Positions 1-54,566 of a stretch of 54,566 nucleotides of DNA are shown here, one piece after another; the first letter of the stretch is position 1, and each line of letters opens with the position of its first letter. Position numbers and translations under genes: made by a program. The DNA is taken from positions 1-54,566 of IMG/VR virus record IMGVR_UViG_3300025168_000112, one strand, 5' to 3'. This DNA comes from a virus. The notes beneath the pieces were generated by a model. That model was not told the DNA's origin. It did not search any database and saw nothing but the letters and a program-made list of their open reading frames with translations.

Positions 1-2503
1 ACATTGTAATAAGCTTTAATCCAAAAGGAGTTTCCCTTATAAATAGATCATACACATCTCTTATAGGCATTGACCCCGCCCAAGATTTTAATCCATCGTC
101 TAAAGCTTTCCATTTTTTATAATGCTCTCTATATAAAGCATCTTTTCTGCTTCTTCCCTCAGTTATTCTAAAGTATCCTTCTTTAAATAAAGCATTGTCA
201 ACCATATTCATAGCTAACATTTGATCCATAGCTTCTGTGGGTTTAGAAACTATTTTCCCATACCTTTTCATTTGCTCTCCTAATTTATAAGGAGAATCTA
301 TGTCTAACCTTTCAATAAGCTTTTCTTGTATTTGAAACGTAATGCTAGATACTGCTTCTGCAGCTTTTTCTAATTTATTTCTTAACGTTGCTTTTTCTTT
401 TTCAGATTCTTTTGAGAGTTTTATTTTTTTAGCAACAATTGTTTGCAGATTTTTAAATGTTCCTAAAAGGTCATATATTTCCCAGAGCTCGTCAAACTCT
501 AAATACCCAGTTTCTGTAGAGTCATTTATTTTCATTCCAGTTTCTGCATACTTCATAACTTCTAAAAGTTCTTCAAAAGTATGCTGCATGTCAGACTCAT
601 TTAAAAGCTCTCTTATAGCTGTAGTAATAAGAGCAACTTGTCTTTTAATGCTAGGAGACTTAGGTCTGTTTTTTATAGCGTCGTACTTATCATACAATAC
701 TTTTAATTTAGCATCTATATCTTTATCTCCTGATTTTTCTTTAGCCATTGGCATTTCAGCTAAAAATTTGTCGTGAGAATCTCCTACTGCAAGGTATGTG
801 ATGCTTGTAAGATCTTTATTAAATCTTAAATGTACAGGTATAAGCCGGGACTCTTTAATTTTAGTAATACCGTACTGCTCTCTTAAAGTTGTTACATAAA
901 ACCCCATTTGATGTTGATAGCCTTCTCCTTTGGCTCCTCTAAATGGATCAAGTAACATATAATAATCATCTTCTTTTTTAGTTACATCTTCAAACTTTGG
1001 ACTCATAAACTTCCAGTCATATATAGAGGCTGCACCTTCAGAGTCAATAAACATAAGGTCTACAGTACCACCAGTGTCCATCTTTTTATTAAAGAGTCGG
1101 ACTTCTGTGTACATGTCTGCTTTTTTATCTTTTTCAGTTTTTTTATTAATAACTTTTTGACGTGCTATTTGCTTATCTAATACACCTTTTACTACGCTTT
1201 TTAAATCTAAAAACATTTGTTTATTTAAACCAGAGTCTTCTTTTAGTTTAGAATAACTTCTTGGTTTAACGGCGTCTTTAAGCTCTACAACATTTATGTA
1301 TTTATGATATTCAAGTTCAGAATCTTGAACCATATTTATAATAATCTCGTGCTGTATGCTGTGCATATTTGTACCCGTATCTCTAAGGAGCTTAGATCTC
1401 TCTCTGTTAGAAATACTTTTATACTCATCTATATTACCAACACTCTTAAAAAAAGATATTGATGATTGGTCTGTTGCTCTTTTAGCTACAATCTTTCCAT
1501 CTACCTTGTATCTAGCTATAACGCCATCTTCATCTGAAAGAATTTCAAACGTTCCTTCATCTATTTTTCCTTTCACCATATCAAACGTAAGATCTTTTAC
1601 GTTTTCCATGCTATCATGAGTTTTAACAATATTTTCCCTCATAATATCTTGCGTCGTAGCATCTCCTAATGACCGGAATATTGTTTCTCTTTTTGATCTA
1701 GATAATGCGTCTGCATACTTAGAGATATCTTCGCTTAATACTTTTTTGACTGCTTTTTTTACAGGGTCAGATTCAAAATTAAATACCTCCTTAAGTTTTC
1801 TTAGCAGTCTTTGCCACCATCTAGCATTTCTGTCTTTTGCTCTTTCTTTAGCATCCAACTTCATTCTATTTAGAATAACTCTTGTGATTGCTTCATCTTT
1901 TATATCTTGCTCGGTCCAATCCGCAAGCCTCCCATACTCTTCTTGTACTTCTAAGTACTCAGGTTCTTGAGCTATCCTTTCATATATAGATGTATATATA
2001 GGATCTTTTAACTCGTTCATTGCAACCACAAACATGTGAATAACCTCTTCTGGTATTTCACTTTCATTCCCTTCTACATACGTAATTGCTTTACTTATTA
2101 TATCTGCTGCTGCTATTCCAGCAATAACATTTCCTTTTCTATCTCTTAACCTGCTTACAGCTTTTTCTGTAACTCCTAATTTTTTCATTGCAGAACGCAT
2201 AGATGCAAGTACTTCTGCCTCTGCTTCTTGCACATATTTTGGAGTAACAACTACCTCTCCTTTTTCTTCGTTTTTATTGTCTATAACATTAAATAAAGGA
2301 TCATTTAAAGCAATAGTTTTTCCAACAGCCCTAAAAGGCAATCCTGGTACATCATATTTAGAAAGTATTAAGGCTGATAGCTTCCTGCTTTCTTGCATAA
2401 CAGTTGCAATAGGAGCAGTTCTTGTTATACCTTCTGCTTCAGACCTACCTAATTTTTCAAGTTCAATGTGGTCTATTATATTTTGTTTTACACTGCAAGC
2501 CAT
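1..2503 (-). CDS. Large virion/late protein with RecB-type PD-(D/E)XK nuclease domain (partial, C-terminus off the left edge)
   Basis: I translated this by hand: the frame is open from the ATG at 2503 to the window edge, giving at least 834 residues. Residues about 377-540 carry the full signature of RecB/Cas4-like PD-(D/E)XK nucleases: GTNMH with His381 (motif GTxxH), GGTVDLMF with Asp482, YDWKF with Asp496 and Lys498, and QHQMGFY with Gln530 and Tyr536. The metal-binding and catalytic residues are therefore intact. Flanking regions are charged and helical with no domain I recognise. The start lies 10 bp after the stop of the giant RNA-polymerase-like gene, so it is the next gene of the same late operon. 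That position suggests a protein packaged in the virion and delivered to the cell, perhaps to cut host DNA or process phage DNA (inference). The nuclease call is firm; the biological role is not known. Confidence 0.85.
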   Translation of the reverse strand, partial: MACSVKQNIIDHIELEKLGRSEAEGITRTAPIATVMQESRKLSALILSKYDVPGLPFRAVGKTIALNDPLFNVIDNKNEEKGEVVVTPKYVQEAEAEVLASMRSAMKKLGVTEKAVSRLRDRKGNVIAGIAAADIISKAITYVEGNESEIPEEVIHMFVVAMNELKDPIYTSIYERIAQEPEYLEVQEEYGRLADWTEQDIKDEAITRVILNRMKLDAKERAKDRNARWWQRLLRKLKEVFNFESDPVKKAVKKVLSEDISKYADALSRSKRETIFRSLGDATTQDIMRENIVKTHDSMENVKDLTFDMVKGKIDEGTFEILSDEDGVIARYKVDGKIVAKRATDQSSISFFKSVGNIDEYKSISNRERSKLLRDTGTNMHSIQHEIIINMVQDSELEYHKYINVVELKDAVKPRSYSKLKEDSGLNKQMFLDLKSVVKGVLDKQIARQKVINKKTEKDKKADMYTEVRLFNKKMDTGGTVDLMFIDSEGAASIYDWKFMSPKFEDVTKKEDDYYMLLDPFRGAKGEGYQHQMGFYVTTLREQYGITKIKESRLIPVHLRFNKDLTSITYLAVGDSHDKFLAEMPMAKEKSGDKDIDAKLKVLYDKYDAIKNRPKSPSIKRQVALITTAIRELLNESDMQHTFEELLEVMKYAETGMKINDSTETGYLEFDELWEIYDLLGTFKNLQTIVAKKIKLSKESEKEKATLRNKLEKAAEAVSSITFQIQEKLIERLDIDSPYKLGEQMKRYGKIVSKPTEAMDQMLAMNMVDNALFKEGYFRITEGRSRKDALYREHYKKWKALDDGLKSWAGSMPIRDVYDLFIRETPFGLKLITM

Positions 2504-2513
2504 GTGTTATTTT

Positions 2514-5500
2514 TTAAGGGCATTCTGTAGGATCAATTGGATCTGTTTCTGAAGATTCAACTTTTTTGTTATACACTATAAAGTCAGATTTAGTATTTAA
2601 ATAAGACATTGAATCGTATCCCGTAGTTTCAATCTTTACTACACCAGTGCTTTCACCGGAATTAATTTCTCCTGTAATTAAATCTCGTGTAAAGATAAGA
2701 TTTTGATAGAGTGCTATATCTCTTTGTTTTCTAGCCATTCCAAACTCTCTGTCTTGTTGAAAGTCTGAATATCTTTTAGCATACATTAAACGCATGTTCT
2801 TAGGAGATTTAGGCTTAGTAAATTCTACCATGTTTGGAAATTTTAACATGTTTGCATGGAATAAACTTAACAGAAGCTCAGAAGAGAATTTTAAAGCGTC
2901 AGGAGTTTTAAGGTATCTACTATACAACTTAGAGGAAATTTCTGCAAATTGATCTCCAGGAAGTTTGTCTAAGAAGGAAAACGGAGTATTCATAGTACCT
3001 GCTTGTAAAATAGCTACATCAAAAAGATCTTTTGCTAAAGTGGTGTTCTTTTTAGCATCGTATGCTACAATCTCTTGGTATGAATCATACATTGCAGCCA
3101 TATCATAAATGTTTACAGCTTTAAACTCAGGTTGTATAAAATCATTTTCTACTATTTTTCCTTTTACAGACTTTCTTTCTTCCTGTACTACAGGTAAAAG
3201 AGAGTTTAAGAATACATTATTTCGTAATGGGTGCTTAGGAGAGTTTATAATCTTTGAAACAGTTACAGCTGCACTTTTTTCTCCAAACAATAAAGTTTGA
3301 GATCTATCATTTATAGCTATACCATCTTCGTTTGGAACTCTTTGAAGTATAAGAGATGTAAAAAACTGCTCTAATCTTTCTAAAGATTTTACTTTTAGAT
3401 CTAAAGGCTGCCTATTCTCTGTGTGTGTAAGCTCTTCAACTTTCATTGCATAAGCATTATTGAAGCTTTTTATTTGATTGTTGTTTACAAACAAATCTCC
3501 AAATACTTCAGATGCTACTAAAGTGTAGTTACGCATTTCTTTAAGGAAACTATTGTCTCCCTCTGTTATTTTTTCTGCGTTAGGAAAGATACCCTCAGCC
3601 ATTACTTTTTCGTAAGCCCTGTTAGTTAGTGCCATTGCAGCACGAGTCTTAGGAAGTTTGGTGTCATAAGACTGCGCAGCAATAACAGTTGTCATTCTAT
3701 CTCCAAGCTCTAAGTACATTAACAAATCATCTAGTATATGCAATTGATATGCATTTTGATCTTCTATACTTAAGTCACCTTCCTTAGTAGGAGTTTCTAT
3801 ACCTCCAATCATTTGCTTAAGTTCTGTATCAGATAAATAAGGTTTGTTTTCTGGAGATGAAATATCACTGTCAGTTTTGTATGCTCTTCTAAGTTTAGTA
3901 ATTGTGTCAGCCGGATACTCTTCCATTCCAAGTGCTTGGTATACTCTACTTGATGCTGTTTTTCTGTTCTCTATGTAATCTCTTACAATAGGCTGATTCA
4001 TAAAATAAACTATGCTTTCTAAAGGAACACCTGCTCTTAATAATACAAGTGCGGCTGGAGCTAATTCTGGACCAAGGTTTAAAATATGTATAATAGGAGT
4101 GTTTACTGTATCTACTGCTAAGTTTACAAACTGAGATATACTATCTGTAACTCTTCTATTATTTAAAACATCTGATATTCTAGATAAAGAAATTGTAGAA
4201 TCTCCTATAAACTCTCCTTCAGAATTTTTTTCTTTTTTAAACTCATCGTAATTAAAATATATTCCTAAAGAGTTTAAAAAGTTTCCGTTTACAAGTTTTA
4301 TTGATTTATTAAGATCTAACCTTAAACCAGCTTTTTGTCCTTTTACTTGATGTGTAGATGCAAGTGCGGATATACCCACATCTTTTGCTCCAGAATAAAA
4401 AGCATCTGTAATTTTAAAAATATGCGGGAGTGTAGTTTCTTCATGGTAGTCCTTTACAACTTGCAAATCTGGAAGTTCTTCGTTGTCTTTATTTTCATAC
4501 AGACTTTGAATTTCTTCAGCTAGACTTTCATAACTGTTTGTATTTACAGGACGAAGAAACTCTTTTTCTCTTCCTTTCATACTTAGTAGATCCGCTACTA
4601 CGTCTAAAGTTTTATTATGAACAGCTTGCTTGGTATTAATATCATATTTAGTAAGAGTTGGATTTTCAATTCTCCAATCTGCAAATAATTTAGGAGTTAC
4701 AAAATCTTTTCCTAGGTTAAAAAACTCTTCTGCTGAATCAAGAACATCTCCCCACATTTCTAAAGCCTCTTCTTTACTAAGATTTCTTTCTAAAGAAAGA
4801 CTTTCCATGTCCATTTCTAAATCTCTTTCTAAAAAGTCTGTAAATTCTTTTGCAAGAAGAGGGTCTTCTTTAAATTGAGCAAGAAAGTCATTAAGTTCTT
4901 TTTCATCTTTTAAATTTCTTTCTAGACCCCTTTCAAATATTTCTTCAAAGTCTTTAAGCTTTTTTCCTATTCTTTGTTGGGTTGAGCTAAACCATTTTTC
5001 TACTGTATCATAAAACTCATCGGGTCTTAAAATTACACCACCAGTTTGTTCATCTGTATAAGCCCTGTAATTTTTAAACAGTGCAGTTAACTTATCAATA
5101 TCAAAATCAGAACCTGCTTTAGTTACAAGACCTGCCGGTACATTAATCCTTGGCCCTGCAGATTGTGGTAAGAAATCTACAACTTCTATTACTTCTATAG
5201 AGTGTATACCGTCTGTAGGAATACGTATACCAATCATTTTTAAAAGTTCCTCTGAACCTTCTACAGTTATACCTCTACCTACTATTTTTCCGTTTATAAT
5301 TTTTACATTTTTACCTAACAGCTCTTTAAACCGGTGAGCTACTCTTACTTGCATTGCCCATCTACCATCAGAGTTTTCGTAAAACTTTAACTCGTTACTA
5401 GCAACTACATCTCCTATTTTTTTTACTTCATAAAATAAATCAGGTGTGTTTACAAGCATTTCACCAGCTACTTTAGGCTTGATGATTTGTGAACCTATAC

Positions 5501-8500
5501 CACTAAGGAACATAGATTCCATTCTATGTCTATCTACAAAGAAATCAAACTTAAAAGCTCCACCTTTTTCTTTCAAATAAGTCACACCTGATAAGATTGA
5601 TTTACCAAGGTCTTTTTCTATTCCCTGGTTTTCTAGTTTATCAAGTATAAGCTCATAAGATTGTTCAGATAGCATATAACCTCTAACGCCATCTTCTATA
5701 GTTGGCTGTATATCTAGCTCTGCTAGCATGTCTGTAAAAGCATTTTTAGTTGCTGCAGACATAAGACTTTGATACTCGGATTCTTTTTCTAAAGCCTCCT
5801 CACTAACAGCAACACCATCTTCATATAAGTCGGAAGATATATGAACTGCTTGCTGTGTAGGTCGTGTGGCTTTATTCTTAAATGATGGTGATATTTCTAA
5901 TTGAGACCCCATAAATCTAAGATCAAAAGTCATTCTTGAACCTTTTACAGGATCCTCAAACTCCATTTCTTCATACGCTCCATTCTCAATACCATAAGAT
6001 ACTTGAGATGTTTCTACAGCTCCTCCCACTTTCATTCCTGTTGGTATAACAAACCCACCAACCCCATTCTCTTCCATATAATCAAGAGCCTTTTTTATGT
6101 TAGGGTATTCAACCCCATTAAAGCGCTCCATATCTCTAGATATAGGAATAATAGCCATTTTAAGGAATCCCATTGCTGGACCAAGGTCTGTTAAAAAGGG
6201 ACCCATATACTGAAACTTATCCGGTGGGAATGTAGCCCCTTCTACTTCCTCATATGAAGAAGATATACCCCCCATAGATTTAGAGAATTGGCTCTCTCTA
6301 TTATTATCCCACTGATCAGAAGTTATTTTTAATAGTCTGTACGTAGGAAGGTCCACATACAAAGCTCCGTCAGCTTTCTCTATAGGTTTCTTCCACTGCT
6401 CAAGTACATCTGGAGTTACCTGCTCACTGTACATCTCTATAATTTCCTCAGACATTCTAGCCATAGGTTCTTTTATAGCTAACAAATCAATCTTTCCATC
6501 TGCCCTGTGAAGGCCTGGAGTATCATCTATCCATTTTAATATTTCTGGACTAAGATCCATAAGAGTTTTTGTACCTACAGCACCTTTAATTCTTTTAAAC
6601 ATATCAGAATAAAAGGCAGGATCACCTAAGAACATTTTAAATATCTCAGTCTTACCTATAAACTGCTTTACTACAATCTCTTCTAAAACATCATTAATGT
6701 TTTTATCAGAGAAGTCTGGATCTTCATTAGCATTTTCTTGAAATAACTCACTGCTTAAAGCATACGGTACTCGAGTACCAGATTCATTTTCTTTTTGTAA
6801 AAGACCTTTTTCAACTAAGAATGAGTCTAATTTTGCAATGTCAACATTCAGTCTTGCAGTTATATCTTTTGCAAAAGCAGCTTCGTTTTCAATCATAAAT
6901 GCCTCTAAGTAATCACTCTCTCCAGGTACTTCTGAAGTGGATTTTTTACTTGAAAACATGATTTCTTTACGAATCTGTTTTAATAGCCTTGGAGTACTTA
7001 ATAAATCTTGAACTATTCCTCTAGAATCTGTAAGGATACTGTCAAAAAATCTTAACTTCTTAATATTGTCTTTGTATTTTGAAGTGTTTTTACCTGCCTC
7101 AATTCCAATTGCAGTTGCGGCAATTTCATCTTTAAGATAGTTTAAGAAAATGCTCATCCCTTGATTTACTTTGGTAGGCATTTCTATAGGTAAACGAACT
7201 CCAAACTCTGTTACCTGGTCTGCTGCTCTTGGGAGGATAGATATACCATCTAAGATTGCATTTAAATGCATTGTAACTACGTCGTTTGAAGATAGTCTAG
7301 ATATTTTTTGACCAGTTTCACCCAGTATGTCGGCTCTTAAACCACCCATATTTATAATATCTATCTTATTTCCACCTCTCCAAGCTTCGATCGCTAAAGA
7401 ATTAGAAGCAAAAGGATTTGAAACAGGATTAAAGTACTCTATAAGGTCAGTGTATTCAAAGTTTGTAAGTGCAGATATGTAGTGATTTCTTATAATAGAA
7501 TACTCCATATTACCCTCACTATTCAAGTACTGGAACTCTACTTCACTATTTCCTGTCCTTAACTCTATATCTGCAAGTGCTCTTGCTCTAGTAACAGCTC
7601 CAGACTTATCCCTTGAAAATATTGTAGCAAAAGATTCTTTTCTAGATATTATATCATCAATAATCCACTCTTGATCTTTTTTAAATCCTAAGAAGGCTTG
7701 GTTTATTTCTTCTTCTTTTTCTTCAAGCATGTAAACAATCTCTTCTTCAAATGCATTTGGAAAAGATTTTTCTAAAGCTGCTCTCTCTAGATCTTCATTA
7801 AAAGTAAATATTTTCTCTACTTCCTTTGGATCTGTAAATTCTATTCCTAAAGGCTTATATAAAGCTATTATAGTAGCTACATCATTAGATTTTTTTGCTC
7901 TGTTAAAAAGGCCTGTCATAGTAGTTTCTATGAGTGTTCCTTTTGGAGATACAAAATTGAATTTTGCGCTTTTATTTATTAAAATTTTACCGTCTTTGTC
8001 TAAGGTTACATGGTTAGACTTTTTATTTGTCTGAGCCCCAAAGTTTTTAAGTCTAGAAGTCCAGTTATAAGAAATCTTTTTTAGAGCCCCTTCTTTTGCG
8101 GGATCCATTGTATATATACGACCATTAGGTTCTACTGACGCAATAGATACATCTAATTTTACTTGTGCCATGTGTACAGCAAAAGCAATTCTAGGTGCTA
8201 TTTGAGAATAAGTTTTACCCTCAGGGTTTATATCTATTCTTTTTACAAGATCTGCTGCCCAAGGAAACTTGTCTTTATTTTGCTTAAGCTTTTTAATTTG
8301 ATTTGCAAAGCTTGTACTTCCTGCAAGAAGATTCTGTGCAGATTTTAAGGTGGTAGACATATTATATGCTCCGTTAAGACCTGTACTGTTAACAGTATTA
8401 GGATCTTCAAACATGCTAAAAATCAGTTTGATTAATCCTGAAGCGCTTTTAGAAGGAGATATAGTTAAAGCATCTAACTCATCCACCCAGTCTTTTGATG

Positions 8501-11500
8501 TAAGAGTCTCTTCATCTATCTCTACACCTTCTTCCTTTACTAATCCAATATCAGTTAAGTATCCATAATGAGCACGTATAGCTTGTTTTACAGTTTCTTT
8601 TTTCTCATTAGAAGATCTACCTATTCTATCTAAAGTTTCAGTTATTGCAGGCTTCCTTTCACTAAATCTGTCAAGTTCGTTTTCTAACGTTATTAGCTTT
8701 TCCCGCAAATTTGAAATGCCTTTTAAATACAAAGCATTTAAACTCTTTTTGCCCAATGGAGTATTGAAAATATCTCCTGTATACAATTCACCAAGCTCTA
8801 CCTTATAAGCTTTTCCACCGTATCTAAAAGTTTTATCTATAAGCCCACCTAACTCTACTGATATACTAGATATCATATCATTAGTATAAACATCATTCCA
8901 CCCTTCTATGCTTTGAAGCATGTTGTATACTCCGGCGTCGGATCTTCCTTGGTGCCTTTTTGCTTTAGCAAACTTACCTTTGTCTATAGATTCAAAAAGA
9001 CCTTCTATAGATGTTATAGAGGAATCAAATTCAAAGTTTTCATTTAATCTAAACAGTCTTCTAAGTACAGATTTAATAACATCAAAGAACTTTTGAATTA
9101 TATTACGTGTATCTGTAACTGTTCCTTCTCCAAACTTGTAGTCTTTACCCATAAGAATATACTTACGGAACTCTTCAGCCGCCCATTCTTCTGCCTCCTT
9201 GTTTGTAAGGTCAGACATTTTCTTTGTCTCTCCTTTATAAGTTACAGTCTCTCCAGGTATCTCTCGTATCTTCTTATAGAGTGTTTTAGAGTCTTTAGGG
9301 GACAACACATATAGAGATACATTATGAAAAGCCTCGTGAAATATAGCTCCAGAAGGCGCTAATTCACTTAATACAACTTTACCAAAAGACACTAATTGAG
9401 CTACTGCTTTACCGTCTAATGAATCAAGGGCTGCCTCAGAAGTTGCTATTTCTAAAGAGGTCATTTTAAGAGCTCTTTGTATTTCTGTCTGAGTGTCTTT
9501 AGAGTAACTTGAAAGAAGCTCTTCTAATGCTTTAGCTTGATCTTCAAGTAAATTAAAAAGATCTTTATCAGTGTCTTCAGATTCATCTAGTGTTTGATTC
9601 AACCAATTTTCAACAATGTCAGAATCAAAATTAAAGCTAGAATTAGCTAGAAAGTTTTTATCTGCTGAGTCATAATACCCTAAAGTATCTCCTCCTTTAA
9701 CAGTTACTTTAAACCATATTTCATCATCCTGCTTTTCTGCCCAAATATCTTCTGGTTTAATTGTGTCAGTGTATCCCAACTTCTTGTGAGTTGCCTCTAG
9801 AGTACCTGAACCAGAAAGACCTTCAAAAAACCCTTCTATTTCTTCGTTTGGATCTACAGGAGGATCTTCTGCTTCTTCTTCAGCTTTCTTTTCAGAAGCT
9901 TCCTTCTTTTTTTTATTTTTTCTATGCTTTTCATAAAAGTCTTTATCTGCAAAAGGCGCGTTTGGGTCTGGATCTACACCCAGCTCTACTGTGTCTCCTA
10001 CTTCTGGATCTTCTCCTGGATCTTCTTCTGGATCAATACCTGAAAGTGCGTTTTCTAAATCGTCTAATTCAGAAGAACTTCCTGCAGTAGGATCGTCTCC
10101 TATATCGTCGCTAGTGTCTTCAGGGTCAAATTCATCTTCACCCTCTATATCTGAAAAAACAGCTTGTCCTCCAGGAGCAGCTTGATCTTCTATATCAAAG
10201 GTTGCAGTAGACATAAGAGTTTTGCCATACACAAGATAACCTCCACCTGCTCTAGGATTTGTAAAAGAAACTTCTTTTAAAGGTCTAGCTTCTGTATATA
10301 AAGGAGCCTCTCCAGACGTGTCTTTGCTAAGTAAGAAATGATTGTAATTAGGATGCTCTGAAGACTTGGTTTGAGAAATAGTTAAATCTTTATTAAGTAC
10401 TACGTTTATATACTTTGATTTAGCGTTGTTTTTATACCTGTTACCGTAGCCCTTAGTTGTTTTTTTAGTCTTTGAATTTTTATTTGAAAACTGGGTTCTT
10501 TTAACACTGTCTTTTAAAAGAGTCCCTCGAACATTATGTCTTTTAGTTTTAAGAAACTCTAAAAGCTCTTCTCCTTTTTCAGTATTCTCCTCCATGTCTT
10601 CAAGAGTAGCATACTCATCCATTTCTTTAAAGTAAACTACAAGATCATTATCTTTTAGCCTGTAAGCTAATCGAAATTTAGAATCTTCTGCATTTAAAAT
10701 ATGCACCATAGATCTAATCTGGGCTCTTAACGTTACGCTTTCGTTACCGTACTCAAGAGAAAATCTTTCTGCCTTTTTTAAAGCATCTACGTTTGATAGA
10801 CCACTTTCTTTAGCTGCAGCAAATTCTTTTAGTAGTAGTTTAAAAAGTCTTTGTACTTGAACAGCTTTTGTCTCTCCCAACTCTGATCTCCTCATAAATA
10901 TAGGCATGTGCCTAACGTGGTCATAAGCAACTATCTGACCGGGGCGTACCATAACAGAGTTTGCCTTTTTAATAAACTTGATAGTATCATATTTATACTC
11001 ACCCTCTGCATTTGGGTCTGTGTTCTTAATTACTTTTCCTACTGCTATTTTTACATTTTCAAGATTAGTACTCATTATAGAATCAGATGCGTAGTTTTCT
11101 TCGCCTCTATCAAGTAGTATAGTACCAGGAGATTTACCAGTTATTGGAGCTATAAGGAGTTGATTCGTATCATTTATTTTTTTCCTTATGTCATTATTAT
11201 ACTCTTTTTGTATGTCTTCTATTTCACTCTTAGATAAATTATCAATTTTGTTTGTGAACTTGTTTTCTCCTCTTTTATTTTTTACAGTTGGATCTTCAAT
11301 AGAAGTAAAGACGGCTCCTTTTGTTTCTCCGTCCCTTACAAACTGAATTGATATTTTACCAGTAGTTGCATTTCTAACTTTTCTTACAAGAGCTACTTTT
11401 ATATCCTTGTACTTAGCATCTTTATTATTTTGATGGTACCAAGTTCCTTCTAGATCTGCAGCAACATCTTCAGGTACAACTGTATCTTCAGATATAAATG

Positions 11501-14500
11501 CTAGAAAATATTGTGAACTTATATTTTTGTTCTTGTTATCTATACTTGTTCCTAGTAGATTCTTATTATCTTTTTGTATATACTGAAACCAATTGAGTTG
11601 GCTAGTAGCAGTCTTAAGCTCATTAAGTTGCTTTTTATTAAGCTCTTTTCCTTCTTTCTTTTTCTTTTCTTGTAGGTCTATTAATCTTTCATATATTTCT
11701 AAACTTCTTTCATAGACAGTTTGGTCTATTTTAAATCCTATGTGAGCCCCCGCAGTTTTATGTAAGCCTGGCATAGAAATATCTGGCTTATATAAACCTT
11801 CTTCTGATTCCATAGAAGTAAAATCGTTCTCTAAAGAATCGTAATCTACCTCTTCTGTTTTTTTCCATTCTTCGGCTAGTGGAACTCTTACTAAAAGATC
11901 TCTAAATACCTGTATCTGTCTTAACCCAGAATAGGTTTTTTGGACATCTTTTATATTCTTTTTAAGCGCTTTTATATCTTTATTGACCTCTTTAAGTTCT
12001 GCAACCTGCTTGTCTATTGCCATTTGAATAGCCTCAACAGGTACCTTATTTACTTGAGAAGATTTGTCTTTCCACTTGCCCTCTACATCAAACACTTCTA
12101 CACCAGGATTGGACTTTACAATATCTTCTGCTATGTTTATTAATTTTTTAAGAGAGCCTATATGAGCTTTAAGATCTTTCTTATAAGCTTCAAGATCCTC
12201 TATAGCTTTCTCATGATCCTTAATAAGGTTTGCAGCTACTGATTGTACACCAAAATCTGTTGCTGTAAATCCTTCTTTTTCTGCTCTTTTTAAAAGTACT
12301 TCGTGTATAGCTTCAAACTCGGCAGGCATAAGTTCTGGATCAAGCTCATTTTTCATGAACATATCTAGAATCTGGATATTCTCACTTATTGTTCTATGCT
12401 GCTCAGGATAAGTCTCTTTTACAAACGTAGTATATTCGCTCTCTGCTACATCTACAAGCTCTTTTGCAGTTGCTATTTCTTTAATTAGCTGCTCTCTTGT
12501 AATAAACTTGTCGTTGTATTTAAACTTTTTTTGTTGAGGCTTCTTCTTAAGCTTTTCTACATAAGATTTCATACCTGTTAAAATCTCAATAGCCTCTTGA
12601 AGAGTTTCTTGCTTTTCAGTTAACTGATTATTTAGCTCTTGCATTTTTTCTAAGAGCTCTTGCTTGTAATAATCAATTACTTTTTTAAACTTTTTTACTC
12701 TTTTTTCAGATTTAGTTTTTTCTGTGTCAAACTTCTCTGTCTCCTCTTTTATCTTTTTTCTAAGATCATTTGCAGAGGCCTCCATTTGCTTATTATACTT
12801 CTCTCTTAAAGAAGGGTCTATAAGCGTTTGATATTTTTGAGCAAAATCAATTCTATCCGCCCTGAGTGCACGGATATCTTTCATCATTTTGCGAACTTCT
12901 TTTTTATGTTTAGCTGCTTTTTCTGGAAACTCTTTTTCCCAAGCAGTTACTTGCTCATCATTAGTTATGCTACCTGCTTCTTGTAAAAGATTGTATACCG
13001 GCTTAGATTGGTCTTCTATTTTTTCAAGTTCTGTTGTATAGCTTTTAAGATCTTTTAGCTGCTCATTTTCTACTTGTGTACGACTCCCTCCTTTAGCTTC
13101 TAGGTCTTCAATTCTTCTTCTAGACTCAACTATGTGCTCAAATACAGTGCTACCTACATTCATAGCACCTATTTGAAGAACTCTTTTAGTACCGTCACTG
13201 TTTTGGTATTCAATACTGCTTATTTCATTACTTATAGATACTACTTTACCTCCAGTAAGTTCAGCAAGTTTTGATATCATTGCCTCTTCTCTACGAACAT
13301 TCTCGTCCATCTTAGAAGCATAGTGTATAAGTTCTCTACGGACAGCTGCCATAGAGCCTGGTTTACCAAGCCCTATAACTTTATCCATATCATTTAATCT
13401 TAATCCTGAATCTACAAGCTCTTGGCTTTCTTTTATTGTTTTAAGCTTTTGTTTAATAGTGGTAGCTAAGTAAGCTCTCCTTTCAGCGAGATCTTCTTTT
13501 GTCATACCATCTTCATAATTATACATTTCTTTTAAAGCTTCATCAGATATTTCTGATAAGTCCTGCTCTATTTTAGTTTCTAAAGATTCAAAATCGTTAC
13601 TATCTATAGCTAGCATTGCAGCCTCCCAGAACTCGTCGTACTCAAAGTCTTTAGCTTTTTTTGTATCTCCGTTTTCAATTGCTGCATTAAGAGCTTCTTT
13701 AGTTTTAGCTATCTGCATCATCATCCATGCAGTTTGCTCCATTTTAGCCCCAAGAGAAGGATTTGCTTTTTTTATTCTTGCGTATTCATCTGCAAACTTT
13801 TTATTTACAGCTTCAAACTCTTGAATACCTTCCATCTGAGTAGATTGAGATGCAAGATCTCCTGTCCACCCTATACCTTTGTACCAGCCTGCTTTACCTC
13901 CTTGACCAGGCATACCAAGTGCAGCTGCTAAAGCACCGATAAGAATTTCTGTTTGGCCTTCTTTAGAACCATAAGACTCATCAAAACCTCTAGCAAAAGC
14001 ATCATGCCACTCACCTACAAGTTGTAAAGTTCCATTATCTCCTATACGACTCCTAAGAGCGTAGTCTTCTGATGCCCTAGCCATTACTCCTTGACCACCT
14101 TCCTCTACAAAACCTTCATAAAGAGATCTTTTTACCCAAGACCCAAGTCCTCTAGCGACTGTAATACCTTTATCTCCAAGTCCCGCTTTACCTAAAGCTT
14201 TGTGAATCATATCTCTTTTAGGTACTCCAGAAAATCCAAGAGCATCTTTAGCTTTTGTGTACAAGCTACTTTTTGCTGCAGATTTATTCATACGACTCAG
14301 CACTCCAGCCCCGTAAAGCCCTGGTAAGGTTATCATATTACCCACCCCTACAAGAAGTAAGTTACCTGCAAATTGAAAGTTTGATATAGAGGCCGCAGTT
14401 TCAAATATCTCTGCTCTCTCTTGAGGTGTTAAAAGGTTTCCTTTTTCTTCTATAGTTAAAGCTCTTCCTGCATCTTGTTCTCCTAGAGCTATTCTATCTC

Positions 14501-15494
14501 CAAAATTTTCTGTTAATAGTGTATTTAAAGCTACATCATATCCGTGTTTAGCTTCAATAGATGCTTCGTACCCTGCACCGGTCATTAACTGTCTACTTAT
14601 TTTTAAAGCATCAAGAGACTTTCTACTTTGAGCAACTTTCTTTCCTGCCTCTATTACTTTTCTAGGTACAGTTGCCCTTCCTACGCCTTTAAATACTTTA
14701 GTTGCTAGACGTGTTAAACGCATAGCATTACCTGTTGCGGCAGCACCTCCTACTGCAACAGTACCTGCTCCTGGTAAAGCACTACCTATAAGACCACCAA
14801 GACCTACTGCTGCAAGCTCAGTTAAAACTGCACCTGCAATAAAAGTAATTCCGTTTGCAAACTTATCTGCCCAAAAATTACCGTAGGCCATTTGACCAAA
14901 CAGGCTTGCTTCTTTTTCTTGTTGTGTATAATAGAAAGGAAGTTTTTCAGATAATTCATCATTAAGATAATCTAGCCCATCAAAGAGCTCATTATCCCAA
15001 ATGTTTCTTATTACTTCTGCCGCAGAATCGTCTTTATCTGTAAAAGGAGCTTCAGCTGCTTTGTATATGGTTTTTAATACACCATACCCTACACCACCTA
15101 TACCTCCTACTACATTTGTACCTACACCCCCAATAAATCTTGGTACAAAATTTCCGAACTTATCCCATCCAGTTTGATTCCTACCTCTTAATTCTTCAAG
15201 GTTATTAAGTTGATATGCACGGCTAGCGTTTTTATCATATTGAGACGATCCAAATTCTTCAGGTACATTTATTATCGGAGTTTCTACAGGAGAGGTTGCA
15301 TCTGCTTGAGACTGTATGTTTAAAATATCTAAAGGATTTTGTTCTAAAACAACCTCATCTTCTGAATATAAATTAGATATTACAGGGTCTGTCCCATTCT
15401 TTTTTTCAGGATCTGTATAAGGTAATGCAGAGTCATTAAATGTCTCATCTGCATATAAATTATTCAAGATATTATCGGAATTGCTATCTGACAT
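2514..15494 (-). CDS. Giant 4326-residue virion protein: putative single-chain RNA polymerase with zincin motif
   Basis: This is the largest gene in the window. Regions in order: Gly/Ala-rich hydrophobic stretches at about 100-400, which could touch membranes; long charged coiled coils at about 600-1230; a very acidic linker at about 1770-1890; the metallopeptidase motif HEAFH at 2053-2057 (HExxH zincin); and the motif AGSDFDIDKL, with DFDID at 3463-3467. The DxDxD triad after a 'P-A-G-L-V-x-K-x-G-S' stretch is the form of the catalytic Mg-binding loop in the virion RNA polymerase of crAss-like phages (gp66 of Cellulophaga phage phi14:2), a single chain with two double-psi beta-barrels. Known family role: it is packaged, ejected with the DNA and transcribes early genes. 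I infer the same role here. It is far longer than phi14:2 gp66, so it appears to be a fusion of polymerase with ejection or protease modules. Start is ATG, 20 bp after the previous stop, with no Shine-Dalgarno. Confidence 0.8.
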   Translation of the reverse strand: MSDSNSDNILNNLYADETFNDSALPYTDPEKKNGTDPVISNLYSEDEVVLEQNPLDILNIQSQADATSPVETPIINVPEEFGSSQYDKNASRAYQLNNLEELRGRNQTGWDKFGNFVPRFIGGVGTNVVGGIGGVGYGVLKTIYKAAEAPFTDKDDSAAEVIRNIWDNELFDGLDYLNDELSEKLPFYYTQQEKEASLFGQMAYGNFWADKFANGITFIAGAVLTELAAVGLGGLIGSALPGAGTVAVGGAAATGNAMRLTRLATKVFKGVGRATVPRKVIEAGKKVAQSRKSLDALKISRQLMTGAGYEASIEAKHGYDVALNTLLTENFGDRIALGEQDAGRALTIEEKGNLLTPQERAEIFETAASISNFQFAGNLLLVGVGNMITLPGLYGAGVLSRMNKSAAKSSLYTKAKDALGFSGVPKRDMIHKALGKAGLGDKGITVARGLGSWVKRSLYEGFVEEGGQGVMARASEDYALRSRIGDNGTLQLVGEWHDAFARGFDESYGSKEGQTEILIGALAAALGMPGQGGKAGWYKGIGWTGDLASQSTQMEGIQEFEAVNKKFADEYARIKKANPSLGAKMEQTAWMMMQIAKTKEALNAAIENGDTKKAKDFEYDEFWEAAMLAIDSNDFESLETKIEQDLSEISDEALKEMYNYEDGMTKEDLAERRAYLATTIKQKLKTIKESQELVDSGLRLNDMDKVIGLGKPGSMAAVRRELIHYASKMDENVRREEAMISKLAELTGGKVVSISNEISSIEYQNSDGTKRVLQIGAMNVGSTVFEHIVESRRRIEDLEAKGGSRTQVENEQLKDLKSYTTELEKIEDQSKPVYNLLQEAGSITNDEQVTAWEKEFPEKAAKHKKEVRKMMKDIRALRADRIDFAQKYQTLIDPSLREKYNKQMEASANDLRKKIKEETEKFDTEKTKSEKRVKKFKKVIDYYKQELLEKMQELNNQLTEKQETLQEAIEILTGMKSYVEKLKKKPQQKKFKYNDKFITREQLIKEIATAKELVDVAESEYTTFVKETYPEQHRTISENIQILDMFMKNELDPELMPAEFEAIHEVLLKRAEKEGFTATDFGVQSVAANLIKDHEKAIEDLEAYKKDLKAHIGSLKKLINIAEDIVKSNPGVEVFDVEGKWKDKSSQVNKVPVEAIQMAIDKQVAELKEVNKDIKALKKNIKDVQKTYSGLRQIQVFRDLLVRVPLAEEWKKTEEVDYDSLENDFTSMESEEGLYKPDISMPGLHKTAGAHIGFKIDQTVYERSLEIYERLIDLQEKKKKEGKELNKKQLNELKTATSQLNWFQYIQKDNKNLLGTSIDNKNKNISSQYFLAFISEDTVVPEDVAADLEGTWYHQNNKDAKYKDIKVALVRKVRNATTGKISIQFVRDGETKGAVFTSIEDPTVKNKRGENKFTNKIDNLSKSEIEDIQKEYNNDIRKKINDTNQLLIAPITGKSPGTILLDRGEENYASDSIMSTNLENVKIAVGKVIKNTDPNAEGEYKYDTIKFIKKANSVMVRPGQIVAYDHVRHMPIFMRRSELGETKAVQVQRLFKLLLKEFAAAKESGLSNVDALKKAERFSLEYGNESVTLRAQIRSMVHILNAEDSKFRLAYRLKDNDLVVYFKEMDEYATLEDMEENTEKGEELLEFLKTKRHNVRGTLLKDSVKRTQFSNKNSKTKKTTKGYGNRYKNNAKSKYINVVLNKDLTISQTKSSEHPNYNHFLLSKDTSGEAPLYTEARPLKEVSFTNPRAGGGYLVYGKTLMSTATFDIEDQAAPGGQAVFSDIEGEDEFDPEDTSDDIGDDPTAGSSSELDDLENALSGIDPEEDPGEDPEVGDTVELGVDPDPNAPFADKDFYEKHRKNKKKKEASEKKAEEEAEDPPVDPNEEIEGFFEGLSGSGTLEATHKKLGYTDTIKPEDIWAEKQDDEIWFKVTVKGGDTLGYYDSADKNFLANSSFNFDSDIVENWLNQTLDESEDTDKDLFNLLEDQAKALEELLSSYSKDTQTEIQRALKMTSLEIATSEAALDSLDGKAVAQLVSFGKVVLSELAPSGAIFHEAFHNVSLYVLSPKDSKTLYKKIREIPGETVTYKGETKKMSDLTNKEAEEWAAEEFRKYILMGKDYKFGEGTVTDTRNIIQKFFDVIKSVLRRLFRLNENFEFDSSITSIEGLFESIDKGKFAKAKRHQGRSDAGVYNMLQSIEGWNDVYTNDMISSISVELGGLIDKTFRYGGKAYKVELGELYTGDIFNTPLGKKSLNALYLKGISNLREKLITLENELDRFSERKPAITETLDRIGRSSNEKKETVKQAIRAHYGYLTDIGLVKEEGVEIDEETLTSKDWVDELDALTISPSKSASGLIKLIFSMFEDPNTVNSTGLNGAYNMSTTLKSAQNLLAGSTSFANQIKKLKQNKDKFPWAADLVKRIDINPEGKTYSQIAPRIAFAVHMAQVKLDVSIASVEPNGRIYTMDPAKEGALKKISYNWTSRLKNFGAQTNKKSNHVTLDKDGKILINKSAKFNFVSPKGTLIETTMTGLFNRAKKSNDVATIIALYKPLGIEFTDPKEVEKIFTFNEDLERAALEKSFPNAFEEEIVYMLEEKEEEINQAFLGFKKDQEWIIDDIISRKESFATIFSRDKSGAVTRARALADIELRTGNSEVEFQYLNSEGNMEYSIIRNHYISALTNFEYTDLIEYFNPVSNPFASNSLAIEAWRGGNKIDIINMGGLRADILGETGQKISRLSSNDVVTMHLNAILDGISILPRAADQVTEFGVRLPIEMPTKVNQGMSIFLNYLKDEIAATAIGIEAGKNTSKYKDNIKKLRFFDSILTDSRGIVQDLLSTPRLLKQIRKEIMFSSKKSTSEVPGESDYLEAFMIENEAAFAKDITARLNVDIAKLDSFLVEKGLLQKENESGTRVPYALSSELFQENANEDPDFSDKNINDVLEEIVVKQFIGKTEIFKMFLGDPAFYSDMFKRIKGAVGTKTLMDLSPEILKWIDDTPGLHRADGKIDLLAIKEPMARMSEEIIEMYSEQVTPDVLEQWKKPIEKADGALYVDLPTYRLLKITSDQWDNNRESQFSKSMGGISSSYEEVEGATFPPDKFQYMGPFLTDLGPAMGFLKMAIIPISRDMERFNGVEYPNIKKALDYMEENGVGGFVIPTGMKVGGAVETSQVSYGIENGAYEEMEFEDPVKGSRMTFDLRFMGSQLEISPSFKNKATRPTQQAVHISSDLYEDGVAVSEEALEKESEYQSLMSAATKNAFTDMLAELDIQPTIEDGVRGYMLSEQSYELILDKLENQGIEKDLGKSILSGVTYLKEKGGAFKFDFFVDRHRMESMFLSGIGSQIIKPKVAGEMLVNTPDLFYEVKKIGDVVASNELKFYENSDGRWAMQVRVAHRFKELLGKNVKIINGKIVGRGITVEGSEELLKMIGIRIPTDGIHSIEVIEVVDFLPQSAGPRINVPAGLVTKAGSDFDIDKLTALFKNYRAYTDEQTGGVILRPDEFYDTVEKWFSSTQQRIGKKLKDFEEIFERGLERNLKDEKELNDFLAQFKEDPLLAKEFTDFLERDLEMDMESLSLERNLSKEEALEMWGDVLDSAEEFFNLGKDFVTPKLFADWRIENPTLTKYDINTKQAVHNKTLDVVADLLSMKGREKEFLRPVNTNSYESLAEEIQSLYENKDNEELPDLQVVKDYHEETTLPHIFKITDAFYSGAKDVGISALASTHQVKGQKAGLRLDLNKSIKLVNGNFLNSLGIYFNYDEFKKEKNSEGEFIGDSTISLSRISDVLNNRRVTDSISQFVNLAVDTVNTPIIHILNLGPELAPAALVLLRAGVPLESIVYFMNQPIVRDYIENRKTASSRVYQALGMEEYPADTITKLRRAYKTDSDISSPENKPYLSDTELKQMIGGIETPTKEGDLSIEDQNAYQLHILDDLLMYLELGDRMTTVIAAQSYDTKLPKTRAAMALTNRAYEKVMAEGIFPNAEKITEGDNSFLKEMRNYTLVASEVFGDLFVNNNQIKSFNNAYAMKVEELTHTENRQPLDLKVKSLERLEQFFTSLILQRVPNEDGIAINDRSQTLLFGEKSAAVTVSKIINSPKHPLRNNVFLNSLLPVVQEERKSVKGKIVENDFIQPEFKAVNIYDMAAMYDSYQEIVAYDAKKNTTLAKDLFDVAILQAGTMNTPFSFLDKLPGDQFAEISSKLYSRYLKTPDALKFSSELLLSLFHANMLKFPNMVEFTKPKSPKNMRLMYAKRYSDFQQDREFGMARKQRDIALYQNLIFTRDLITGEINSGESTGVVKIETTGYDSMSYLNTKSDFIVYNKKVESSETDPIDPTECP

Positions 15495-15514
15495 ACTACT
15501 TGCAATTAAAGATT

Positions 15515-17617
15515 TTAATTAAATACTGTACTTCTTACCGGCTTTTGTTCATCAAACAATGACCCTAAAGTAGTGCCTCTATTAGCATTTACCATATTAT
15601 AAGTTGCCGATTTAGATAAGAAGTCTACCCAAAACATTCCTTCAAGTTTTCTAGTGTTTCCTGCACCATCAGAAATTGAAATTACTTTTCCAGTCTCATC
15701 TGTAAGAGCTGGTACAATTTGATATTCACATGCAGGACATGCTTTCATCATTTTATTTCTAACCCAATAACTCTTAGGAGCTTTTGCAGGATCCATTCCT
15801 ACTAAAGTATTTAAAAACTCAGATGCTTCTCTACCAGTTAATTCTGTACCACCGCCTGCTTGAAGGTCTTTATTTGAAAGCTGTTTGTAAATACTTTGTA
15901 CAATATTAAACCCTTTGGTCTGCTGTACATAAGGTGCAGCATATAAAGTGTGACTCCCCTCTCCTGGTATTGGTAAATCTACTCTAAATGCTCCTGCATC
16001 TTTACCAGCTTTGTTAAAAGTATAATTAGGTATAAAATCGTTTGACCCATCATTGTATTTTCCAGAGGTAAGCATAGCCATTATTTCATTTTTTATAGCA
16101 CCTTCTCCATGAAACGGCGTCGTAACCTCTTCGTCTATAGCGTTGGCTAATGCATCAAGTTCACTACTTTTTCCTAAATCATATCTTTTACCCTTGTAAG
16201 TTACAGGGCCTGCAAAAATTTCTTTTCCTACTTTATTAAGCATCAATTCTTCTTGAGCAGCATTAAATGCATATGTAAAGTCACCAGGAGAACTTCGTAA
16301 AGCCTGCCAGTAAGCTTCTGCATACGCTCTATCGGTCATACCTGCAAAAGCAGGCGCTGTCCTCGTATCCTGTGTCATCATCCAATTAGTTATAAGGCCT
16401 CTATTATTACCTATTTGCTCTTTAGACAGATTACCAATACCTCCTGAATCTTTAAGAATTTTATCTATTCTTATTTTATCAGCATCTGTAATATCTTTTA
16501 CTTCTGAGTTAGGTCCGTAATCAAAGATATAATTACCCGCGCTAGACTGCTTTTTGTTAAATCTAGATTTATTATTTGATGCCCCAGCTGTATCAAACAT
16601 GTCATCTAAGAACTCAAACTTATCTCCTACAGCTAATTGTATATCAGATGGTACAAATCCCCAATCTCTTTCTAAAGGTGGAGCTGCAGGTGGGGGTGGT
16701 GGATCTTGTTTAAGTGCATGAAGTCTTCTTTGGTTAGAAATATAATTAAGCTTTTCTCCTATCTGAGGTGCTGCTGATTGTGCAAGTAATCTTTCAATTT
16801 CAGATTCAGCCATATCAGGTGTATATAACTCGTTAGTTCCTGGAAAAAGAGTATGCTCTGTAAGAAGATCCATATGCTGCATTCCCTCTGGAGTATTTAA
16901 GTATACATCTTTAATTGCTTCTGCAACTAATGCAACTTTTTTATCTGATACAGCATCCCCTTCCATTAAATACATTTTAATATCAGCTATAGTTGCACCG
17001 CTTAATCCTGGTAATTGCCTTACTTTTTGTAGTAATACAGCATTAGTTTCGATATTAGACATTAAGGTTTGCATCTTTGCACCGTAATCCATTACAGGCT
17101 GTACATTAGGTATTAGAGCTCCTTGCTGTTCATATGACCATGTATCAAAAAGATGTTCTGTTTCAGGAACTATACGACCATCAGGAAGTGTTTTTGTAAT
17201 TACTTCATTTGTAATAGGATCTCTAGCAACTATTTCATTACCGTCTATTACTTCTTTACCATTTGCACGAGAGGTAGCTTTATCAGACCTCATTTTTTTA
17301 TAAATTTCGGCATTTTCTAAAGCACCGGCAAGATTAGTATCTCCTGCTAATCTGTTACTCATTTGAAATATAGTATCATTTAATCCTTCAAAACTAAGAT
17401 CCCCTTGGAACATATCTTCTATGTCTTGTTGAGCGTTATATTTTAAATACTCATCTCCTGGGTTTACTCTTATACTATCTAAAAGATTTTTTTGATCATA
17501 GTATTTCTGTTGATTAGCATCGTACCTATCCCTCCTAAGAGTAGCTGCATTCTTTAAAGGGCTAAGATCAAACTCCATACCCTCATAAGGTTTAAAAAAA
17601 TCGTATTGCTCTGCCAT
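15515..17617 (-). CDS. Putative virion cargo/internal protein, 700 residues
   Basis: Soluble protein with no signal peptide or membrane span. The N-terminal third is rich in charged helices (for example the Asp/Tyr/Gln-rich stretch at residues 25-55), a Pro run occurs around 312-318 (PPPPPAAPP), and a single Cys pair (CPAC) lies near 640. I recognise no enzymatic motif. It sits between the 1196-residue cargo-like protein and the giant RNA-polymerase-like protein, 13 and 20 bp from each, so the three are surely cotranscribed. In crAss-like phages, genes between the muzzle and RNA polymerase encode proteins carried in the capsid or tail lumen and ejected with the genome, so cargo is the likeliest role. 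That is inference from position and size. Start ATG at 17617 with an A/T-rich leader and no Shine-Dalgarno. Confidence 0.6.
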   Translation of the reverse strand: MAEQYDFFKPYEGMEFDLSPLKNAATLRRDRYDANQQKYYDQKNLLDSIRVNPGDEYLKYNAQQDIEDMFQGDLSFEGLNDTIFQMSNRLAGDTNLAGALENAEIYKKMRSDKATSRANGKEVIDGNEIVARDPITNEVITKTLPDGRIVPETEHLFDTWSYEQQGALIPNVQPVMDYGAKMQTLMSNIETNAVLLQKVRQLPGLSGATIADIKMYLMEGDAVSDKKVALVAEAIKDVYLNTPEGMQHMDLLTEHTLFPGTNELYTPDMAESEIERLLAQSAAPQIGEKLNYISNQRRLHALKQDPPPPPAAPPLERDWGFVPSDIQLAVGDKFEFLDDMFDTAGASNNKSRFNKKQSSAGNYIFDYGPNSEVKDITDADKIRIDKILKDSGGIGNLSKEQIGNNRGLITNWMMTQDTRTAPAFAGMTDRAYAEAYWQALRSSPGDFTYAFNAAQEELMLNKVGKEIFAGPVTYKGKRYDLGKSSELDALANAIDEEVTTPFHGEGAIKNEIMAMLTSGKYNDGSNDFIPNYTFNKAGKDAGAFRVDLPIPGEGSHTLYAAPYVQQTKGFNIVQSIYKQLSNKDLQAGGGTELTGREASEFLNTLVGMDPAKAPKSYWVRNKMMKACPACEYQIVPALTDETGKVISISDGAGNTRKLEGMFWVDFLSKSATYNMVNANRGTTLGSLFDEQKPVRSTVFN

Positions 17618-17630
17618 AAGTTCTATCTAT

Positions 17631-20600
17631 TTATAACCCGTGCTTTTCATTATAATCTGCTCGAGCTTTATTTACCGCTTTATCTTCATCTTCTTTCGAA
17701 ATAGTAGGATTTTTAGCTTTTATTTGCTGTCTAGCTAAAACTTCACTAAATCCAGCGCCTCTTTCATTAGTTCCGGCTCCCTCTCCAATAGCTCTTATTT
17801 CTTGTTTATTTATACCTGTCTGAATTATATTTTTTACTCCTGTAAGTATAGGGTCTATTGTAGCTTGTCTACGCTGTCTTAAGAATGCGTCTTGTGCTCT
17901 ATCTTCGTTTTCAAGTCTTACGTTATACCTGTCAATAACAGCTGCATTTTCTCTATCTGCAGAAAATTTGTTTTTAGCATTTTCAGTATTTTCACTAATA
18001 GATGCAGCTAAATTAACTCTATTTGCTTCTGCCCGTACTTTATTATCTGCGGATATTTTATCGTTATATGCTAGCTGTGCAGAAGCTTCAAGTCCTGTAC
18101 CATAACCTTTTTGTTCGCTTTCTTTAAACCTTTTTACATAGTTCCTTTGGTTTTCAGCTAACCCTTCTCTAGGACTAACACGATCGTTTCTAATTCTATC
18201 TGCTTTTATTATTTGAGGTTTTCTAATTTCAACATCTTCTCTTTCAGTTAAGCCTGCTGTTATAGATGCCCCTATAGCTGCTGCTCCTTGTATCCATGGT
18301 ATATGTCCACCTGAATTTGTCCAACGTTTAAACCCAGATACCTCTCCTGTCCCTCTTTTATATTTAGGAAGAGACCCTCCGTATTTTGCTATATTCAAAG
18401 TTTTAGGATACTCTTTGTCTCCGGGTTTTGCAGGACTTTCTCCCCTAGCTCTTTTAGCATGTATATTAGCCCACAGCCCTGGTCGTCCTCCTTTTCCATA
18501 TTCCATCATTCCCCCATACTTTCCCATTGGCACATCAGGTGGTGCCATCATATCTTTTGACTCTTGAGGATTACCAGCACGTCCTGCTAGTTTTTCTTGT
18601 AGCATCTTAAGTTGGTCTATTTCCTGTGGAGTAGCACCGTTTTTTACAGCTGTTGCATATAGTTGAGCCATTGATCTTCCTTTATAAGTAAGATGATCAG
18701 ACCATACATAATCTCCTTCATTTAAAACTTCTGGTACACCACCTTTTTCATGTGTAGCTCCTACAACAAGTTCATCTGGTCCACCGTCTCGCATAATAAT
18801 TTCATCCTTCTCAACCTCTGCATTAGCTCTAGGTCTAGTAACTCCTTTTGTTACAGACATTCCCCCGTATCTATATTGAGGTAGGTATCCTCCTTTTCTA
18901 TATAAGTCTTTCATAGTTCCTCCATATTTTGCCTCACCCATATTGTATTCAGCCTTTTCTTGAAGACCTCTTGGAGTTGCAATTCCACCTTCAACACTCC
19001 TAAGAGACTGTTCTTTACGTCCCATAAAGTTTTTAGCTGAAGTCCCACCTTTTGAAGTGGCTCTTTCTCTTGCAAGTTGTTTTTGTTCGCTTTTGTATTG
19101 TTCTGAGTCAGCTGCGGCATCTGCTGCATCGAAAAATTTTCCAACTCCAATCATACTTAATGCTGCCCTACCGTAATCTCCTTTAGCTGCATGATCAGCT
19201 ACACTCTCATAAAATGGAGTTGTTAAAGAACCTACAGCTGCTGCTGCTTCACTATCATAAACACTTACTTTTTCACCGCTTTTTAATCTTCTTTCTTCTT
19301 CTCCCAGAAGAGATCGAACTCCGCCCAGTGCCTGGTCAATTACACCAAAAACAGGAACAGCAGCTCCAATTGCAGCACCTACACCTTCTGATACACCTTC
19401 TGCTACTTGCTCTGATTTAAGCTGATTAGCGTCAAGATTATTTGCTCCTTGACTATAACTGTAAGGATTTTCTTGTTGAACTGCGTTCATCTCAGGAGCA
19501 TAAGACATTTCTCCTCCTGTTTGTTTTTTAGGTAAACCCGTTGTATTTCTCATATACTCATACAGATTATATTTGCTCACCCCTCCATTTGGGTTTAGTG
19601 CATTTGCACGTCCAGCTTCTATTTGAGGATTCCCACTTGGCACGTATTTAGGCTGAGTAGGATCTTGTGTAATAGCAATTTTTTCGTTTTCTGTAAAAAA
19701 TCCTGTCTTATCAAAAGCATTTGTTTTTTTCCAAGGCATTTCTCTATTTATAGAGGGGCTTGTATCATATGGGTTAGGCGTACCTTGTTGATATTTTGGT
19801 AATTCACCTCCCATTTCATATGTAGGAGCACCATATGTATAACCACTACTGTATCTTGAGTTTTCTAGTCCAGCTGCTTTATTTTTTGCATTAAGAAGAT
19901 CATAACTAAAGTTGTTTTGTTTTGCGTTTTTAAACGCTTTCATTTCATCATTTGCATTTTTAATGTTGCCTGCTACTTCCATACCAAAACCCACTGCTTG
20001 TAGAGCCGCGTTTCCAAAAGATTTACCTGCCCCTTTACCTGCCCCTTTATCGGCTCCACCAAATAAAGATGTTGAATTTTCTGTAACTACATTATCAGAT
20101 CTTAAGCCGTGTAAATACGTTGGTTTTTCTCCTGGAGGACCTTGCCAGGAGCCATAACCGTATTTAGGCAAACCGTCTTCTCTAGTCCCTCCGTATCTAT
20201 TTAAACTTACTGGAAATGTTTTTGAAGGTTGATACATTTTTTTTTCAAACTTAAAATCAAAAGAAGGGTTACCGGCCATTTCATTATTATATATAGCATC
20301 CTTTAGTTCGATTACATTTGGACTCATGCTAGTAGATGTATAAGGTCTAAATACATCTTTACTAGCTTGAACTGCACCTCTAGGATTTAATTCATTTACC
20401 CGTCTTTGATAGTCTTCTATATTAGCTTCATTCTTTGCTATTTCTCTACTAATGCGTTCTTCTGGAAATTCTTTTCTTACCTCTCTTTCAATGTATTCGG
20501 ATGCCATTTCATCTGACAAGCCTTCCATACCTGAAGCCCTCCATGCAGCCCTGTCTTTAGAGTCTAGTACCTCTCTAAGATTTTTATCTGGTAAATTATA

Positions 20601-21221
20601 AGAGCCAAGTGTAGATTGTTTTCTACCTGTTTCTAAAAAATGTTTTTCAGAGGCACTAAGTGGAGATGTACCATATTTACCGTAAACGTCAGTTACCATC
20701 TGCTCACGCTTTTTAGTAAAGTCTCCTACTCCTAATTCTTTTAAGTTTTTACCTTCATTTTCTAAAGCATTTAGAATTTTAGGATCTACAAATTTACTTA
20801 GCTGCTCTTTATAAGCAGCAGCAGTTTTTGCAGTTCTAGCTGCTCTTATACCTTGAGCTATACCCGCTGCACCTGCACCTAATAATTCTTCTGCAATAAG
20901 TTGATTGTGAAAATCTTGACTCATACGATCCCCCATAAACTGTGCATTAGGCGCACCTGGACTGTTTTTAGATAAAAAACTGGTTGGTGGATAATCTACT
21001 GTTCCTGATGTATAAGGATTTTGAGATTGAACTTCTCCAGACTGTATTCGTCTTTGTAAGTCTGCGGTATTTATCTCATTCTGACGCATAGCTGCATCTT
21101 GAGCTATAATATTTTCTACGTTTATAGGTGAAATATTAGATGCTGTAGTAGAAGCTGCTGCAGTTGTTGTTCTAGGGTCAGTACCATTACGATACATTTG
21201 TAAGAGTCGTTTCTTTTTCAT
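17631..21221 (-). CDS. Putative virion cargo protein, 1196 residues, with repeated LPKYxxG motifs
   Basis: Gly/Tyr/Lys-rich protein carrying a short motif several times: LPKYGYGS 351-358, LPKYQQGT 474-481, LPKKQTGG 563-570, LPQYRYGG 780-787 and LPKYKRGT 951-958, usually after Gly-Gly. Its N-terminus (LLQMYRNGT, 6-14) lines up without gaps with that of the peptidoglycan hydrolase encoded at 41759-45745. Residues about 815-865 hold a 'HEKGGVPEVLNEGDYVWSD' block resembling a conserved segment I associate with crAss-like and other Bacteroidota phage cargo proteins; this resemblance is from memory. A glycine-rich helical stretch at about 600-640 could be membrane-active. It overlaps the muzzle gene by 4 bp (ATGA), so translation is probably coupled. 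Role as an internal ejected protein is inferred from place and composition. Confidence 0.65.
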   Translation of the reverse strand: MKKKRLLQMYRNGTDPRTTTAAASTTASNISPINVENIIAQDAAMRQNEINTADLQRRIQSGEVQSQNPYTSGTVDYPPTSFLSKNSPGAPNAQFMGDRMSQDFHNQLIAEELLGAGAAGIAQGIRAARTAKTAAAYKEQLSKFVDPKILNALENEGKNLKELGVGDFTKKREQMVTDVYGKYGTSPLSASEKHFLETGRKQSTLGSYNLPDKNLREVLDSKDRAAWRASGMEGLSDEMASEYIEREVRKEFPEERISREIAKNEANIEDYQRRVNELNPRGAVQASKDVFRPYTSTSMSPNVIELKDAIYNNEMAGNPSFDFKFEKKMYQPSKTFPVSLNRYGGTREDGLPKYGYGSWQGPPGEKPTYLHGLRSDNVVTENSTSLFGGADKGAGKGAGKSFGNAALQAVGFGMEVAGNIKNANDEMKAFKNAKQNNFSYDLLNAKNKAAGLENSRYSSGYTYGAPTYEMGGELPKYQQGTPNPYDTSPSINREMPWKKTNAFDKTGFFTENEKIAITQDPTQPKYVPSGNPQIEAGRANALNPNGGVSKYNLYEYMRNTTGLPKKQTGGEMSYAPEMNAVQQENPYSYSQGANNLDANQLKSEQVAEGVSEGVGAAIGAAVPVFGVIDQALGGVRSLLGEEERRLKSGEKVSVYDSEAAAAVGSLTTPFYESVADHAAKGDYGRAALSMIGVGKFFDAADAAADSEQYKSEQKQLARERATSKGGTSAKNFMGRKEQSLRSVEGGIATPRGLQEKAEYNMGEAKYGGTMKDLYRKGGYLPQYRYGGMSVTKGVTRPRANAEVEKDEIIMRDGGPDELVVGATHEKGGVPEVLNEGDYVWSDHLTYKGRSMAQLYATAVKNGATPQEIDQLKMLQEKLAGRAGNPQESKDMMAPPDVPMGKYGGMMEYGKGGRPGLWANIHAKRARGESPAKPGDKEYPKTLNIAKYGGSLPKYKRGTGEVSGFKRWTNSGGHIPWIQGAAAIGASITAGLTEREDVEIRKPQIIKADRIRNDRVSPREGLAENQRNYVKRFKESEQKGYGTGLEASAQLAYNDKISADNKVRAEANRVNLAASISENTENAKNKFSADRENAAVIDRYNVRLENEDRAQDAFLRQRRQATIDPILTGVKNIIQTGINKQEIRAIGEGAGTNERGAGFSEVLARQQIKAKNPTISKEDEDKAVNKARADYNEKHGL

Positions 21222-24200
21222 CGTTTATAAGTTCTAAAGTCTGCGAGCACTGTATACAAATTTACCAAATTGTTTGCTTCGTTATTACATGAGAGTCTTA
21301 TACCCATGTATTTGTCTATGAATTTGCTTTGCTTATACCACTCTTTATTAAAGTCTATGTAGTTAATATTCATTGGTTCATTGTAAGCTTCTGTTGTTGA
21401 TGCAGAAAACATACGATCCGTTATTGCAGTTATAGTTCCTGCGTTAGAGCCACCAAAAAGGTTTTGTCCTTGTGTTATATAGTTTGTACCAGTGAATGGT
21501 GTTGTTATGCCTGTGTAGTAATTACTTGTATCAGTAATTTCTTTAGACATATCTCTAAACTGGTTTACTTTCCAGTCTGTACCTATTCTTCTAGTGTTTA
21601 TTAGATACTCTAACGGATGCTCACCCGAAAGCATATCTGAATTATATGTAATATAAGAAGTAAATCCAGAGTTTAAGTCATTATTGTAGAGTTTATTACT
21701 AGAGCTATACTCTTTTGTATCTACAAAAAAACTAAAACTGTTGAACACCTTATCGATATTCGGAACCATATTAGATATTACTTCTATTTCGAATGGGTAA
21801 ATGGTTCCATAAAAATTACCCATATTATTGTAGTCGTTGTGCCTCCATATACTTCTTTGAATATCTGAGTCCGTGCTTTCAGTAAAAGAAAACACATCTA
21901 TTCCGGAATAAGAATACATATAAGGAACATAGTCATGGAAGCTTTCCCAAGAACCTAGTTTGTTTTGAACCAAATTAGAAAAAACAAAAGAAATAGTCCA
22001 AGACTTCCTTTCAAATAAATCATCTCTTGACCCTGTTATTTGTGTGCTATCAAGATTTATAGGTTCCCAACTACTTAAGTTTTGGCCTATTGTTGTCCAT
22101 CTGTAGTAAGTCCCATTAATATATACTATACCATATGCTCCTGCTTGTGCTGCAGCATTTAAAGACGTATAAGCTCCACTCCATTCTCCTATAAAAGCAG
22201 CTGTTGGTGCAAGATCTCTTTTTGTTATTATAATTCTTGAGAATCTTTCATCATATACTGCATGGAATCCCATGCCTGTAATAAAACTATCTGTTTTACC
22301 ATGAAACCCATAGTCTTCTAAAGCATATGGCATGTTGTCTTGCAACCAATTTGACATACCATATTTTTCACCCGAAATCTCTTCTGCTCCTTTACCTAAA
22401 AGAAACATTTTTCTATCAATATTATCAACAAAAAAGTACCCTTGCGGTGTAACAATATTTGCAAATTGAGACCTTGTACCTAAATATCCAGAATCTGTGT
22501 GTTGTACTAAGTCCGGTTCTTGAGTAAAAATATCTCCTTGACCAATAAAAGCTTCATTGCCTTCAGAGACTTTCATTTTTTGCTTACCCTTTGTTTGATA
22601 CAAAGCGTCTTCCATATGGAATAATAAAAGATTACCTACAGCGGTTATCTTCCATAATTCTCCATATCTATTATTAAGTTCTCTTAATTCACCAAATGAA
22701 TACTTTCTGTAGTTATCTGATAATTTAGAAGATGTTGTCTTAGCAGAACGTATAATTCTTACAGGGTGGTTTTCTGGTTGCTCAAGTACAAAAGGAAAAG
22801 GCAATACAACTTTAATATTATTTATAGATGAGTAATCTTCGTTGTATCTTATTTTTCCTGTAGTAAGATCGGGGTTATAATGAAGGTCTATTCTTGCATC
22901 TGCGTTTAATACAGCCTTTAAAGATGCTCCAGGAAAGTAAGGCTCATCGTCATTATCTATGTGTCTGTAGTTTATATTTTCTGTGCTTTCAGTAATACAA
23001 GCTATAACAGACTTCATATCTTTAGCTTGGTTTCCATCTGGAGTTAAACTAACCTCTTCTCTAGAGGTCATCCTGTAACCATACCTACTTATATAAGTAT
23101 CGCCTCCATATACATCATCAGTACAAAATTGATCGGGCCCACTGTATATAGGAGAGTTATTTTCATCTAAAATAAATTTATTAAGATCATCTCCTACTAC
23201 TTCATATCCTGTCCACACTAAATTTTGTGAGTCTACTGCATTATAAACATCAGATTTAAATGCTTTAAGGTTTGCTAAATATAGTTGAAGACCATCAAAA
23301 GCTTCAGGAGATCCAGGAAGTTGTCCTCCATCGTCATCTAATTCTATAGTGTTTGTAGTATAAGATACAAACTCAGTTCTTGCACCTTCACTCCTTTGAT
23401 TTCTCCAACTAGAAGATGGATTAGAAACTAAATGCGGTAAATATCTTAATGGCTTTAAAGCTATGTGAGTTTGTCCCCCTTGATTATATATGTCATGCTC
23501 AAATCCTTGGTGTGTTCCTTCATAAATACTATCTCCTAAAATATAAGCTTTTGACTTATCTGAAAGAAGATAATTTAATCTTGTATTTATTCCTTGTATT
23601 CTAAACTGCTCTCCTGCTATATGAAAAGAAGTTATAGTATCTGGTTTCCTGCAACTATAAAAAGGTTCATCTGTAGAACTTTCAGTATCAGTGTACTTAC
23701 CATCTACATTGAATTTTACAGGTCCTTTAAAATTTGCCATACACAAAACATACTGAAGTTTTATATGTGTAGCAGCAGCTAATGATGGGTGCCTGTTTAA
23801 TAAATAAAAATCATGAAAAGAATAAACTGAAGATAGCTCAGGCTTTGTAGCATTTTTAGAAGAAGGCTGTCCAGTTTGTAACCAATAATCAAATTTACCT
23901 ATACCAAGACCTCCCGTATCACACCGGGATGGATCCATTTCTTCTCTAAACTGCATAGGATGCATGGGAGCTTGACCTAATACAGTTCTTTGCTCGTGAG
24001 TCCTATCTGCGTAATAAATTCTAAATCCCTGTACTTTATCTGCAATAGACTTAGGTATTTTAATGTCTGAAAATTTAATTCCTAAAGGTTGAACATGATG
24101 TGTTAAAGGAATATTTTCATTTGAATTTGATACAGGTGTATCTGGTTCTACCCAAGCTGCCCATCCTGGCCTGTTGTTTCCAATAATTTCATCAAGATCT

Positions 24201-26515
24201 CTTAATAAAATATCGTCTCCAGAATATCCAGAAACACTTGCAAAAGACACACCCCCTGCGCAATGTCCAATTAAACTTGGTTGAAGGTCAATGCCAGGAG
24301 CTCTGTCATATGCTATAACTAACTGCATTCCTTCTGGAGGCTGGGAGTCATACATAAATGTTAAATCTGAGTATTCAGTTATATCTGTTCCCCAAATAGT
24401 ATTTAAAGGCTGGTTCGGGTTTACATCCGTAGGCCAATTATAAAAATACTCATGTGAAGGAGGGTAACAAGATTTTGTAGTATCAGTTTGTCCGTTTGGA
24501 GCTTCAGCAGTAATATCATTAGGAGTACCACCTAAACCTGCAGGAGAGCTTGGTAATGAACCAGTACCTGGATATGGTCCATTAGGAGGTGCGTTATTAA
24601 AATAGAAAGCTCTGTACCAAGTGTTGTCATCATGGGCATCAGTACCATGTCCCGTGCTAGTTCCTCCCATAGGGGTTCCATAATTATCGTTTTGCCACTC
24701 CTGTGCGGCATTAGGGTCTTCATTAGTATAACGACCTCTTATTAAACTTTCACTATCATCAAGTTGCCCAAACCAAAACCAGTGTACACTTGCTTTTTTA
24801 TCATTATCTAAAGTGGTAAAAACTTGATCATCAACACTTTTTACAGTGGTAAACTCTTCATTTCTGTTAGAAGGAAATCTATGATGTCTTACATTTTCTC
24901 CCTGTAAAGAAGGTATACTTAAAGTAGGGTCTTGAGCATTTACTACTTCAAAATTTTCATTATTGGGATAAAACTCATGTAGGTTATGCCAATAATTCAT
25001 ATTTCTAGAACCTTTAAACGTTAAATGAGAAAAGTCATAAAAATGAAATAAGTATCCTTGAGGATTGTCTGTGCTTGTAAGATTAATAATTTGCCAATCA
25101 CCTACAAGTCCATATCCATTTTGATATAAAGACCACCCTTCATTAACAAAAGGTGGGTTAGTATCTCCCATTAACTCATTAACAAGATTTGGATCTAGAT
25201 TTGATATAGGCTCTCTTCCAGGAATATGATAAGCATATGACATTTTTCCTGACTTGAGAATAAAAGCTATATAAAATGCATATACTTCTTCTCTTGTATA
25301 CCCTTTATAGCTATAAATATTTTTTGGGTATCTATATCCTTTTTTTATAGAATTATTAGTAGACCTTTTTAATTCAAAAAAATCATCTGTAATAACCATA
25401 GGGTCAAAAGGATCAAACTTGTGTTCCGGATCTTTTAATACTACAGCCTCAGACTTAATAAAGTTTGCATATTTTTGATATCCTATGTCTATATCAGAAG
25501 TAAGATTTCCTAAATAAAGAACACTATCTAACTGCTCTATTGTTTTAGCAGTTAGATACTCTGGCATATCTATAGTAACAGCATCTATAGAAGATGTAGC
25601 TTGAGATTCTTCTCCACTATATGTTATTTGAAAAGTATCCCTGTCATATATTTCTATATTATGAAGTCTAACAGCGGTTATTACTCCGTTTATTTTTTGA
25701 AGTATCTGAACTGATAAATATTTCATATCAGTATTTATATTTGATACCTCCCAAACAATAGATTTACCTGTTAATACACCCCCTTCACCTCCATCATAAC
25801 TTTCTATAGGAGATACTCCTTCTGGGTCATCTACAATTGAAACCGGATTAGCTACAGTTAAATAGTTTGTTGTATTTATATCTTCATCTGTGTAAGCAAG
25901 AGTTATATAGTATACACCTGTAAGACATCCTCCACCTGTAAATACATTTACTAACTCTACGTGTGGAACTGGTCCAGCATGTGGAAATAAATTTAAGATG
26001 TTTACAAAAAAAGAATCAGGGGAGCTTACAGCAAACTTACCATATATACTATTGTTAGAAACAGGGAGCTGCCTAGTTATATTAAGAACTCTAGGAGGGT
26101 TTAAATCATCTGTCCAATACACTATAAGATCGCCATCTCCCTGCTCTTTAAAGGTTCCTTGTATAGGGTTAGAAGCTTGAAAGTTTAAATCTGTAGCATG
26201 ACCGTTAAGAGCTGGTTGCAGATTTAGTATAGTTTGATACGCATCGTTTTTATAAACACCTATTATAGAATCATCTCCTACTTTTAAAAACAAAACTATA
26301 TCATTATTTGTAAGAGGAATAGTTCCTATTACAATAGCACCTACAGGCAACGATTCTACTTTTACATTACCAGGTTCGTTAGATACAGCCGCAGTAGTGT
26401 TGTTTATACTCGCATTACGTGCGAATCTTAACGAACCTGGGGGCTGATCTACGTGGGACGTATCTTTAAATAGACCCCTTATAAATCTTAATACTCTGTT
26501 TCCTTCTTCAGCCAT
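21218..26515 (-). CDS. Tail muzzle / tail stabilisation protein (P22 gp10-like), 1765 residues
   Basis: Very long, soluble, beta-rich protein. The N-terminus contains HVDQPPGSLRFARNA (21-35), which resembles the 'DQPxGxxRxARN' start of crAss-like tail stabilisation proteins. The remainder is rich in Tyr, Asn, Gly and Asp, with many short 'GTxxYI' and 'ILGxS' strands as in a multi-domain propeller/beta-sandwich tail protein. No transmembrane segment is visible. It lies right after the ring proteins and before the cargo genes, the standard place for the muzzle, which closes the distal end of the short tail and opens during DNA ejection. It starts 2 bp downstream of the ring-like gene stop and overlaps the next gene by 4 bp. 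The family call rests on the N-terminal motif, size and synteny. Confidence 0.75.
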   Translation of the reverse strand: MAEEGNRVLRFIRGLFKDTSHVDQPPGSLRFARNASINNTTAAVSNEPGNVKVESLPVGAIVIGTIPLTNNDIVLFLKVGDDSIIGVYKNDAYQTILNLQPALNGHATDLNFQASNPIQGTFKEQGDGDLIVYWTDDLNPPRVLNITRQLPVSNNSIYGKFAVSSPDSFFVNILNLFPHAGPVPHVELVNVFTGGGCLTGVYYITLAYTDEDINTTNYLTVANPVSIVDDPEGVSPIESYDGGEGGVLTGKSIVWEVSNINTDMKYLSVQILQKINGVITAVRLHNIEIYDRDTFQITYSGEESQATSSIDAVTIDMPEYLTAKTIEQLDSVLYLGNLTSDIDIGYQKYANFIKSEAVVLKDPEHKFDPFDPMVITDDFFELKRSTNNSIKKGYRYPKNIYSYKGYTREEVYAFYIAFILKSGKMSYAYHIPGREPISNLDPNLVNELMGDTNPPFVNEGWSLYQNGYGLVGDWQIINLTSTDNPQGYLFHFYDFSHLTFKGSRNMNYWHNLHEFYPNNENFEVVNAQDPTLSIPSLQGENVRHHRFPSNRNEEFTTVKSVDDQVFTTLDNDKKASVHWFWFGQLDDSESLIRGRYTNEDPNAAQEWQNDNYGTPMGGTSTGHGTDAHDDNTWYRAFYFNNAPPNGPYPGTGSLPSSPAGLGGTPNDITAEAPNGQTDTTKSCYPPSHEYFYNWPTDVNPNQPLNTIWGTDITEYSDLTFMYDSQPPEGMQLVIAYDRAPGIDLQPSLIGHCAGGVSFASVSGYSGDDILLRDLDEIIGNNRPGWAAWVEPDTPVSNSNENIPLTHHVQPLGIKFSDIKIPKSIADKVQGFRIYYADRTHEQRTVLGQAPMHPMQFREEMDPSRCDTGGLGIGKFDYWLQTGQPSSKNATKPELSSVYSFHDFYLLNRHPSLAAATHIKLQYVLCMANFKGPVKFNVDGKYTDTESSTDEPFYSCRKPDTITSFHIAGEQFRIQGINTRLNYLLSDKSKAYILGDSIYEGTHQGFEHDIYNQGGQTHIALKPLRYLPHLVSNPSSSWRNQRSEGARTEFVSYTTNTIELDDDGGQLPGSPEAFDGLQLYLANLKAFKSDVYNAVDSQNLVWTGYEVVGDDLNKFILDENNSPIYSGPDQFCTDDVYGGDTYISRYGYRMTSREEVSLTPDGNQAKDMKSVIACITESTENINYRHIDNDDEPYFPGASLKAVLNADARIDLHYNPDLTTGKIRYNEDYSSINNIKVVLPFPFVLEQPENHPVRIIRSAKTTSSKLSDNYRKYSFGELRELNNRYGELWKITAVGNLLLFHMEDALYQTKGKQKMKVSEGNEAFIGQGDIFTQEPDLVQHTDSGYLGTRSQFANIVTPQGYFFVDNIDRKMFLLGKGAEEISGEKYGMSNWLQDNMPYALEDYGFHGKTDSFITGMGFHAVYDERFSRIIITKRDLAPTAAFIGEWSGAYTSLNAAAQAGAYGIVYINGTYYRWTTIGQNLSSWEPINLDSTQITGSRDDLFERKSWTISFVFSNLVQNKLGSWESFHDYVPYMYSYSGIDVFSFTESTDSDIQRSIWRHNDYNNMGNFYGTIYPFEIEVISNMVPNIDKVFNSFSFFVDTKEYSSSNKLYNNDLNSGFTSYITYNSDMLSGEHPLEYLINTRRIGTDWKVNQFRDMSKEITDTSNYYTGITTPFTGTNYITQGQNLFGGSNAGTITAITDRMFSASTTEAYNEPMNINYIDFNKEWYKQSKFIDKYMGIRLSCNNEANNLVNLYTVLADFRTYKR

Positions 26516-26517
26516 AT

Positions 26518-27486
26518 TTAGAAGTTTTCGGATTGAAGCATTTCCCTACTATTAAGATCCTCAAAGAAATTAAGGTCTCTGTTTATATTAGGTAAAAGCC
26601 TCACCCATTGATCCATGAACGATTGATATCTATCTATATCAGGATAATTTGCAGCATTACGTGCTTGTGTACAATACTTTTGCCACATCATTTCTGCAAA
26701 CTGATATTCTATTTTAGTGTTCTTGAATGTTTCCCCCTGAAGAAGGAGCTTTTTAAGAATGTACCAAAACATAGCTTCTCTATAGCTTATGTCATCTGGT
26801 ACCATTGGGTAGCACTCTTCATCTACTGGAAATGCCATATAACTCAAACATATTTGTCCTTGTGCAAATGATGTTTGAATGTTACCACAATTAATTATGT
26901 AAGTCTCTTTATAACTTACTTGAGAGTTTACACACCCATCGCAGTGTATGCTTGAATGAAACGTCGATGTTCCATACTGCAAAGGCTGTAAACAACTTCC
27001 GTTTACACTAAAATAAATGTTTTCTAAAACACTCATTCTAGAATTAAGAACGTTTAATTGATTAAGTGTCGTTTTATGATAGCTATCAAATTCATTTAAA
27101 TCTGTAGTAGTTAACGACGATATATATTGTCCACTTTCGTTTTTAGCAACTGTAGAATTTACATTACTGTAGTAAGTAGAAAGGTTTGCATTTAACTCGT
27201 TTATTTGCTTAGATATTTCTGCAGTTTCATTTGACACAGATGATTGTACACATGTGTTTACTGCTACTTGATTAATATAATATAGGTCAGCAGGCAAACA
27301 TCCTTTGTGGTCCTCTATATCTATCAAACATTGTTTTCTGCAAAGCTGTGTACTTGCTCCAATATGCTCAAGAGCCTCTCCCATCCACTCTACAGCATCA
27401 TGAATAAAGTTAGCATTAGAAGGCCGTATGTCTCTAAATACTTTTCTTATAATTTCTTTTCCGGATACGTGCTTATAGATTGCCAT
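26518..27486 (-). CDS. Tail/ring structural protein, 322 residues (crAss-like)
   Basis: The N-terminus (HVSGKEIIRKVFRDI, 6-20) is followed by a helical region and at least ten Cys spread through the first 220 residues, including CRKQC and the CDGC pair of the 'IHCDGC' segment. A segment at about 85-160 (INELNANLSTYYSNVN and following) looks like a coiled coil. The C-terminal part is helical and aromatic. No enzyme motif. Position between the P22 gp4-like protein/175-residue gene and the muzzle matches the ring proteins that stack below the portal in crAss-like tails; that assignment is inference from synteny. It overlaps the preceding gene by 14 bp, indicating translational coupling. Confidence 0.65.
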   Translation of the reverse strand: MAIYKHVSGKEIIRKVFRDIRPSNANFIHDAVEWMGEALEHIGASTQLCRKQCLIDIEDHKGCLPADLYYINQVAVNTCVQSSVSNETAEISKQINELNANLSTYYSNVNSTVAKNESGQYISSLTTTDLNEFDSYHKTTLNQLNVLNSRMSVLENIYFSVNGSCLQPLQYGTSTFHSSIHCDGCVNSQVSYKETYIINCGNIQTSFAQGQICLSYMAFPVDEECYPMVPDDISYREAMFWYILKKLLLQGETFKNTKIEYQFAEMMWQKYCTQARNAANYPDIDRYQSFMDQWVRLLPNINRDLNFFEDLNSREMLQSENF

Positions 27487-27958
27487 GGCGTTTAAATCTT
27501 AGATATGCAAGATCGTCATTATTGATCAGATCTTTTAATTTCTGTTTATTTCCTTTTTTGCCACGAGTAGCATCAAATCTATAGACACTTGAATTTTTTA
27601 CTCTGCAGAACATCTTAGACCAGTAAAATTTAAAATATTGTTTAGATGTATGATAAATAAACCACTTCTCTCCTTTCCCGGTTTCTTTATCAAAAAGTAC
27701 AATTCCTTTTTTTAAAAGCTCCTCTTTAAATTTCATAGACGTGTTCCAATCTATCCTAGCTGTGTTTGGATTTACATTTGCTCTTATAATTGAAAGATTA
27801 GATAAGTTATAACCCATGTTAAACTCTGCCCCTGCTACAAGAGCTTCCATTATCATAATATTAAACTCTTGAAGAATCTCTTTATACTTTTTAAAAAGCA
27901 CTGGAGAGCCACTCATAGTTAAATATGTATTGTAAAGATCTTTACTTTGCTTTGGCAT
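27473..27958 (-). CDS. Conserved small tail-block protein, possibly HU-like fold
   Basis: Basic protein of 161 residues from the chosen start. I chose Met at 27958 (MPKQSKDLYNTY) because the upstream in-frame Met at 28000 would overlap the ring gene by 59 bp, against 17 bp here; the longer form cannot be excluded. The pattern 'KYKEILQEFNIMIMEAL-GAEFNM-LSNLSII' followed by an RIDW segment and a FYWSK segment resembles a small protein family common beside tail genes in crAss-like phages. The alternation of helix, 'G-x-E-F' and short strands loosely recalls HU/IHF proteins, which is only a guess. It sits between two ring-like genes, so it may be part of the head-tail junction. Confidence 0.55.
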   Translation of the reverse strand: MPKQSKDLYNTYLTMSGSPVLFKKYKEILQEFNIMIMEALVAGAEFNMGYNLSNLSIIRANVNPNTARIDWNTSMKFKEELLKKGIVLFDKETGKGEKWFIYHTSKQYFKFYWSKMFCRVKNSSVYRFDATRGKKGNKQKLKDLINNDDLAYLRFKRHGNL

Positions 27959-28640
27959 TTCCTTGTTGTCTTGGTACTGCACCGCTTTGCATTGTATCAT
28001 TTTCAGTGTCTGACGTAGTCATAGCTATCATTTGGAATGTACCTTTGATAAGACCATCAGTTATAGCTGATACAAGATCTGCAGATAATGGGTAATCCAT
28101 GTTATTGTCGTAGCAATCTCCCCCGTCACAATCGAATTTAGCTAGCTCTTCTGGATCTTCAAATATTCCTCTGATATTTACTGTATCCATTCCATCTGGA
28201 TTATAGATATACAATCTATCTTCTATCATATAAGCTTTACGAGTATTTTTTGTAAACCTATCATATGGTAAAGTTTGTACTGCAATTGTATCTATCATAG
28301 GTATAGTATGTATACCGCTTGGGTCAGCTACATTTGTTATCCCCTCCATATGATTCATACGAATAGTTCTTGGAATATCTACATTAGTTCTAGATACCAC
28401 ACAATCTATAGGGAGATTACAACACCTTGATGCATCTACTATTTCTAGTTCTATGCATTTAAGATCTTGCTCGTGGTGCCTAGAGACAAAAGAATTACGT
28501 GCAAAGTCTCTGCGTAACAGCATTGCACGATAATGTTTAATATTGAACTTTATCTGTCTAAGAGATATATGTTCATTATGATTTGAACGACCACCTCTAT
28601 AGATGTTAAGGATGTTATATGCTATTTCATCTAATGTCAT
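27942..28640 (-). CDS. Head-tail ring protein, P22 gp4-like, 232 residues
   Basis: Mostly helical N-terminus with the segment SLRQIKFNIKHYRAMLLRRD (46-65), then a beta-rich middle with 'CCNLPIDC', 'IPRTIRM' and 'DRLYIYNPDG' and an acidic segment rich in Asp and Cys (KFDCDGGDCYDNN). The pattern of an N-terminal helical 'I-x-x-Q/K-x-x-x-x-I' adaptor followed by a small beta domain is that of tail accessory/ring proteins related to P22 gp4, one of the conserved crAss-like structural genes. It would bind beneath the portal as the first ring of the tail. The C-terminus is disordered (QSGAVPRQQGNAKAK). It overlaps the next gene by 17 bp. Synteny with muzzle and ring genes supports the call. Confidence 0.7.
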   Translation of the reverse strand: MTLDEIAYNILNIYRGGRSNHNEHISLRQIKFNIKHYRAMLLRRDFARNSFVSRHHEQDLKCIELEIVDASRCCNLPIDCVVSRTNVDIPRTIRMNHMEGITNVADPSGIHTIPMIDTIAVQTLPYDRFTKNTRKAYMIEDRLYIYNPDGMDTVNIRGIFEDPEELAKFDCDGGDCYDNNMDYPLSADLVSAITDGLIKGTFQMIAMTTSDTENDTMQSGAVPRQQGNAKAK

Positions 28641-28647
28641 TTCAAAT

Positions 28648-29385
28648 CTATTGTTTAATTAATTTACCTATAATATGTACTAATACATCTCCATTAGCAT
28701 TTAATTGAGAAACCCTCATTTTTAGTGTCTTTCTTGCTCCAATGGTTATAGGTCTATGAAGTTTTTGTGTGCTTTCAAATTGAGTTGCTCTATACATAGA
28801 AGTATAGATAACTTGATCTACTTCTATTCCTTTTACTATGCTTGCTTTAAGTAACTCCCAGTGTAGAGATGTAGTAGCTATAGTTTTAGGTACTACTGAT
28901 ATAGATTCTATTTCTAGCATATGACCATTAGGCACTGTAAAACATAAAGTTTCAGATACAGAAATACCTTGATCTATTACTGAATATGATGTTGCTGGTA
29001 CTCCAGTAGTAATAGCTCCTGATCCTATGTATATTATTCCTTTATTAGTACCATCTACACCAGAAGAAATAACTTTTGCAGAGTTTATTGCTCTATAAGC
29101 TTTTTCACTTAAAACTCCTGTTCTACCATTTAAATCAATATACTCTGATTGAAATTCAAAGCCTCTGTTTAGTCCCTCTAGAAAAACTTTGTGTGCACCA
29201 TCGTTAGTAGCTACATCTGTAGTTACACTGCTAGATACTGTTACCTGTCTTAATATTTCAGGCATAGCTATAGAAGCAGTAGTAGCCGATATAGGCCATA
29301 CCTCTTTATAGCCGGACGTAGCACCTGTTACATACCCGCTTAAATGCACTGCACTCTCAGTGCTATTTATCGGGGTAATTATCAT
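28648..29385 (-). CDS. Putative virion structural protein, 245 residues
   Basis: Beta-rich protein with high Ser, Thr, Val and Ile content, few charges, no Cys-rich or membrane segments. I do not recognise a family. The sequence alternates short strands ('KVISSGV', 'GIIYIGSGAI', 'MLEIESISVV', 'RKTLKMRVSQ') as in jelly-roll or sandwich proteins. It lies between a 120-residue beta protein, which it overlaps by 4 bp, and the ring protein gene. That place suggests a head-fibre, collar or tail accessory protein. It ends with TAG, which together with TAA and TGA stops elsewhere argues for the standard genetic code in these genes. Confidence 0.5.
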   Translation of the reverse strand: MIITPINSTESAVHLSGYVTGATSGYKEVWPISATTASIAMPEILRQVTVSSSVTTDVATNDGAHKVFLEGLNRGFEFQSEYIDLNGRTGVLSEKAYRAINSAKVISSGVDGTNKGIIYIGSGAITTGVPATSYSVIDQGISVSETLCFTVPNGHMLEIESISVVPKTIATTSLHWELLKASIVKGIEVDQVIYTSMYRATQFESTQKLHRPITIGARKTLKMRVSQLNANGDVLVHIIGKLIKQ

Positions 29386-29744
29386 GCTACTGCCCAGTAT
29401 CCATATTCAACAATACATGCAGCTGTATCTGCTCTTAGCTCTACGCCGGCAGAAGCCGCAACAGGAAACACTGCAAATTCTCCAGCTCTAATTATAGATA
29501 GAGTGTTACCTGCAGCATTTTTAACTGTAACAAAATTTGTTGTATCTATATTTCTTACATATAGATAAGATTGTACATTAGTATTTGCAAGAACTACAGT
29601 GTCTGAACCTGTAGCCACAGAAACCTTTGCCATGTTTGACAAAGGTTCTGTAACTGATACAAGTTTTTCTACACTAAAGTCCATTTTATCTGCTCCTACA
29701 GAAGAACTTACTGCGCTTAGTTTAAATTTTACGGATGATGCCAT
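29382..29744 (-). CDS. Small beta-rich structural protein, 120 residues
   Basis: No recognised family by name. Residues about 45-115 form a compact beta domain ('SYLYVRNIDTTNFVTVKNAA', then 'LSIIRAGEFAVFPVAA' and 'CIVEYGYWAVA'). This style is seen in small phage proteins that decorate capsids or form fibre heads: a 'YLYVRN-TNFVTV' strand pair followed by a 'I-x-x-G-E-F-x-x-x-P' turn. Its stop overlaps the next gene start by 4 bp and it begins 2 bp after the preceding gene, so it is translated as part of the same block. Head or tail accessory protein is inference. Confidence 0.5.
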   Translation of the reverse strand: MASSVKFKLSAVSSSVGADKMDFSVEKLVSVTEPLSNMAKVSVATGSDTVVLANTNVQSYLYVRNIDTTNFVTVKNAAGNTLSIIRAGEFAVFPVAASAGVELRADTAACIVEYGYWAVA

Positions 29745-29746
29745 GA

Positions 29747-30175
29747 TTATTTTAAGATTGATTTAAGAGCTTTAATCTGCTTGGCAGAAATATTATTAGG
29801 GAGCTCTCCTTCATAAATAGTTCGAAGGGTTATACTCATATCTTCTTTTAACATTTCTTCCGCAGTCTCTAACTGTGATTTTCTATGATCTACTAACTCT
29901 TTGTTTTCTTCTTCTAAGAGTTTTATTTTTTCTGCATCGGTTCCAGCTTCCTCTCTAATTCTTTCTGCAAACTCTTCAAACTCTTTAGTAGGCTGTAGAA
30001 TTTCATTAAGAGGAGCAAGGCGTCCTTCCATTGCATCAATATTGTCTGCAATCTTTTTTGCAAACTTTAGTCCTGGAAGATCTACTACACTATAATGTCC
30101 TGATAGTAGGTCTACATAATTTTGAACTGTTTTTTGATCAGTCCCTTCCCCTGTTACTTTTGTTAATGTCTCCAT
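29747..30175 (-). CDS. Coiled-coil protein of unknown function, 142 residues
   Basis: Acidic, entirely helical, with a heptad-rich segment at about 60-115 (LLEEENKELVDHRKSQLETA lies in it). No catalytic or metal motif, no signal peptide, no membrane span. The C-terminus is 'ISAKQIKALKSILK'. It may be a chaperone for the fibre encoded just upstream, or an internal or scaffolding protein; neither can be decided from sequence. The 70-bp gap before it, rare in this operon, holds an inverted repeat and a possible promoter, so it may head a sub-operon that runs into the tail genes. Confidence 0.45.
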   Translation of the reverse strand: METLTKVTGEGTDQKTVQNYVDLLSGHYSVVDLPGLKFAKKIADNIDAMEGRLAPLNEILQPTKEFEEFAERIREEAGTDAEKIKLLEEENKELVDHRKSQLETAEEMLKEDMSITLRTIYEGELPNNISAKQIKALKSILK

Positions 30176-30213
30176 CTGATTTTAATAATTTATTTAGGTT
30201 AGATATATAATTA

Positions 30214-30253
30214 AGATAACAAATGTACGTTATCTGGTTAAATTCTTAAGCAA
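30214..30253 (-). promoter_or_regulatory. Inverted repeat with possible Bacteroidota-type promoter
   Basis: The inverted repeat AGATAAC (30214-30220) / GTTATCT (30229-30235) surrounds TACATTTG (minus strand, 30220-30227), an exact match to the Bacteroidota -7 consensus TAnnTTTG. A TTG lies 23 nt upstream (30251-30253), at the long end of the spacing reported for flavobacteria. The predicted start of transcription is about 35-40 nt before the 142-residue gene. The same hairpin could act as a weak terminator of the fibre gene, but no T-run follows. Such -7 matches are common in A/T-rich DNA. Confidence 0.3.
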
Positions 30254-31646
30254 TAGCATAACCACGACCTCCCATGACATGCCATGCAGCATTTGTAAAT
30301 AACAAAGACACGCTATCTCCTACAGCATCAAATGCAATACTTGTTCCTTGTGCAAAATTAGCTGGTGTAAGTGTTCCATCACCCCCGTCTGTTTTCATTA
30401 CAATCATTTTTGTTTGACCTTCTACACCATCTGCAAGAGTAAGTGCGTTAGTTCCTGTTGTAACAATCCATGTAATTGCACTTGTTATATCTACAGCTCC
30501 AGCCCCTGTAAGAGTTTGTGGAGTTTGACTAAGTCTTAAAAATCCTCCCGAAATAAGTACATTTTGATTGTTATCAAGTTCAAGGGCAGTTCCAAGAGAA
30601 CCTGATCCAGATCCTGAATAAGTTTGAAATTTAATAGTTCCTCCTGCACCAGAAGCACCACCAGCACCCCCTTTTATAGCTGTAGTTCCTCCGTTACCAC
30701 TACCATTTCCTGTGCCTGCTATCACTGATATATTTCCACCACTAGTATTGCCGCTTGTAGTTCCTGCACCCTCTATGTTTAATGCTGCACCATTTACTCC
30801 CCCGGCTGCAGTTTTTACATTAACAGTATAATCTTTATAAGTATTAGTATTACCTATTTCTATTGCTGTACCTGTAGTTCCTTGTAAAGAAAGCTGTGCT
30901 CCAGCTGTAGTTGTTGTAGGTGTACTGTCTCCTATTGTAACTTTTCCACTTGCATCTACTGTAATACCCTCGTCCGCACCATCTCCAGATACCCAAGATT
31001 CTCCTGCAGCCCTATCTAAATTAATGTTATGCGTATTCATATCTAAAGGAGCTCCTGCACTTGTTAGGTCTGCTTCTATAGAAATAGAACCTGCTCCATT
31101 AGTGATAGTAATGTTACTTCCTGCAGTTAATGTAGCTAAAGTAGGTATGCCTGAAGTAGCATTACCTATAAGAACCTGTCCGTTTGTATTCATAGCAGAA
31201 GTTGCTGCTATAGTACTGTCCGCAGATGCATAAAGCATTGCTCCTTTAGATATTGTAGATAATCCAGTACCCCCATTTACTACAGACAATTGTCCTGTAA
31301 CATTAGATGCTAGAGCTACTGTTTTAAGAAATTGTGCTGTAGTATTGTCACAAGAATTTAAATCTATACCTGCTTCTAAAACTGTAAGTACAACATTAGT
31401 TCCTTCTGAGTCTGATGTAACAGAAGCAGCAGTAAGTAATCCGGTGTCTCCAGATTTAATTCCTTTAAAGTTCAATTGATTACCATTGGTAACCCCTGTA
31501 TAAATACTAATACTTCCAGAACCTGCTGCAGCTAATGTTGGGAGTAGAGAAGACACTTGAAGTCTGCTTTTACCAGTAACTGGTATATAGTGTGCGGAAG
31601 TTAAAGATGTCTTACTTATTACATTCCATTTTGATACGTCTGACAT
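30246..31646 (-). CDS. Fibre protein (head or tail fibre), 466 residues
   Basis: Low-complexity Gly/Ser/Thr/Ala-rich protein typical of trimeric phage fibres. It contains 'VVNGGTGLSTISKGAMLYAS' (about 121-140), a phrase found in many fibre proteins, then 'TAGSNITITNGAGSISIEA', then Gly-rich repeats around 295-340 ('GTGNGSGNGGTTAIKGGAGG'), and a C-terminal beta domain ending in 'AWHVMGGRGYAIA'. No catalytic site. Such proteins bind cell-surface glycans or decorate the capsid. The neighbour upstream is the 1069-residue putative receptor-binding protein, 18 bp away, so the two probably form one adsorption module. Head-fibre versus tail-fibre cannot be told from sequence. An AT-only palindrome of 16 bp fills the gap before its start. 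Confidence 0.65.
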   Translation of the reverse strand: MSDVSKWNVISKTSLTSAHYIPVTGKSRLQVSSLLPTLAAAGSGSISIYTGVTNGNQLNFKGIKSGDTGLLTAASVTSDSEGTNVVLTVLEAGIDLNSCDNTTAQFLKTVALASNVTGQLSVVNGGTGLSTISKGAMLYASADSTIAATSAMNTNGQVLIGNATSGIPTLATLTAGSNITITNGAGSISIEADLTSAGAPLDMNTHNINLDRAAGESWVSGDGADEGITVDASGKVTIGDSTPTTTTAGAQLSLQGTTGTAIEIGNTNTYKDYTVNVKTAAGGVNGAALNIEGAGTTSGNTSGGNISVIAGTGNGSGNGGTTAIKGGAGGASGAGGTIKFQTYSGSGSGSLGTALELDNNQNVLISGGFLRLSQTPQTLTGAGAVDITSAITWIVTTGTNALTLADGVEGQTKMIVMKTDGGDGTLTPANFAQGTSIAFDAVGDSVSLLFTNAAWHVMGGRGYAIA

Positions 31647-31664
31647 TTTTTTAATATTAAAAAG

Positions 31665-34600
31665 TTACGGTAGAGATATGTCTCCTCCCTCTATTTCTAT
31701 TATTTCACCATCTATAGTTGTAGGTGAATCGCTTGTTGTAATTGGTTCTGAATCTGTAGACGTTACATCTTTAAGATTGCAGTCTTTACAGTTTTCATTT
31801 ATATAAGCCATGTATTTATCTAGCCTATTTGTATTGTCTGAAGGTGCATTAACAGACCTGCATAGCTCCCATACTACAGAACCTTCTAGAGTTTCTGGAT
31901 CAGGAGTATATTGAGATGAAGGTGATTGTGTGTAAGTGTATATATAATACTCTTCACTTGTAGGATGCTGTACTATGTCTCCCCAAACATATACAGTATT
32001 CACCGTATAAATTAAAGATTCTCCTGATGGACCTCCTTCAGACCATTTTGAAGTACAAGATGTTCCTTGTGGGGTTTCATTAAATGCAGGAGATAAAGAA
32101 TCTGCGCAGTTATAAACGCATTCTAAATCTCTTTGTGCAAGAAGATATTTTATAAGTGCAAGTCTTCTTATAACCGCCTCATTACAAGGAGTTAATCTTC
32201 CTGACTTTAATAATGTTAAATACTTATTGCTTTTATCGCTAAAACATATATCTAAATTGCTTTGTATAATTCCTAAACTAGAAGGCACACAAGGAGAAGG
32301 TTCTAGCCTATAAATACAATTACGAGAAAAAAGATCTCCAGTTTCTCCTGAAGTACCGTAAGGAACATTAACTGCAGGGTTAAAATTTTCTGCATCAGGA
32401 TCCATACATCCATATATAAGAGAAGTATTTACCCCAAAAGAATATGTTTGAGTGCAACCATTCGCATCGGTTACAGTGACGGTATAAGCTCCATCTGCTA
32501 AATACGGACCTGTTAAAGTATTTTCAGTTTCTGTTACAGTTCCTGTTGAAATACTTTCCCAAGAGACTTCATATACAGCCGGCGCTGTCCCAAACCAATT
32601 TAAAGTGGGTATGTTAGATGTAACTGTAACCCCTGTTATAAGTTGGTCTGCACAATAATAACAACAGTTTTCACAAGACACACTTGCACTACTATCGTAG
32701 TTTAAAGCCGAAACATCTGTACATCCTACAGTTTCGTATATGCATTGCCCACTGCTTATTACTGCACTTGGGTCAAAGTTAATTGCTGTAGGATCCATAC
32801 ACCCAATAGGGTATCCCTCTAAAGTACTGCAGTTTCTATCTGCATCTGTAACTACATGTGTTACCTCTGCATCATTACAGTTAGAAGGATTGTTATTATA
32901 AAAGTCTATATGAATAATAAAAGTGTCTCCTATATTTACAATAGGATTGCTTACAGGAAAAAGAACAGAGGTCCCATTAGGGCTTATTACCTCTGTATAA
33001 ACCGTATAGTTTATACCTAATCCTGACTGGCCTTCTATTTCAAGATAAATTGTTTCTACAGATATGCTTGTCTGTCCTGAGCACGGGTCTATTGAAAAAT
33101 TTGCTGAAGTAACACATTCTTGTGGAGATTCGTCATATGCAATTTGAAAATAAAACTTTGTTGGACAATTCCATCCTGCAGGAGAAGCTTCAACTACATA
33201 CCATCCATCTGCTAAATTATCAAATGTATAACTAGGAGAACTTAATCCTGTCATACCATTGATAAAAGTATTAGATGGTCCAGATACTCCTGTGGTGGTA
33301 TATAAGTTTACATCAAACCCATTAGTAAAATACTGACCTAAATTAGGATCTAAATCAGTATTATAATTAGCATTAAATATAATAGAGCCATCATTAGCTC
33401 CATTAGAAGTTTCATTTACAAAATTACTTCCTGTATTTATTAATATTGGTTGGACAGTTGGATTATTTCCTATAGTATACTCATAAGTACCGTCGGCATC
33501 TTTATCTGTACACTCTATACAAAGCTCTCCAGGATCTTGATCATCAGCAAATGGATTAGGGTATCCTATATAATTTATAGCCGTTGGCTTATGGCAAAAA
33601 TACTCTCCTCCTCCCCTAGCAGCTGAAGTTGTAGAAGTTGTAGTTGTTTCTTGTATACTTACAGGTATAATTATTTTTCCTCCTGAATCTGTATGAACTA
33701 CCTCTACAGTATATGGTCTTTCACTGGCTTTAATTCCTGTAAAAGTTTGTATTCCTGACCCGTAGATTGTACTGTCTATAATTGATCCACTTGGTAATTT
33801 TACTCCATTAGGTCCTTTTAATTCATAAGAAAAGGATTGTTTACTTATAGAAGTTGCATTTCGAACAGGAGCTTTGTCTTGTAAATAAAGACTTTGTTTT
33901 TCCCATTCACTTTGGGCAGGATCATCTGTAGTTCCTAAAACAGTAACAGTAATAATACCGTCTTCATCTTTATAAGGGTCTGTAACATCAACTGATATTT
34001 CAAAACCTGAAGTATCTGTTGCACAGGCTCCACTTGTAAATAATGCCGGAATTAAACCTTTTAGATATTTATCATCAATAGTAGCTCCTGATGTATCTTG
34101 CTTTGTAGTTTTATAGTAACTTGGAGATGTAGGATCCGCACAAACCTCAAATACTTTTTTAACAGTGGATGGTTTTTCAGGTATATCTTTTGTCCAAATA
34201 AAAGATGTTATTGTAGGTACGGTGCTACTAGCATCAAGTACTTCTCCCCAAACATCTCCTGCCTCTAAATAATCTTTAGAATCATCAAGTACAGCAGCAA
34301 ACATTACAAATTGAGGTAAAGGACCTACAAAAGGTTTACCCATGTGTGTAACTTCTAAATCAAGTGTATTTAGTATTGATCCGTTAAAAGTTGCTAAAGA
34401 ACCTGGTTCAGTATGAGACCATGCTTTATTGTAAGAAAATTTACTATAAGGGTCACTAATAGGAAGCATAGCATAATTTCCAGTCATGCTTTTTCCTTCT
34501 CCGTATGCAATTTCTAAATTGTAATTTAAAAACTCCGAAGAATTAAAAAGTTTAGAGCTAGAATAATCTTCTCCTGCATTGTCTACTTTTTTATTACTTG

Positions 34601-34874
34601 TAGGAACAAATACAGATATCTGCTCTATATCTCCTGATTCAAAATAAATTTTAAGTTTTCTAGAATCTATAGAGTTATCAAAGTCTTTGTAAAATATATA
34701 AACTCTGTCTTTGTAATATTTATTAGTTACTGTTCCTACCCCATAACTATCTTCGGATGTATCTTCTACTCGAACAATTTTATCATACCCATCCTCTAAA
34801 GAATGAGATATTCCTATCCAAAGATTGCCGTCGTTATTTACAGCAATTCCACCTATGTATTTTGGTTTTCCCAT
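31665..34874 (-). CDS. Putative receptor-binding tail fibre with Bacteroidota-type repeats, 1069 residues
   Basis: Multi-domain, beta-rich, Cys-containing protein. The N-terminal region begins 'KYIGGIAVNNDGNLWIGIS', which looks like a propeller or virion-attachment blade. A centre of Ig-like segments follows. From about 690 there are repeats of the form GCxDPxAxNxxP: GCMDPTAINFDPSA (691), GCTDVSALNYDSSA (717) and GCMDPDAENFNPAV (822), plus a degenerate copy near 427 (HKPTAINYIGYPNP). Residues about 765-817 contain 'DGAYTVTVTDANGC', the signature of SprB repeats of gliding-motility adhesins; a second looser one (LADGWYVVEASPAGWNC) lies near 555. The C-terminal 200 residues hold Cys pairs. These modules are known from Bacteroidota outer-surface proteins, so the gene was probably assembled from host material and acts in host recognition (inference). 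It abuts the Cys-rich 166-residue gene. Confidence 0.65.
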   Translation of the reverse strand: MGKPKYIGGIAVNNDGNLWIGISHSLEDGYDKIVRVEDTSEDSYGVGTVTNKYYKDRVYIFYKDFDNSIDSRKLKIYFESGDIEQISVFVPTSNKKVDNAGEDYSSSKLFNSSEFLNYNLEIAYGEGKSMTGNYAMLPISDPYSKFSYNKAWSHTEPGSLATFNGSILNTLDLEVTHMGKPFVGPLPQFVMFAAVLDDSKDYLEAGDVWGEVLDASSTVPTITSFIWTKDIPEKPSTVKKVFEVCADPTSPSYYKTTKQDTSGATIDDKYLKGLIPALFTSGACATDTSGFEISVDVTDPYKDEDGIITVTVLGTTDDPAQSEWEKQSLYLQDKAPVRNATSISKQSFSYELKGPNGVKLPSGSIIDSTIYGSGIQTFTGIKASERPYTVEVVHTDSGGKIIIPVSIQETTTTSTTSAARGGGEYFCHKPTAINYIGYPNPFADDQDPGELCIECTDKDADGTYEYTIGNNPTVQPILINTGSNFVNETSNGANDGSIIFNANYNTDLDPNLGQYFTNGFDVNLYTTTGVSGPSNTFINGMTGLSSPSYTFDNLADGWYVVEASPAGWNCPTKFYFQIAYDESPQECVTSANFSIDPCSGQTSISVETIYLEIEGQSGLGINYTVYTEVISPNGTSVLFPVSNPIVNIGDTFIIHIDFYNNNPSNCNDAEVTHVVTDADRNCSTLEGYPIGCMDPTAINFDPSAVISSGQCIYETVGCTDVSALNYDSSASVSCENCCYYCADQLITGVTVTSNIPTLNWFGTAPAVYEVSWESISTGTVTETENTLTGPYLADGAYTVTVTDANGCTQTYSFGVNTSLIYGCMDPDAENFNPAVNVPYGTSGETGDLFSRNCIYRLEPSPCVPSSLGIIQSNLDICFSDKSNKYLTLLKSGRLTPCNEAVIRRLALIKYLLAQRDLECVYNCADSLSPAFNETPQGTSCTSKWSEGGPSGESLIYTVNTVYVWGDIVQHPTSEEYYIYTYTQSPSSQYTPDPETLEGSVVWELCRSVNAPSDNTNRLDKYMAYINENCKDCNLKDVTSTDSEPITTSDSPTTIDGEIIEIEGGDISLP
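32300..32804 (-). repeat. Coding repeats GCxDxxAxNxxP in the fibre gene
   Basis: Three copies of a Cys-started repeat begin at residues 691, 717 and 822 of the 1069-residue fibre; the first two are adjacent, and the third follows the SprB-like segment. Copies share G-C-x-D-x-x-A-x-N-[FY]. They are diverged at DNA level, so this is an old protein repeat and not a recent duplication. Confidence 0.7.
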
Positions 34875-35374
34875 TAGCAGCTACATCCACAGCATTCTGA
34901 ACAAAGTTCTAATGCCTTATTGTATTTTTTCTTTGCGTTCTCAAAAAGCCCTGTATTAACAGAGCTGTCTTCTCCTAATTGAGCCATATCTGTTTCTATA
35001 CCAGTAACTAAAAGTAAAACCCTTTCTGCGGTTATAAGTGTTTTATCACATTTCTTACAATCGCAATCACAGTCTAAAAGACTGTCTACTTTTTTAGCTA
35101 TACAACAGTTAAGAGAGCATTTTCCAAATGTGCCTGTTTCATGAACTGTACCGGCGCTGTCAGTCACTTTTATTTCAAAAATGCCGTCAGAAGATAGTTG
35201 TGTAGCCCCTAAGTTTACTACAGTATGGTATGCTGCTTCGTATGGGGGTAAAGACACATTAAAACTGTGGGAGACTTCTCCGTTTGATATTAAAACTGAA
35301 GCCGAACCTTGAGCTCCGCTAAGAACAAGGCTTATGTATTTACAGTCCCCTGTAATAGTTGCATTTGCACTCAT
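34874..35374 (-). CDS. Cys-rich structural protein of unknown function, 166 residues
   Basis: The first 85 residues form a beta domain ('SLVLSGAQGSASVLISNG', 'IFEIKVTDSAGTVHETGTFG'). The second half is helical and contains 12 of the 13 Cys, in clusters: CSLNCC, DCDCDCKKC and the C-terminal CSECCGCSC. This arrangement could bind metal ions or be disulphide-linked once the virion is outside the cell. I do not recognise an experimentally known family. It is the first gene after a strong terminator and overlaps the start of the receptor-binding fibre gene by one base, so it may connect the fibre to the particle (inference). Confidence 0.55.
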   Translation of the reverse strand: MSANATITGDCKYISLVLSGAQGSASVLISNGEVSHSFNVSLPPYEAAYHTVVNLGATQLSSDGIFEIKVTDSAGTVHETGTFGKCSLNCCIAKKVDSLLDCDCDCKKCDKTLITAERVLLLVTGIETDMAQLGEDSSVNTGLFENAKKKYNKALELCSECCGCSC

Positions 35375-35384
35375 ACCGTTTATT

Positions 35385-35423
35385 TTAAATAAAAAACCGG
35401 AGGAGGATACTTCCCCCTCCGGT
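35385..35423 (-). terminator. Rho-independent terminator after the putative decoration gene
   Basis: On the minus strand, ACCGGAGG (pairing partner CCTCCGGT) forms an 8-bp perfect stem that extends through one mismatch by two further G-C pairs around a 6-nt loop (stem-loop 35396-35423). It is followed directly by TTTTTTATTT. It lies 27 bp downstream of the stop at 35450. This is the clearest terminator in the window. Confidence 0.85.
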
Positions 35424-35449
35424 CTCTAAAGTTAATCAATTACTGTGAC

Positions 35450-35941
35450 TTATGCTAAGTCGCCAGTTTGAACATATTCTACAAACAAGTGAAATTTACC
35501 AGCATCGATAGCGTGGTCATTTGCTTTTGTAAGAAGAAGTTCTTTACGATCTGTAAGTGCAACCATAGTAGCCGCATTCAAAGCAATAACTTCAAGTGCA
35601 GTATCATGAGCTGCATCAGCACCAAGTGCTGCGCCCATTCCTACTAGAGTACCGTGACTACCTGCATCATATACATTAGAAGCATCACTGATAGCAATTG
35701 CAGCAACGAATGCTCCTGTAGCACCAGTGTAACCTAGAGCTAGAGTTGTAGAATCGTCACCATCATCTCCCACAGTAGTTTCTACATGGTAGTATGCTTT
35801 AGTAATAAGTGCTCCGTCAGGAATGTAAACAGACCCTGAAGATGCAGAGTGGGAAGCGGCTCCAGCAGTTAGTGTGCCAGATACACCTATATCCCATGTA
35901 GCTTTTGCTACGAATTTATTATAACGTGGATTTTTAGACAT
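35450..35941 (-). CDS. Putative capsid decoration/auxiliary protein, 163 residues
   Basis: Compact Ala/Gly/Thr/Val-rich protein starting 'SKNPRYNKFVAKATWDIG' with a 'GALITKAYYHVETT' strand pair and the ending 'GKFHLFVEYVQTGDLA'. This layout, in which a short 'R-x-N-x-x-V-A-K-A' start precedes a jelly-roll-like domain with a closing 'G-K-x-x-L-F-V-E-Y', recurs in small abundant virion proteins of many tailed phages. No Cys, no membrane span. Codons look well adapted, and the gene is followed by the strongest terminator in the window, both fitting a highly expressed head protein. Decoration or head-fibre base is inferred. Confidence 0.6.
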   Translation of the reverse strand: MSKNPRYNKFVAKATWDIGVSGTLTAGAASHSASSGSVYIPDGALITKAYYHVETTVGDDGDDSTTLALGYTGATGAFVAAIAISDASNVYDAGSHGTLVGMGAALGADAAHDTALEVIALNAATMVALTDRKELLLTKANDHAIDAGKFHLFVEYVQTGDLA

Positions 35942-35966
35942 AGTTTCTAATTTTTGTCAATTAATA

Positions 35967-36929
35967 TTAAAGTGCAACTGGTCCAAAAGCCCCTGGAGTA
36001 GTAGACATCCAGTCGTTAATCAAGCCTTCAAAAACAGCTCCTTGAGCTTGTCCTTGCTTGAATGCAATAGTTATGTGTCGCAAGTTATCTACTCCGTTAA
36101 TTTGGCCAGTAGCTCCGTTTCTATAAACAAGGCTATAAACATCATACTCAGTTGGAGTAGCTCTGTCAATAAAAGCAGCTGGCGTATTTGGCTGTCGTAC
36201 TCGGTTGTAAAAAGAAACGTTTCCTTGAAGACTTTCTTCATACTGAGCAAGTAGCTCTGCGTTTCCGTATCCTACAACTGGATCAACTGGGCTAGTTGCA
36301 GGGAAAGTAGTTCCGTTAGATCCATCCATTCCTTCAACAGAAACTGTGAATCTTGCCATATCAGTGTTGTTAGTAATAGAGAATGTCTTACCTCTGAAAG
36401 TGATAGCAGCACCAGCATACTGAAGTTCCATATTTCGCATTCCTGGAATAGCATGGTATGTAGATGCAGCAGGATTTCCTGAGCCTACCCAAGAAATAAG
36501 ATCTTTTACAAGTCTTAGAGCTACAGTAGCAGCAGCTTCATTAGCTGAAACTTTTAAAGTTGCTCCTTTTCTTTCAAACTGCGCTTTTCCTGGTGCAGTA
36601 TCTGTAAGTTTTACAGAGACTTCTCCAGCCGCTGTAGGATTTGTTGTTACAGTGTGAACTACAGACTGAGGTACTTGATCTACAAAGCTTTCGCCTTTCC
36701 AAGCAACTATGTTTCTGCCTTCAATCCATGGGCTTACAATATTTTTTGAAGATGTACCTTGTACAAAACGAATTTTTGGTGCATCTGGGTAAAATTCTCC
36801 TGCCGCTAGAGCAGTAGAGTTTTGAGCTGGATTACTAAGATCCATCTTTTCAATGGCTAAAGAGCCTGCCGCATATACTCCATTTGATATACTTGGAGCT
36901 GTTGCGTCTGTTACTAATAGTTGTCGCAT
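35967..36929 (-). CDS. Structural protein of the head/connector block, 320 residues
   Basis: Soluble Ala/Thr/Asn-rich protein with no Cys, no signal peptide and no membrane span. It reads 'IRFVQGTSSKNIVSPWIEGR' near residues 53-72, and near the C-terminus 'LRHITIAFKQGQAQGAVFEG'. The look is that of a virion protein (balanced beta and helix, few charges), but I do not recognise the family. It sits 15 bp after the 383-residue connector-like gene and 25 bp before the decoration-like gene, and the pair ends in a terminator. Candidates are a capsid auxiliary protein or a collar protein. Confidence 0.5.
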   Translation of the reverse strand: MRQLLVTDATAPSISNGVYAAGSLAIEKMDLSNPAQNSTALAAGEFYPDAPKIRFVQGTSSKNIVSPWIEGRNIVAWKGESFVDQVPQSVVHTVTTNPTAAGEVSVKLTDTAPGKAQFERKGATLKVSANEAAATVALRLVKDLISWVGSGNPAASTYHAIPGMRNMELQYAGAAITFRGKTFSITNNTDMARFTVSVEGMDGSNGTTFPATSPVDPVVGYGNAELLAQYEESLQGNVSFYNRVRQPNTPAAFIDRATPTEYDVYSLVYRNGATGQINGVDNLRHITIAFKQGQAQGAVFEGLINDWMSTTPGAFGPVAL

Positions 36930-36944
36930 GACTTTTGTTTTTTA

Positions 36945-38096
36945 TTATTCACGATTCATAAGCTCTCCTATCTGTGTTTTATATCTAGGATCACTAAGTT
37001 GTTCTAATATTGAGGATACTGCCATTGCAACTATTTCTTGATGTGTGTGCTCAGGTAGCTCGCAATTATATCCCAAAGGTAATGATATAGAGAGAGGTTT
37101 TCTAATGTAGGTAATTTTTACACTATCTATTATAAATATAGCACTTGTGTAAATATCTATATAGTTATCTCTAATTGTTGTAAGAGGAGAACTCTCTGTA
37201 GTAGTGTTAAAAGGATCTTCTAAAAGACGATATACATCATCTAATTGTGAGAACTTATTAAACACTTGAGTTTTTGTAGTATCTACTGTAGGTATTCTTC
37301 TTACTTGACCACTCCTATCATCTACCCTAGGTATAGATTCGTTTATTATAACTTGAGTAGAATCATAAGCATATAGAGGAGTTATAGTTTCACCGTTTGA
37401 CCCATCCCATTGGAACCAAGGGTGTGCCTCTGTGTCTACAACTACTATGAACTGACTTGGAAATGTTAAAGGCCCGTATGATTGCCAGTGTATAGAAAAA
37501 CCTGGTTGAACATGCTCAAACATGTCATTTACTACAGCATTAACATTTTGAGGGTAAGAATTTGGAGTATATCCTGAAGCAATAAGCTCTGGAGATGGAC
37601 TCCACACTAATTCACTTTGATTCGTAACTGGATTAACAAGTCTTATTTCATTAAGAAACTCATTGTTTTGTACAAAGAATTGTTCAAGACTAAATACAAA
37701 ATAGTATATGCTTGGTAAAGTTTCTTGTGTAACTGAATTTGGTTCTAAAGGTTTACAGTTATTTAAATGGATAGTAGACCTTTGATTTACTAGGTACATA
37801 TAATCTGAAGGAAACTCAAAAGAGTCTGCCCAAATTTTACCATTTGTAACTTCTTCTTTAAAGTTTACTGTATCAGAGTATTCTACAATAAGGGACCGAA
37901 GTTCATCAATTCTTTTTTGACTTTCTTCGAATCCCTTTTTATAGATGTTGTTTTTACCGTATCTCTGATTTATAAAACGCATCATAGCTTTGTTGAGCTC
38001 AATATCAATTTCCTCTGTTCGAAGTTGATCACTTCTTTCAGAGTGCATCTTATCTACGCCCTGTTTTAAGGCTATGTGCATTTCAAGTACGTTCAT
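36945..38096 (-). CDS. Putative head-tail connector/structural protein, 383 residues
   Basis: The N-terminus 'MHIALKQGVDKMHSERSDQL' followed by 'IDIELNKAMMRFINQRYG' is a helical pattern I associate with a conserved gene downstream of the capsid gene in crAss-like phages. The middle is beta-rich and aromatic with 'HPWFQWDG', and the end is helical (HQEIVAMAVSSILEQLSDPR). No enzymatic motif. It overlaps the preceding gene by 4 bp (ATGA), so the two are coupled. A ring, stopper or head-tail adaptor role is likely from position (inference). Confidence 0.55.
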   Translation of the reverse strand: MNVLEMHIALKQGVDKMHSERSDQLRTEEIDIELNKAMMRFINQRYGKNNIYKKGFEESQKRIDELRSLIVEYSDTVNFKEEVTNGKIWADSFEFPSDYMYLVNQRSTIHLNNCKPLEPNSVTQETLPSIYYFVFSLEQFFVQNNEFLNEIRLVNPVTNQSELVWSPSPELIASGYTPNSYPQNVNAVVNDMFEHVQPGFSIHWQSYGPLTFPSQFIVVVDTEAHPWFQWDGSNGETITPLYAYDSTQVIINESIPRVDDRSGQVRRIPTVDTTKTQVFNKFSQLDDVYRLLEDPFNTTTESSPLTTIRDNYIDIYTSAIFIIDSVKITYIRKPLSISLPLGYNCELPEHTHQEIVAMAVSSILEQLSDPRYKTQIGELMNRE

Positions 38097-38992
38097 CGAA
38101 TAGCTTCACGGTGTTTGGACCTTAAAATATTTAAGAGACCTGAATTTTTTGGATTCTTAAAGAATATAATAGCTTCTTCTTCACTGTTTGAAATAGTATC
38201 ATTCATGTGAACTAAAGTTGTCCCCATTTTTTGAATAGTATCTGAAGAAAGAAAAGATGCTATTTCTGCTCTTATATCTAAATTTTCATCTAAAGAAGCC
38301 TCTAAGAATTTTTTAGGAGTAGACTGTTTGATGTCATAAAGCATGTTTTCAATGCTTTCTGTGTCAAAATTTTCTACTTTAACCGTACCTAAAACCTGTA
38401 AAAGATTTTTCATACGTTCAATATCTTCTGTTGCTTTTATAAACTCTCTATCTGCGCGTTTAGCTATTTGAACAGAGTTGTTTTTAGTTTTAACTTCCTT
38501 TCTAGGATCCATGATAAAAAACCTTTTTCTAGGATCTTTTAGCATTTCTGCTTCGGAGTCTGCTACTAAAGAATGTTTTTTTGCAAAGTTATAATGTATA
38601 AAGTCAAGAAGATTTAATGGAGATCCGTCTTGATTTGCTCCTATTTCTAATTCTTTACCAGAAAATCCTACTGAAATTCGTAGTTCTGCCCAGAATCGTC
38701 GAACATATTTAGACCAATCTCTATCATCAGGGTCTACATCTAAAACCTCTGCTAAATATTTTTTTTCATCTGAAACCGACAAACCTTTTAAAGGCTGTCT
38801 ATTTACAAAAATGCTAGAGAGTTTTGACACTGCTTCAGCTCTTACTTCTTTTGGTAAATGGTTTAAGATAGGACGTCTACGAAGATAAACTTTATGAGTT
38901 CCGTATTCTACTTCCTTTATCAGTGAGTTTTTTTCGGTTACTGATTCTTCCGATGTTTTTGTGGCAAAATGTGCCTTTACTTTTGTTTTCAT
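38093..38992 (-). CDS. Unknown protein downstream of the capsid gene, 299 residues
   Basis: Charged, mostly helical protein with many Lys, Glu and Asp, for example the long helix at about 180-215 ('REFIKATEDIERMKNLLQVL'). A basic patch occurs near residue 38 (LRRRPI) and another near 155 (DPRKRFF). No membrane segment or catalytic motif is visible. It follows the terminator behind the major capsid gene by about 50 bp and overlaps the connector-like gene by 4 bp. A head-completion role or an accessory of the ring complex is possible; neither is shown. Confidence 0.5.
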   Translation of the reverse strand: MKTKVKAHFATKTSEESVTEKNSLIKEVEYGTHKVYLRRRPILNHLPKEVRAEAVSKLSSIFVNRQPLKGLSVSDEKKYLAEVLDVDPDDRDWSKYVRRFWAELRISVGFSGKELEIGANQDGSPLNLLDFIHYNFAKKHSLVADSEAEMLKDPRKRFFIMDPRKEVKTKNNSVQIAKRADREFIKATEDIERMKNLLQVLGTVKVENFDTESIENMLYDIKQSTPKKFLEASLDENLDIRAEIASFLSSDTIQKMGTTLVHMNDTISNSEEEAIIFFKNPKNSGLLNILRSKHREAIR

Positions 38993-39033
38993 AGGTTCTT
39001 TCCAGATTTATAATTAAAATTCCCACGGGTTAA

Positions 39034-39086
39034 AAAGAATAACTACCCCCGGGAAGGGGCAGAGTGAGCCCGAAAGCCCACCCTGC
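39034..39086 (-). terminator. Terminator after the major capsid gene
   Basis: On the minus strand, GCAGGGTGGGC pairs with GCTCACTCTGC (39059-39086; 11 bp with two G-U pairs, 6-nt loop). A second short hairpin, CCCC-TTCC-CGGGG, follows (39046-39059). The series ends in TTATTCTTTTT (39034-39044). It begins 16 bp after the capsid stop codon. The last G of the short hairpin is shared with the first stem, so the two would compete or fold in sequence. Confidence 0.75.
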
Positions 39087-39102
39087 GGAGTTTTATATGC
39101 TA

Positions 39103-40560
39103 TTAGCTAGCAGTACACTGAAGATCCAAGCTAGTGTCGAATCGTCCAAGTGAAATACCTGCTGTCTTAAGCATGTGAACTGAAGCACCATCTACATCAG
39201 ATGCTCTGCTCATATTAGCGTCAAATCCTCGTGGAACTACTGATCCGGCTACACACCATCTCAAGTATTCACGATTTTTCTTGTTGATCATTCGAAGGTT
39301 TGATACACCGTCATAAGAAGACTGGTCTACAAATACCATTCTGTAAGACTCAAGAGAGTATCCAGTTACTGGGTGAAGTGCACGTGCACGAGCAACAGGA
39401 CCGTGATCAAACAATGGCAACTTGATAACATTTACAGAATGTCCATCAATATGCTCGTAAGATTTAAAGTATCCTGTAAGACCTAGAGAACGACCTGATC
39501 CAGTAATGAATCGAGTTTCTCCGCTTACCTGCCAAGAGTTAGCAGCAGAACCAAAATGATTCTTAAGAGCCTCATCAAATTCTCGCATACCACCTGTACC
39601 AGTGTAAAGGTTTACTTGCTTCTTGTTAGCATCGGTCATACCATAGAAAAGGTCACCAATGATGTTTTTCAAGTGAGTCTCTGTAAGACTGGAATAAGTC
39701 TCTTGGTTGATAATTTGCTCAAGCAATCCTGGGCCGATAACAACTGGCTGACCGTTTTCGTCTTTCATGTTTACTACACCATCAGCACCATAAGTACGCT
39801 GACCATACCAGTAATACATTTCACACTCTTCTTTAAAAGAAAGCATGTGCTGATACTCTTCGTAATCCATCCAAAGTTTAGTAGTAGAACCACCTTTCTT
39901 TGGTAGAGTAAACTCAGCTACATAATCCTTAGCATTACCAGACATGTGGTAAGACTTACGAATTGTAGTAAGCTTGTTACGAACTTTACCAGGTGCTTGC
40001 CAGTTAGAAGCATTTCCACGAGAGAAATCAACTCCTACAGGAGCAAACAATTGAGCCCAAAGGTCTCCTGCTGTAAATCCAGAAGTAAGAACTGCTGCAC
40101 TGTCAGGGTTTACAAGTTGTACTCTGTATGTATAAGAACCGCCACCAATAGATTCAACTGGCTCTTCCATAATACGAACTTGCTCTCCTACTCCGTTCAC
40201 AAGAACGTAAGGAAATACAAACCATTTGTCTGGGAATACCAACTCAAAAGTAGCTCCTCCTTGACCTAGGTTAGACCCAGCGTTAGTTGTGTGCACAGGG
40301 CGAGTCATTAACTTACGAGTTTGAATACGATATTCGAACTCTAAATTGTCGATAGACTTTGCGTTACCCATCCCTTCAGAAAGAAAAGATAGTGGGAACC
40401 GCATGTCGTCCTTACCAGCCAAGTGTGTAATAATAGGTGAAAGCTCTGTTGGTGTATTTAACATAGCATTAGACAGACTATTCATGTCTGTCATTTGGGA
40501 ATCATTATAGATCGTCCTCTGTACTGAGATATTCGATCCTCCGATAGTAGATGAAATCAT
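39103..40560 (-). CDS. Major capsid protein, crAss-like HK97 fold, 485 residues
   Basis: The length is typical of crAss-like capsid proteins. The N-terminus 'SSTIGGSNISVQRTIYNDSQ' is followed by 'LSNAMLNTPTELSPIITHLAG'-type sequence, an N-arm, then 'ELVFPDKWFVFPYVLVNG' (about 129-146), a beta-strand pair like an E-loop region, and 'EYQHMLSFKEECEMYYWYGQ' (about 234-253), a long spine helix. Subunits build the icosahedral shell. The gene is preceded by the scaffold-like gene and followed by a terminator, the usual arrangement for the most abundant virion protein. Start is ATG in a purely A/T leader (TAAATTAATAACAA), no Shine-Dalgarno. I did not model the fold; the call is from synteny, length and sequence style. 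Confidence 0.8.
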   Translation of the reverse strand: MISSTIGGSNISVQRTIYNDSQMTDMNSLSNAMLNTPTELSPIITHLAGKDDMRFPLSFLSEGMGNAKSIDNLEFEYRIQTRKLMTRPVHTTNAGSNLGQGGATFELVFPDKWFVFPYVLVNGVGEQVRIMEEPVESIGGGSYTYRVQLVNPDSAAVLTSGFTAGDLWAQLFAPVGVDFSRGNASNWQAPGKVRNKLTTIRKSYHMSGNAKDYVAEFTLPKKGGSTTKLWMDYEEYQHMLSFKEECEMYYWYGQRTYGADGVVNMKDENGQPVVIGPGLLEQIINQETYSSLTETHLKNIIGDLFYGMTDANKKQVNLYTGTGGMREFDEALKNHFGSAANSWQVSGETRFITGSGRSLGLTGYFKSYEHIDGHSVNVIKLPLFDHGPVARARALHPVTGYSLESYRMVFVDQSSYDGVSNLRMINKKNREYLRWCVAGSVVPRGFDANMSRASDVDGASVHMLKTAGISLGRFDTSLDLQCTAS

Positions 40561-40587
40561 TTGTTATTAATTTATAGTTTTTACTTA

Positions 40588-41676
40588 TTAAAATAGTCCG
40601 CCAACATCCAAGTCATCAAACTGAGAGTTTCCTCCCCCTTTATAATTTGGATTTGACTTTCCCCCTTTCACCTTCCCTGTGCTATTGGATTTAAGACGAT
40701 TTTTTAATGATTTAGCCGCCTCAGTTTTACCTTTAGTATTAATAAATTTTGCAAAGTCTTTCTTATATAAGAAATAGTCTGCAGCAAGTTTTTGATCTAA
40801 ACTCATTTTTTCTGTATCTAAATCCCTTTGTGTTCTACCATCTTTGGTAACTGGATCTGATATATAAGAAATGAATTTAGATTTGTCTCTTTCTGAAATA
40901 GGTAATCCAGAAAGATTAGAAGAAGACTTAACAGTTTCTTTTACGTTATTCCAAACTTGTTCAGATTCTTCTCTTTGTTTCTCTGCAAAAGAACGTTGCT
41001 CTTCAAGCATTCTATCTTGCTTTTGTTTTTGTGCTCCGGCAAGCGCTTCTTTAGCTTGATTTGCTTTTTGAAAAAGTGCATTTTTATCTTCATATGCTTC
41101 TATCATATCTCCAATAAAAGCTTTATCGTCTCCTCGTGCTACAAAGTAATCTGTAAGAATCTTTTTTTGAGACTCTTTATCATCTTCTCTCACTTCTACA
41201 GATTCATAATCTGTTTCTTTTTGAGAGTCTATAAATTGATTGGCGTTTCCACCATTCATTACAAAATCAAGATGTCTTTTTACAGATGGATGTGCATTAA
41301 AAATAGAATCTAAAGTTTCTTCAGCCATTTTTTCACTTACGTTTTTAGTAAGCTCTACAATGCCTTCAGTAGAATCTTCAAAGTCCCCGTCTATTTCATA
41401 ACCTAGTTTTGAAATTATTTCAGACACTACAGAGGAATCTTCTTCTTTAGCTTCCTCTGTAATAGGTTCTTCTACTGTAGGCTCTGGCTCTGAAGCTTCT
41501 AAAGTTTCGGGTTTATCTATGTCTTTTAGATCTTCCTTAGCCTCTGTTGTTTCTACAGTTTCTTTTGTTTCTTCTGTTTCCTCAATCTTTTCTGGAGCTT
41601 CTACAGTATCTTCAATAGATGCTATATCAAACTCAATGTCTAGACCGTCGTTATCAGATGTTTCTTTCCCTTCCAT
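40588..41676 (-). CDS. Putative capsid scaffolding protein, 362 residues
   Basis: Very charged and probably largely disordered or helical. Residues 1-95 are acidic with repeated Glu-Thr runs (for example EETEETKETVETTEAKED), 195-245 form a Gln/Lys/Glu coiled coil (KQKQDRMLEEQRSFAEKQRE), and the C-terminus is basic (about 325-350) with an acidic end, FDDLDVGGLF. This make-up, no enzyme motif, and a place directly upstream of the major capsid gene (27 bp gap) are typical of scaffolding proteins, which guide shell assembly and are then removed. A prohead protease motif is absent, so removal would need another protein. Inference from position and composition. Confidence 0.6.
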   Translation of the reverse strand: MEGKETSDNDGLDIEFDIASIEDTVEAPEKIEETEETKETVETTEAKEDLKDIDKPETLEASEPEPTVEEPITEEAKEEDSSVVSEIISKLGYEIDGDFEDSTEGIVELTKNVSEKMAEETLDSIFNAHPSVKRHLDFVMNGGNANQFIDSQKETDYESVEVREDDKESQKKILTDYFVARGDDKAFIGDMIEAYEDKNALFQKANQAKEALAGAQKQKQDRMLEEQRSFAEKQREESEQVWNNVKETVKSSSNLSGLPISERDKSKFISYISDPVTKDGRTQRDLDTEKMSLDQKLAADYFLYKKDFAKFINTKGKTEAAKSLKNRLKSNSTGKVKGGKSNPNYKGGGNSQFDDLDVGGLF

Positions 41677-41758
41677 GGATACAAATTTAAAGTGTGTAAT
41701 TGAATATATAATATGTTGATATGATTTCGAGTGATGCTTTTATATTATGTCACTTATT

Positions 41759-44700
41759 TTATTTAGGATTGTAAACAATATTATAACCAGACCCTATTTC
41801 ATTTTCAAAACTTCCTGAACTATAGTCTATAAAGTCTTTTTCAGTAAGACCTTCTTTGTTTACAGCTATCATATTAAATCTTCCTGTATCAAGAGTTATG
41901 TACTTAGCGTCTTTATACTGTTTTTTAAATTTTTGAGATTCTTCACGCATTCCGTCTTTGTCATAGCCAAATAAAAATCGTTTTTGACCTGTAGAAGGAG
42001 AGTAAATTATCATTTTTCCACTAGCAGAATTAGTATATGCCGCTTCACCCTCTTTAGTTAACATTGGTGTAACTTCTTTAGAAGTCCGTTGTGTTCTACC
42101 GGCTGCAGAAACTTGCTTATTATAATACATAGTTTCTGATTTAGGTAGCTTTCCTTCTTTGTATAAATCGTAATCACCTCCCCACCTAATAGGCACAATA
42201 ACATCTTTATCAGAAAACTCATTTATTTTACCCACTTTAAATTCATTATTTACTATTCCGTAGTACTCTTGCTTTTCTGGATTAATATTTATTTTTTTTC
42301 CTTGACCCTCAAATCTTTGTGCCCCAGGTTTTTTATACTCAGACGCAAGTAATGCTGTAGGCTCATCCTCTAAAAAGTCTCCACCTAATATAGCTTTTCC
42401 TTCTACCTGCTCTCCTGCCCTTGCAAAAGATAAGTTTGGACCAGATATATCAAGAGTAAAAGGCTTTTTTGTAGTAGTGCCTCGATATATATTATTATGT
42501 TGAGCATTTCTTTTTGCTTCTTGTCTATTTTGATACAAGATCATACTAGGATCAAAATTACCTAGTTTTCTTTTTATAGTGGCAGTTGGAAGCGCATCTA
42601 ACCCTGTTCTATCAAATGTTTTTATTAAATCTGGATTTTGAGAGTGTATTTTATATTCATCTACATACCTTTTTACTGCAGGCGATGTTGAAATATATCC
42701 TGGATTATCTATATATTTTTGAACTTTTCCTTTTAAAGTATCTGGTTTTTTACCTGTTACAACCATTTCTGGTTGAGAATAAAGAGTTTCAAATACTTGC
42801 TCTCCTTCTGCAGTAAGATTTTTAGGATTTGTTTCTAATACAGTTCCTTTTTTTGGGCCCGCATCTTGATATTTTGGTAAATAACCCCCCATCCTAAGTT
42901 CTGGTAACGGTGCTAAAGCATTGTCTGTATTAGCAGGAATTTCTTCAAAGTCTCCTATAGGAGGTGGGGGTGTAAGAACACTGTCTGCAGGGGCAATTGT
43001 CCCAGATAGATACTCCTCTGCAAGTTCTTCAAGTGTTTTTGTTCCACCATTCTCTATAAGCTCTTCACTTAAAAGAAGTTCTGACATTACTTCATCAGGG
43101 ATTTGAGCTGCTATTTCAGGATTTACATCTGCCCATTGTCTAGCTACCTGTAAAGAGTCAGCTATATTAGGAGCTATCTGGCTACCTAATCCTTCTAACT
43201 CTGTCCCACTTAAAAGTTCTTTTATTTCTCTTCTGTTTATTGAAGGTATACTGTCTTCAGGTAAGTTAAATGTTTCGGAGAGATCTACAGTATCTGATAT
43301 TGCTTTACCGCTTTTTGCAATTGCCTTTCTTATTTCTTCTGGTGTAGAATTTATTACATCTATATCTTTGGATTCAGGCATTTCTATTTTAACATCTCCT
43401 ATAGTGCCTATTCTAAACATCTCATGCAGCTGTCTATTTGCTTCTGCTCCTCTAGCTGATACTAAAGGCGTAGTGTCTATTTCAGGTGTTTGAATAGATG
43501 CTGTAGGGAAACTCATATCAGGAGCAGAAACTCCAATGTTTGATATGGGAGAGGTTATAGGTTGTCTAGGCATACTTACACTTGGAGAAGATGGAATACT
43601 CATACCAGTGCTTGGGCTTGGCATACTTACACCTCTTTCAGGCATATTCATATTTGGTGCAGACATATCTACTCCTCTAGTAGGCATTCTAGACATTCCT
43701 GGTGCAGAAGGCGCAGGAGACAGTGATGGTCTTGAAGGTGAACTGATATTAGGTGTAGGCACACTAACACCACTTGATCTACTACTACTTGAGCTGCTTC
43801 TACCTCCACTAGATCCAGATGATTTAAAAAAATCTTGAACCTCTTGCCCAAACTCTTTTCTAGATTGAGCTCGCTCTTCACCTGCAGTTTTAGGTATTTG
43901 AGCAGTGTACCCAATTCTTTCTGCTTCTGTGTGATCTTTCTTTATTCCCTCATAATCTATTTCAAGAGCTAAAGCAAAGTCCTGTGCTAAATTAGTGTAA
44001 GAGCCTCTATCTAAATGTAAGTTTCTATAAATCTCAATTCCACCATCTATATCTGCTTTACCGTCTTTTACAAACTCATTTTCAAAAATTGCATCTATAC
44101 CTTTGTTGTGAGCTTTAAATATTAAATTTCTTTTAGTAAGAGTATCTAATGTATTCCATCTGCCCTCTCCCATACCAGCCTTAAGTAGCTGTATGTTTTT
44201 AGCTGTTAAAAGCATTGTTGCAGGAGCAGCGATAGAAGGATCATATATTGTTTCTGGATTTATACCATATCTTTTTTGGTAAGCTTTTCCTTCTTTACTA
44301 GCATACCATGATTTTGTTATAGAGCCTGACTCCATTTTAATTTGGGAGGGACCTTCACTTAAAGGATCAAAATTAAATATTTCATCTGCCAATTCTTTTC
44401 CAACTAACCACCTAGGAATATGTTCAAAGTCTTTAAATGTGTTTTTATAAGACCTGTACATTTTTCTTTTGACTACTCTTTCTTTGTATGCATCTATATC
44501 CATATCTGCAAAAGAACTTTCTTTTCCAAAAATGGCAAACGCAGAAGGCAATATAAGATTTTGCATATCTTCATCTGAGATATTAAAATCTTTCTGCACG
44601 TTAGGAGCATAAAATTCTAAACCTTTTAAAAACCCCCTACTATTCTTAACATATTTTCCTTTTATATTTTGCCACCTATTTAGAGTTTCTGGTGACATAT

Positions 44701-45745
44701 CTTGAGGAGTTCTAATGCCTGTAACTGATTTTATCTGTTGAGGGGCATCTGAAATTCTAATATTCCTAGTTACCTCCGTAAAAGCCGGCCTTACAATACC
44801 AGATACAAAATACCTTGGGTCTGTTCCTTTCCCAGTGCCATTTGCTTTTAAAATATCTTCAAATGGTTCAGTTTGCCAAGTACCGTAAATATTATGAGTT
44901 ATAAATTTATCTCCGTCTTCATCTTCTGTTACTTGACCTACATGCGTAGTATGAACATCTCCTGTACCCATTTTATTAGCTTCAGCTTGATATTTTGATC
45001 CGTGGTAGTACATTTCTACAACATCTCCTACCATTATATTATTTAACACTAAATCTAGGTCTTCTAACTTTCTTCTCTCTGTCATATTTCTTCTAAGATT
45101 GCTAGTATTTTTTCCGTGCAATCCATAAATTCTTTGTCCTCCAGAGTCTATTATATTTTGTCCTATAGTCCAACCATTTCCGTTAATACCTAAAATTGTT
45201 TTTTCAGCACCTGAGATGTAATTTTCAATAGTAGGATCCATAAAATTCCACTGTGTTCCTGCAGAACATTGAATTACATTTTTACCCCCGTACATACACT
45301 GAGTCTTGTGTTCTTTAAAGCCGTTAGGAAGTTCTTCTTGTATTACTTTATCTATATATTGTTGATAAGGTATTTGCTCCTCTGACACATTAGCTTGAGA
45401 CTCTAAAAAAATAGATTGTCCGGTTGGAAATTTACCATGCTTAGAAAAATACTCTACAGGATTTAAATGTCTATCCGCCTCTTGATCAAAAAGAACACTT
45501 GCAGCATCTACTATAGGGGTGTCTACATTAGTAGTTTCAACAGCGGTAGTTTGCGTAAGAGCATTAAGATCTACCCCTTCAAAATCATAAGAAGTTTCTG
45601 GTTTCTGAGGAGCAGGTTCTGTTTCTAATTCAGAAAGTGATTCTGTATTTATAGATGCAAGCTCTTCGTTCGTATATCCATCTGGAGATGCAAGAGGAGC
45701 AAGTGTTCCTAATTGATATTTTGGTAAGAGCTTTTTGTATTTCAT
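41759..45745 (-). CDS. Virion peptidoglycan hydrolase: Cys/His peptidase plus lytic transglycosylase-like domain, 1328 residues
   Basis: The N-terminus LLPKYQLGT (6-14) matches that of the 1196-residue cargo-like protein. Residues about 150-300 resemble NlpC/P60 or CHAP peptidases: Cys160 in CSAGTQW, a 'GDVVEMYYHG' strand, HTTHVGQV (His265/His268) and THNIYG (His284). Residues about 390-520 resemble lytic transglycosylases: 'IFGKESSF' with Glu399 as putative catalytic acid and EGPSQIK (454-460, the G-x-x-Q motif). A Ser/Pro/Met-rich linker follows at about 645-755. A second motif copy, LPKYQDAG, lies at 956-963, and a C-terminal region has no clear domain. It probably cuts the cell wall during ejection. 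It overlaps the upstream gene by 4 bp. Residue assignments are by eye. Confidence 0.7.
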   Translation of the reverse strand: MKYKKLLPKYQLGTLAPLASPDGYTNEELASINTESLSELETEPAPQKPETSYDFEGVDLNALTQTTAVETTNVDTPIVDAASVLFDQEADRHLNPVEYFSKHGKFPTGQSIFLESQANVSEEQIPYQQYIDKVIQEELPNGFKEHKTQCMYGGKNVIQCSAGTQWNFMDPTIENYISGAEKTILGINGNGWTIGQNIIDSGGQRIYGLHGKNTSNLRRNMTERRKLEDLDLVLNNIMVGDVVEMYYHGSKYQAEANKMGTGDVHTTHVGQVTEDEDGDKFITHNIYGTWQTEPFEDILKANGTGKGTDPRYFVSGIVRPAFTEVTRNIRISDAPQQIKSVTGIRTPQDMSPETLNRWQNIKGKYVKNSRGFLKGLEFYAPNVQKDFNISDEDMQNLILPSAFAIFGKESSFADMDIDAYKERVVKRKMYRSYKNTFKDFEHIPRWLVGKELADEIFNFDPLSEGPSQIKMESGSITKSWYASKEGKAYQKRYGINPETIYDPSIAAPATMLLTAKNIQLLKAGMGEGRWNTLDTLTKRNLIFKAHNKGIDAIFENEFVKDGKADIDGGIEIYRNLHLDRGSYTNLAQDFALALEIDYEGIKKDHTEAERIGYTAQIPKTAGEERAQSRKEFGQEVQDFFKSSGSSGGRSSSSSSRSSGVSVPTPNISSPSRPSLSPAPSAPGMSRMPTRGVDMSAPNMNMPERGVSMPSPSTGMSIPSSPSVSMPRQPITSPISNIGVSAPDMSFPTASIQTPEIDTTPLVSARGAEANRQLHEMFRIGTIGDVKIEMPESKDIDVINSTPEEIRKAIAKSGKAISDTVDLSETFNLPEDSIPSINRREIKELLSGTELEGLGSQIAPNIADSLQVARQWADVNPEIAAQIPDEVMSELLLSEELIENGGTKTLEELAEEYLSGTIAPADSVLTPPPPIGDFEEIPANTDNALAPLPELRMGGYLPKYQDAGPKKGTVLETNPKNLTAEGEQVFETLYSQPEMVVTGKKPDTLKGKVQKYIDNPGYISTSPAVKRYVDEYKIHSQNPDLIKTFDRTGLDALPTATIKRKLGNFDPSMILYQNRQEAKRNAQHNNIYRGTTTKKPFTLDISGPNLSFARAGEQVEGKAILGGDFLEDEPTALLASEYKKPGAQRFEGQGKKININPEKQEYYGIVNNEFKVGKINEFSDKDVIVPIRWGGDYDLYKEGKLPKSETMYYNKQVSAAGRTQRTSKEVTPMLTKEGEAAYTNSASGKMIIYSPSTGQKRFLFGYDKDGMREESQKFKKQYKDAKYITLDTGRFNMIAVNKEGLTEKDFIDYSSGSFENEIGSGYNIVYNPK
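43480..43810 (-). repeat. Low-complexity Ser/Pro/Met-rich coding repeats in the hydrolase gene
   Basis: About 110 codons repeat variations on 'MPxRGVxMSxP' and 'PSxxMSxPS' after a Ser-run (RSSSSSSRSS). It probably forms a flexible linker between the enzyme half and the C-terminal half. Copies are imperfect. Confidence 0.6.
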
Positions 45746-46155
45746 CGCTTTCTTTTATAATTTCTCATATTCTCTGCTATAATAGACTTGTAACTTCCTC
45801 CAAAGTCTGCCATAGGTAATGAAGGAGTTTCTAAAACATCTACACCTTCTCCAGTATTTACTAATTCTCCTGGCTGTACATTAGGTATGTGAGAGGCTAC
45901 TAATCCAGTTTGTTGATCTATAGTAGTAAGATCTATAGGACCATCTTGAGCTCCCCGTATACTTTCAGCTCCAGGTATAATCATAGGTCTAAGACCTTGT
46001 CCGTCGTCTAAACCTACCTCTGCCTCTTGCTGCGTTCCCGCTACTTCTGCTTGAGCCATTTGCTGCTCTGCAATCATTTGCTTTTCAATTTCAGGTCCCA
46101 TAGGCCCTCTATGATGATTTGCATAGAGTTGCTTCATTACGTCAATAGCTTCCAT
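45742..46155 (-). CDS. Small unknown protein between portal and hydrolase, 137 residues
   Basis: Gln/Glu/Ala-rich helix at about 20-50 (IAEQQMAQAEVAGTQQEAEV), then a Gly/Pro/Thr-rich central part, and a basic C-terminus ending in NYKRKR. No known motif. The start codon overlaps the portal stop codon by one base (TAATG) and its own stop overlaps the hydrolase start (ATGA), so translation of all three is probably coupled. The mixture of disordered linker and basic tail suggests an internal head or assembly protein, but no function can be assigned. Confidence 0.5.
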   Translation of the reverse strand: MEAIDVMKQLYANHHRGPMGPEIEKQMIAEQQMAQAEVAGTQQEAEVGLDDGQGLRPMIIPGAESIRGAQDGPIDLTTIDQQTGLVASHIPNVQPGELVNTGEGVDVLETPSLPMADFGGSYKSIIAENMRNYKRKR

Positions 46156-48401
46156 TATTTCTCAGATTTTTTATCAGAGGCTTTTTTAGCAGTTACTGCT
46201 CTGTTTTTAATTACCTCGTCAGATTTATTACTTCTTTCAGATTCTGATTGAGCTCTTTCTTTTAAAGCCATTTCTCTTGGATCTGTAAGCGGTGTATTAT
46301 TACTAGCCATGTTTATGTCCATCTCTTTAAGTCGAACTTTTAACATCCTTTCTTTTTCTCCTTCAGATGCTGTAAGCATTCTTTCTTTTTCGCTAGACAT
46401 CATAAGATCTTCATGCTTTTGCTGTTCCATTTCAGCTTGAGCTTGTTCAGCTTGTTGTTGTGCTTCAGACTGAGCTGCTTGAAGTTCTTGCATTGAAGCC
46501 TCAGCTGCTTTTACTTTACCTTTTAATTCTACAAAATTTTCTCCTTCTAAAGTTTCTAGTATAGTAGAAAAAGGAACACCATTCTGCGCAAGAGCCTGTG
46601 TCATTTCTCTTGCAGCATTCATTTTCTCTACATCTTTTGTAGCATCAGATACAAATATTCCTAAATCAGAATTTATCCATGTATCAGGGTCAACAGTAAA
46701 ATACTCTATTGCACCATCAGGTAAAAAGTTAGATGCTTTTTTACCATCCATCCAAGCATATTTAGAAAGGTCTATAAAAGTTTGAAGATCTCTTTTTTCT
46801 AATCCTGCAAACTTTCTGTAAAGGTCTTCTGTAGTATGAGAGGATTGTACAATAGCTTGTTGACCCATTGCCTTACCTTGGTACTGACCAACCTCCCCTC
46901 TACGCTGTCTGTTTACACCTGAAACATTTTCCCACTCCATTTGTATATGCTCCAAAAGTGTAATATACAATTGAATTGTTTTCACACTAAGATCCATTAC
47001 AGTCTGGTGCTGTGGGGAAAGTTTTACTCCTTCTTTGTCATAATCTACCCAGGCAATACCAGTTCCTTCTACAAAGTACATGAACTTATCCATATCCCAC
47101 TTCTTAGGAATAAGGTTTATATCTAACTGTGCTATAATATCTTTAGATCGTGCAATAGACGTTTCTAATCTGTATTTATAGATGTTATAGTTAAGTTGAA
47201 AAGGTATTCCTAGCATAACTAGAGATATATTACTTGTATTTATATCAGAATACTTGCGACCATTTATAGGTAGCTTTATTTTTGAAGGATTATCTATAGA
47301 AGATTTAAACTCCTCTATAGGTTTTACATCTACATCAAAATCTTCATTTATTCTTATTCCTTGCCAAGGTTCGTTGTGCCATTCCCATTCTACTTTAGCA
47401 CCAATTTCTTTTAACTCTGGAGGCATCACAAAGCCGTCTTCTACCTCCATCATTTCTTCTGACATTGTATTAGGGTCTAAATAGCTTAAGAATCCTATAC
47501 GTTTTAAAGACTGCCAGTATACATGCTGTACTTTAATAAGTCTACTCTCTACATCCTCTCTTCTATCTTCAAAAAATAATAAGTTAGTATCAAAAGAACT
47601 GTCCGTGTACAAGGCTTCCATTTGTTCTTTACTTAAAAACCTACCAAAGTTTTTAATTATTTGTGAAGGACCCATGTATTTAGTTACAATTGCCCAGTCT
47701 GAGTCTTCTACGTAATCTAAGTCCGGATCTAAATCATAGTCTACATCTAACGGGTTTAATATTTCGTAAGAAACATCATTGTTTACTACAGATCTAAGTG
47801 TGTAAGCTTCTCCTGCAACTAAAAAGTGAAACCAAGCTTTTTGTAGTTTTTCATGTACGTCTTGCTGGGCCATTATGTAGTTAAGACTTTTTTGACCTAT
47901 AACAGCAAAGTTGTCTACATAAGACCTTTCAAACATTGCTTGTAAATTTTCAGATGTAGGAATAGGCTCAGACTGTTGTCCTGTTTCCATGCCCATTTCG
48001 TTCATCTCATTTGCAAGTCCTTGTTGAATTGTCTTAGCTATAAACTCATGTTTAGATTTTTCTTTTCTATCTACAGCATCCCCATTTACTGCAACTACAC
48101 TATAATTAAAAGGCCTTTTAGCCTTTTCTCCAAGCAGGAGATCTATAGTTGGTTTTATAAGTGGGTAATTTCTTAGTTTAGAAGGAAAGTTTTTCCTAGA
48201 CTTTCCATAAGGGCGCAATATGTAATCATAATCTTCATCATGAATTACACCGTTATAATAGTCGTAAAGTCTCCTTATACTTCTTTTTCTCTCGCTATAA
48301 TTAGCGTCAGATAATGAGATATAGCCATCTATGCAGTCTTTCTGCCACTTTTTGTTCTTTTGCGAACGGGCTATTCTTTGGTTTGGTATGTTACTATACA
48401 T
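46155..48401 (-). CDS. Portal protein, crAss-like, 748 residues
   Basis: Forms the dodecameric ring through which DNA enters and leaves the head. The N-terminal part has basic and aromatic residues ('RSIRRLYDYYNG'), followed by a crown/stem-like helical core. The stretch around 496-520 ('VNRQRRGEVGQYQGKAMGQQ') resembles the conserved 'R-x-G-x-x-x-x-x-x-G' patch of crAss portals. The last 150 residues are a long Gln/Glu/Met coiled coil (about 620-700, 'EAQQQAEQAQAEMEQQKHED') and a basic tail, so the C-terminus may reach into the capsid. It is next to TerL with 47 bp between them, the usual pairing. No Shine-Dalgarno. Call is by synteny, size and motif. Confidence 0.8.
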   Translation of the reverse strand: MYSNIPNQRIARSQKNKKWQKDCIDGYISLSDANYSERKRSIRRLYDYYNGVIHDEDYDYILRPYGKSRKNFPSKLRNYPLIKPTIDLLLGEKAKRPFNYSVVAVNGDAVDRKEKSKHEFIAKTIQQGLANEMNEMGMETGQQSEPIPTSENLQAMFERSYVDNFAVIGQKSLNYIMAQQDVHEKLQKAWFHFLVAGEAYTLRSVVNNDVSYEILNPLDVDYDLDPDLDYVEDSDWAIVTKYMGPSQIIKNFGRFLSKEQMEALYTDSSFDTNLLFFEDRREDVESRLIKVQHVYWQSLKRIGFLSYLDPNTMSEEMMEVEDGFVMPPELKEIGAKVEWEWHNEPWQGIRINEDFDVDVKPIEEFKSSIDNPSKIKLPINGRKYSDINTSNISLVMLGIPFQLNYNIYKYRLETSIARSKDIIAQLDINLIPKKWDMDKFMYFVEGTGIAWVDYDKEGVKLSPQHQTVMDLSVKTIQLYITLLEHIQMEWENVSGVNRQRRGEVGQYQGKAMGQQAIVQSSHTTEDLYRKFAGLEKRDLQTFIDLSKYAWMDGKKASNFLPDGAIEYFTVDPDTWINSDLGIFVSDATKDVEKMNAAREMTQALAQNGVPFSTILETLEGENFVELKGKVKAAEASMQELQAAQSEAQQQAEQAQAEMEQQKHEDLMMSSEKERMLTASEGEKERMLKVRLKEMDINMASNNTPLTDPREMALKERAQSESERSNKSDEVIKNRAVTAKKASDKKSEK

Positions 48402-48448
48402 GTTCTTAGGTCAAAGTCATTCAAAGATACCATTTCTCCTTAATGATA

Positions 48449-50470
48449 TCAAAGTGCTGTGACCCCTCCCGGCGTACCTAAGTCTCCTAAAGGAGTTTTA
48501 TTTCCTTCATAAAGACCGTCAAACCAGTCTTGGTGCGGTACTTTTATTTTTTCTTTAACTGTAGAATTAAACATTTCTTGCATCATAAACATACCTACAA
48601 TTAAAGACATTGCACGGTCAAAGTTACCCTGATGGTTAAATTTTAACAGCTCTTGTAGTAGTGCTACATCATAAATTTTATTTACATTTAATGTAAATGT
48701 ATCATCTGAATGCCTACCACGCTGAGATTCTAACCAATCTCTCAGGTATAACTCACCTTGCCTTTTCCTAGTTTCGGTCATATGCATACCGAATCCCCTC
48801 TTTACAGTTTTAGATTGAAGCTCTTTATTTTGGAGCATTTCAAACTCTGGCTGTAATCTATGCAAAAGTCGGAATCTTTTTGCATATCCAATAACATCTC
48901 CTCGATCATTTTCAAATCCTATTTTTGCATTGTACAAAATAGACAATCTAAATAGATTGCTATTGTACTCATCTTGCGTATTTGGTCTACCTACATACGA
49001 CGCTACAATCATATCATCAGGTTGTGATATTCTATTAGGTCTTTTTATAACATAAGCGGATCCTAATGAGCTAGACGAAGATTTATCATGTGCGTAGGGG
49101 TCATGACATATATAATACAAAAAATCTGGAACTTCACCTTTTGTTTTAAAAGGAGTTTCATACATTACTACACACCCTGCTAAATCATCTTCTGTTCTAT
49201 GTGGGTATCTTACTACGGGTCTTAAATCCCAATTTGCTTTAAAAGAAACTTTGCTGTCTTCTTGTATAAGCTCTCCAGGCACACCCATTGTATGAAGATT
49301 TTTTGCTTTTACTCTATCTAACTGTGCTTTTATATTTGCTTGGTTAAATAGGTTTGCAGTACTCTGCAATGTAGCTTCTTCCGGTGTAAATGGATGTTCA
49401 GCTAAGTATTTGTCATAAGACTTAGGATCATTACCTTGTCTTTTCTTCTCTCTTTCTCCAAGCTCAAATGCTTTAGCTTTTTCTATAAGAGAGTTTCCGT
49501 GCTCATCTATAAAACCATCTAGTATATCGTAGATAGGAACAAAGAACCCGCATTTAGTTCCAAACCCTGAATCACTCCAAATATTATCAAATTCAAGACA
49601 ATCATAGGATTCAGGATGGTAAAATAATTCATCTAAAGATTCAAAACCCGTTCCCTCAGTACCGCCTGTACCAAAAGCTATCATTGTACCTAGAGTTTTA
49701 GAACCTTGACGCATAGTAGGCATTGCTACGTTCCAAGCATCTAAAAGTTCAGGGAATGCACCAGCTTCTTCAAAAAACACTAACTCACCTGCTTTACCCC
49801 TTACTTTATCTGAGTCATCTTTAAGGGATACACCGGCGATAGAGCTTAATAAACCTTTTTGTATAAACTGTCCGTTCACACGTTTTTTATACCCAGAAGT
49901 TTTCTCCATAGGTCTGTCTAACAGCCTTGGTTGTGTCCAAGCTGTATTGTCATCTATGAAGTTCATCATCTCCCAGGCCTTTGTAAGAATAGCATCTACA
50001 CCCGTCAAGTATTCCTTCATACCAGCAAACACAAAGTTTTTAGAACCTCGTATATGAAAATAATTTCTATTAAGCATAGAAGCTGACTTATAAGAGTAAC
50101 CTTTACGTCGTCCTTTAAGTACAGTTAAATGTTTATTAGTTCTACGGCACTCGTCTACAGCAGTAAAGTATTCATGGTCTTTATCATAAAACTTTGGAAA
50201 ATGTTGCTTACGCTCTGCAATAATGGTCCCGTCTGGGAGTTCTTTATCTACAGCAATCTGTATAGGGCAATAATTGAGATAAAAATAATGATATCCTGTA
50301 ACTGTTATATCTCCTTCTTCAGTAGTATAACCTTCTAAACACCTCTTTTTTTCTTTATCCCAAAACTCGTAGTAAGGCTGTGTATTTGGTGGGAATGGAC
50401 AATATCTACCGTTTTTATCAAAGTAGTTTGCCGCAGGAGATACTCTATGTACGTCCTTAAATTTATTCAT
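48449..50470 (-). CDS. terL: Terminase large subunit (ATPase and nuclease), 673 residues
   Basis: Packages DNA into the prohead. ATPase: KGRRKGYSYKS at 119-129 is a modified Walker A of the kind seen in crAss-like TerL, and VFFEEAG at 231-237 is Walker B with the catalytic Glu pair. IAFGTGGT (264-271) is the coupling motif. Nuclease: 'YYICHDPYAHDK' supplies the first Asp, 'KIGFENDRGD' the second acidic group, and the Asp pair of 'HSDDTFTLN' the third, giving an RNase H-fold acidic cluster. Both activities look intact. It overlaps the preceding gene by 8 bp and sits next to portal. One of the safest identifications here. Confidence 0.93.
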   Translation of the reverse strand: MNKFKDVHRVSPAANYFDKNGRYCPFPPNTQPYYEFWDKEKKRCLEGYTTEEGDITVTGYHYFYLNYCPIQIAVDKELPDGTIIAERKQHFPKFYDKDHEYFTAVDECRRTNKHLTVLKGRRKGYSYKSASMLNRNYFHIRGSKNFVFAGMKEYLTGVDAILTKAWEMMNFIDDNTAWTQPRLLDRPMEKTSGYKKRVNGQFIQKGLLSSIAGVSLKDDSDKVRGKAGELVFFEEAGAFPELLDAWNVAMPTMRQGSKTLGTMIAFGTGGTEGTGFESLDELFYHPESYDCLEFDNIWSDSGFGTKCGFFVPIYDILDGFIDEHGNSLIEKAKAFELGEREKKRQGNDPKSYDKYLAEHPFTPEEATLQSTANLFNQANIKAQLDRVKAKNLHTMGVPGELIQEDSKVSFKANWDLRPVVRYPHRTEDDLAGCVVMYETPFKTKGEVPDFLYYICHDPYAHDKSSSSSLGSAYVIKRPNRISQPDDMIVASYVGRPNTQDEYNSNLFRLSILYNAKIGFENDRGDVIGYAKRFRLLHRLQPEFEMLQNKELQSKTVKRGFGMHMTETRKRQGELYLRDWLESQRGRHSDDTFTLNVNKIYDVALLQELLKFNHQGNFDRAMSLIVGMFMMQEMFNSTVKEKIKVPHQDWFDGLYEGNKTPLGDLGTPGGVTAL

Positions 50471-50978
50471 TGTACTTGCTTACTACTACTCCACCGAAGG
50501 TGTCATTGACTTCAGACTCTTTTTTAACTGCATCTTCTAAGTCTTTAAGTCCGTTTATAGTCTTACCCATATCCCCTAAAACTTTCATATGTTTTGCGGG
50601 GTCGTAGTCATCATCTTCAGGGTCTACCATTTCAAGCCATTTCTTAAGAGTTTTAATACTTTCTTTTGCAGACTCTAATAGTAGCATTGCTGCAGAGCTT
50701 GTTTTTACATACTCTTCCATTGCAGCTTTAGCAAGCTTACAAGGCTTAAAGTTTTTTCCAAATACAGATGTACATACTTCTTCGTGCCTCTTTTTTTCTT
50801 CGTATGCAGAATAAGAAGACCTTGGGTCTTTCATAAAGTATATGTATCCAAGAATTTTACTCGATTCTTCTGAGCCATATTTGTCTACAAGCTTTTTAAA
50901 AGCATCTATAGACATGGTGTAAGAGGATGGAATTATATTCAACTCATGATTTAGTTCCAGTAGACTTTCTCTTAGCAT
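50463..50978 (-). CDS. Possible terminase small subunit, 171 residues
   Basis: Helical, charged protein with a basic centre (VFGKNFKPCKLAKAAMEEYV), an acidic segment DPEDDDYDP near 122, and a predicted coiled region after it ('LGDMGKTINGLKDLEDAVKK'). No recognised domain. Its location immediately upstream of and overlapping TerL by 8 bp is where small terminase subunits usually lie; the helical DNA-binding then oligomerising plan would fit. This is positional inference. The start is uncertain: the ATG at 50978 overlaps the HU-like gene by 35 bp, while an in-frame ATG at 50915 would leave a 28-bp gap. Confidence 0.55.
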   Translation of the reverse strand: MLRESLLELNHELNIIPSSYTMSIDAFKKLVDKYGSEESSKILGYIYFMKDPRSSYSAYEEKKRHEEVCTSVFGKNFKPCKLAKAAMEEYVKTSSAAMLLLESAKESIKTLKKWLEMVDPEDDDYDPAKHMKVLGDMGKTINGLKDLEDAVKKESEVNDTFGGVVVSKYNE

Positions 50979-51171
50979 TGTTAATGTGTTTTAACCTGCC
51001 CGGTTTTACACGGAATATGCCAAACTTTGGTAGTCTTACGGATTCAAATTTTCCATCTGCCATAGTTTGAGACACACATTTAAATTGAGATTTTACAATC
51101 TTTTTAACCTCTTTTAAAGGTAATCCATGTTTTGTTGCAAGTAAGTGTATAATCTTATCAGCTTCCGTCAT
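50944..51171 (-). CDS. HU/IHF-like DNA-bending protein, 75 residues
   Basis: N-terminal helices 'ADKIIHLLATKHGLPLKEVK' and 'IVKSQFKCVSQTMADG' are followed by the beta turn VRLPKFGIFRVKPGRL, which matches the HU/IHF 'v-L-x-x-F-G-x-F-x-v-x-x-R' pattern. The arm is short and basic at the C-terminus (NNAKRKSTGTKS). It is smaller than bacterial HU, about 90 residues. IHF/HU-like proteins are a recurrent gene in crAss-like phages. Its place between the Cys-rich gene and terminase suggests a role in DNA packaging or genome condensation (inference). Overlaps both neighbours. Confidence 0.75.
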   Translation of the reverse strand: MTEADKIIHLLATKHGLPLKEVKKIVKSQFKCVSQTMADGKFESVRLPKFGIFRVKPGRLKHINNAKRKSTGTKS

Positions 51172-51409
51172 CCTCTCTTTCCCATTTAGGAGGGTTCATA
51201 GCGCACCTAGATGTTTTCCATTTTGTTTTTACTTTCATATTACATCCGCATAACACGCACAGTCCATTTAAGTATTTATCGCATTCCATGCAAGTTGAAA
51301 GTCTTTTTTTAAAAGTTGCAGGATCTACAGTTTTCATACCACCTTTAACATGTGTAGTAAGCTCTGTAGCAAATTGCCAAACTAATTTACCTAACTCCTT
51401 CTTCTTCAT
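51158..51409 (-). CDS. Small Cys-rich zinc-binding protein, 83 residues
   Basis: Six Cys arranged as CMEC, seven residues, CVLCGC, then CAMNPPKW: a CxxC/CxxCxC zinc-finger-like knuckle. The 'CGC-x-M-x-x-K-x-K-W' and terminal 'C-x-x-x-P-x-KW' phrase is one I know from small uncharacterised phage proteins. Basic before and acidic at the end (EREDDGS). Probably binds one or two Zn ions and acts as an adaptor to nucleic acid or protein; no function is established. It overlaps the HU-like gene by 14 bp. Confidence 0.65.
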   Translation of the reverse strand: MKKKELGKLVWQFATELTTHVKGGMKTVDPATFKKRLSTCMECDKYLNGLCVLCGCNMKVKTKWKTSRCAMNPPKWEREDDGS

Positions 51410-51578
51410 TTATTTCGATATGTAATAAACTTCCTTTTGTAGAATACACTACTAATATAAATACATCGCTGTCTGCAGCCCAAAATAATTGATTAACTAA
51501 TGTTTCATTATCCGACAAGCATAACGACCTCCACACGTGATCTTTCTTCAAAGATTTTAGATAGTTTGTAAATTCCAT
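51387..51578 (-). CDS. Hypothetical protein, 63 residues
   Basis: It fills the 98-bp space between the winged-helix and Cys-rich genes but overlaps the former by 71 bp and the latter by 23 bp. No alternative start downstream was found in the overlap. The protein has an ordinary, non-repetitive composition with an alternating strand pattern (DVFILVVYSTKGSLLHIEIN), which looks like a real beta-hairpin. I would keep it as a gene but cannot exclude a chance frame. Confidence 0.45.
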   Translation of the reverse strand: MEFTNYLKSLKKDHVWRSLCLSDNETLVNQLFWAADSDVFILVVYSTKGSLLHIEINEEEGVR

Positions 51579-51828
51579 TTACGTATAGGATTGCCTTTTT
51601 TGTTTTTAACCTTTTAATATAGGTATTTATTACTTCTTTAGACATTCCAATTGATGCAGCAGCCTCTCTTCTATTAAGAGTACCGCATAAATCTCCTTTT
51701 GCATCTATTAAAGCACCTAAAGTAAGAATCTCTTTTGGAGACAATCCAACAGGGCCGTTCCAGAATCTAAGTCGATCTGATGTTTTTTTAAACTTTACTT
51801 TTATGATTTCCTTTTCATTAAGCGCCAT
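51508..51828 (-). CDS. Winged helix-turn-helix DNA-binding protein, 106 residues
   Basis: A helix-turn-helix is visible at about 51-80: 'NRREAAASIGMSKEVINTYI' followed by KRLKTKKAI and a short wing 'ILYVNGIYKLSKIF'. The preceding helix 'SPKEILTLGALIDAKGDLCG' is the usual helix 1 of MarR/LuxR-like winged domains ('L-S-P-K-E' start). This architecture is that of small sequence-specific regulators. It sits early in the packaging gene cluster, 0.5 kb from the divergent promoter region, so it may regulate that region (inference). Confidence 0.65.
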   Translation of the reverse strand: MALNEKEIIKVKFKKTSDRLRFWNGPVGLSPKEILTLGALIDAKGDLCGTLNRREAAASIGMSKEVINTYIKRLKTKKAILYVNGIYKLSKIFEERSRVEVVMLVG

Positions 51829-52040
51829 CCTTCAGGTTTTAAAGTTATAATTGTTGACCTATCAAGATTATTGTAAGCCGCTGAAACCTTATCTATATCT
51901 GAGATTTTATTTACAGTATCTAGTATAGTGTAAATATCATCTTCTACAGATCTTAAAGCTGGTATGTATTCTTTTAGCTTGTCATCTGCTTTTTTTAAAG
52001 ACTCAAAGTCTTCTAAAGATATTGTAACAGTTCCGGTCAC
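51801..52040 (-). CDS. Small helical protein of unknown function, 79 residues
   Basis: Acidic N-terminal two thirds, heptad-like ('FESLKKADDKLKEYIPALRS', 'ILDTVNKISDIDKVSAAYNN'), then a basic end (GWRLMKRKS). No recognised domain. It overlaps the preceding gene by 4 bp (ATGA) and the next by 28 bp, so it belongs to the small-gene run before terminase. Perhaps an oligomeric adaptor. Confidence 0.55.
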   Translation of the reverse strand: MTGTVTISLEDFESLKKADDKLKEYIPALRSVEDDIYTILDTVNKISDIDKVSAAYNNLDRSTIITLKPEGWRLMKRKS

Positions 52041-52330
52041 AGCACTCCCATTATTTGATTTTCTTGTGCAACTAAAACAAATTCTTCTTCCAAATCGTCT
52101 ATAGCTAAAATAGCTACTGGCATCCTTGGATCTAAAAGTGCTTTTTTCCCTTCTACAATCTTAGAATCTAGTACTCTTTCTCCTACGCTTAGTATAGTTA
52201 GTACGTTCCTCTCTATATTATCTGCATCTTGTCTCATAGCATCTTTTGTTCCATCTAATAATTCAATTTTGCTTTCTGGTAGTTTTTCTCTGGGGTCTTC
52301 TAGTACAACCCATGTTCCTGTTGCTTTCAT
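52037..52330 (-). CDS. GroES-like co-chaperonin, 97 residues
   Basis: The order of elements matches the GroES fold and length: an N-terminal strand TWVVLEDP, a long central segment in place of the mobile loop, 'VLTILSVGERV' (the 'G-x-V-x-a-V-G-x-G' strand), 'VEGKKALLD', and a C-terminal 'EEEFVLVAQENQIMGVL' that mirrors the 'E-Y-x-x-V-x-E-x-D-I-L-A-V' ending. Phage co-chaperonins such as T4 gp31 replace host GroES so that a large capsid protein can fold. That role is plausible here because the gene is the first of the packaging/head operon. Similarity is by eye and pairwise identity is low. Confidence 0.6.
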   Translation of the reverse strand: MKATGTWVVLEDPREKLPESKIELLDGTKDAMRQDADNIERNVLTILSVGERVLDSKIVEGKKALLDPRMPVAILAIDDLEEEFVLVAQENQIMGVL

Positions 52331-52361
52331 TATAACAAGTTTATATTTAAATAATTATGTG

Positions 52362-52369
52362 CAAATATA
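52362..52369 (-). promoter_or_regulatory. Possible -7 element of the packaging/head operon promoter
   Basis: TATATTTG on the minus strand is an exact TAnnTTTG match, 31 nt upstream of the first ATG of the operon (52330). No TTG is found at the expected -33 spacing, so it may depend on a phage-modified or virion polymerase, or be a chance match. Confidence 0.4.
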
Positions 52370-52431
52370 AATAATTGATATGATAATAATTTGCTGTATT
52401 AAAAAAATTTTTATAATTCGTTGAAAATCAG

Positions 52432-52439
52432 TAGTTTTG
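52432..52439 (+). promoter_or_regulatory. Possible -7 element of the exonuclease gene promoter
   Basis: TAGTTTTG is an exact TAnnTTTG match on the plus strand, 23 nt before the ATG at 52463. No matching TTG is found at 17-23 nt upstream; a TTG only 8 nt away is too close. Together with the minus-strand element, it marks the 132-bp region 52331-52462 as a divergent control region. An earlier ATG at 52450 is out of frame and ends after seven codons. Confidence 0.35.
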
Positions 52440-52462
52440 ATTAATAACTATGCCTCCAATCA

Positions 52463-53329
52463 ATGGAACTTAAATTCCTTACTCCGCCATCGGGGTTCAA
52501 AAGGCTATTCTACGACATCGAAACCAGCTACGAAGTTGGTAAGTTTTGGAGGCCATCTTTTAAAGCTGTAATTCGCCACACAGATGTATTTATAGAGTCT
52601 GCTATTATTTGTATTAGTTACAAGTGGGAGGGACAAAAAGGTATAAATACTTTTGTCTGGGATGAAGGCGACGATAAGTTAGTAGTTAAAAGATTCATTG
52701 ATATTGCTATACAAGCAGATGAGATCATTGGACATAACGGGGACAACTTTGATGAAAAAATTATTAGGACCCGTGCACTCTTTCATAAAATACCCTGCCC
52801 TTCTAAGTTTCCTAGCCTAGATACATTAAAGAAAGCCCGCCGGCACTTTAGAATGGATAGCAACACTCTTGAGCATATAGCTAAGAGATTAACAGGCTCT
52901 GGAAAAGATAAGATGGAGTATGCTGATTGGGATTATATCTGCAAGCCTCTTATACCTAAGTTCTTTGGATTTAAAGTAGAATTACCAGATAGCTACAATG
53001 AGGCTATAAATAAAATGGTAAAATACTGTGAACTAGATGTAATAAAGCTAGAAGAAGTATTTAAAGAGCTTTTACCTTACATTGATCACAACCATCATGT
53101 AGGTGCTTTTGAAGGTCACGGTAGATACTCTTGTCCTTCTTGTGGATCCGAAAATGTTTATCACAATAAGAAAAGAATTACTAAAGCCGGTATGGTTAAA
53201 CATACTTTAAAGTGCCCTCCTTGTAAGAGATACTATACAGTTAGTAATAAAGTCTATATGATTAAGCTAGAAGATGACTGGAAAGCGGCGATGGCAAAGC
53301 AGGAAGAAGAAGCTAAACGTTTATCGTGA
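52463..53329 (+). CDS. DEDDy 3'-5' exonuclease (DnaQ/PolB-exo-like) with C-terminal zinc ribbon, 288 residues
   Basis: Motif ExoI: FYDIET with Asp18 and Glu20. ExoII: IIGHNGDNFD with Asn92 and Asp97. ExoIII: YCELD with Tyr188 and Asp192, so it is of the DEDDy type. After the domain come Cys224/Cys227 (CPSC) and Cys251/Cys254 (CPPC), a zinc ribbon likely to bind nucleic acid, and a charged helix (KQEEEAKRLS) at the end. Stand-alone exonucleases of this family trim DNA or RNA 3' ends, and in phages they serve in replication, recombination or host nucleic acid breakdown. It is the only plus-strand gene, and its end overlaps the convergent membrane-protein gene by 9 bp. Confidence 0.85.
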   Translation: MELKFLTPPSGFKRLFYDIETSYEVGKFWRPSFKAVIRHTDVFIESAIICISYKWEGQKGINTFVWDEGDDKLVVKRFIDIAIQADEIIGHNGDNFDEKIIRTRALFHKIPCPSKFPSLDTLKKARRHFRMDSNTLEHIAKRLTGSGKDKMEYADWDYICKPLIPKFFGFKVELPDSYNEAINKMVKYCELDVIKLEEVFKELLPYIDHNHHVGAFEGHGRYSCPSCGSENVYHNKKRITKAGMVKHTLKCPPCKRYYTVSNKVYMIKLEDDWKAAMAKQEEEAKRLS

Positions 53330-53929
53330 AATAAAGTTTCTACCAATACTTACTCCTAGAAAGTGATTTCCATTGTACCCGTAGTCAGCTGCATAATACA
53401 TTCTATTGGATGTAACTTGTAACCCTACTCCCATAAGTGGAGTATACTTATCTTTAAAGTCGGATATTAATCCTACATTTCCATGCACACCTAGTGCAAA
53501 CTTACTAGGTTTAACCTTTTTATAGTTGTGCGTTACAAAAAGATTTTCACTTCTATTCTGGTAGTTATTCCATTTCAGAGATACAGATACATTTTCAAAA
53601 GATATTAGTGTATCGTACTTATTTACTTCTGTTAGCCAAGTTTCTACTATAGATACTGTGTCCACTGTAAATACAGTGTCTCTTTTTAAAATTTCGTTTG
53701 TTACAGTGTCGTAATGCGTTACGATCTGCTTTTCTACAAACCTAACGGTATCTACTCTCCATCTATCTACGTATTCTGTTACAAATACAGGAGTTTTTAC
53801 TTCAATAGTTTCTGTTACAGGTTTACCGCTAGTTGTTCCACACCCCTTCCAGGCTACTACCACTCCTAGCAGGAATGCTATCAGATAAGGTAGGTATTCT
53901 TTTAACAGATTTACAACGATCAAGTTCAT
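53321..53929 (-). CDS. Membrane-anchored lysis-cassette protein, possible spanin, 202 residues
   Basis: One N-terminal membrane span (about 10-29, LPYLIAFLLGVVVAWKGCG) and a periplasmic or outer domain. The middle is strand-rich with repeated 'DTV' phrases (VDTV, YDTV, RDTV, VDTV), and the C-terminal 65 residues (FALGVHGNVG, GVGLQV, MYYAADYGYN, FLGVSIGRNF) alternate like an outer-membrane barrel. Its place after the amidase suggests a spanin-type protein that links inner and outer membrane at lysis, perhaps a one-protein version. There is no proper lipobox around the Cys. It overlaps the preceding small membrane gene by 101 bp. Alternatives: holin accessory or host-surface mimic. Confidence 0.55.
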   Translation of the reverse strand: MNLIVVNLLKEYLPYLIAFLLGVVVAWKGCGTTSGKPVTETIEVKTPVFVTEYVDRWRVDTVRFVEKQIVTHYDTVTNEILKRDTVFTVDTVSIVETWLTEVNKYDTLISFENVSVSLKWNNYQNRSENLFVTHNYKKVKPSKFALGVHGNVGLISDFKDKYTPLMGVGLQVTSNRMYYAADYGYNGNHFLGVSIGRNFISR

Positions 53930-54023
53930 TTTCTAATTTTTCTACTTTGATAGACAAAGCCACAACTATAAACAAAAAAACCCCACTTAAAATATAGAAA
54001 ACTTTTGATTCAACTTCTTTCAT
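53829..54023 (-). CDS. Small membrane protein, possible holin or inner spanin, 64 residues
   Basis: One membrane span (about 9-24, YILSGVFLFIVVALSI), then a short coiled coil (KVEKLENELDRCKSVK) and a Ser/Pro-rich tail. This plan fits the smallest holins and the inner-membrane spanins. The ATG overlaps the amidase stop (ATGA), and its last third is shared, in another frame, with the start of the 202-residue gene. Overlapping frames are a hallmark of two-component spanins such as lambda Rz/Rz1. Which of the pair is holin and which spanin is open. Confidence 0.5.
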   Translation of the reverse strand: MKEVESKVFYILSGVFLFIVVALSIKVEKLENELDRCKSVKRIPTLSDSIPARSGSSLEGVWNN

Positions 54024-54433
54024 AAGTCTTTATACTCTTCTCTAGCATCAAACGATGGGCAAGCTTTTTTAGCAACGTCCCTATGCCCAATTATTTGTGC
54101 TTGAGGGTATCTATCTTTAAGATCTTCTAAAATACACTTTAAAGTTTCTTTTTGCCCTTCTGTTCTAGTGTCTTTAGGTTCTAGGTTCTCATCTACTCCT
54201 CCTACATAGCACACACCCACAGAGTTTTTATTAAATCCTTTGGCATGCGCTCCTTGCATATACTCTTTCCGGCCTTCTTCTAAAGTTCCGTTCAAAGTTA
54301 CAATCCAATGATAGCCTATATCATTCCATTTTCTTTCATCTACGTGCCATCTTCTTATTTCTTCAACACCCACATCTCTACCTTCAGGTGTAGCAGTACA
54401 ATGTATTATAATCTTATTAATCTGTCTTGACAT
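54020..54433 (-). CDS. Endolysin: N-acetylmuramoyl-L-alanine amidase, T7-lysozyme type, 137 residues
   Basis: Cleaves the amide bond between muramic acid and L-Ala in peptidoglycan. Zinc ligands His11 (IIIHCTA), His117 (GHRDV) and Cys125 (KKACPS) and catalytic Tyr41 and Lys123 are all visible. Spacings (117 to 125, 123 to 125) equal those of T7 lysozyme (His122, Lys128, Cys130). A second conserved His63 (GAHAKGFN) is also in place. It lacks a signal peptide, so a holin is needed. I start it at the ATG at 54433 (MSRQINKIII). A TTG eight codons upstream is unneeded and lies inside the end of the previous gene. Confidence 0.9.
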   Translation of the reverse strand: MSRQINKIIIHCTATPEGRDVGVEEIRRWHVDERKWNDIGYHWIVTLNGTLEEGRKEYMQGAHAKGFNKNSVGVCYVGGVDENLEPKDTRTEGQKETLKCILEDLKDRYPQAQIIGHRDVAKKACPSFDAREEYKDL

Positions 54434-54443
54434 TGTATTTATT

Positions 54444-54566
54444 TTATTCAAATCCAAAAAACTTCTTTATACGAGTCCACCTACTATCTGCAGGTGCATC
54501 AGGGTCCCATTCTGCACTGTTTAAAATCTTTCTCATCTCTGCATGCGTGTAGGGACCAGTCTTACT
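54444..54566 (-). CDS. C-terminal end of an unknown gene (partial)
   Basis: An open frame enters from the right edge and stops at TAA (54444), 10 bp before the amidase start. The visible 40 residues are mixed in charge with three Trp or Phe clusters: 'AEMRKILNSAEWDPDAPADS' and 'RWTRIKKFFGFE'. The basic aromatic end could be amphipathic. It precedes the lysis cassette in the same direction. Too short to name. Confidence 0.6.
   Translation of the reverse strand, partial: SKTGPYTHAEMRKILNSAEWDPDAPADSRWTRIKKFFGFE

Follow-up and report, generated by a model that had tools for sequence, protein, structure and literature searches.

A gp47-type cargo protein and a crAss-like virion RNA polymerase fused in one chain, with a predicted zincin at their junction

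Introduction

The most abundant gut phages are characterised by giant virion RNA polymerases (RNAPs). The locus described here encodes a chain of 4326 residues in which a DxDxD motif of RNAP type and an HExxH motif of metallopeptidase type occur together, and raises the question of what such a chain is composed of and what a peptidase site does beside a polymerase. The initial annotation had proposed that the zincin cuts the chain and releases the polymerase, or that it opens the cell envelope.

Genomic Setting of the Giant Gene

The window (the whole 54,566-base stretch of the IMG/VR record analysed here) is a divergent contig of the Crassvirales, with terminase, portal and capsid proteins of that order. 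Its terminase shares only 40% identity with the closest phage records, every one of them crAss-like. The giant gene and its neighbour are as follows.

2514–15494, minus strand: ORF of 4326 aa plus stop in an uninterrupted frame, gp47-like cargo module, zincin and crAss-like virion RNA polymerase
2–2503, minus strand: next gene, cut by the contig end, RNAP-associated cargo protein (from its position and a relative's homology to cr108_1 gp52)

The single frame runs from 15494 to 2514 and covers 23.8% of the window, in agreement with the ORF and the share of about 24% first reported for it; the positions given for HEAFH (2053–2057) and DFDID (3463–3467, within SDFDIDK 3462–3468) are likewise exact. 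In L001, the nearest relative, the homologue of the 2–2503 gene matches cr108_1 gp52 (1e-37), and the order of the two genes is the same as that of phi14:2 gp66-gp65. An HExxH of its own is frequent in the downstream cargo protein (phi14:2 gp65 or its syntenic counterpart), as in L003:18008-22273, L005:18690-24713 and L076:13139-19174; the motif is absent from the part of the gene within the window (2–2503). Two different ORFs of the window, 17631–21221 and 41759–45745, share repeated motifs such as GGxLPKYQxG; within one short stretch, the former is also similar to several PHROGs of unknown function.

The RNA Polymerase Region

Three features define the polymerase.

3795–6707, minus strand: RNA polymerase catalytic core, residues 2930–3900 (profile and model matches to 6VR4)
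5094–5108, minus strand: DFDID catalytic loop, residues 3463–3467, three Asp invariant in 78/78 sequences, aligned with DFDID 1361–1365 of phi14:2 gp66
6030–6032, minus strand: K3155, invariant Lys, putative catalytic Lys of the beta-like barrel

Single-sequence searches with the whole protein (Pfam, NCBIfam, PHROGs, PDB) detected neither the RNAP nor the zincin domain, and the RNAP came up only with family profiles. The last 1426 residues matched crAss-like RNAPs (tblastn), phi14:2 gp66 among them (1e-9). Residues 2930–3900 were aligned with 77 relatives from viral contigs (78 sequences), and the resulting profile had 6VR4 as its sole PDB match, over the whole length of ~970 positions (E 3.5e-107). 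This entry is the virion-packaged RNAP of phi14:2. Modelling of the core (AlphaFold2, pLDDT 80, pTM 0.82) returned the same structure as the only significant Foldseek match (E 1.6e-25, prob 1.00, TMq 0.59, 970 columns). The two double-psi beta-barrels (DPBB) that such an enzyme should contain are recognised through this match, which is to the two-barrel structure overall and not barrel by barrel. The domain is not a T7-like single-subunit RNAP of the N4 type, as it fits two-barrel 6VR4.

Residues D3463, D3465, D3467, K3468, K3093, K3112, K3155, R3424 and G3461 are invariant across the 78 sequences, as is the motif DFD(I/V)DK. A bare DxDxD is weak evidence because ~1.4 copies are expected in the giant by chance, and a second one (DTDKD) is present at 1974; the chance count of [SA]DFD[IV]DK is 9e-5. 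The crAss-like virion RNAP proposed at the outset is borne out by the profile, the model, the three Asp and K3093/K3112/K3155. Judged from its sequence, the region of residues ~2240–4326 is a two-barrel RNAP of the phi14:2 gp66/crAss001 gp50 family, and this assignment is strongly supported, as firmly as sequence and model allow. By analogy with phi14:2 and crAss001, the giant would be packaged in the virion and would transcribe early genes. It shares with phi14:2 gp66 (6VR4) and crAss001 gp50 a catalytic core of ~970 residues, the DFDID loop, conserved Lys residues and a place in the cargo block, but is ~20% identical to them and is fused in frame to a gp47-type protein. Unlike the giant, phi14:2 gp66 and its neighbour gp67 are without a zincin motif.

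Some relatives carry additional sequence in this part of the chain. The giant of L001, 88–94% identical to that of the window, has an insertion of ~370 residues inside the RNAP, after the catalytic loop (L001:12026-13228, giant residues ~3600–3970; site at window ~4710), which the window giant lacks. The insertion ends in the motif FNPRNAVKLGSKQDIQGFKDF, and no family was found for it in Pfam, PHROGs or NCBIfam. ADP-ribosyltransferase domains with a related end motif (ART-PolyVal, PF18760, E 3.5e-8 to 1e-10) are inserted in the RNAP giants or adjoining cargo proteins of other relatives (L012:12512-13384, L010:14572-15324, L216:15657-16439, L160:2340-3086), as if one effector module were moving between the injected proteins of these viruses. 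In cr108_1 (L006:15800-16130) the giant is broken within the DxDxD motif, with a ~290-base gap between the ORFs that is probably an intron.

The N-Terminal Half and the Fusion of Two Cargo Proteins

The half of the chain upstream of the polymerase contains the following.

13905–15266, minus strand: conserved N-terminal domain, residues 77–530, homologous to the crAss001 gp47 N-terminus, phi14:2 gp67 and phi17:2 gp39
14772–14861, minus strand: hydrophobic Gly/Ala segment, residues 212–241 (hydropathy scan)
11895–13697, minus strand: charged E/K/L/Q/A-rich region, residues 600–1200, probably helical (composition)
9615–10157, minus strand: acidic, poorly conserved linker, residues 1780–1960 (charge and low identity to L001)
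8775–8897, minus strand: putative module boundary and predicted cut region, residues 2200–2240 (from the ends of gp47-type ORFs in split relatives)

The giant matches crAss001 gp47 directly (BLASTP, 2e-6), and its relative in L001 does so more strongly (9e-19). The N-terminal domain also matches phi17:2 gp39 (BLASTP, 1e-24), an ORF that has this domain and is without the RNAP motif. The homologous N-terminal domain and the position adjoining the RNAP place this half in the crAss001 gp47 family. Both the N-terminal hydrophobic Gly/Ala sequence and the acidic linker of the initial annotation were recovered, the former as the stretch at 212–241, possibly a membrane-active segment, and the latter with 28% Asp+Glu and a net charge of −36 over residues 1801–2000. 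Identity to L001 falls to 56–59% in the linker. Residues 801–1000 are 52% E/K/L/Q/A, a composition as in coiled coils. No family could be assigned between residues 540 and 1780.

Since the N-terminal half matches crAss001 gp47 and the C-terminal half matches gp50/phi14:2 gp66, the giant is gp47 and gp50 in one chain: by homology, residues 1 to ~2200 correspond to crAss001 gp47 and the rest to gp50/phi14:2 gp66, so that two virion cargo proteins are fused in it. Virions of crAss001 contain gp47, gp49 and gp50 (PMC10172136). Like the giant, crAss001 gp47 (a virion cargo protein, 'RNA-polymerase subunit') has the N-terminal domain and a C-terminal HEAFH zincin; it differs in being encoded by a separate gene, on the strand opposite to gp50. 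In split relatives with a complete gp47-type ORF (crAss001, Dulem virus 41, L041, L176), this ORF usually ends 147–185 residues past HExxH, which puts the module boundary of the giant at ~2200–2240.

The fusion itself is not new, as the same single-ORF layout occurs in other Suoliviridae: cr1_1 (4551 aa), cr4_1 (4491 aa), cr10_1, cr50_1, cr56_1, cr114_1 and cr118_1. These giants of 12.8–14.8 kb share with the window's the order gp47-like, zincin, RNAP and the same neighbours, but are ~20% identical to it, and some need stop-codon recoding. Among the loci surveyed below, 126/170 are fused. The single ORF is the usual layout in Suoliviridae and the architecture is common in crAss-like phages; an earlier paper notes that crAss RNAPs are fused to large uncharacterised proteins (PMC10770324). 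In GenBank, the RNAP giants of NC_055868, NC_055872 and NC_055890 (L089, L091, L092) are named 'DNA helicase', 'exonuclease V' and 'nuclear pore complex protein-like protein'.

The Probable Zincin Domain

Near the junction of the two modules lie the residues of a putative metal site.

8925–9407, minus strand: predicted zincin (gluzincin-type) domain, residues ~2030–2190 (invariant site residues, profile, model helices)
9324–9338, minus strand: HEAFH motif, residues 2053–2057, H2053 and E2054 invariant in 66/66
9186–9188, minus strand: E2103, candidate third zinc ligand in the next helix (EEWAAEEF), invariant in 66/66, Thr where HExxH is WExxR

In an alignment of residues 1958–2200 with 65 relatives (66 sequences, ~20% identity), H2053, E2054 and E2103 are the three positions that never vary; residue 2057 is H in 45 sequences and E in 21. 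With 97–99% identity to L001, the region ranks among the best conserved of the chain. In a model of this slice, HEAFH lies on helix 93–106 (slice numbering, pLDDT 84–93) and E2103 on the next conserved helix, 141–161 (slice numbering, confident), which supplies both the zincin helix and a candidate for the third ligand. The region before the two helices, where the beta-sheet is expected, has pLDDT <50, and Foldseek returned no zincin match and nothing usable. These two results, with the negative single-sequence library scans, would fit an accidental HEAFH in a domain that is not a metallopeptidase. Such an accident is very improbable: all 66 sequences, at ~20% identity, keep the H, the E and E2103 unchanged, these three disappear together and covary with a neighbouring charge, and the number of HExxH expected by chance in a protein of this composition is 0.04.

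The loss and covariation are seen in two sets of relatives. In a single clade of fused giants (L150, L166, L203, L206, L215; several ORFs of ~5500–5640 aa), WExxR (WEAFR) replaces HExxH and the third-ligand Glu becomes Thr, both together. In the HExxE variant (23 loci, e.g. L042, L069, L087), the residue before E2103 is Lys/Arg in 23/23, against 0/92 at HExxH loci; one extra HExxE locus, whose aligned sequence has no third-ligand Glu, was not counted. Over the tree, the HExxE and Lys/Arg changes each occur six times, and together, in 5/5 independent pairs (sign test 0.06, the minimum reachable with five pairs). Decay was considered as an explanation of HExxE and rejected, because the change of the second His to Glu is paired with a fixed Lys/Arg change, as would not be the case in a decaying site. 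The coupling of HExxH to the third ligand is the best evidence for a zincin, and residues ~2030–2190 very probably form a gluzincin. The metallopeptidase proposed by the initial annotation is well supported by sequence (E2103 is invariant, and lost with HExxH); the model did not confirm it as a fold.

Profile comparison gave weak matches to known zincins. The zincin profile aligns with the metallopeptidase family alignment of N4 vRNAP, HExxH on HExxH (Prob 80.6, P 1.3e-5); against the single N4 sequence the result was too weak (hhalign, Prob 6). Weak PDB matches to Pro-Pro endopeptidase (E ~0.9) align E2103 with its equivalent Glu. Pfam and PHROGs searches over the 66 members gave no consistent or significant family, and none that is cell-wall-directed. 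This bears on the proposal of an action on the cell envelope, in which the zincin would attack peptidoglycan or a cell-wall protein and let the DNA in. Such a role would suit a domain of an injected protein that also has the hydrophobic segment 212–241, and some tape-measure proteins, that of P23-45 with its fused vRNAP among them, have metallopeptidase domains. The motif, however, resembles protein-cutting zincins, those of N4 type and, very weakly, Pro-Pro endopeptidase, and the searches returned nothing cell-wall-directed. Opening of the envelope thus gained no support and is unlikely.

Other phages combine the same elements differently. N4-like virion RNAPs (Schitoviridae) and zincin 'polyvalent proteins' resemble the giant as large injected RNAP chains with a zincin, their zincin profiles matching weakly, but the N4 RNAP is T7-like and not two-barrel, its zincin follows the RNAP, and the vRNAP is packaged uncut. 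The tail-tape-fused vRNAP of P23-45 is also a giant chain with a DxDxD two-barrel RNAP and a metallopeptidase; it differs in that its RNAP is N-terminal and fused to the tape measure of a long-tailed phage. With RNAP and a predicted zincin, two unrelated enzymatic domains, in one presumably injected chain, the giant is a polyvalent protein in the sense of Iyer et al. 2017.

Motif Retention and Possible Self-Processing

From these comparisons the following course may be proposed. The gp47-type cargo protein and the crAss-like virion RNAP are made as one chain with the gluzincin-like domain at the junction; as in relatives, the chain would be packed in the capsid and ejected via the tail, and the RNAP would then transcribe early genes. 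Less certainly, the zincin would cut the chain near itself, at about residues 2200–2240. The ejection module and the RNAP would then come apart as two products, each of which has a gene of its own in crAss001 and phi14:2.

Fusion and zincin motif were scored at 170 loci, the best-scoring 80 of each of three scans and so not a random sample; loci truncated at a contig end were left out. Among fused loci (126), 90 have HExxH, 23 HExxE, 5 a dead site and 8 none detected; among split loci (44), the numbers are 7 HExxH, 1 HExxE and 36 none. The motif is present in 113/126 fused versus 8/44 split loci, as scored with a zincin profile trained mainly on fused ones. On the tree (FastTree, with many weak branches), 12 independent pairs differ in fusion, and the motif follows in ~6 and opposes in 0 (sign test, median p 0.03). 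A first small sample, in which every fused giant kept the motif, was overturned by the larger one. Contigs of crAss001 type (L180, L182, L185, L191 and others) have long RNAP ORFs that were rejected as zincin-less fusions, being without the gp47 domain, and were scored as split or left out.

Retention that tracks fusion, and gp47-type ORFs that end at the corresponding position in split relatives, both fit a cut at 2200–2240. Against it stand the five fused giants of the WEAFR clade and the 8 further ones with no zincin detected, so cleavage by the zincin is not universally required. The zincin is also kept in crAss001, where gp47 and gp50 are already separate, and N4 vRNAP, which also bears a zincin, enters the virion unprocessed (PMC5512222). 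The same observations can be turned into a different reading, in which the giant stays uncut like the N4 enzyme (PMC5512222), the zincin is an effector on a host or other phage protein, or structural, and fusion only couples ejection to transcription. Zincins on separate gp47-type proteins (crAss001, Dulem virus 41, L041, L176) and fused chains with a dead or absent site favour an uncut giant, as does the proposal by the P23-45 authors that a fused vRNAP links transcription to the entry of DNA (PMC10770324). An effector role, however, does not predict that motif retention tracks fusion with no opposing independent pair, and we consider an uncut giant a real possibility, well short of an even chance.

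Because the sample is non-random, the profile fused-trained and the tree weak, and because counter-cases exist, self-processing by the zincin is put at about an even call, no higher. The release of the polymerase by the zincin, as first suggested, is consistent with retention on the tree and is opposed by the 13/126 fused loci without a working motif, the case being circumstantial. Taken as a whole, a fused gp47-type cargo and RNAP chain that the zincin cleaves at ~2200–2240 is the explanation we favour, with a confidence slightly above even. A fuller account, in which the polymerase is self-processing, gene fission repeatedly made the peptidase dispensable, and one set of lineages rebuilt the site as HExxE with a compensating Lys/Arg, an alternative metal-site arrangement, is offered tentatively and may well be wrong.

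That zincins may process the giant injected phage proteins in which they lie was already put forward in 2017, for polyvalent proteins including the N4 RNAP (PMC5512222). No mention of a zincin in crAss-like RNAP giants was found in the literature searched, which excluded Yutin 2018 and Drobysheva 2021 (these may mention it). What is new here is evidence suggesting that the peptidase site is kept mainly where the two parts are fused.

A chain of ~480 kDa must pass a narrow tail and then become an active polymerase, and the comparative pattern makes self-cleavage directly testable. If it is true, the catalytic residue would be E2054, the third ligand E2103 and the cut region 2200–2240, and fused relatives with a dead site and split relatives with a live one would serve as natural controls.
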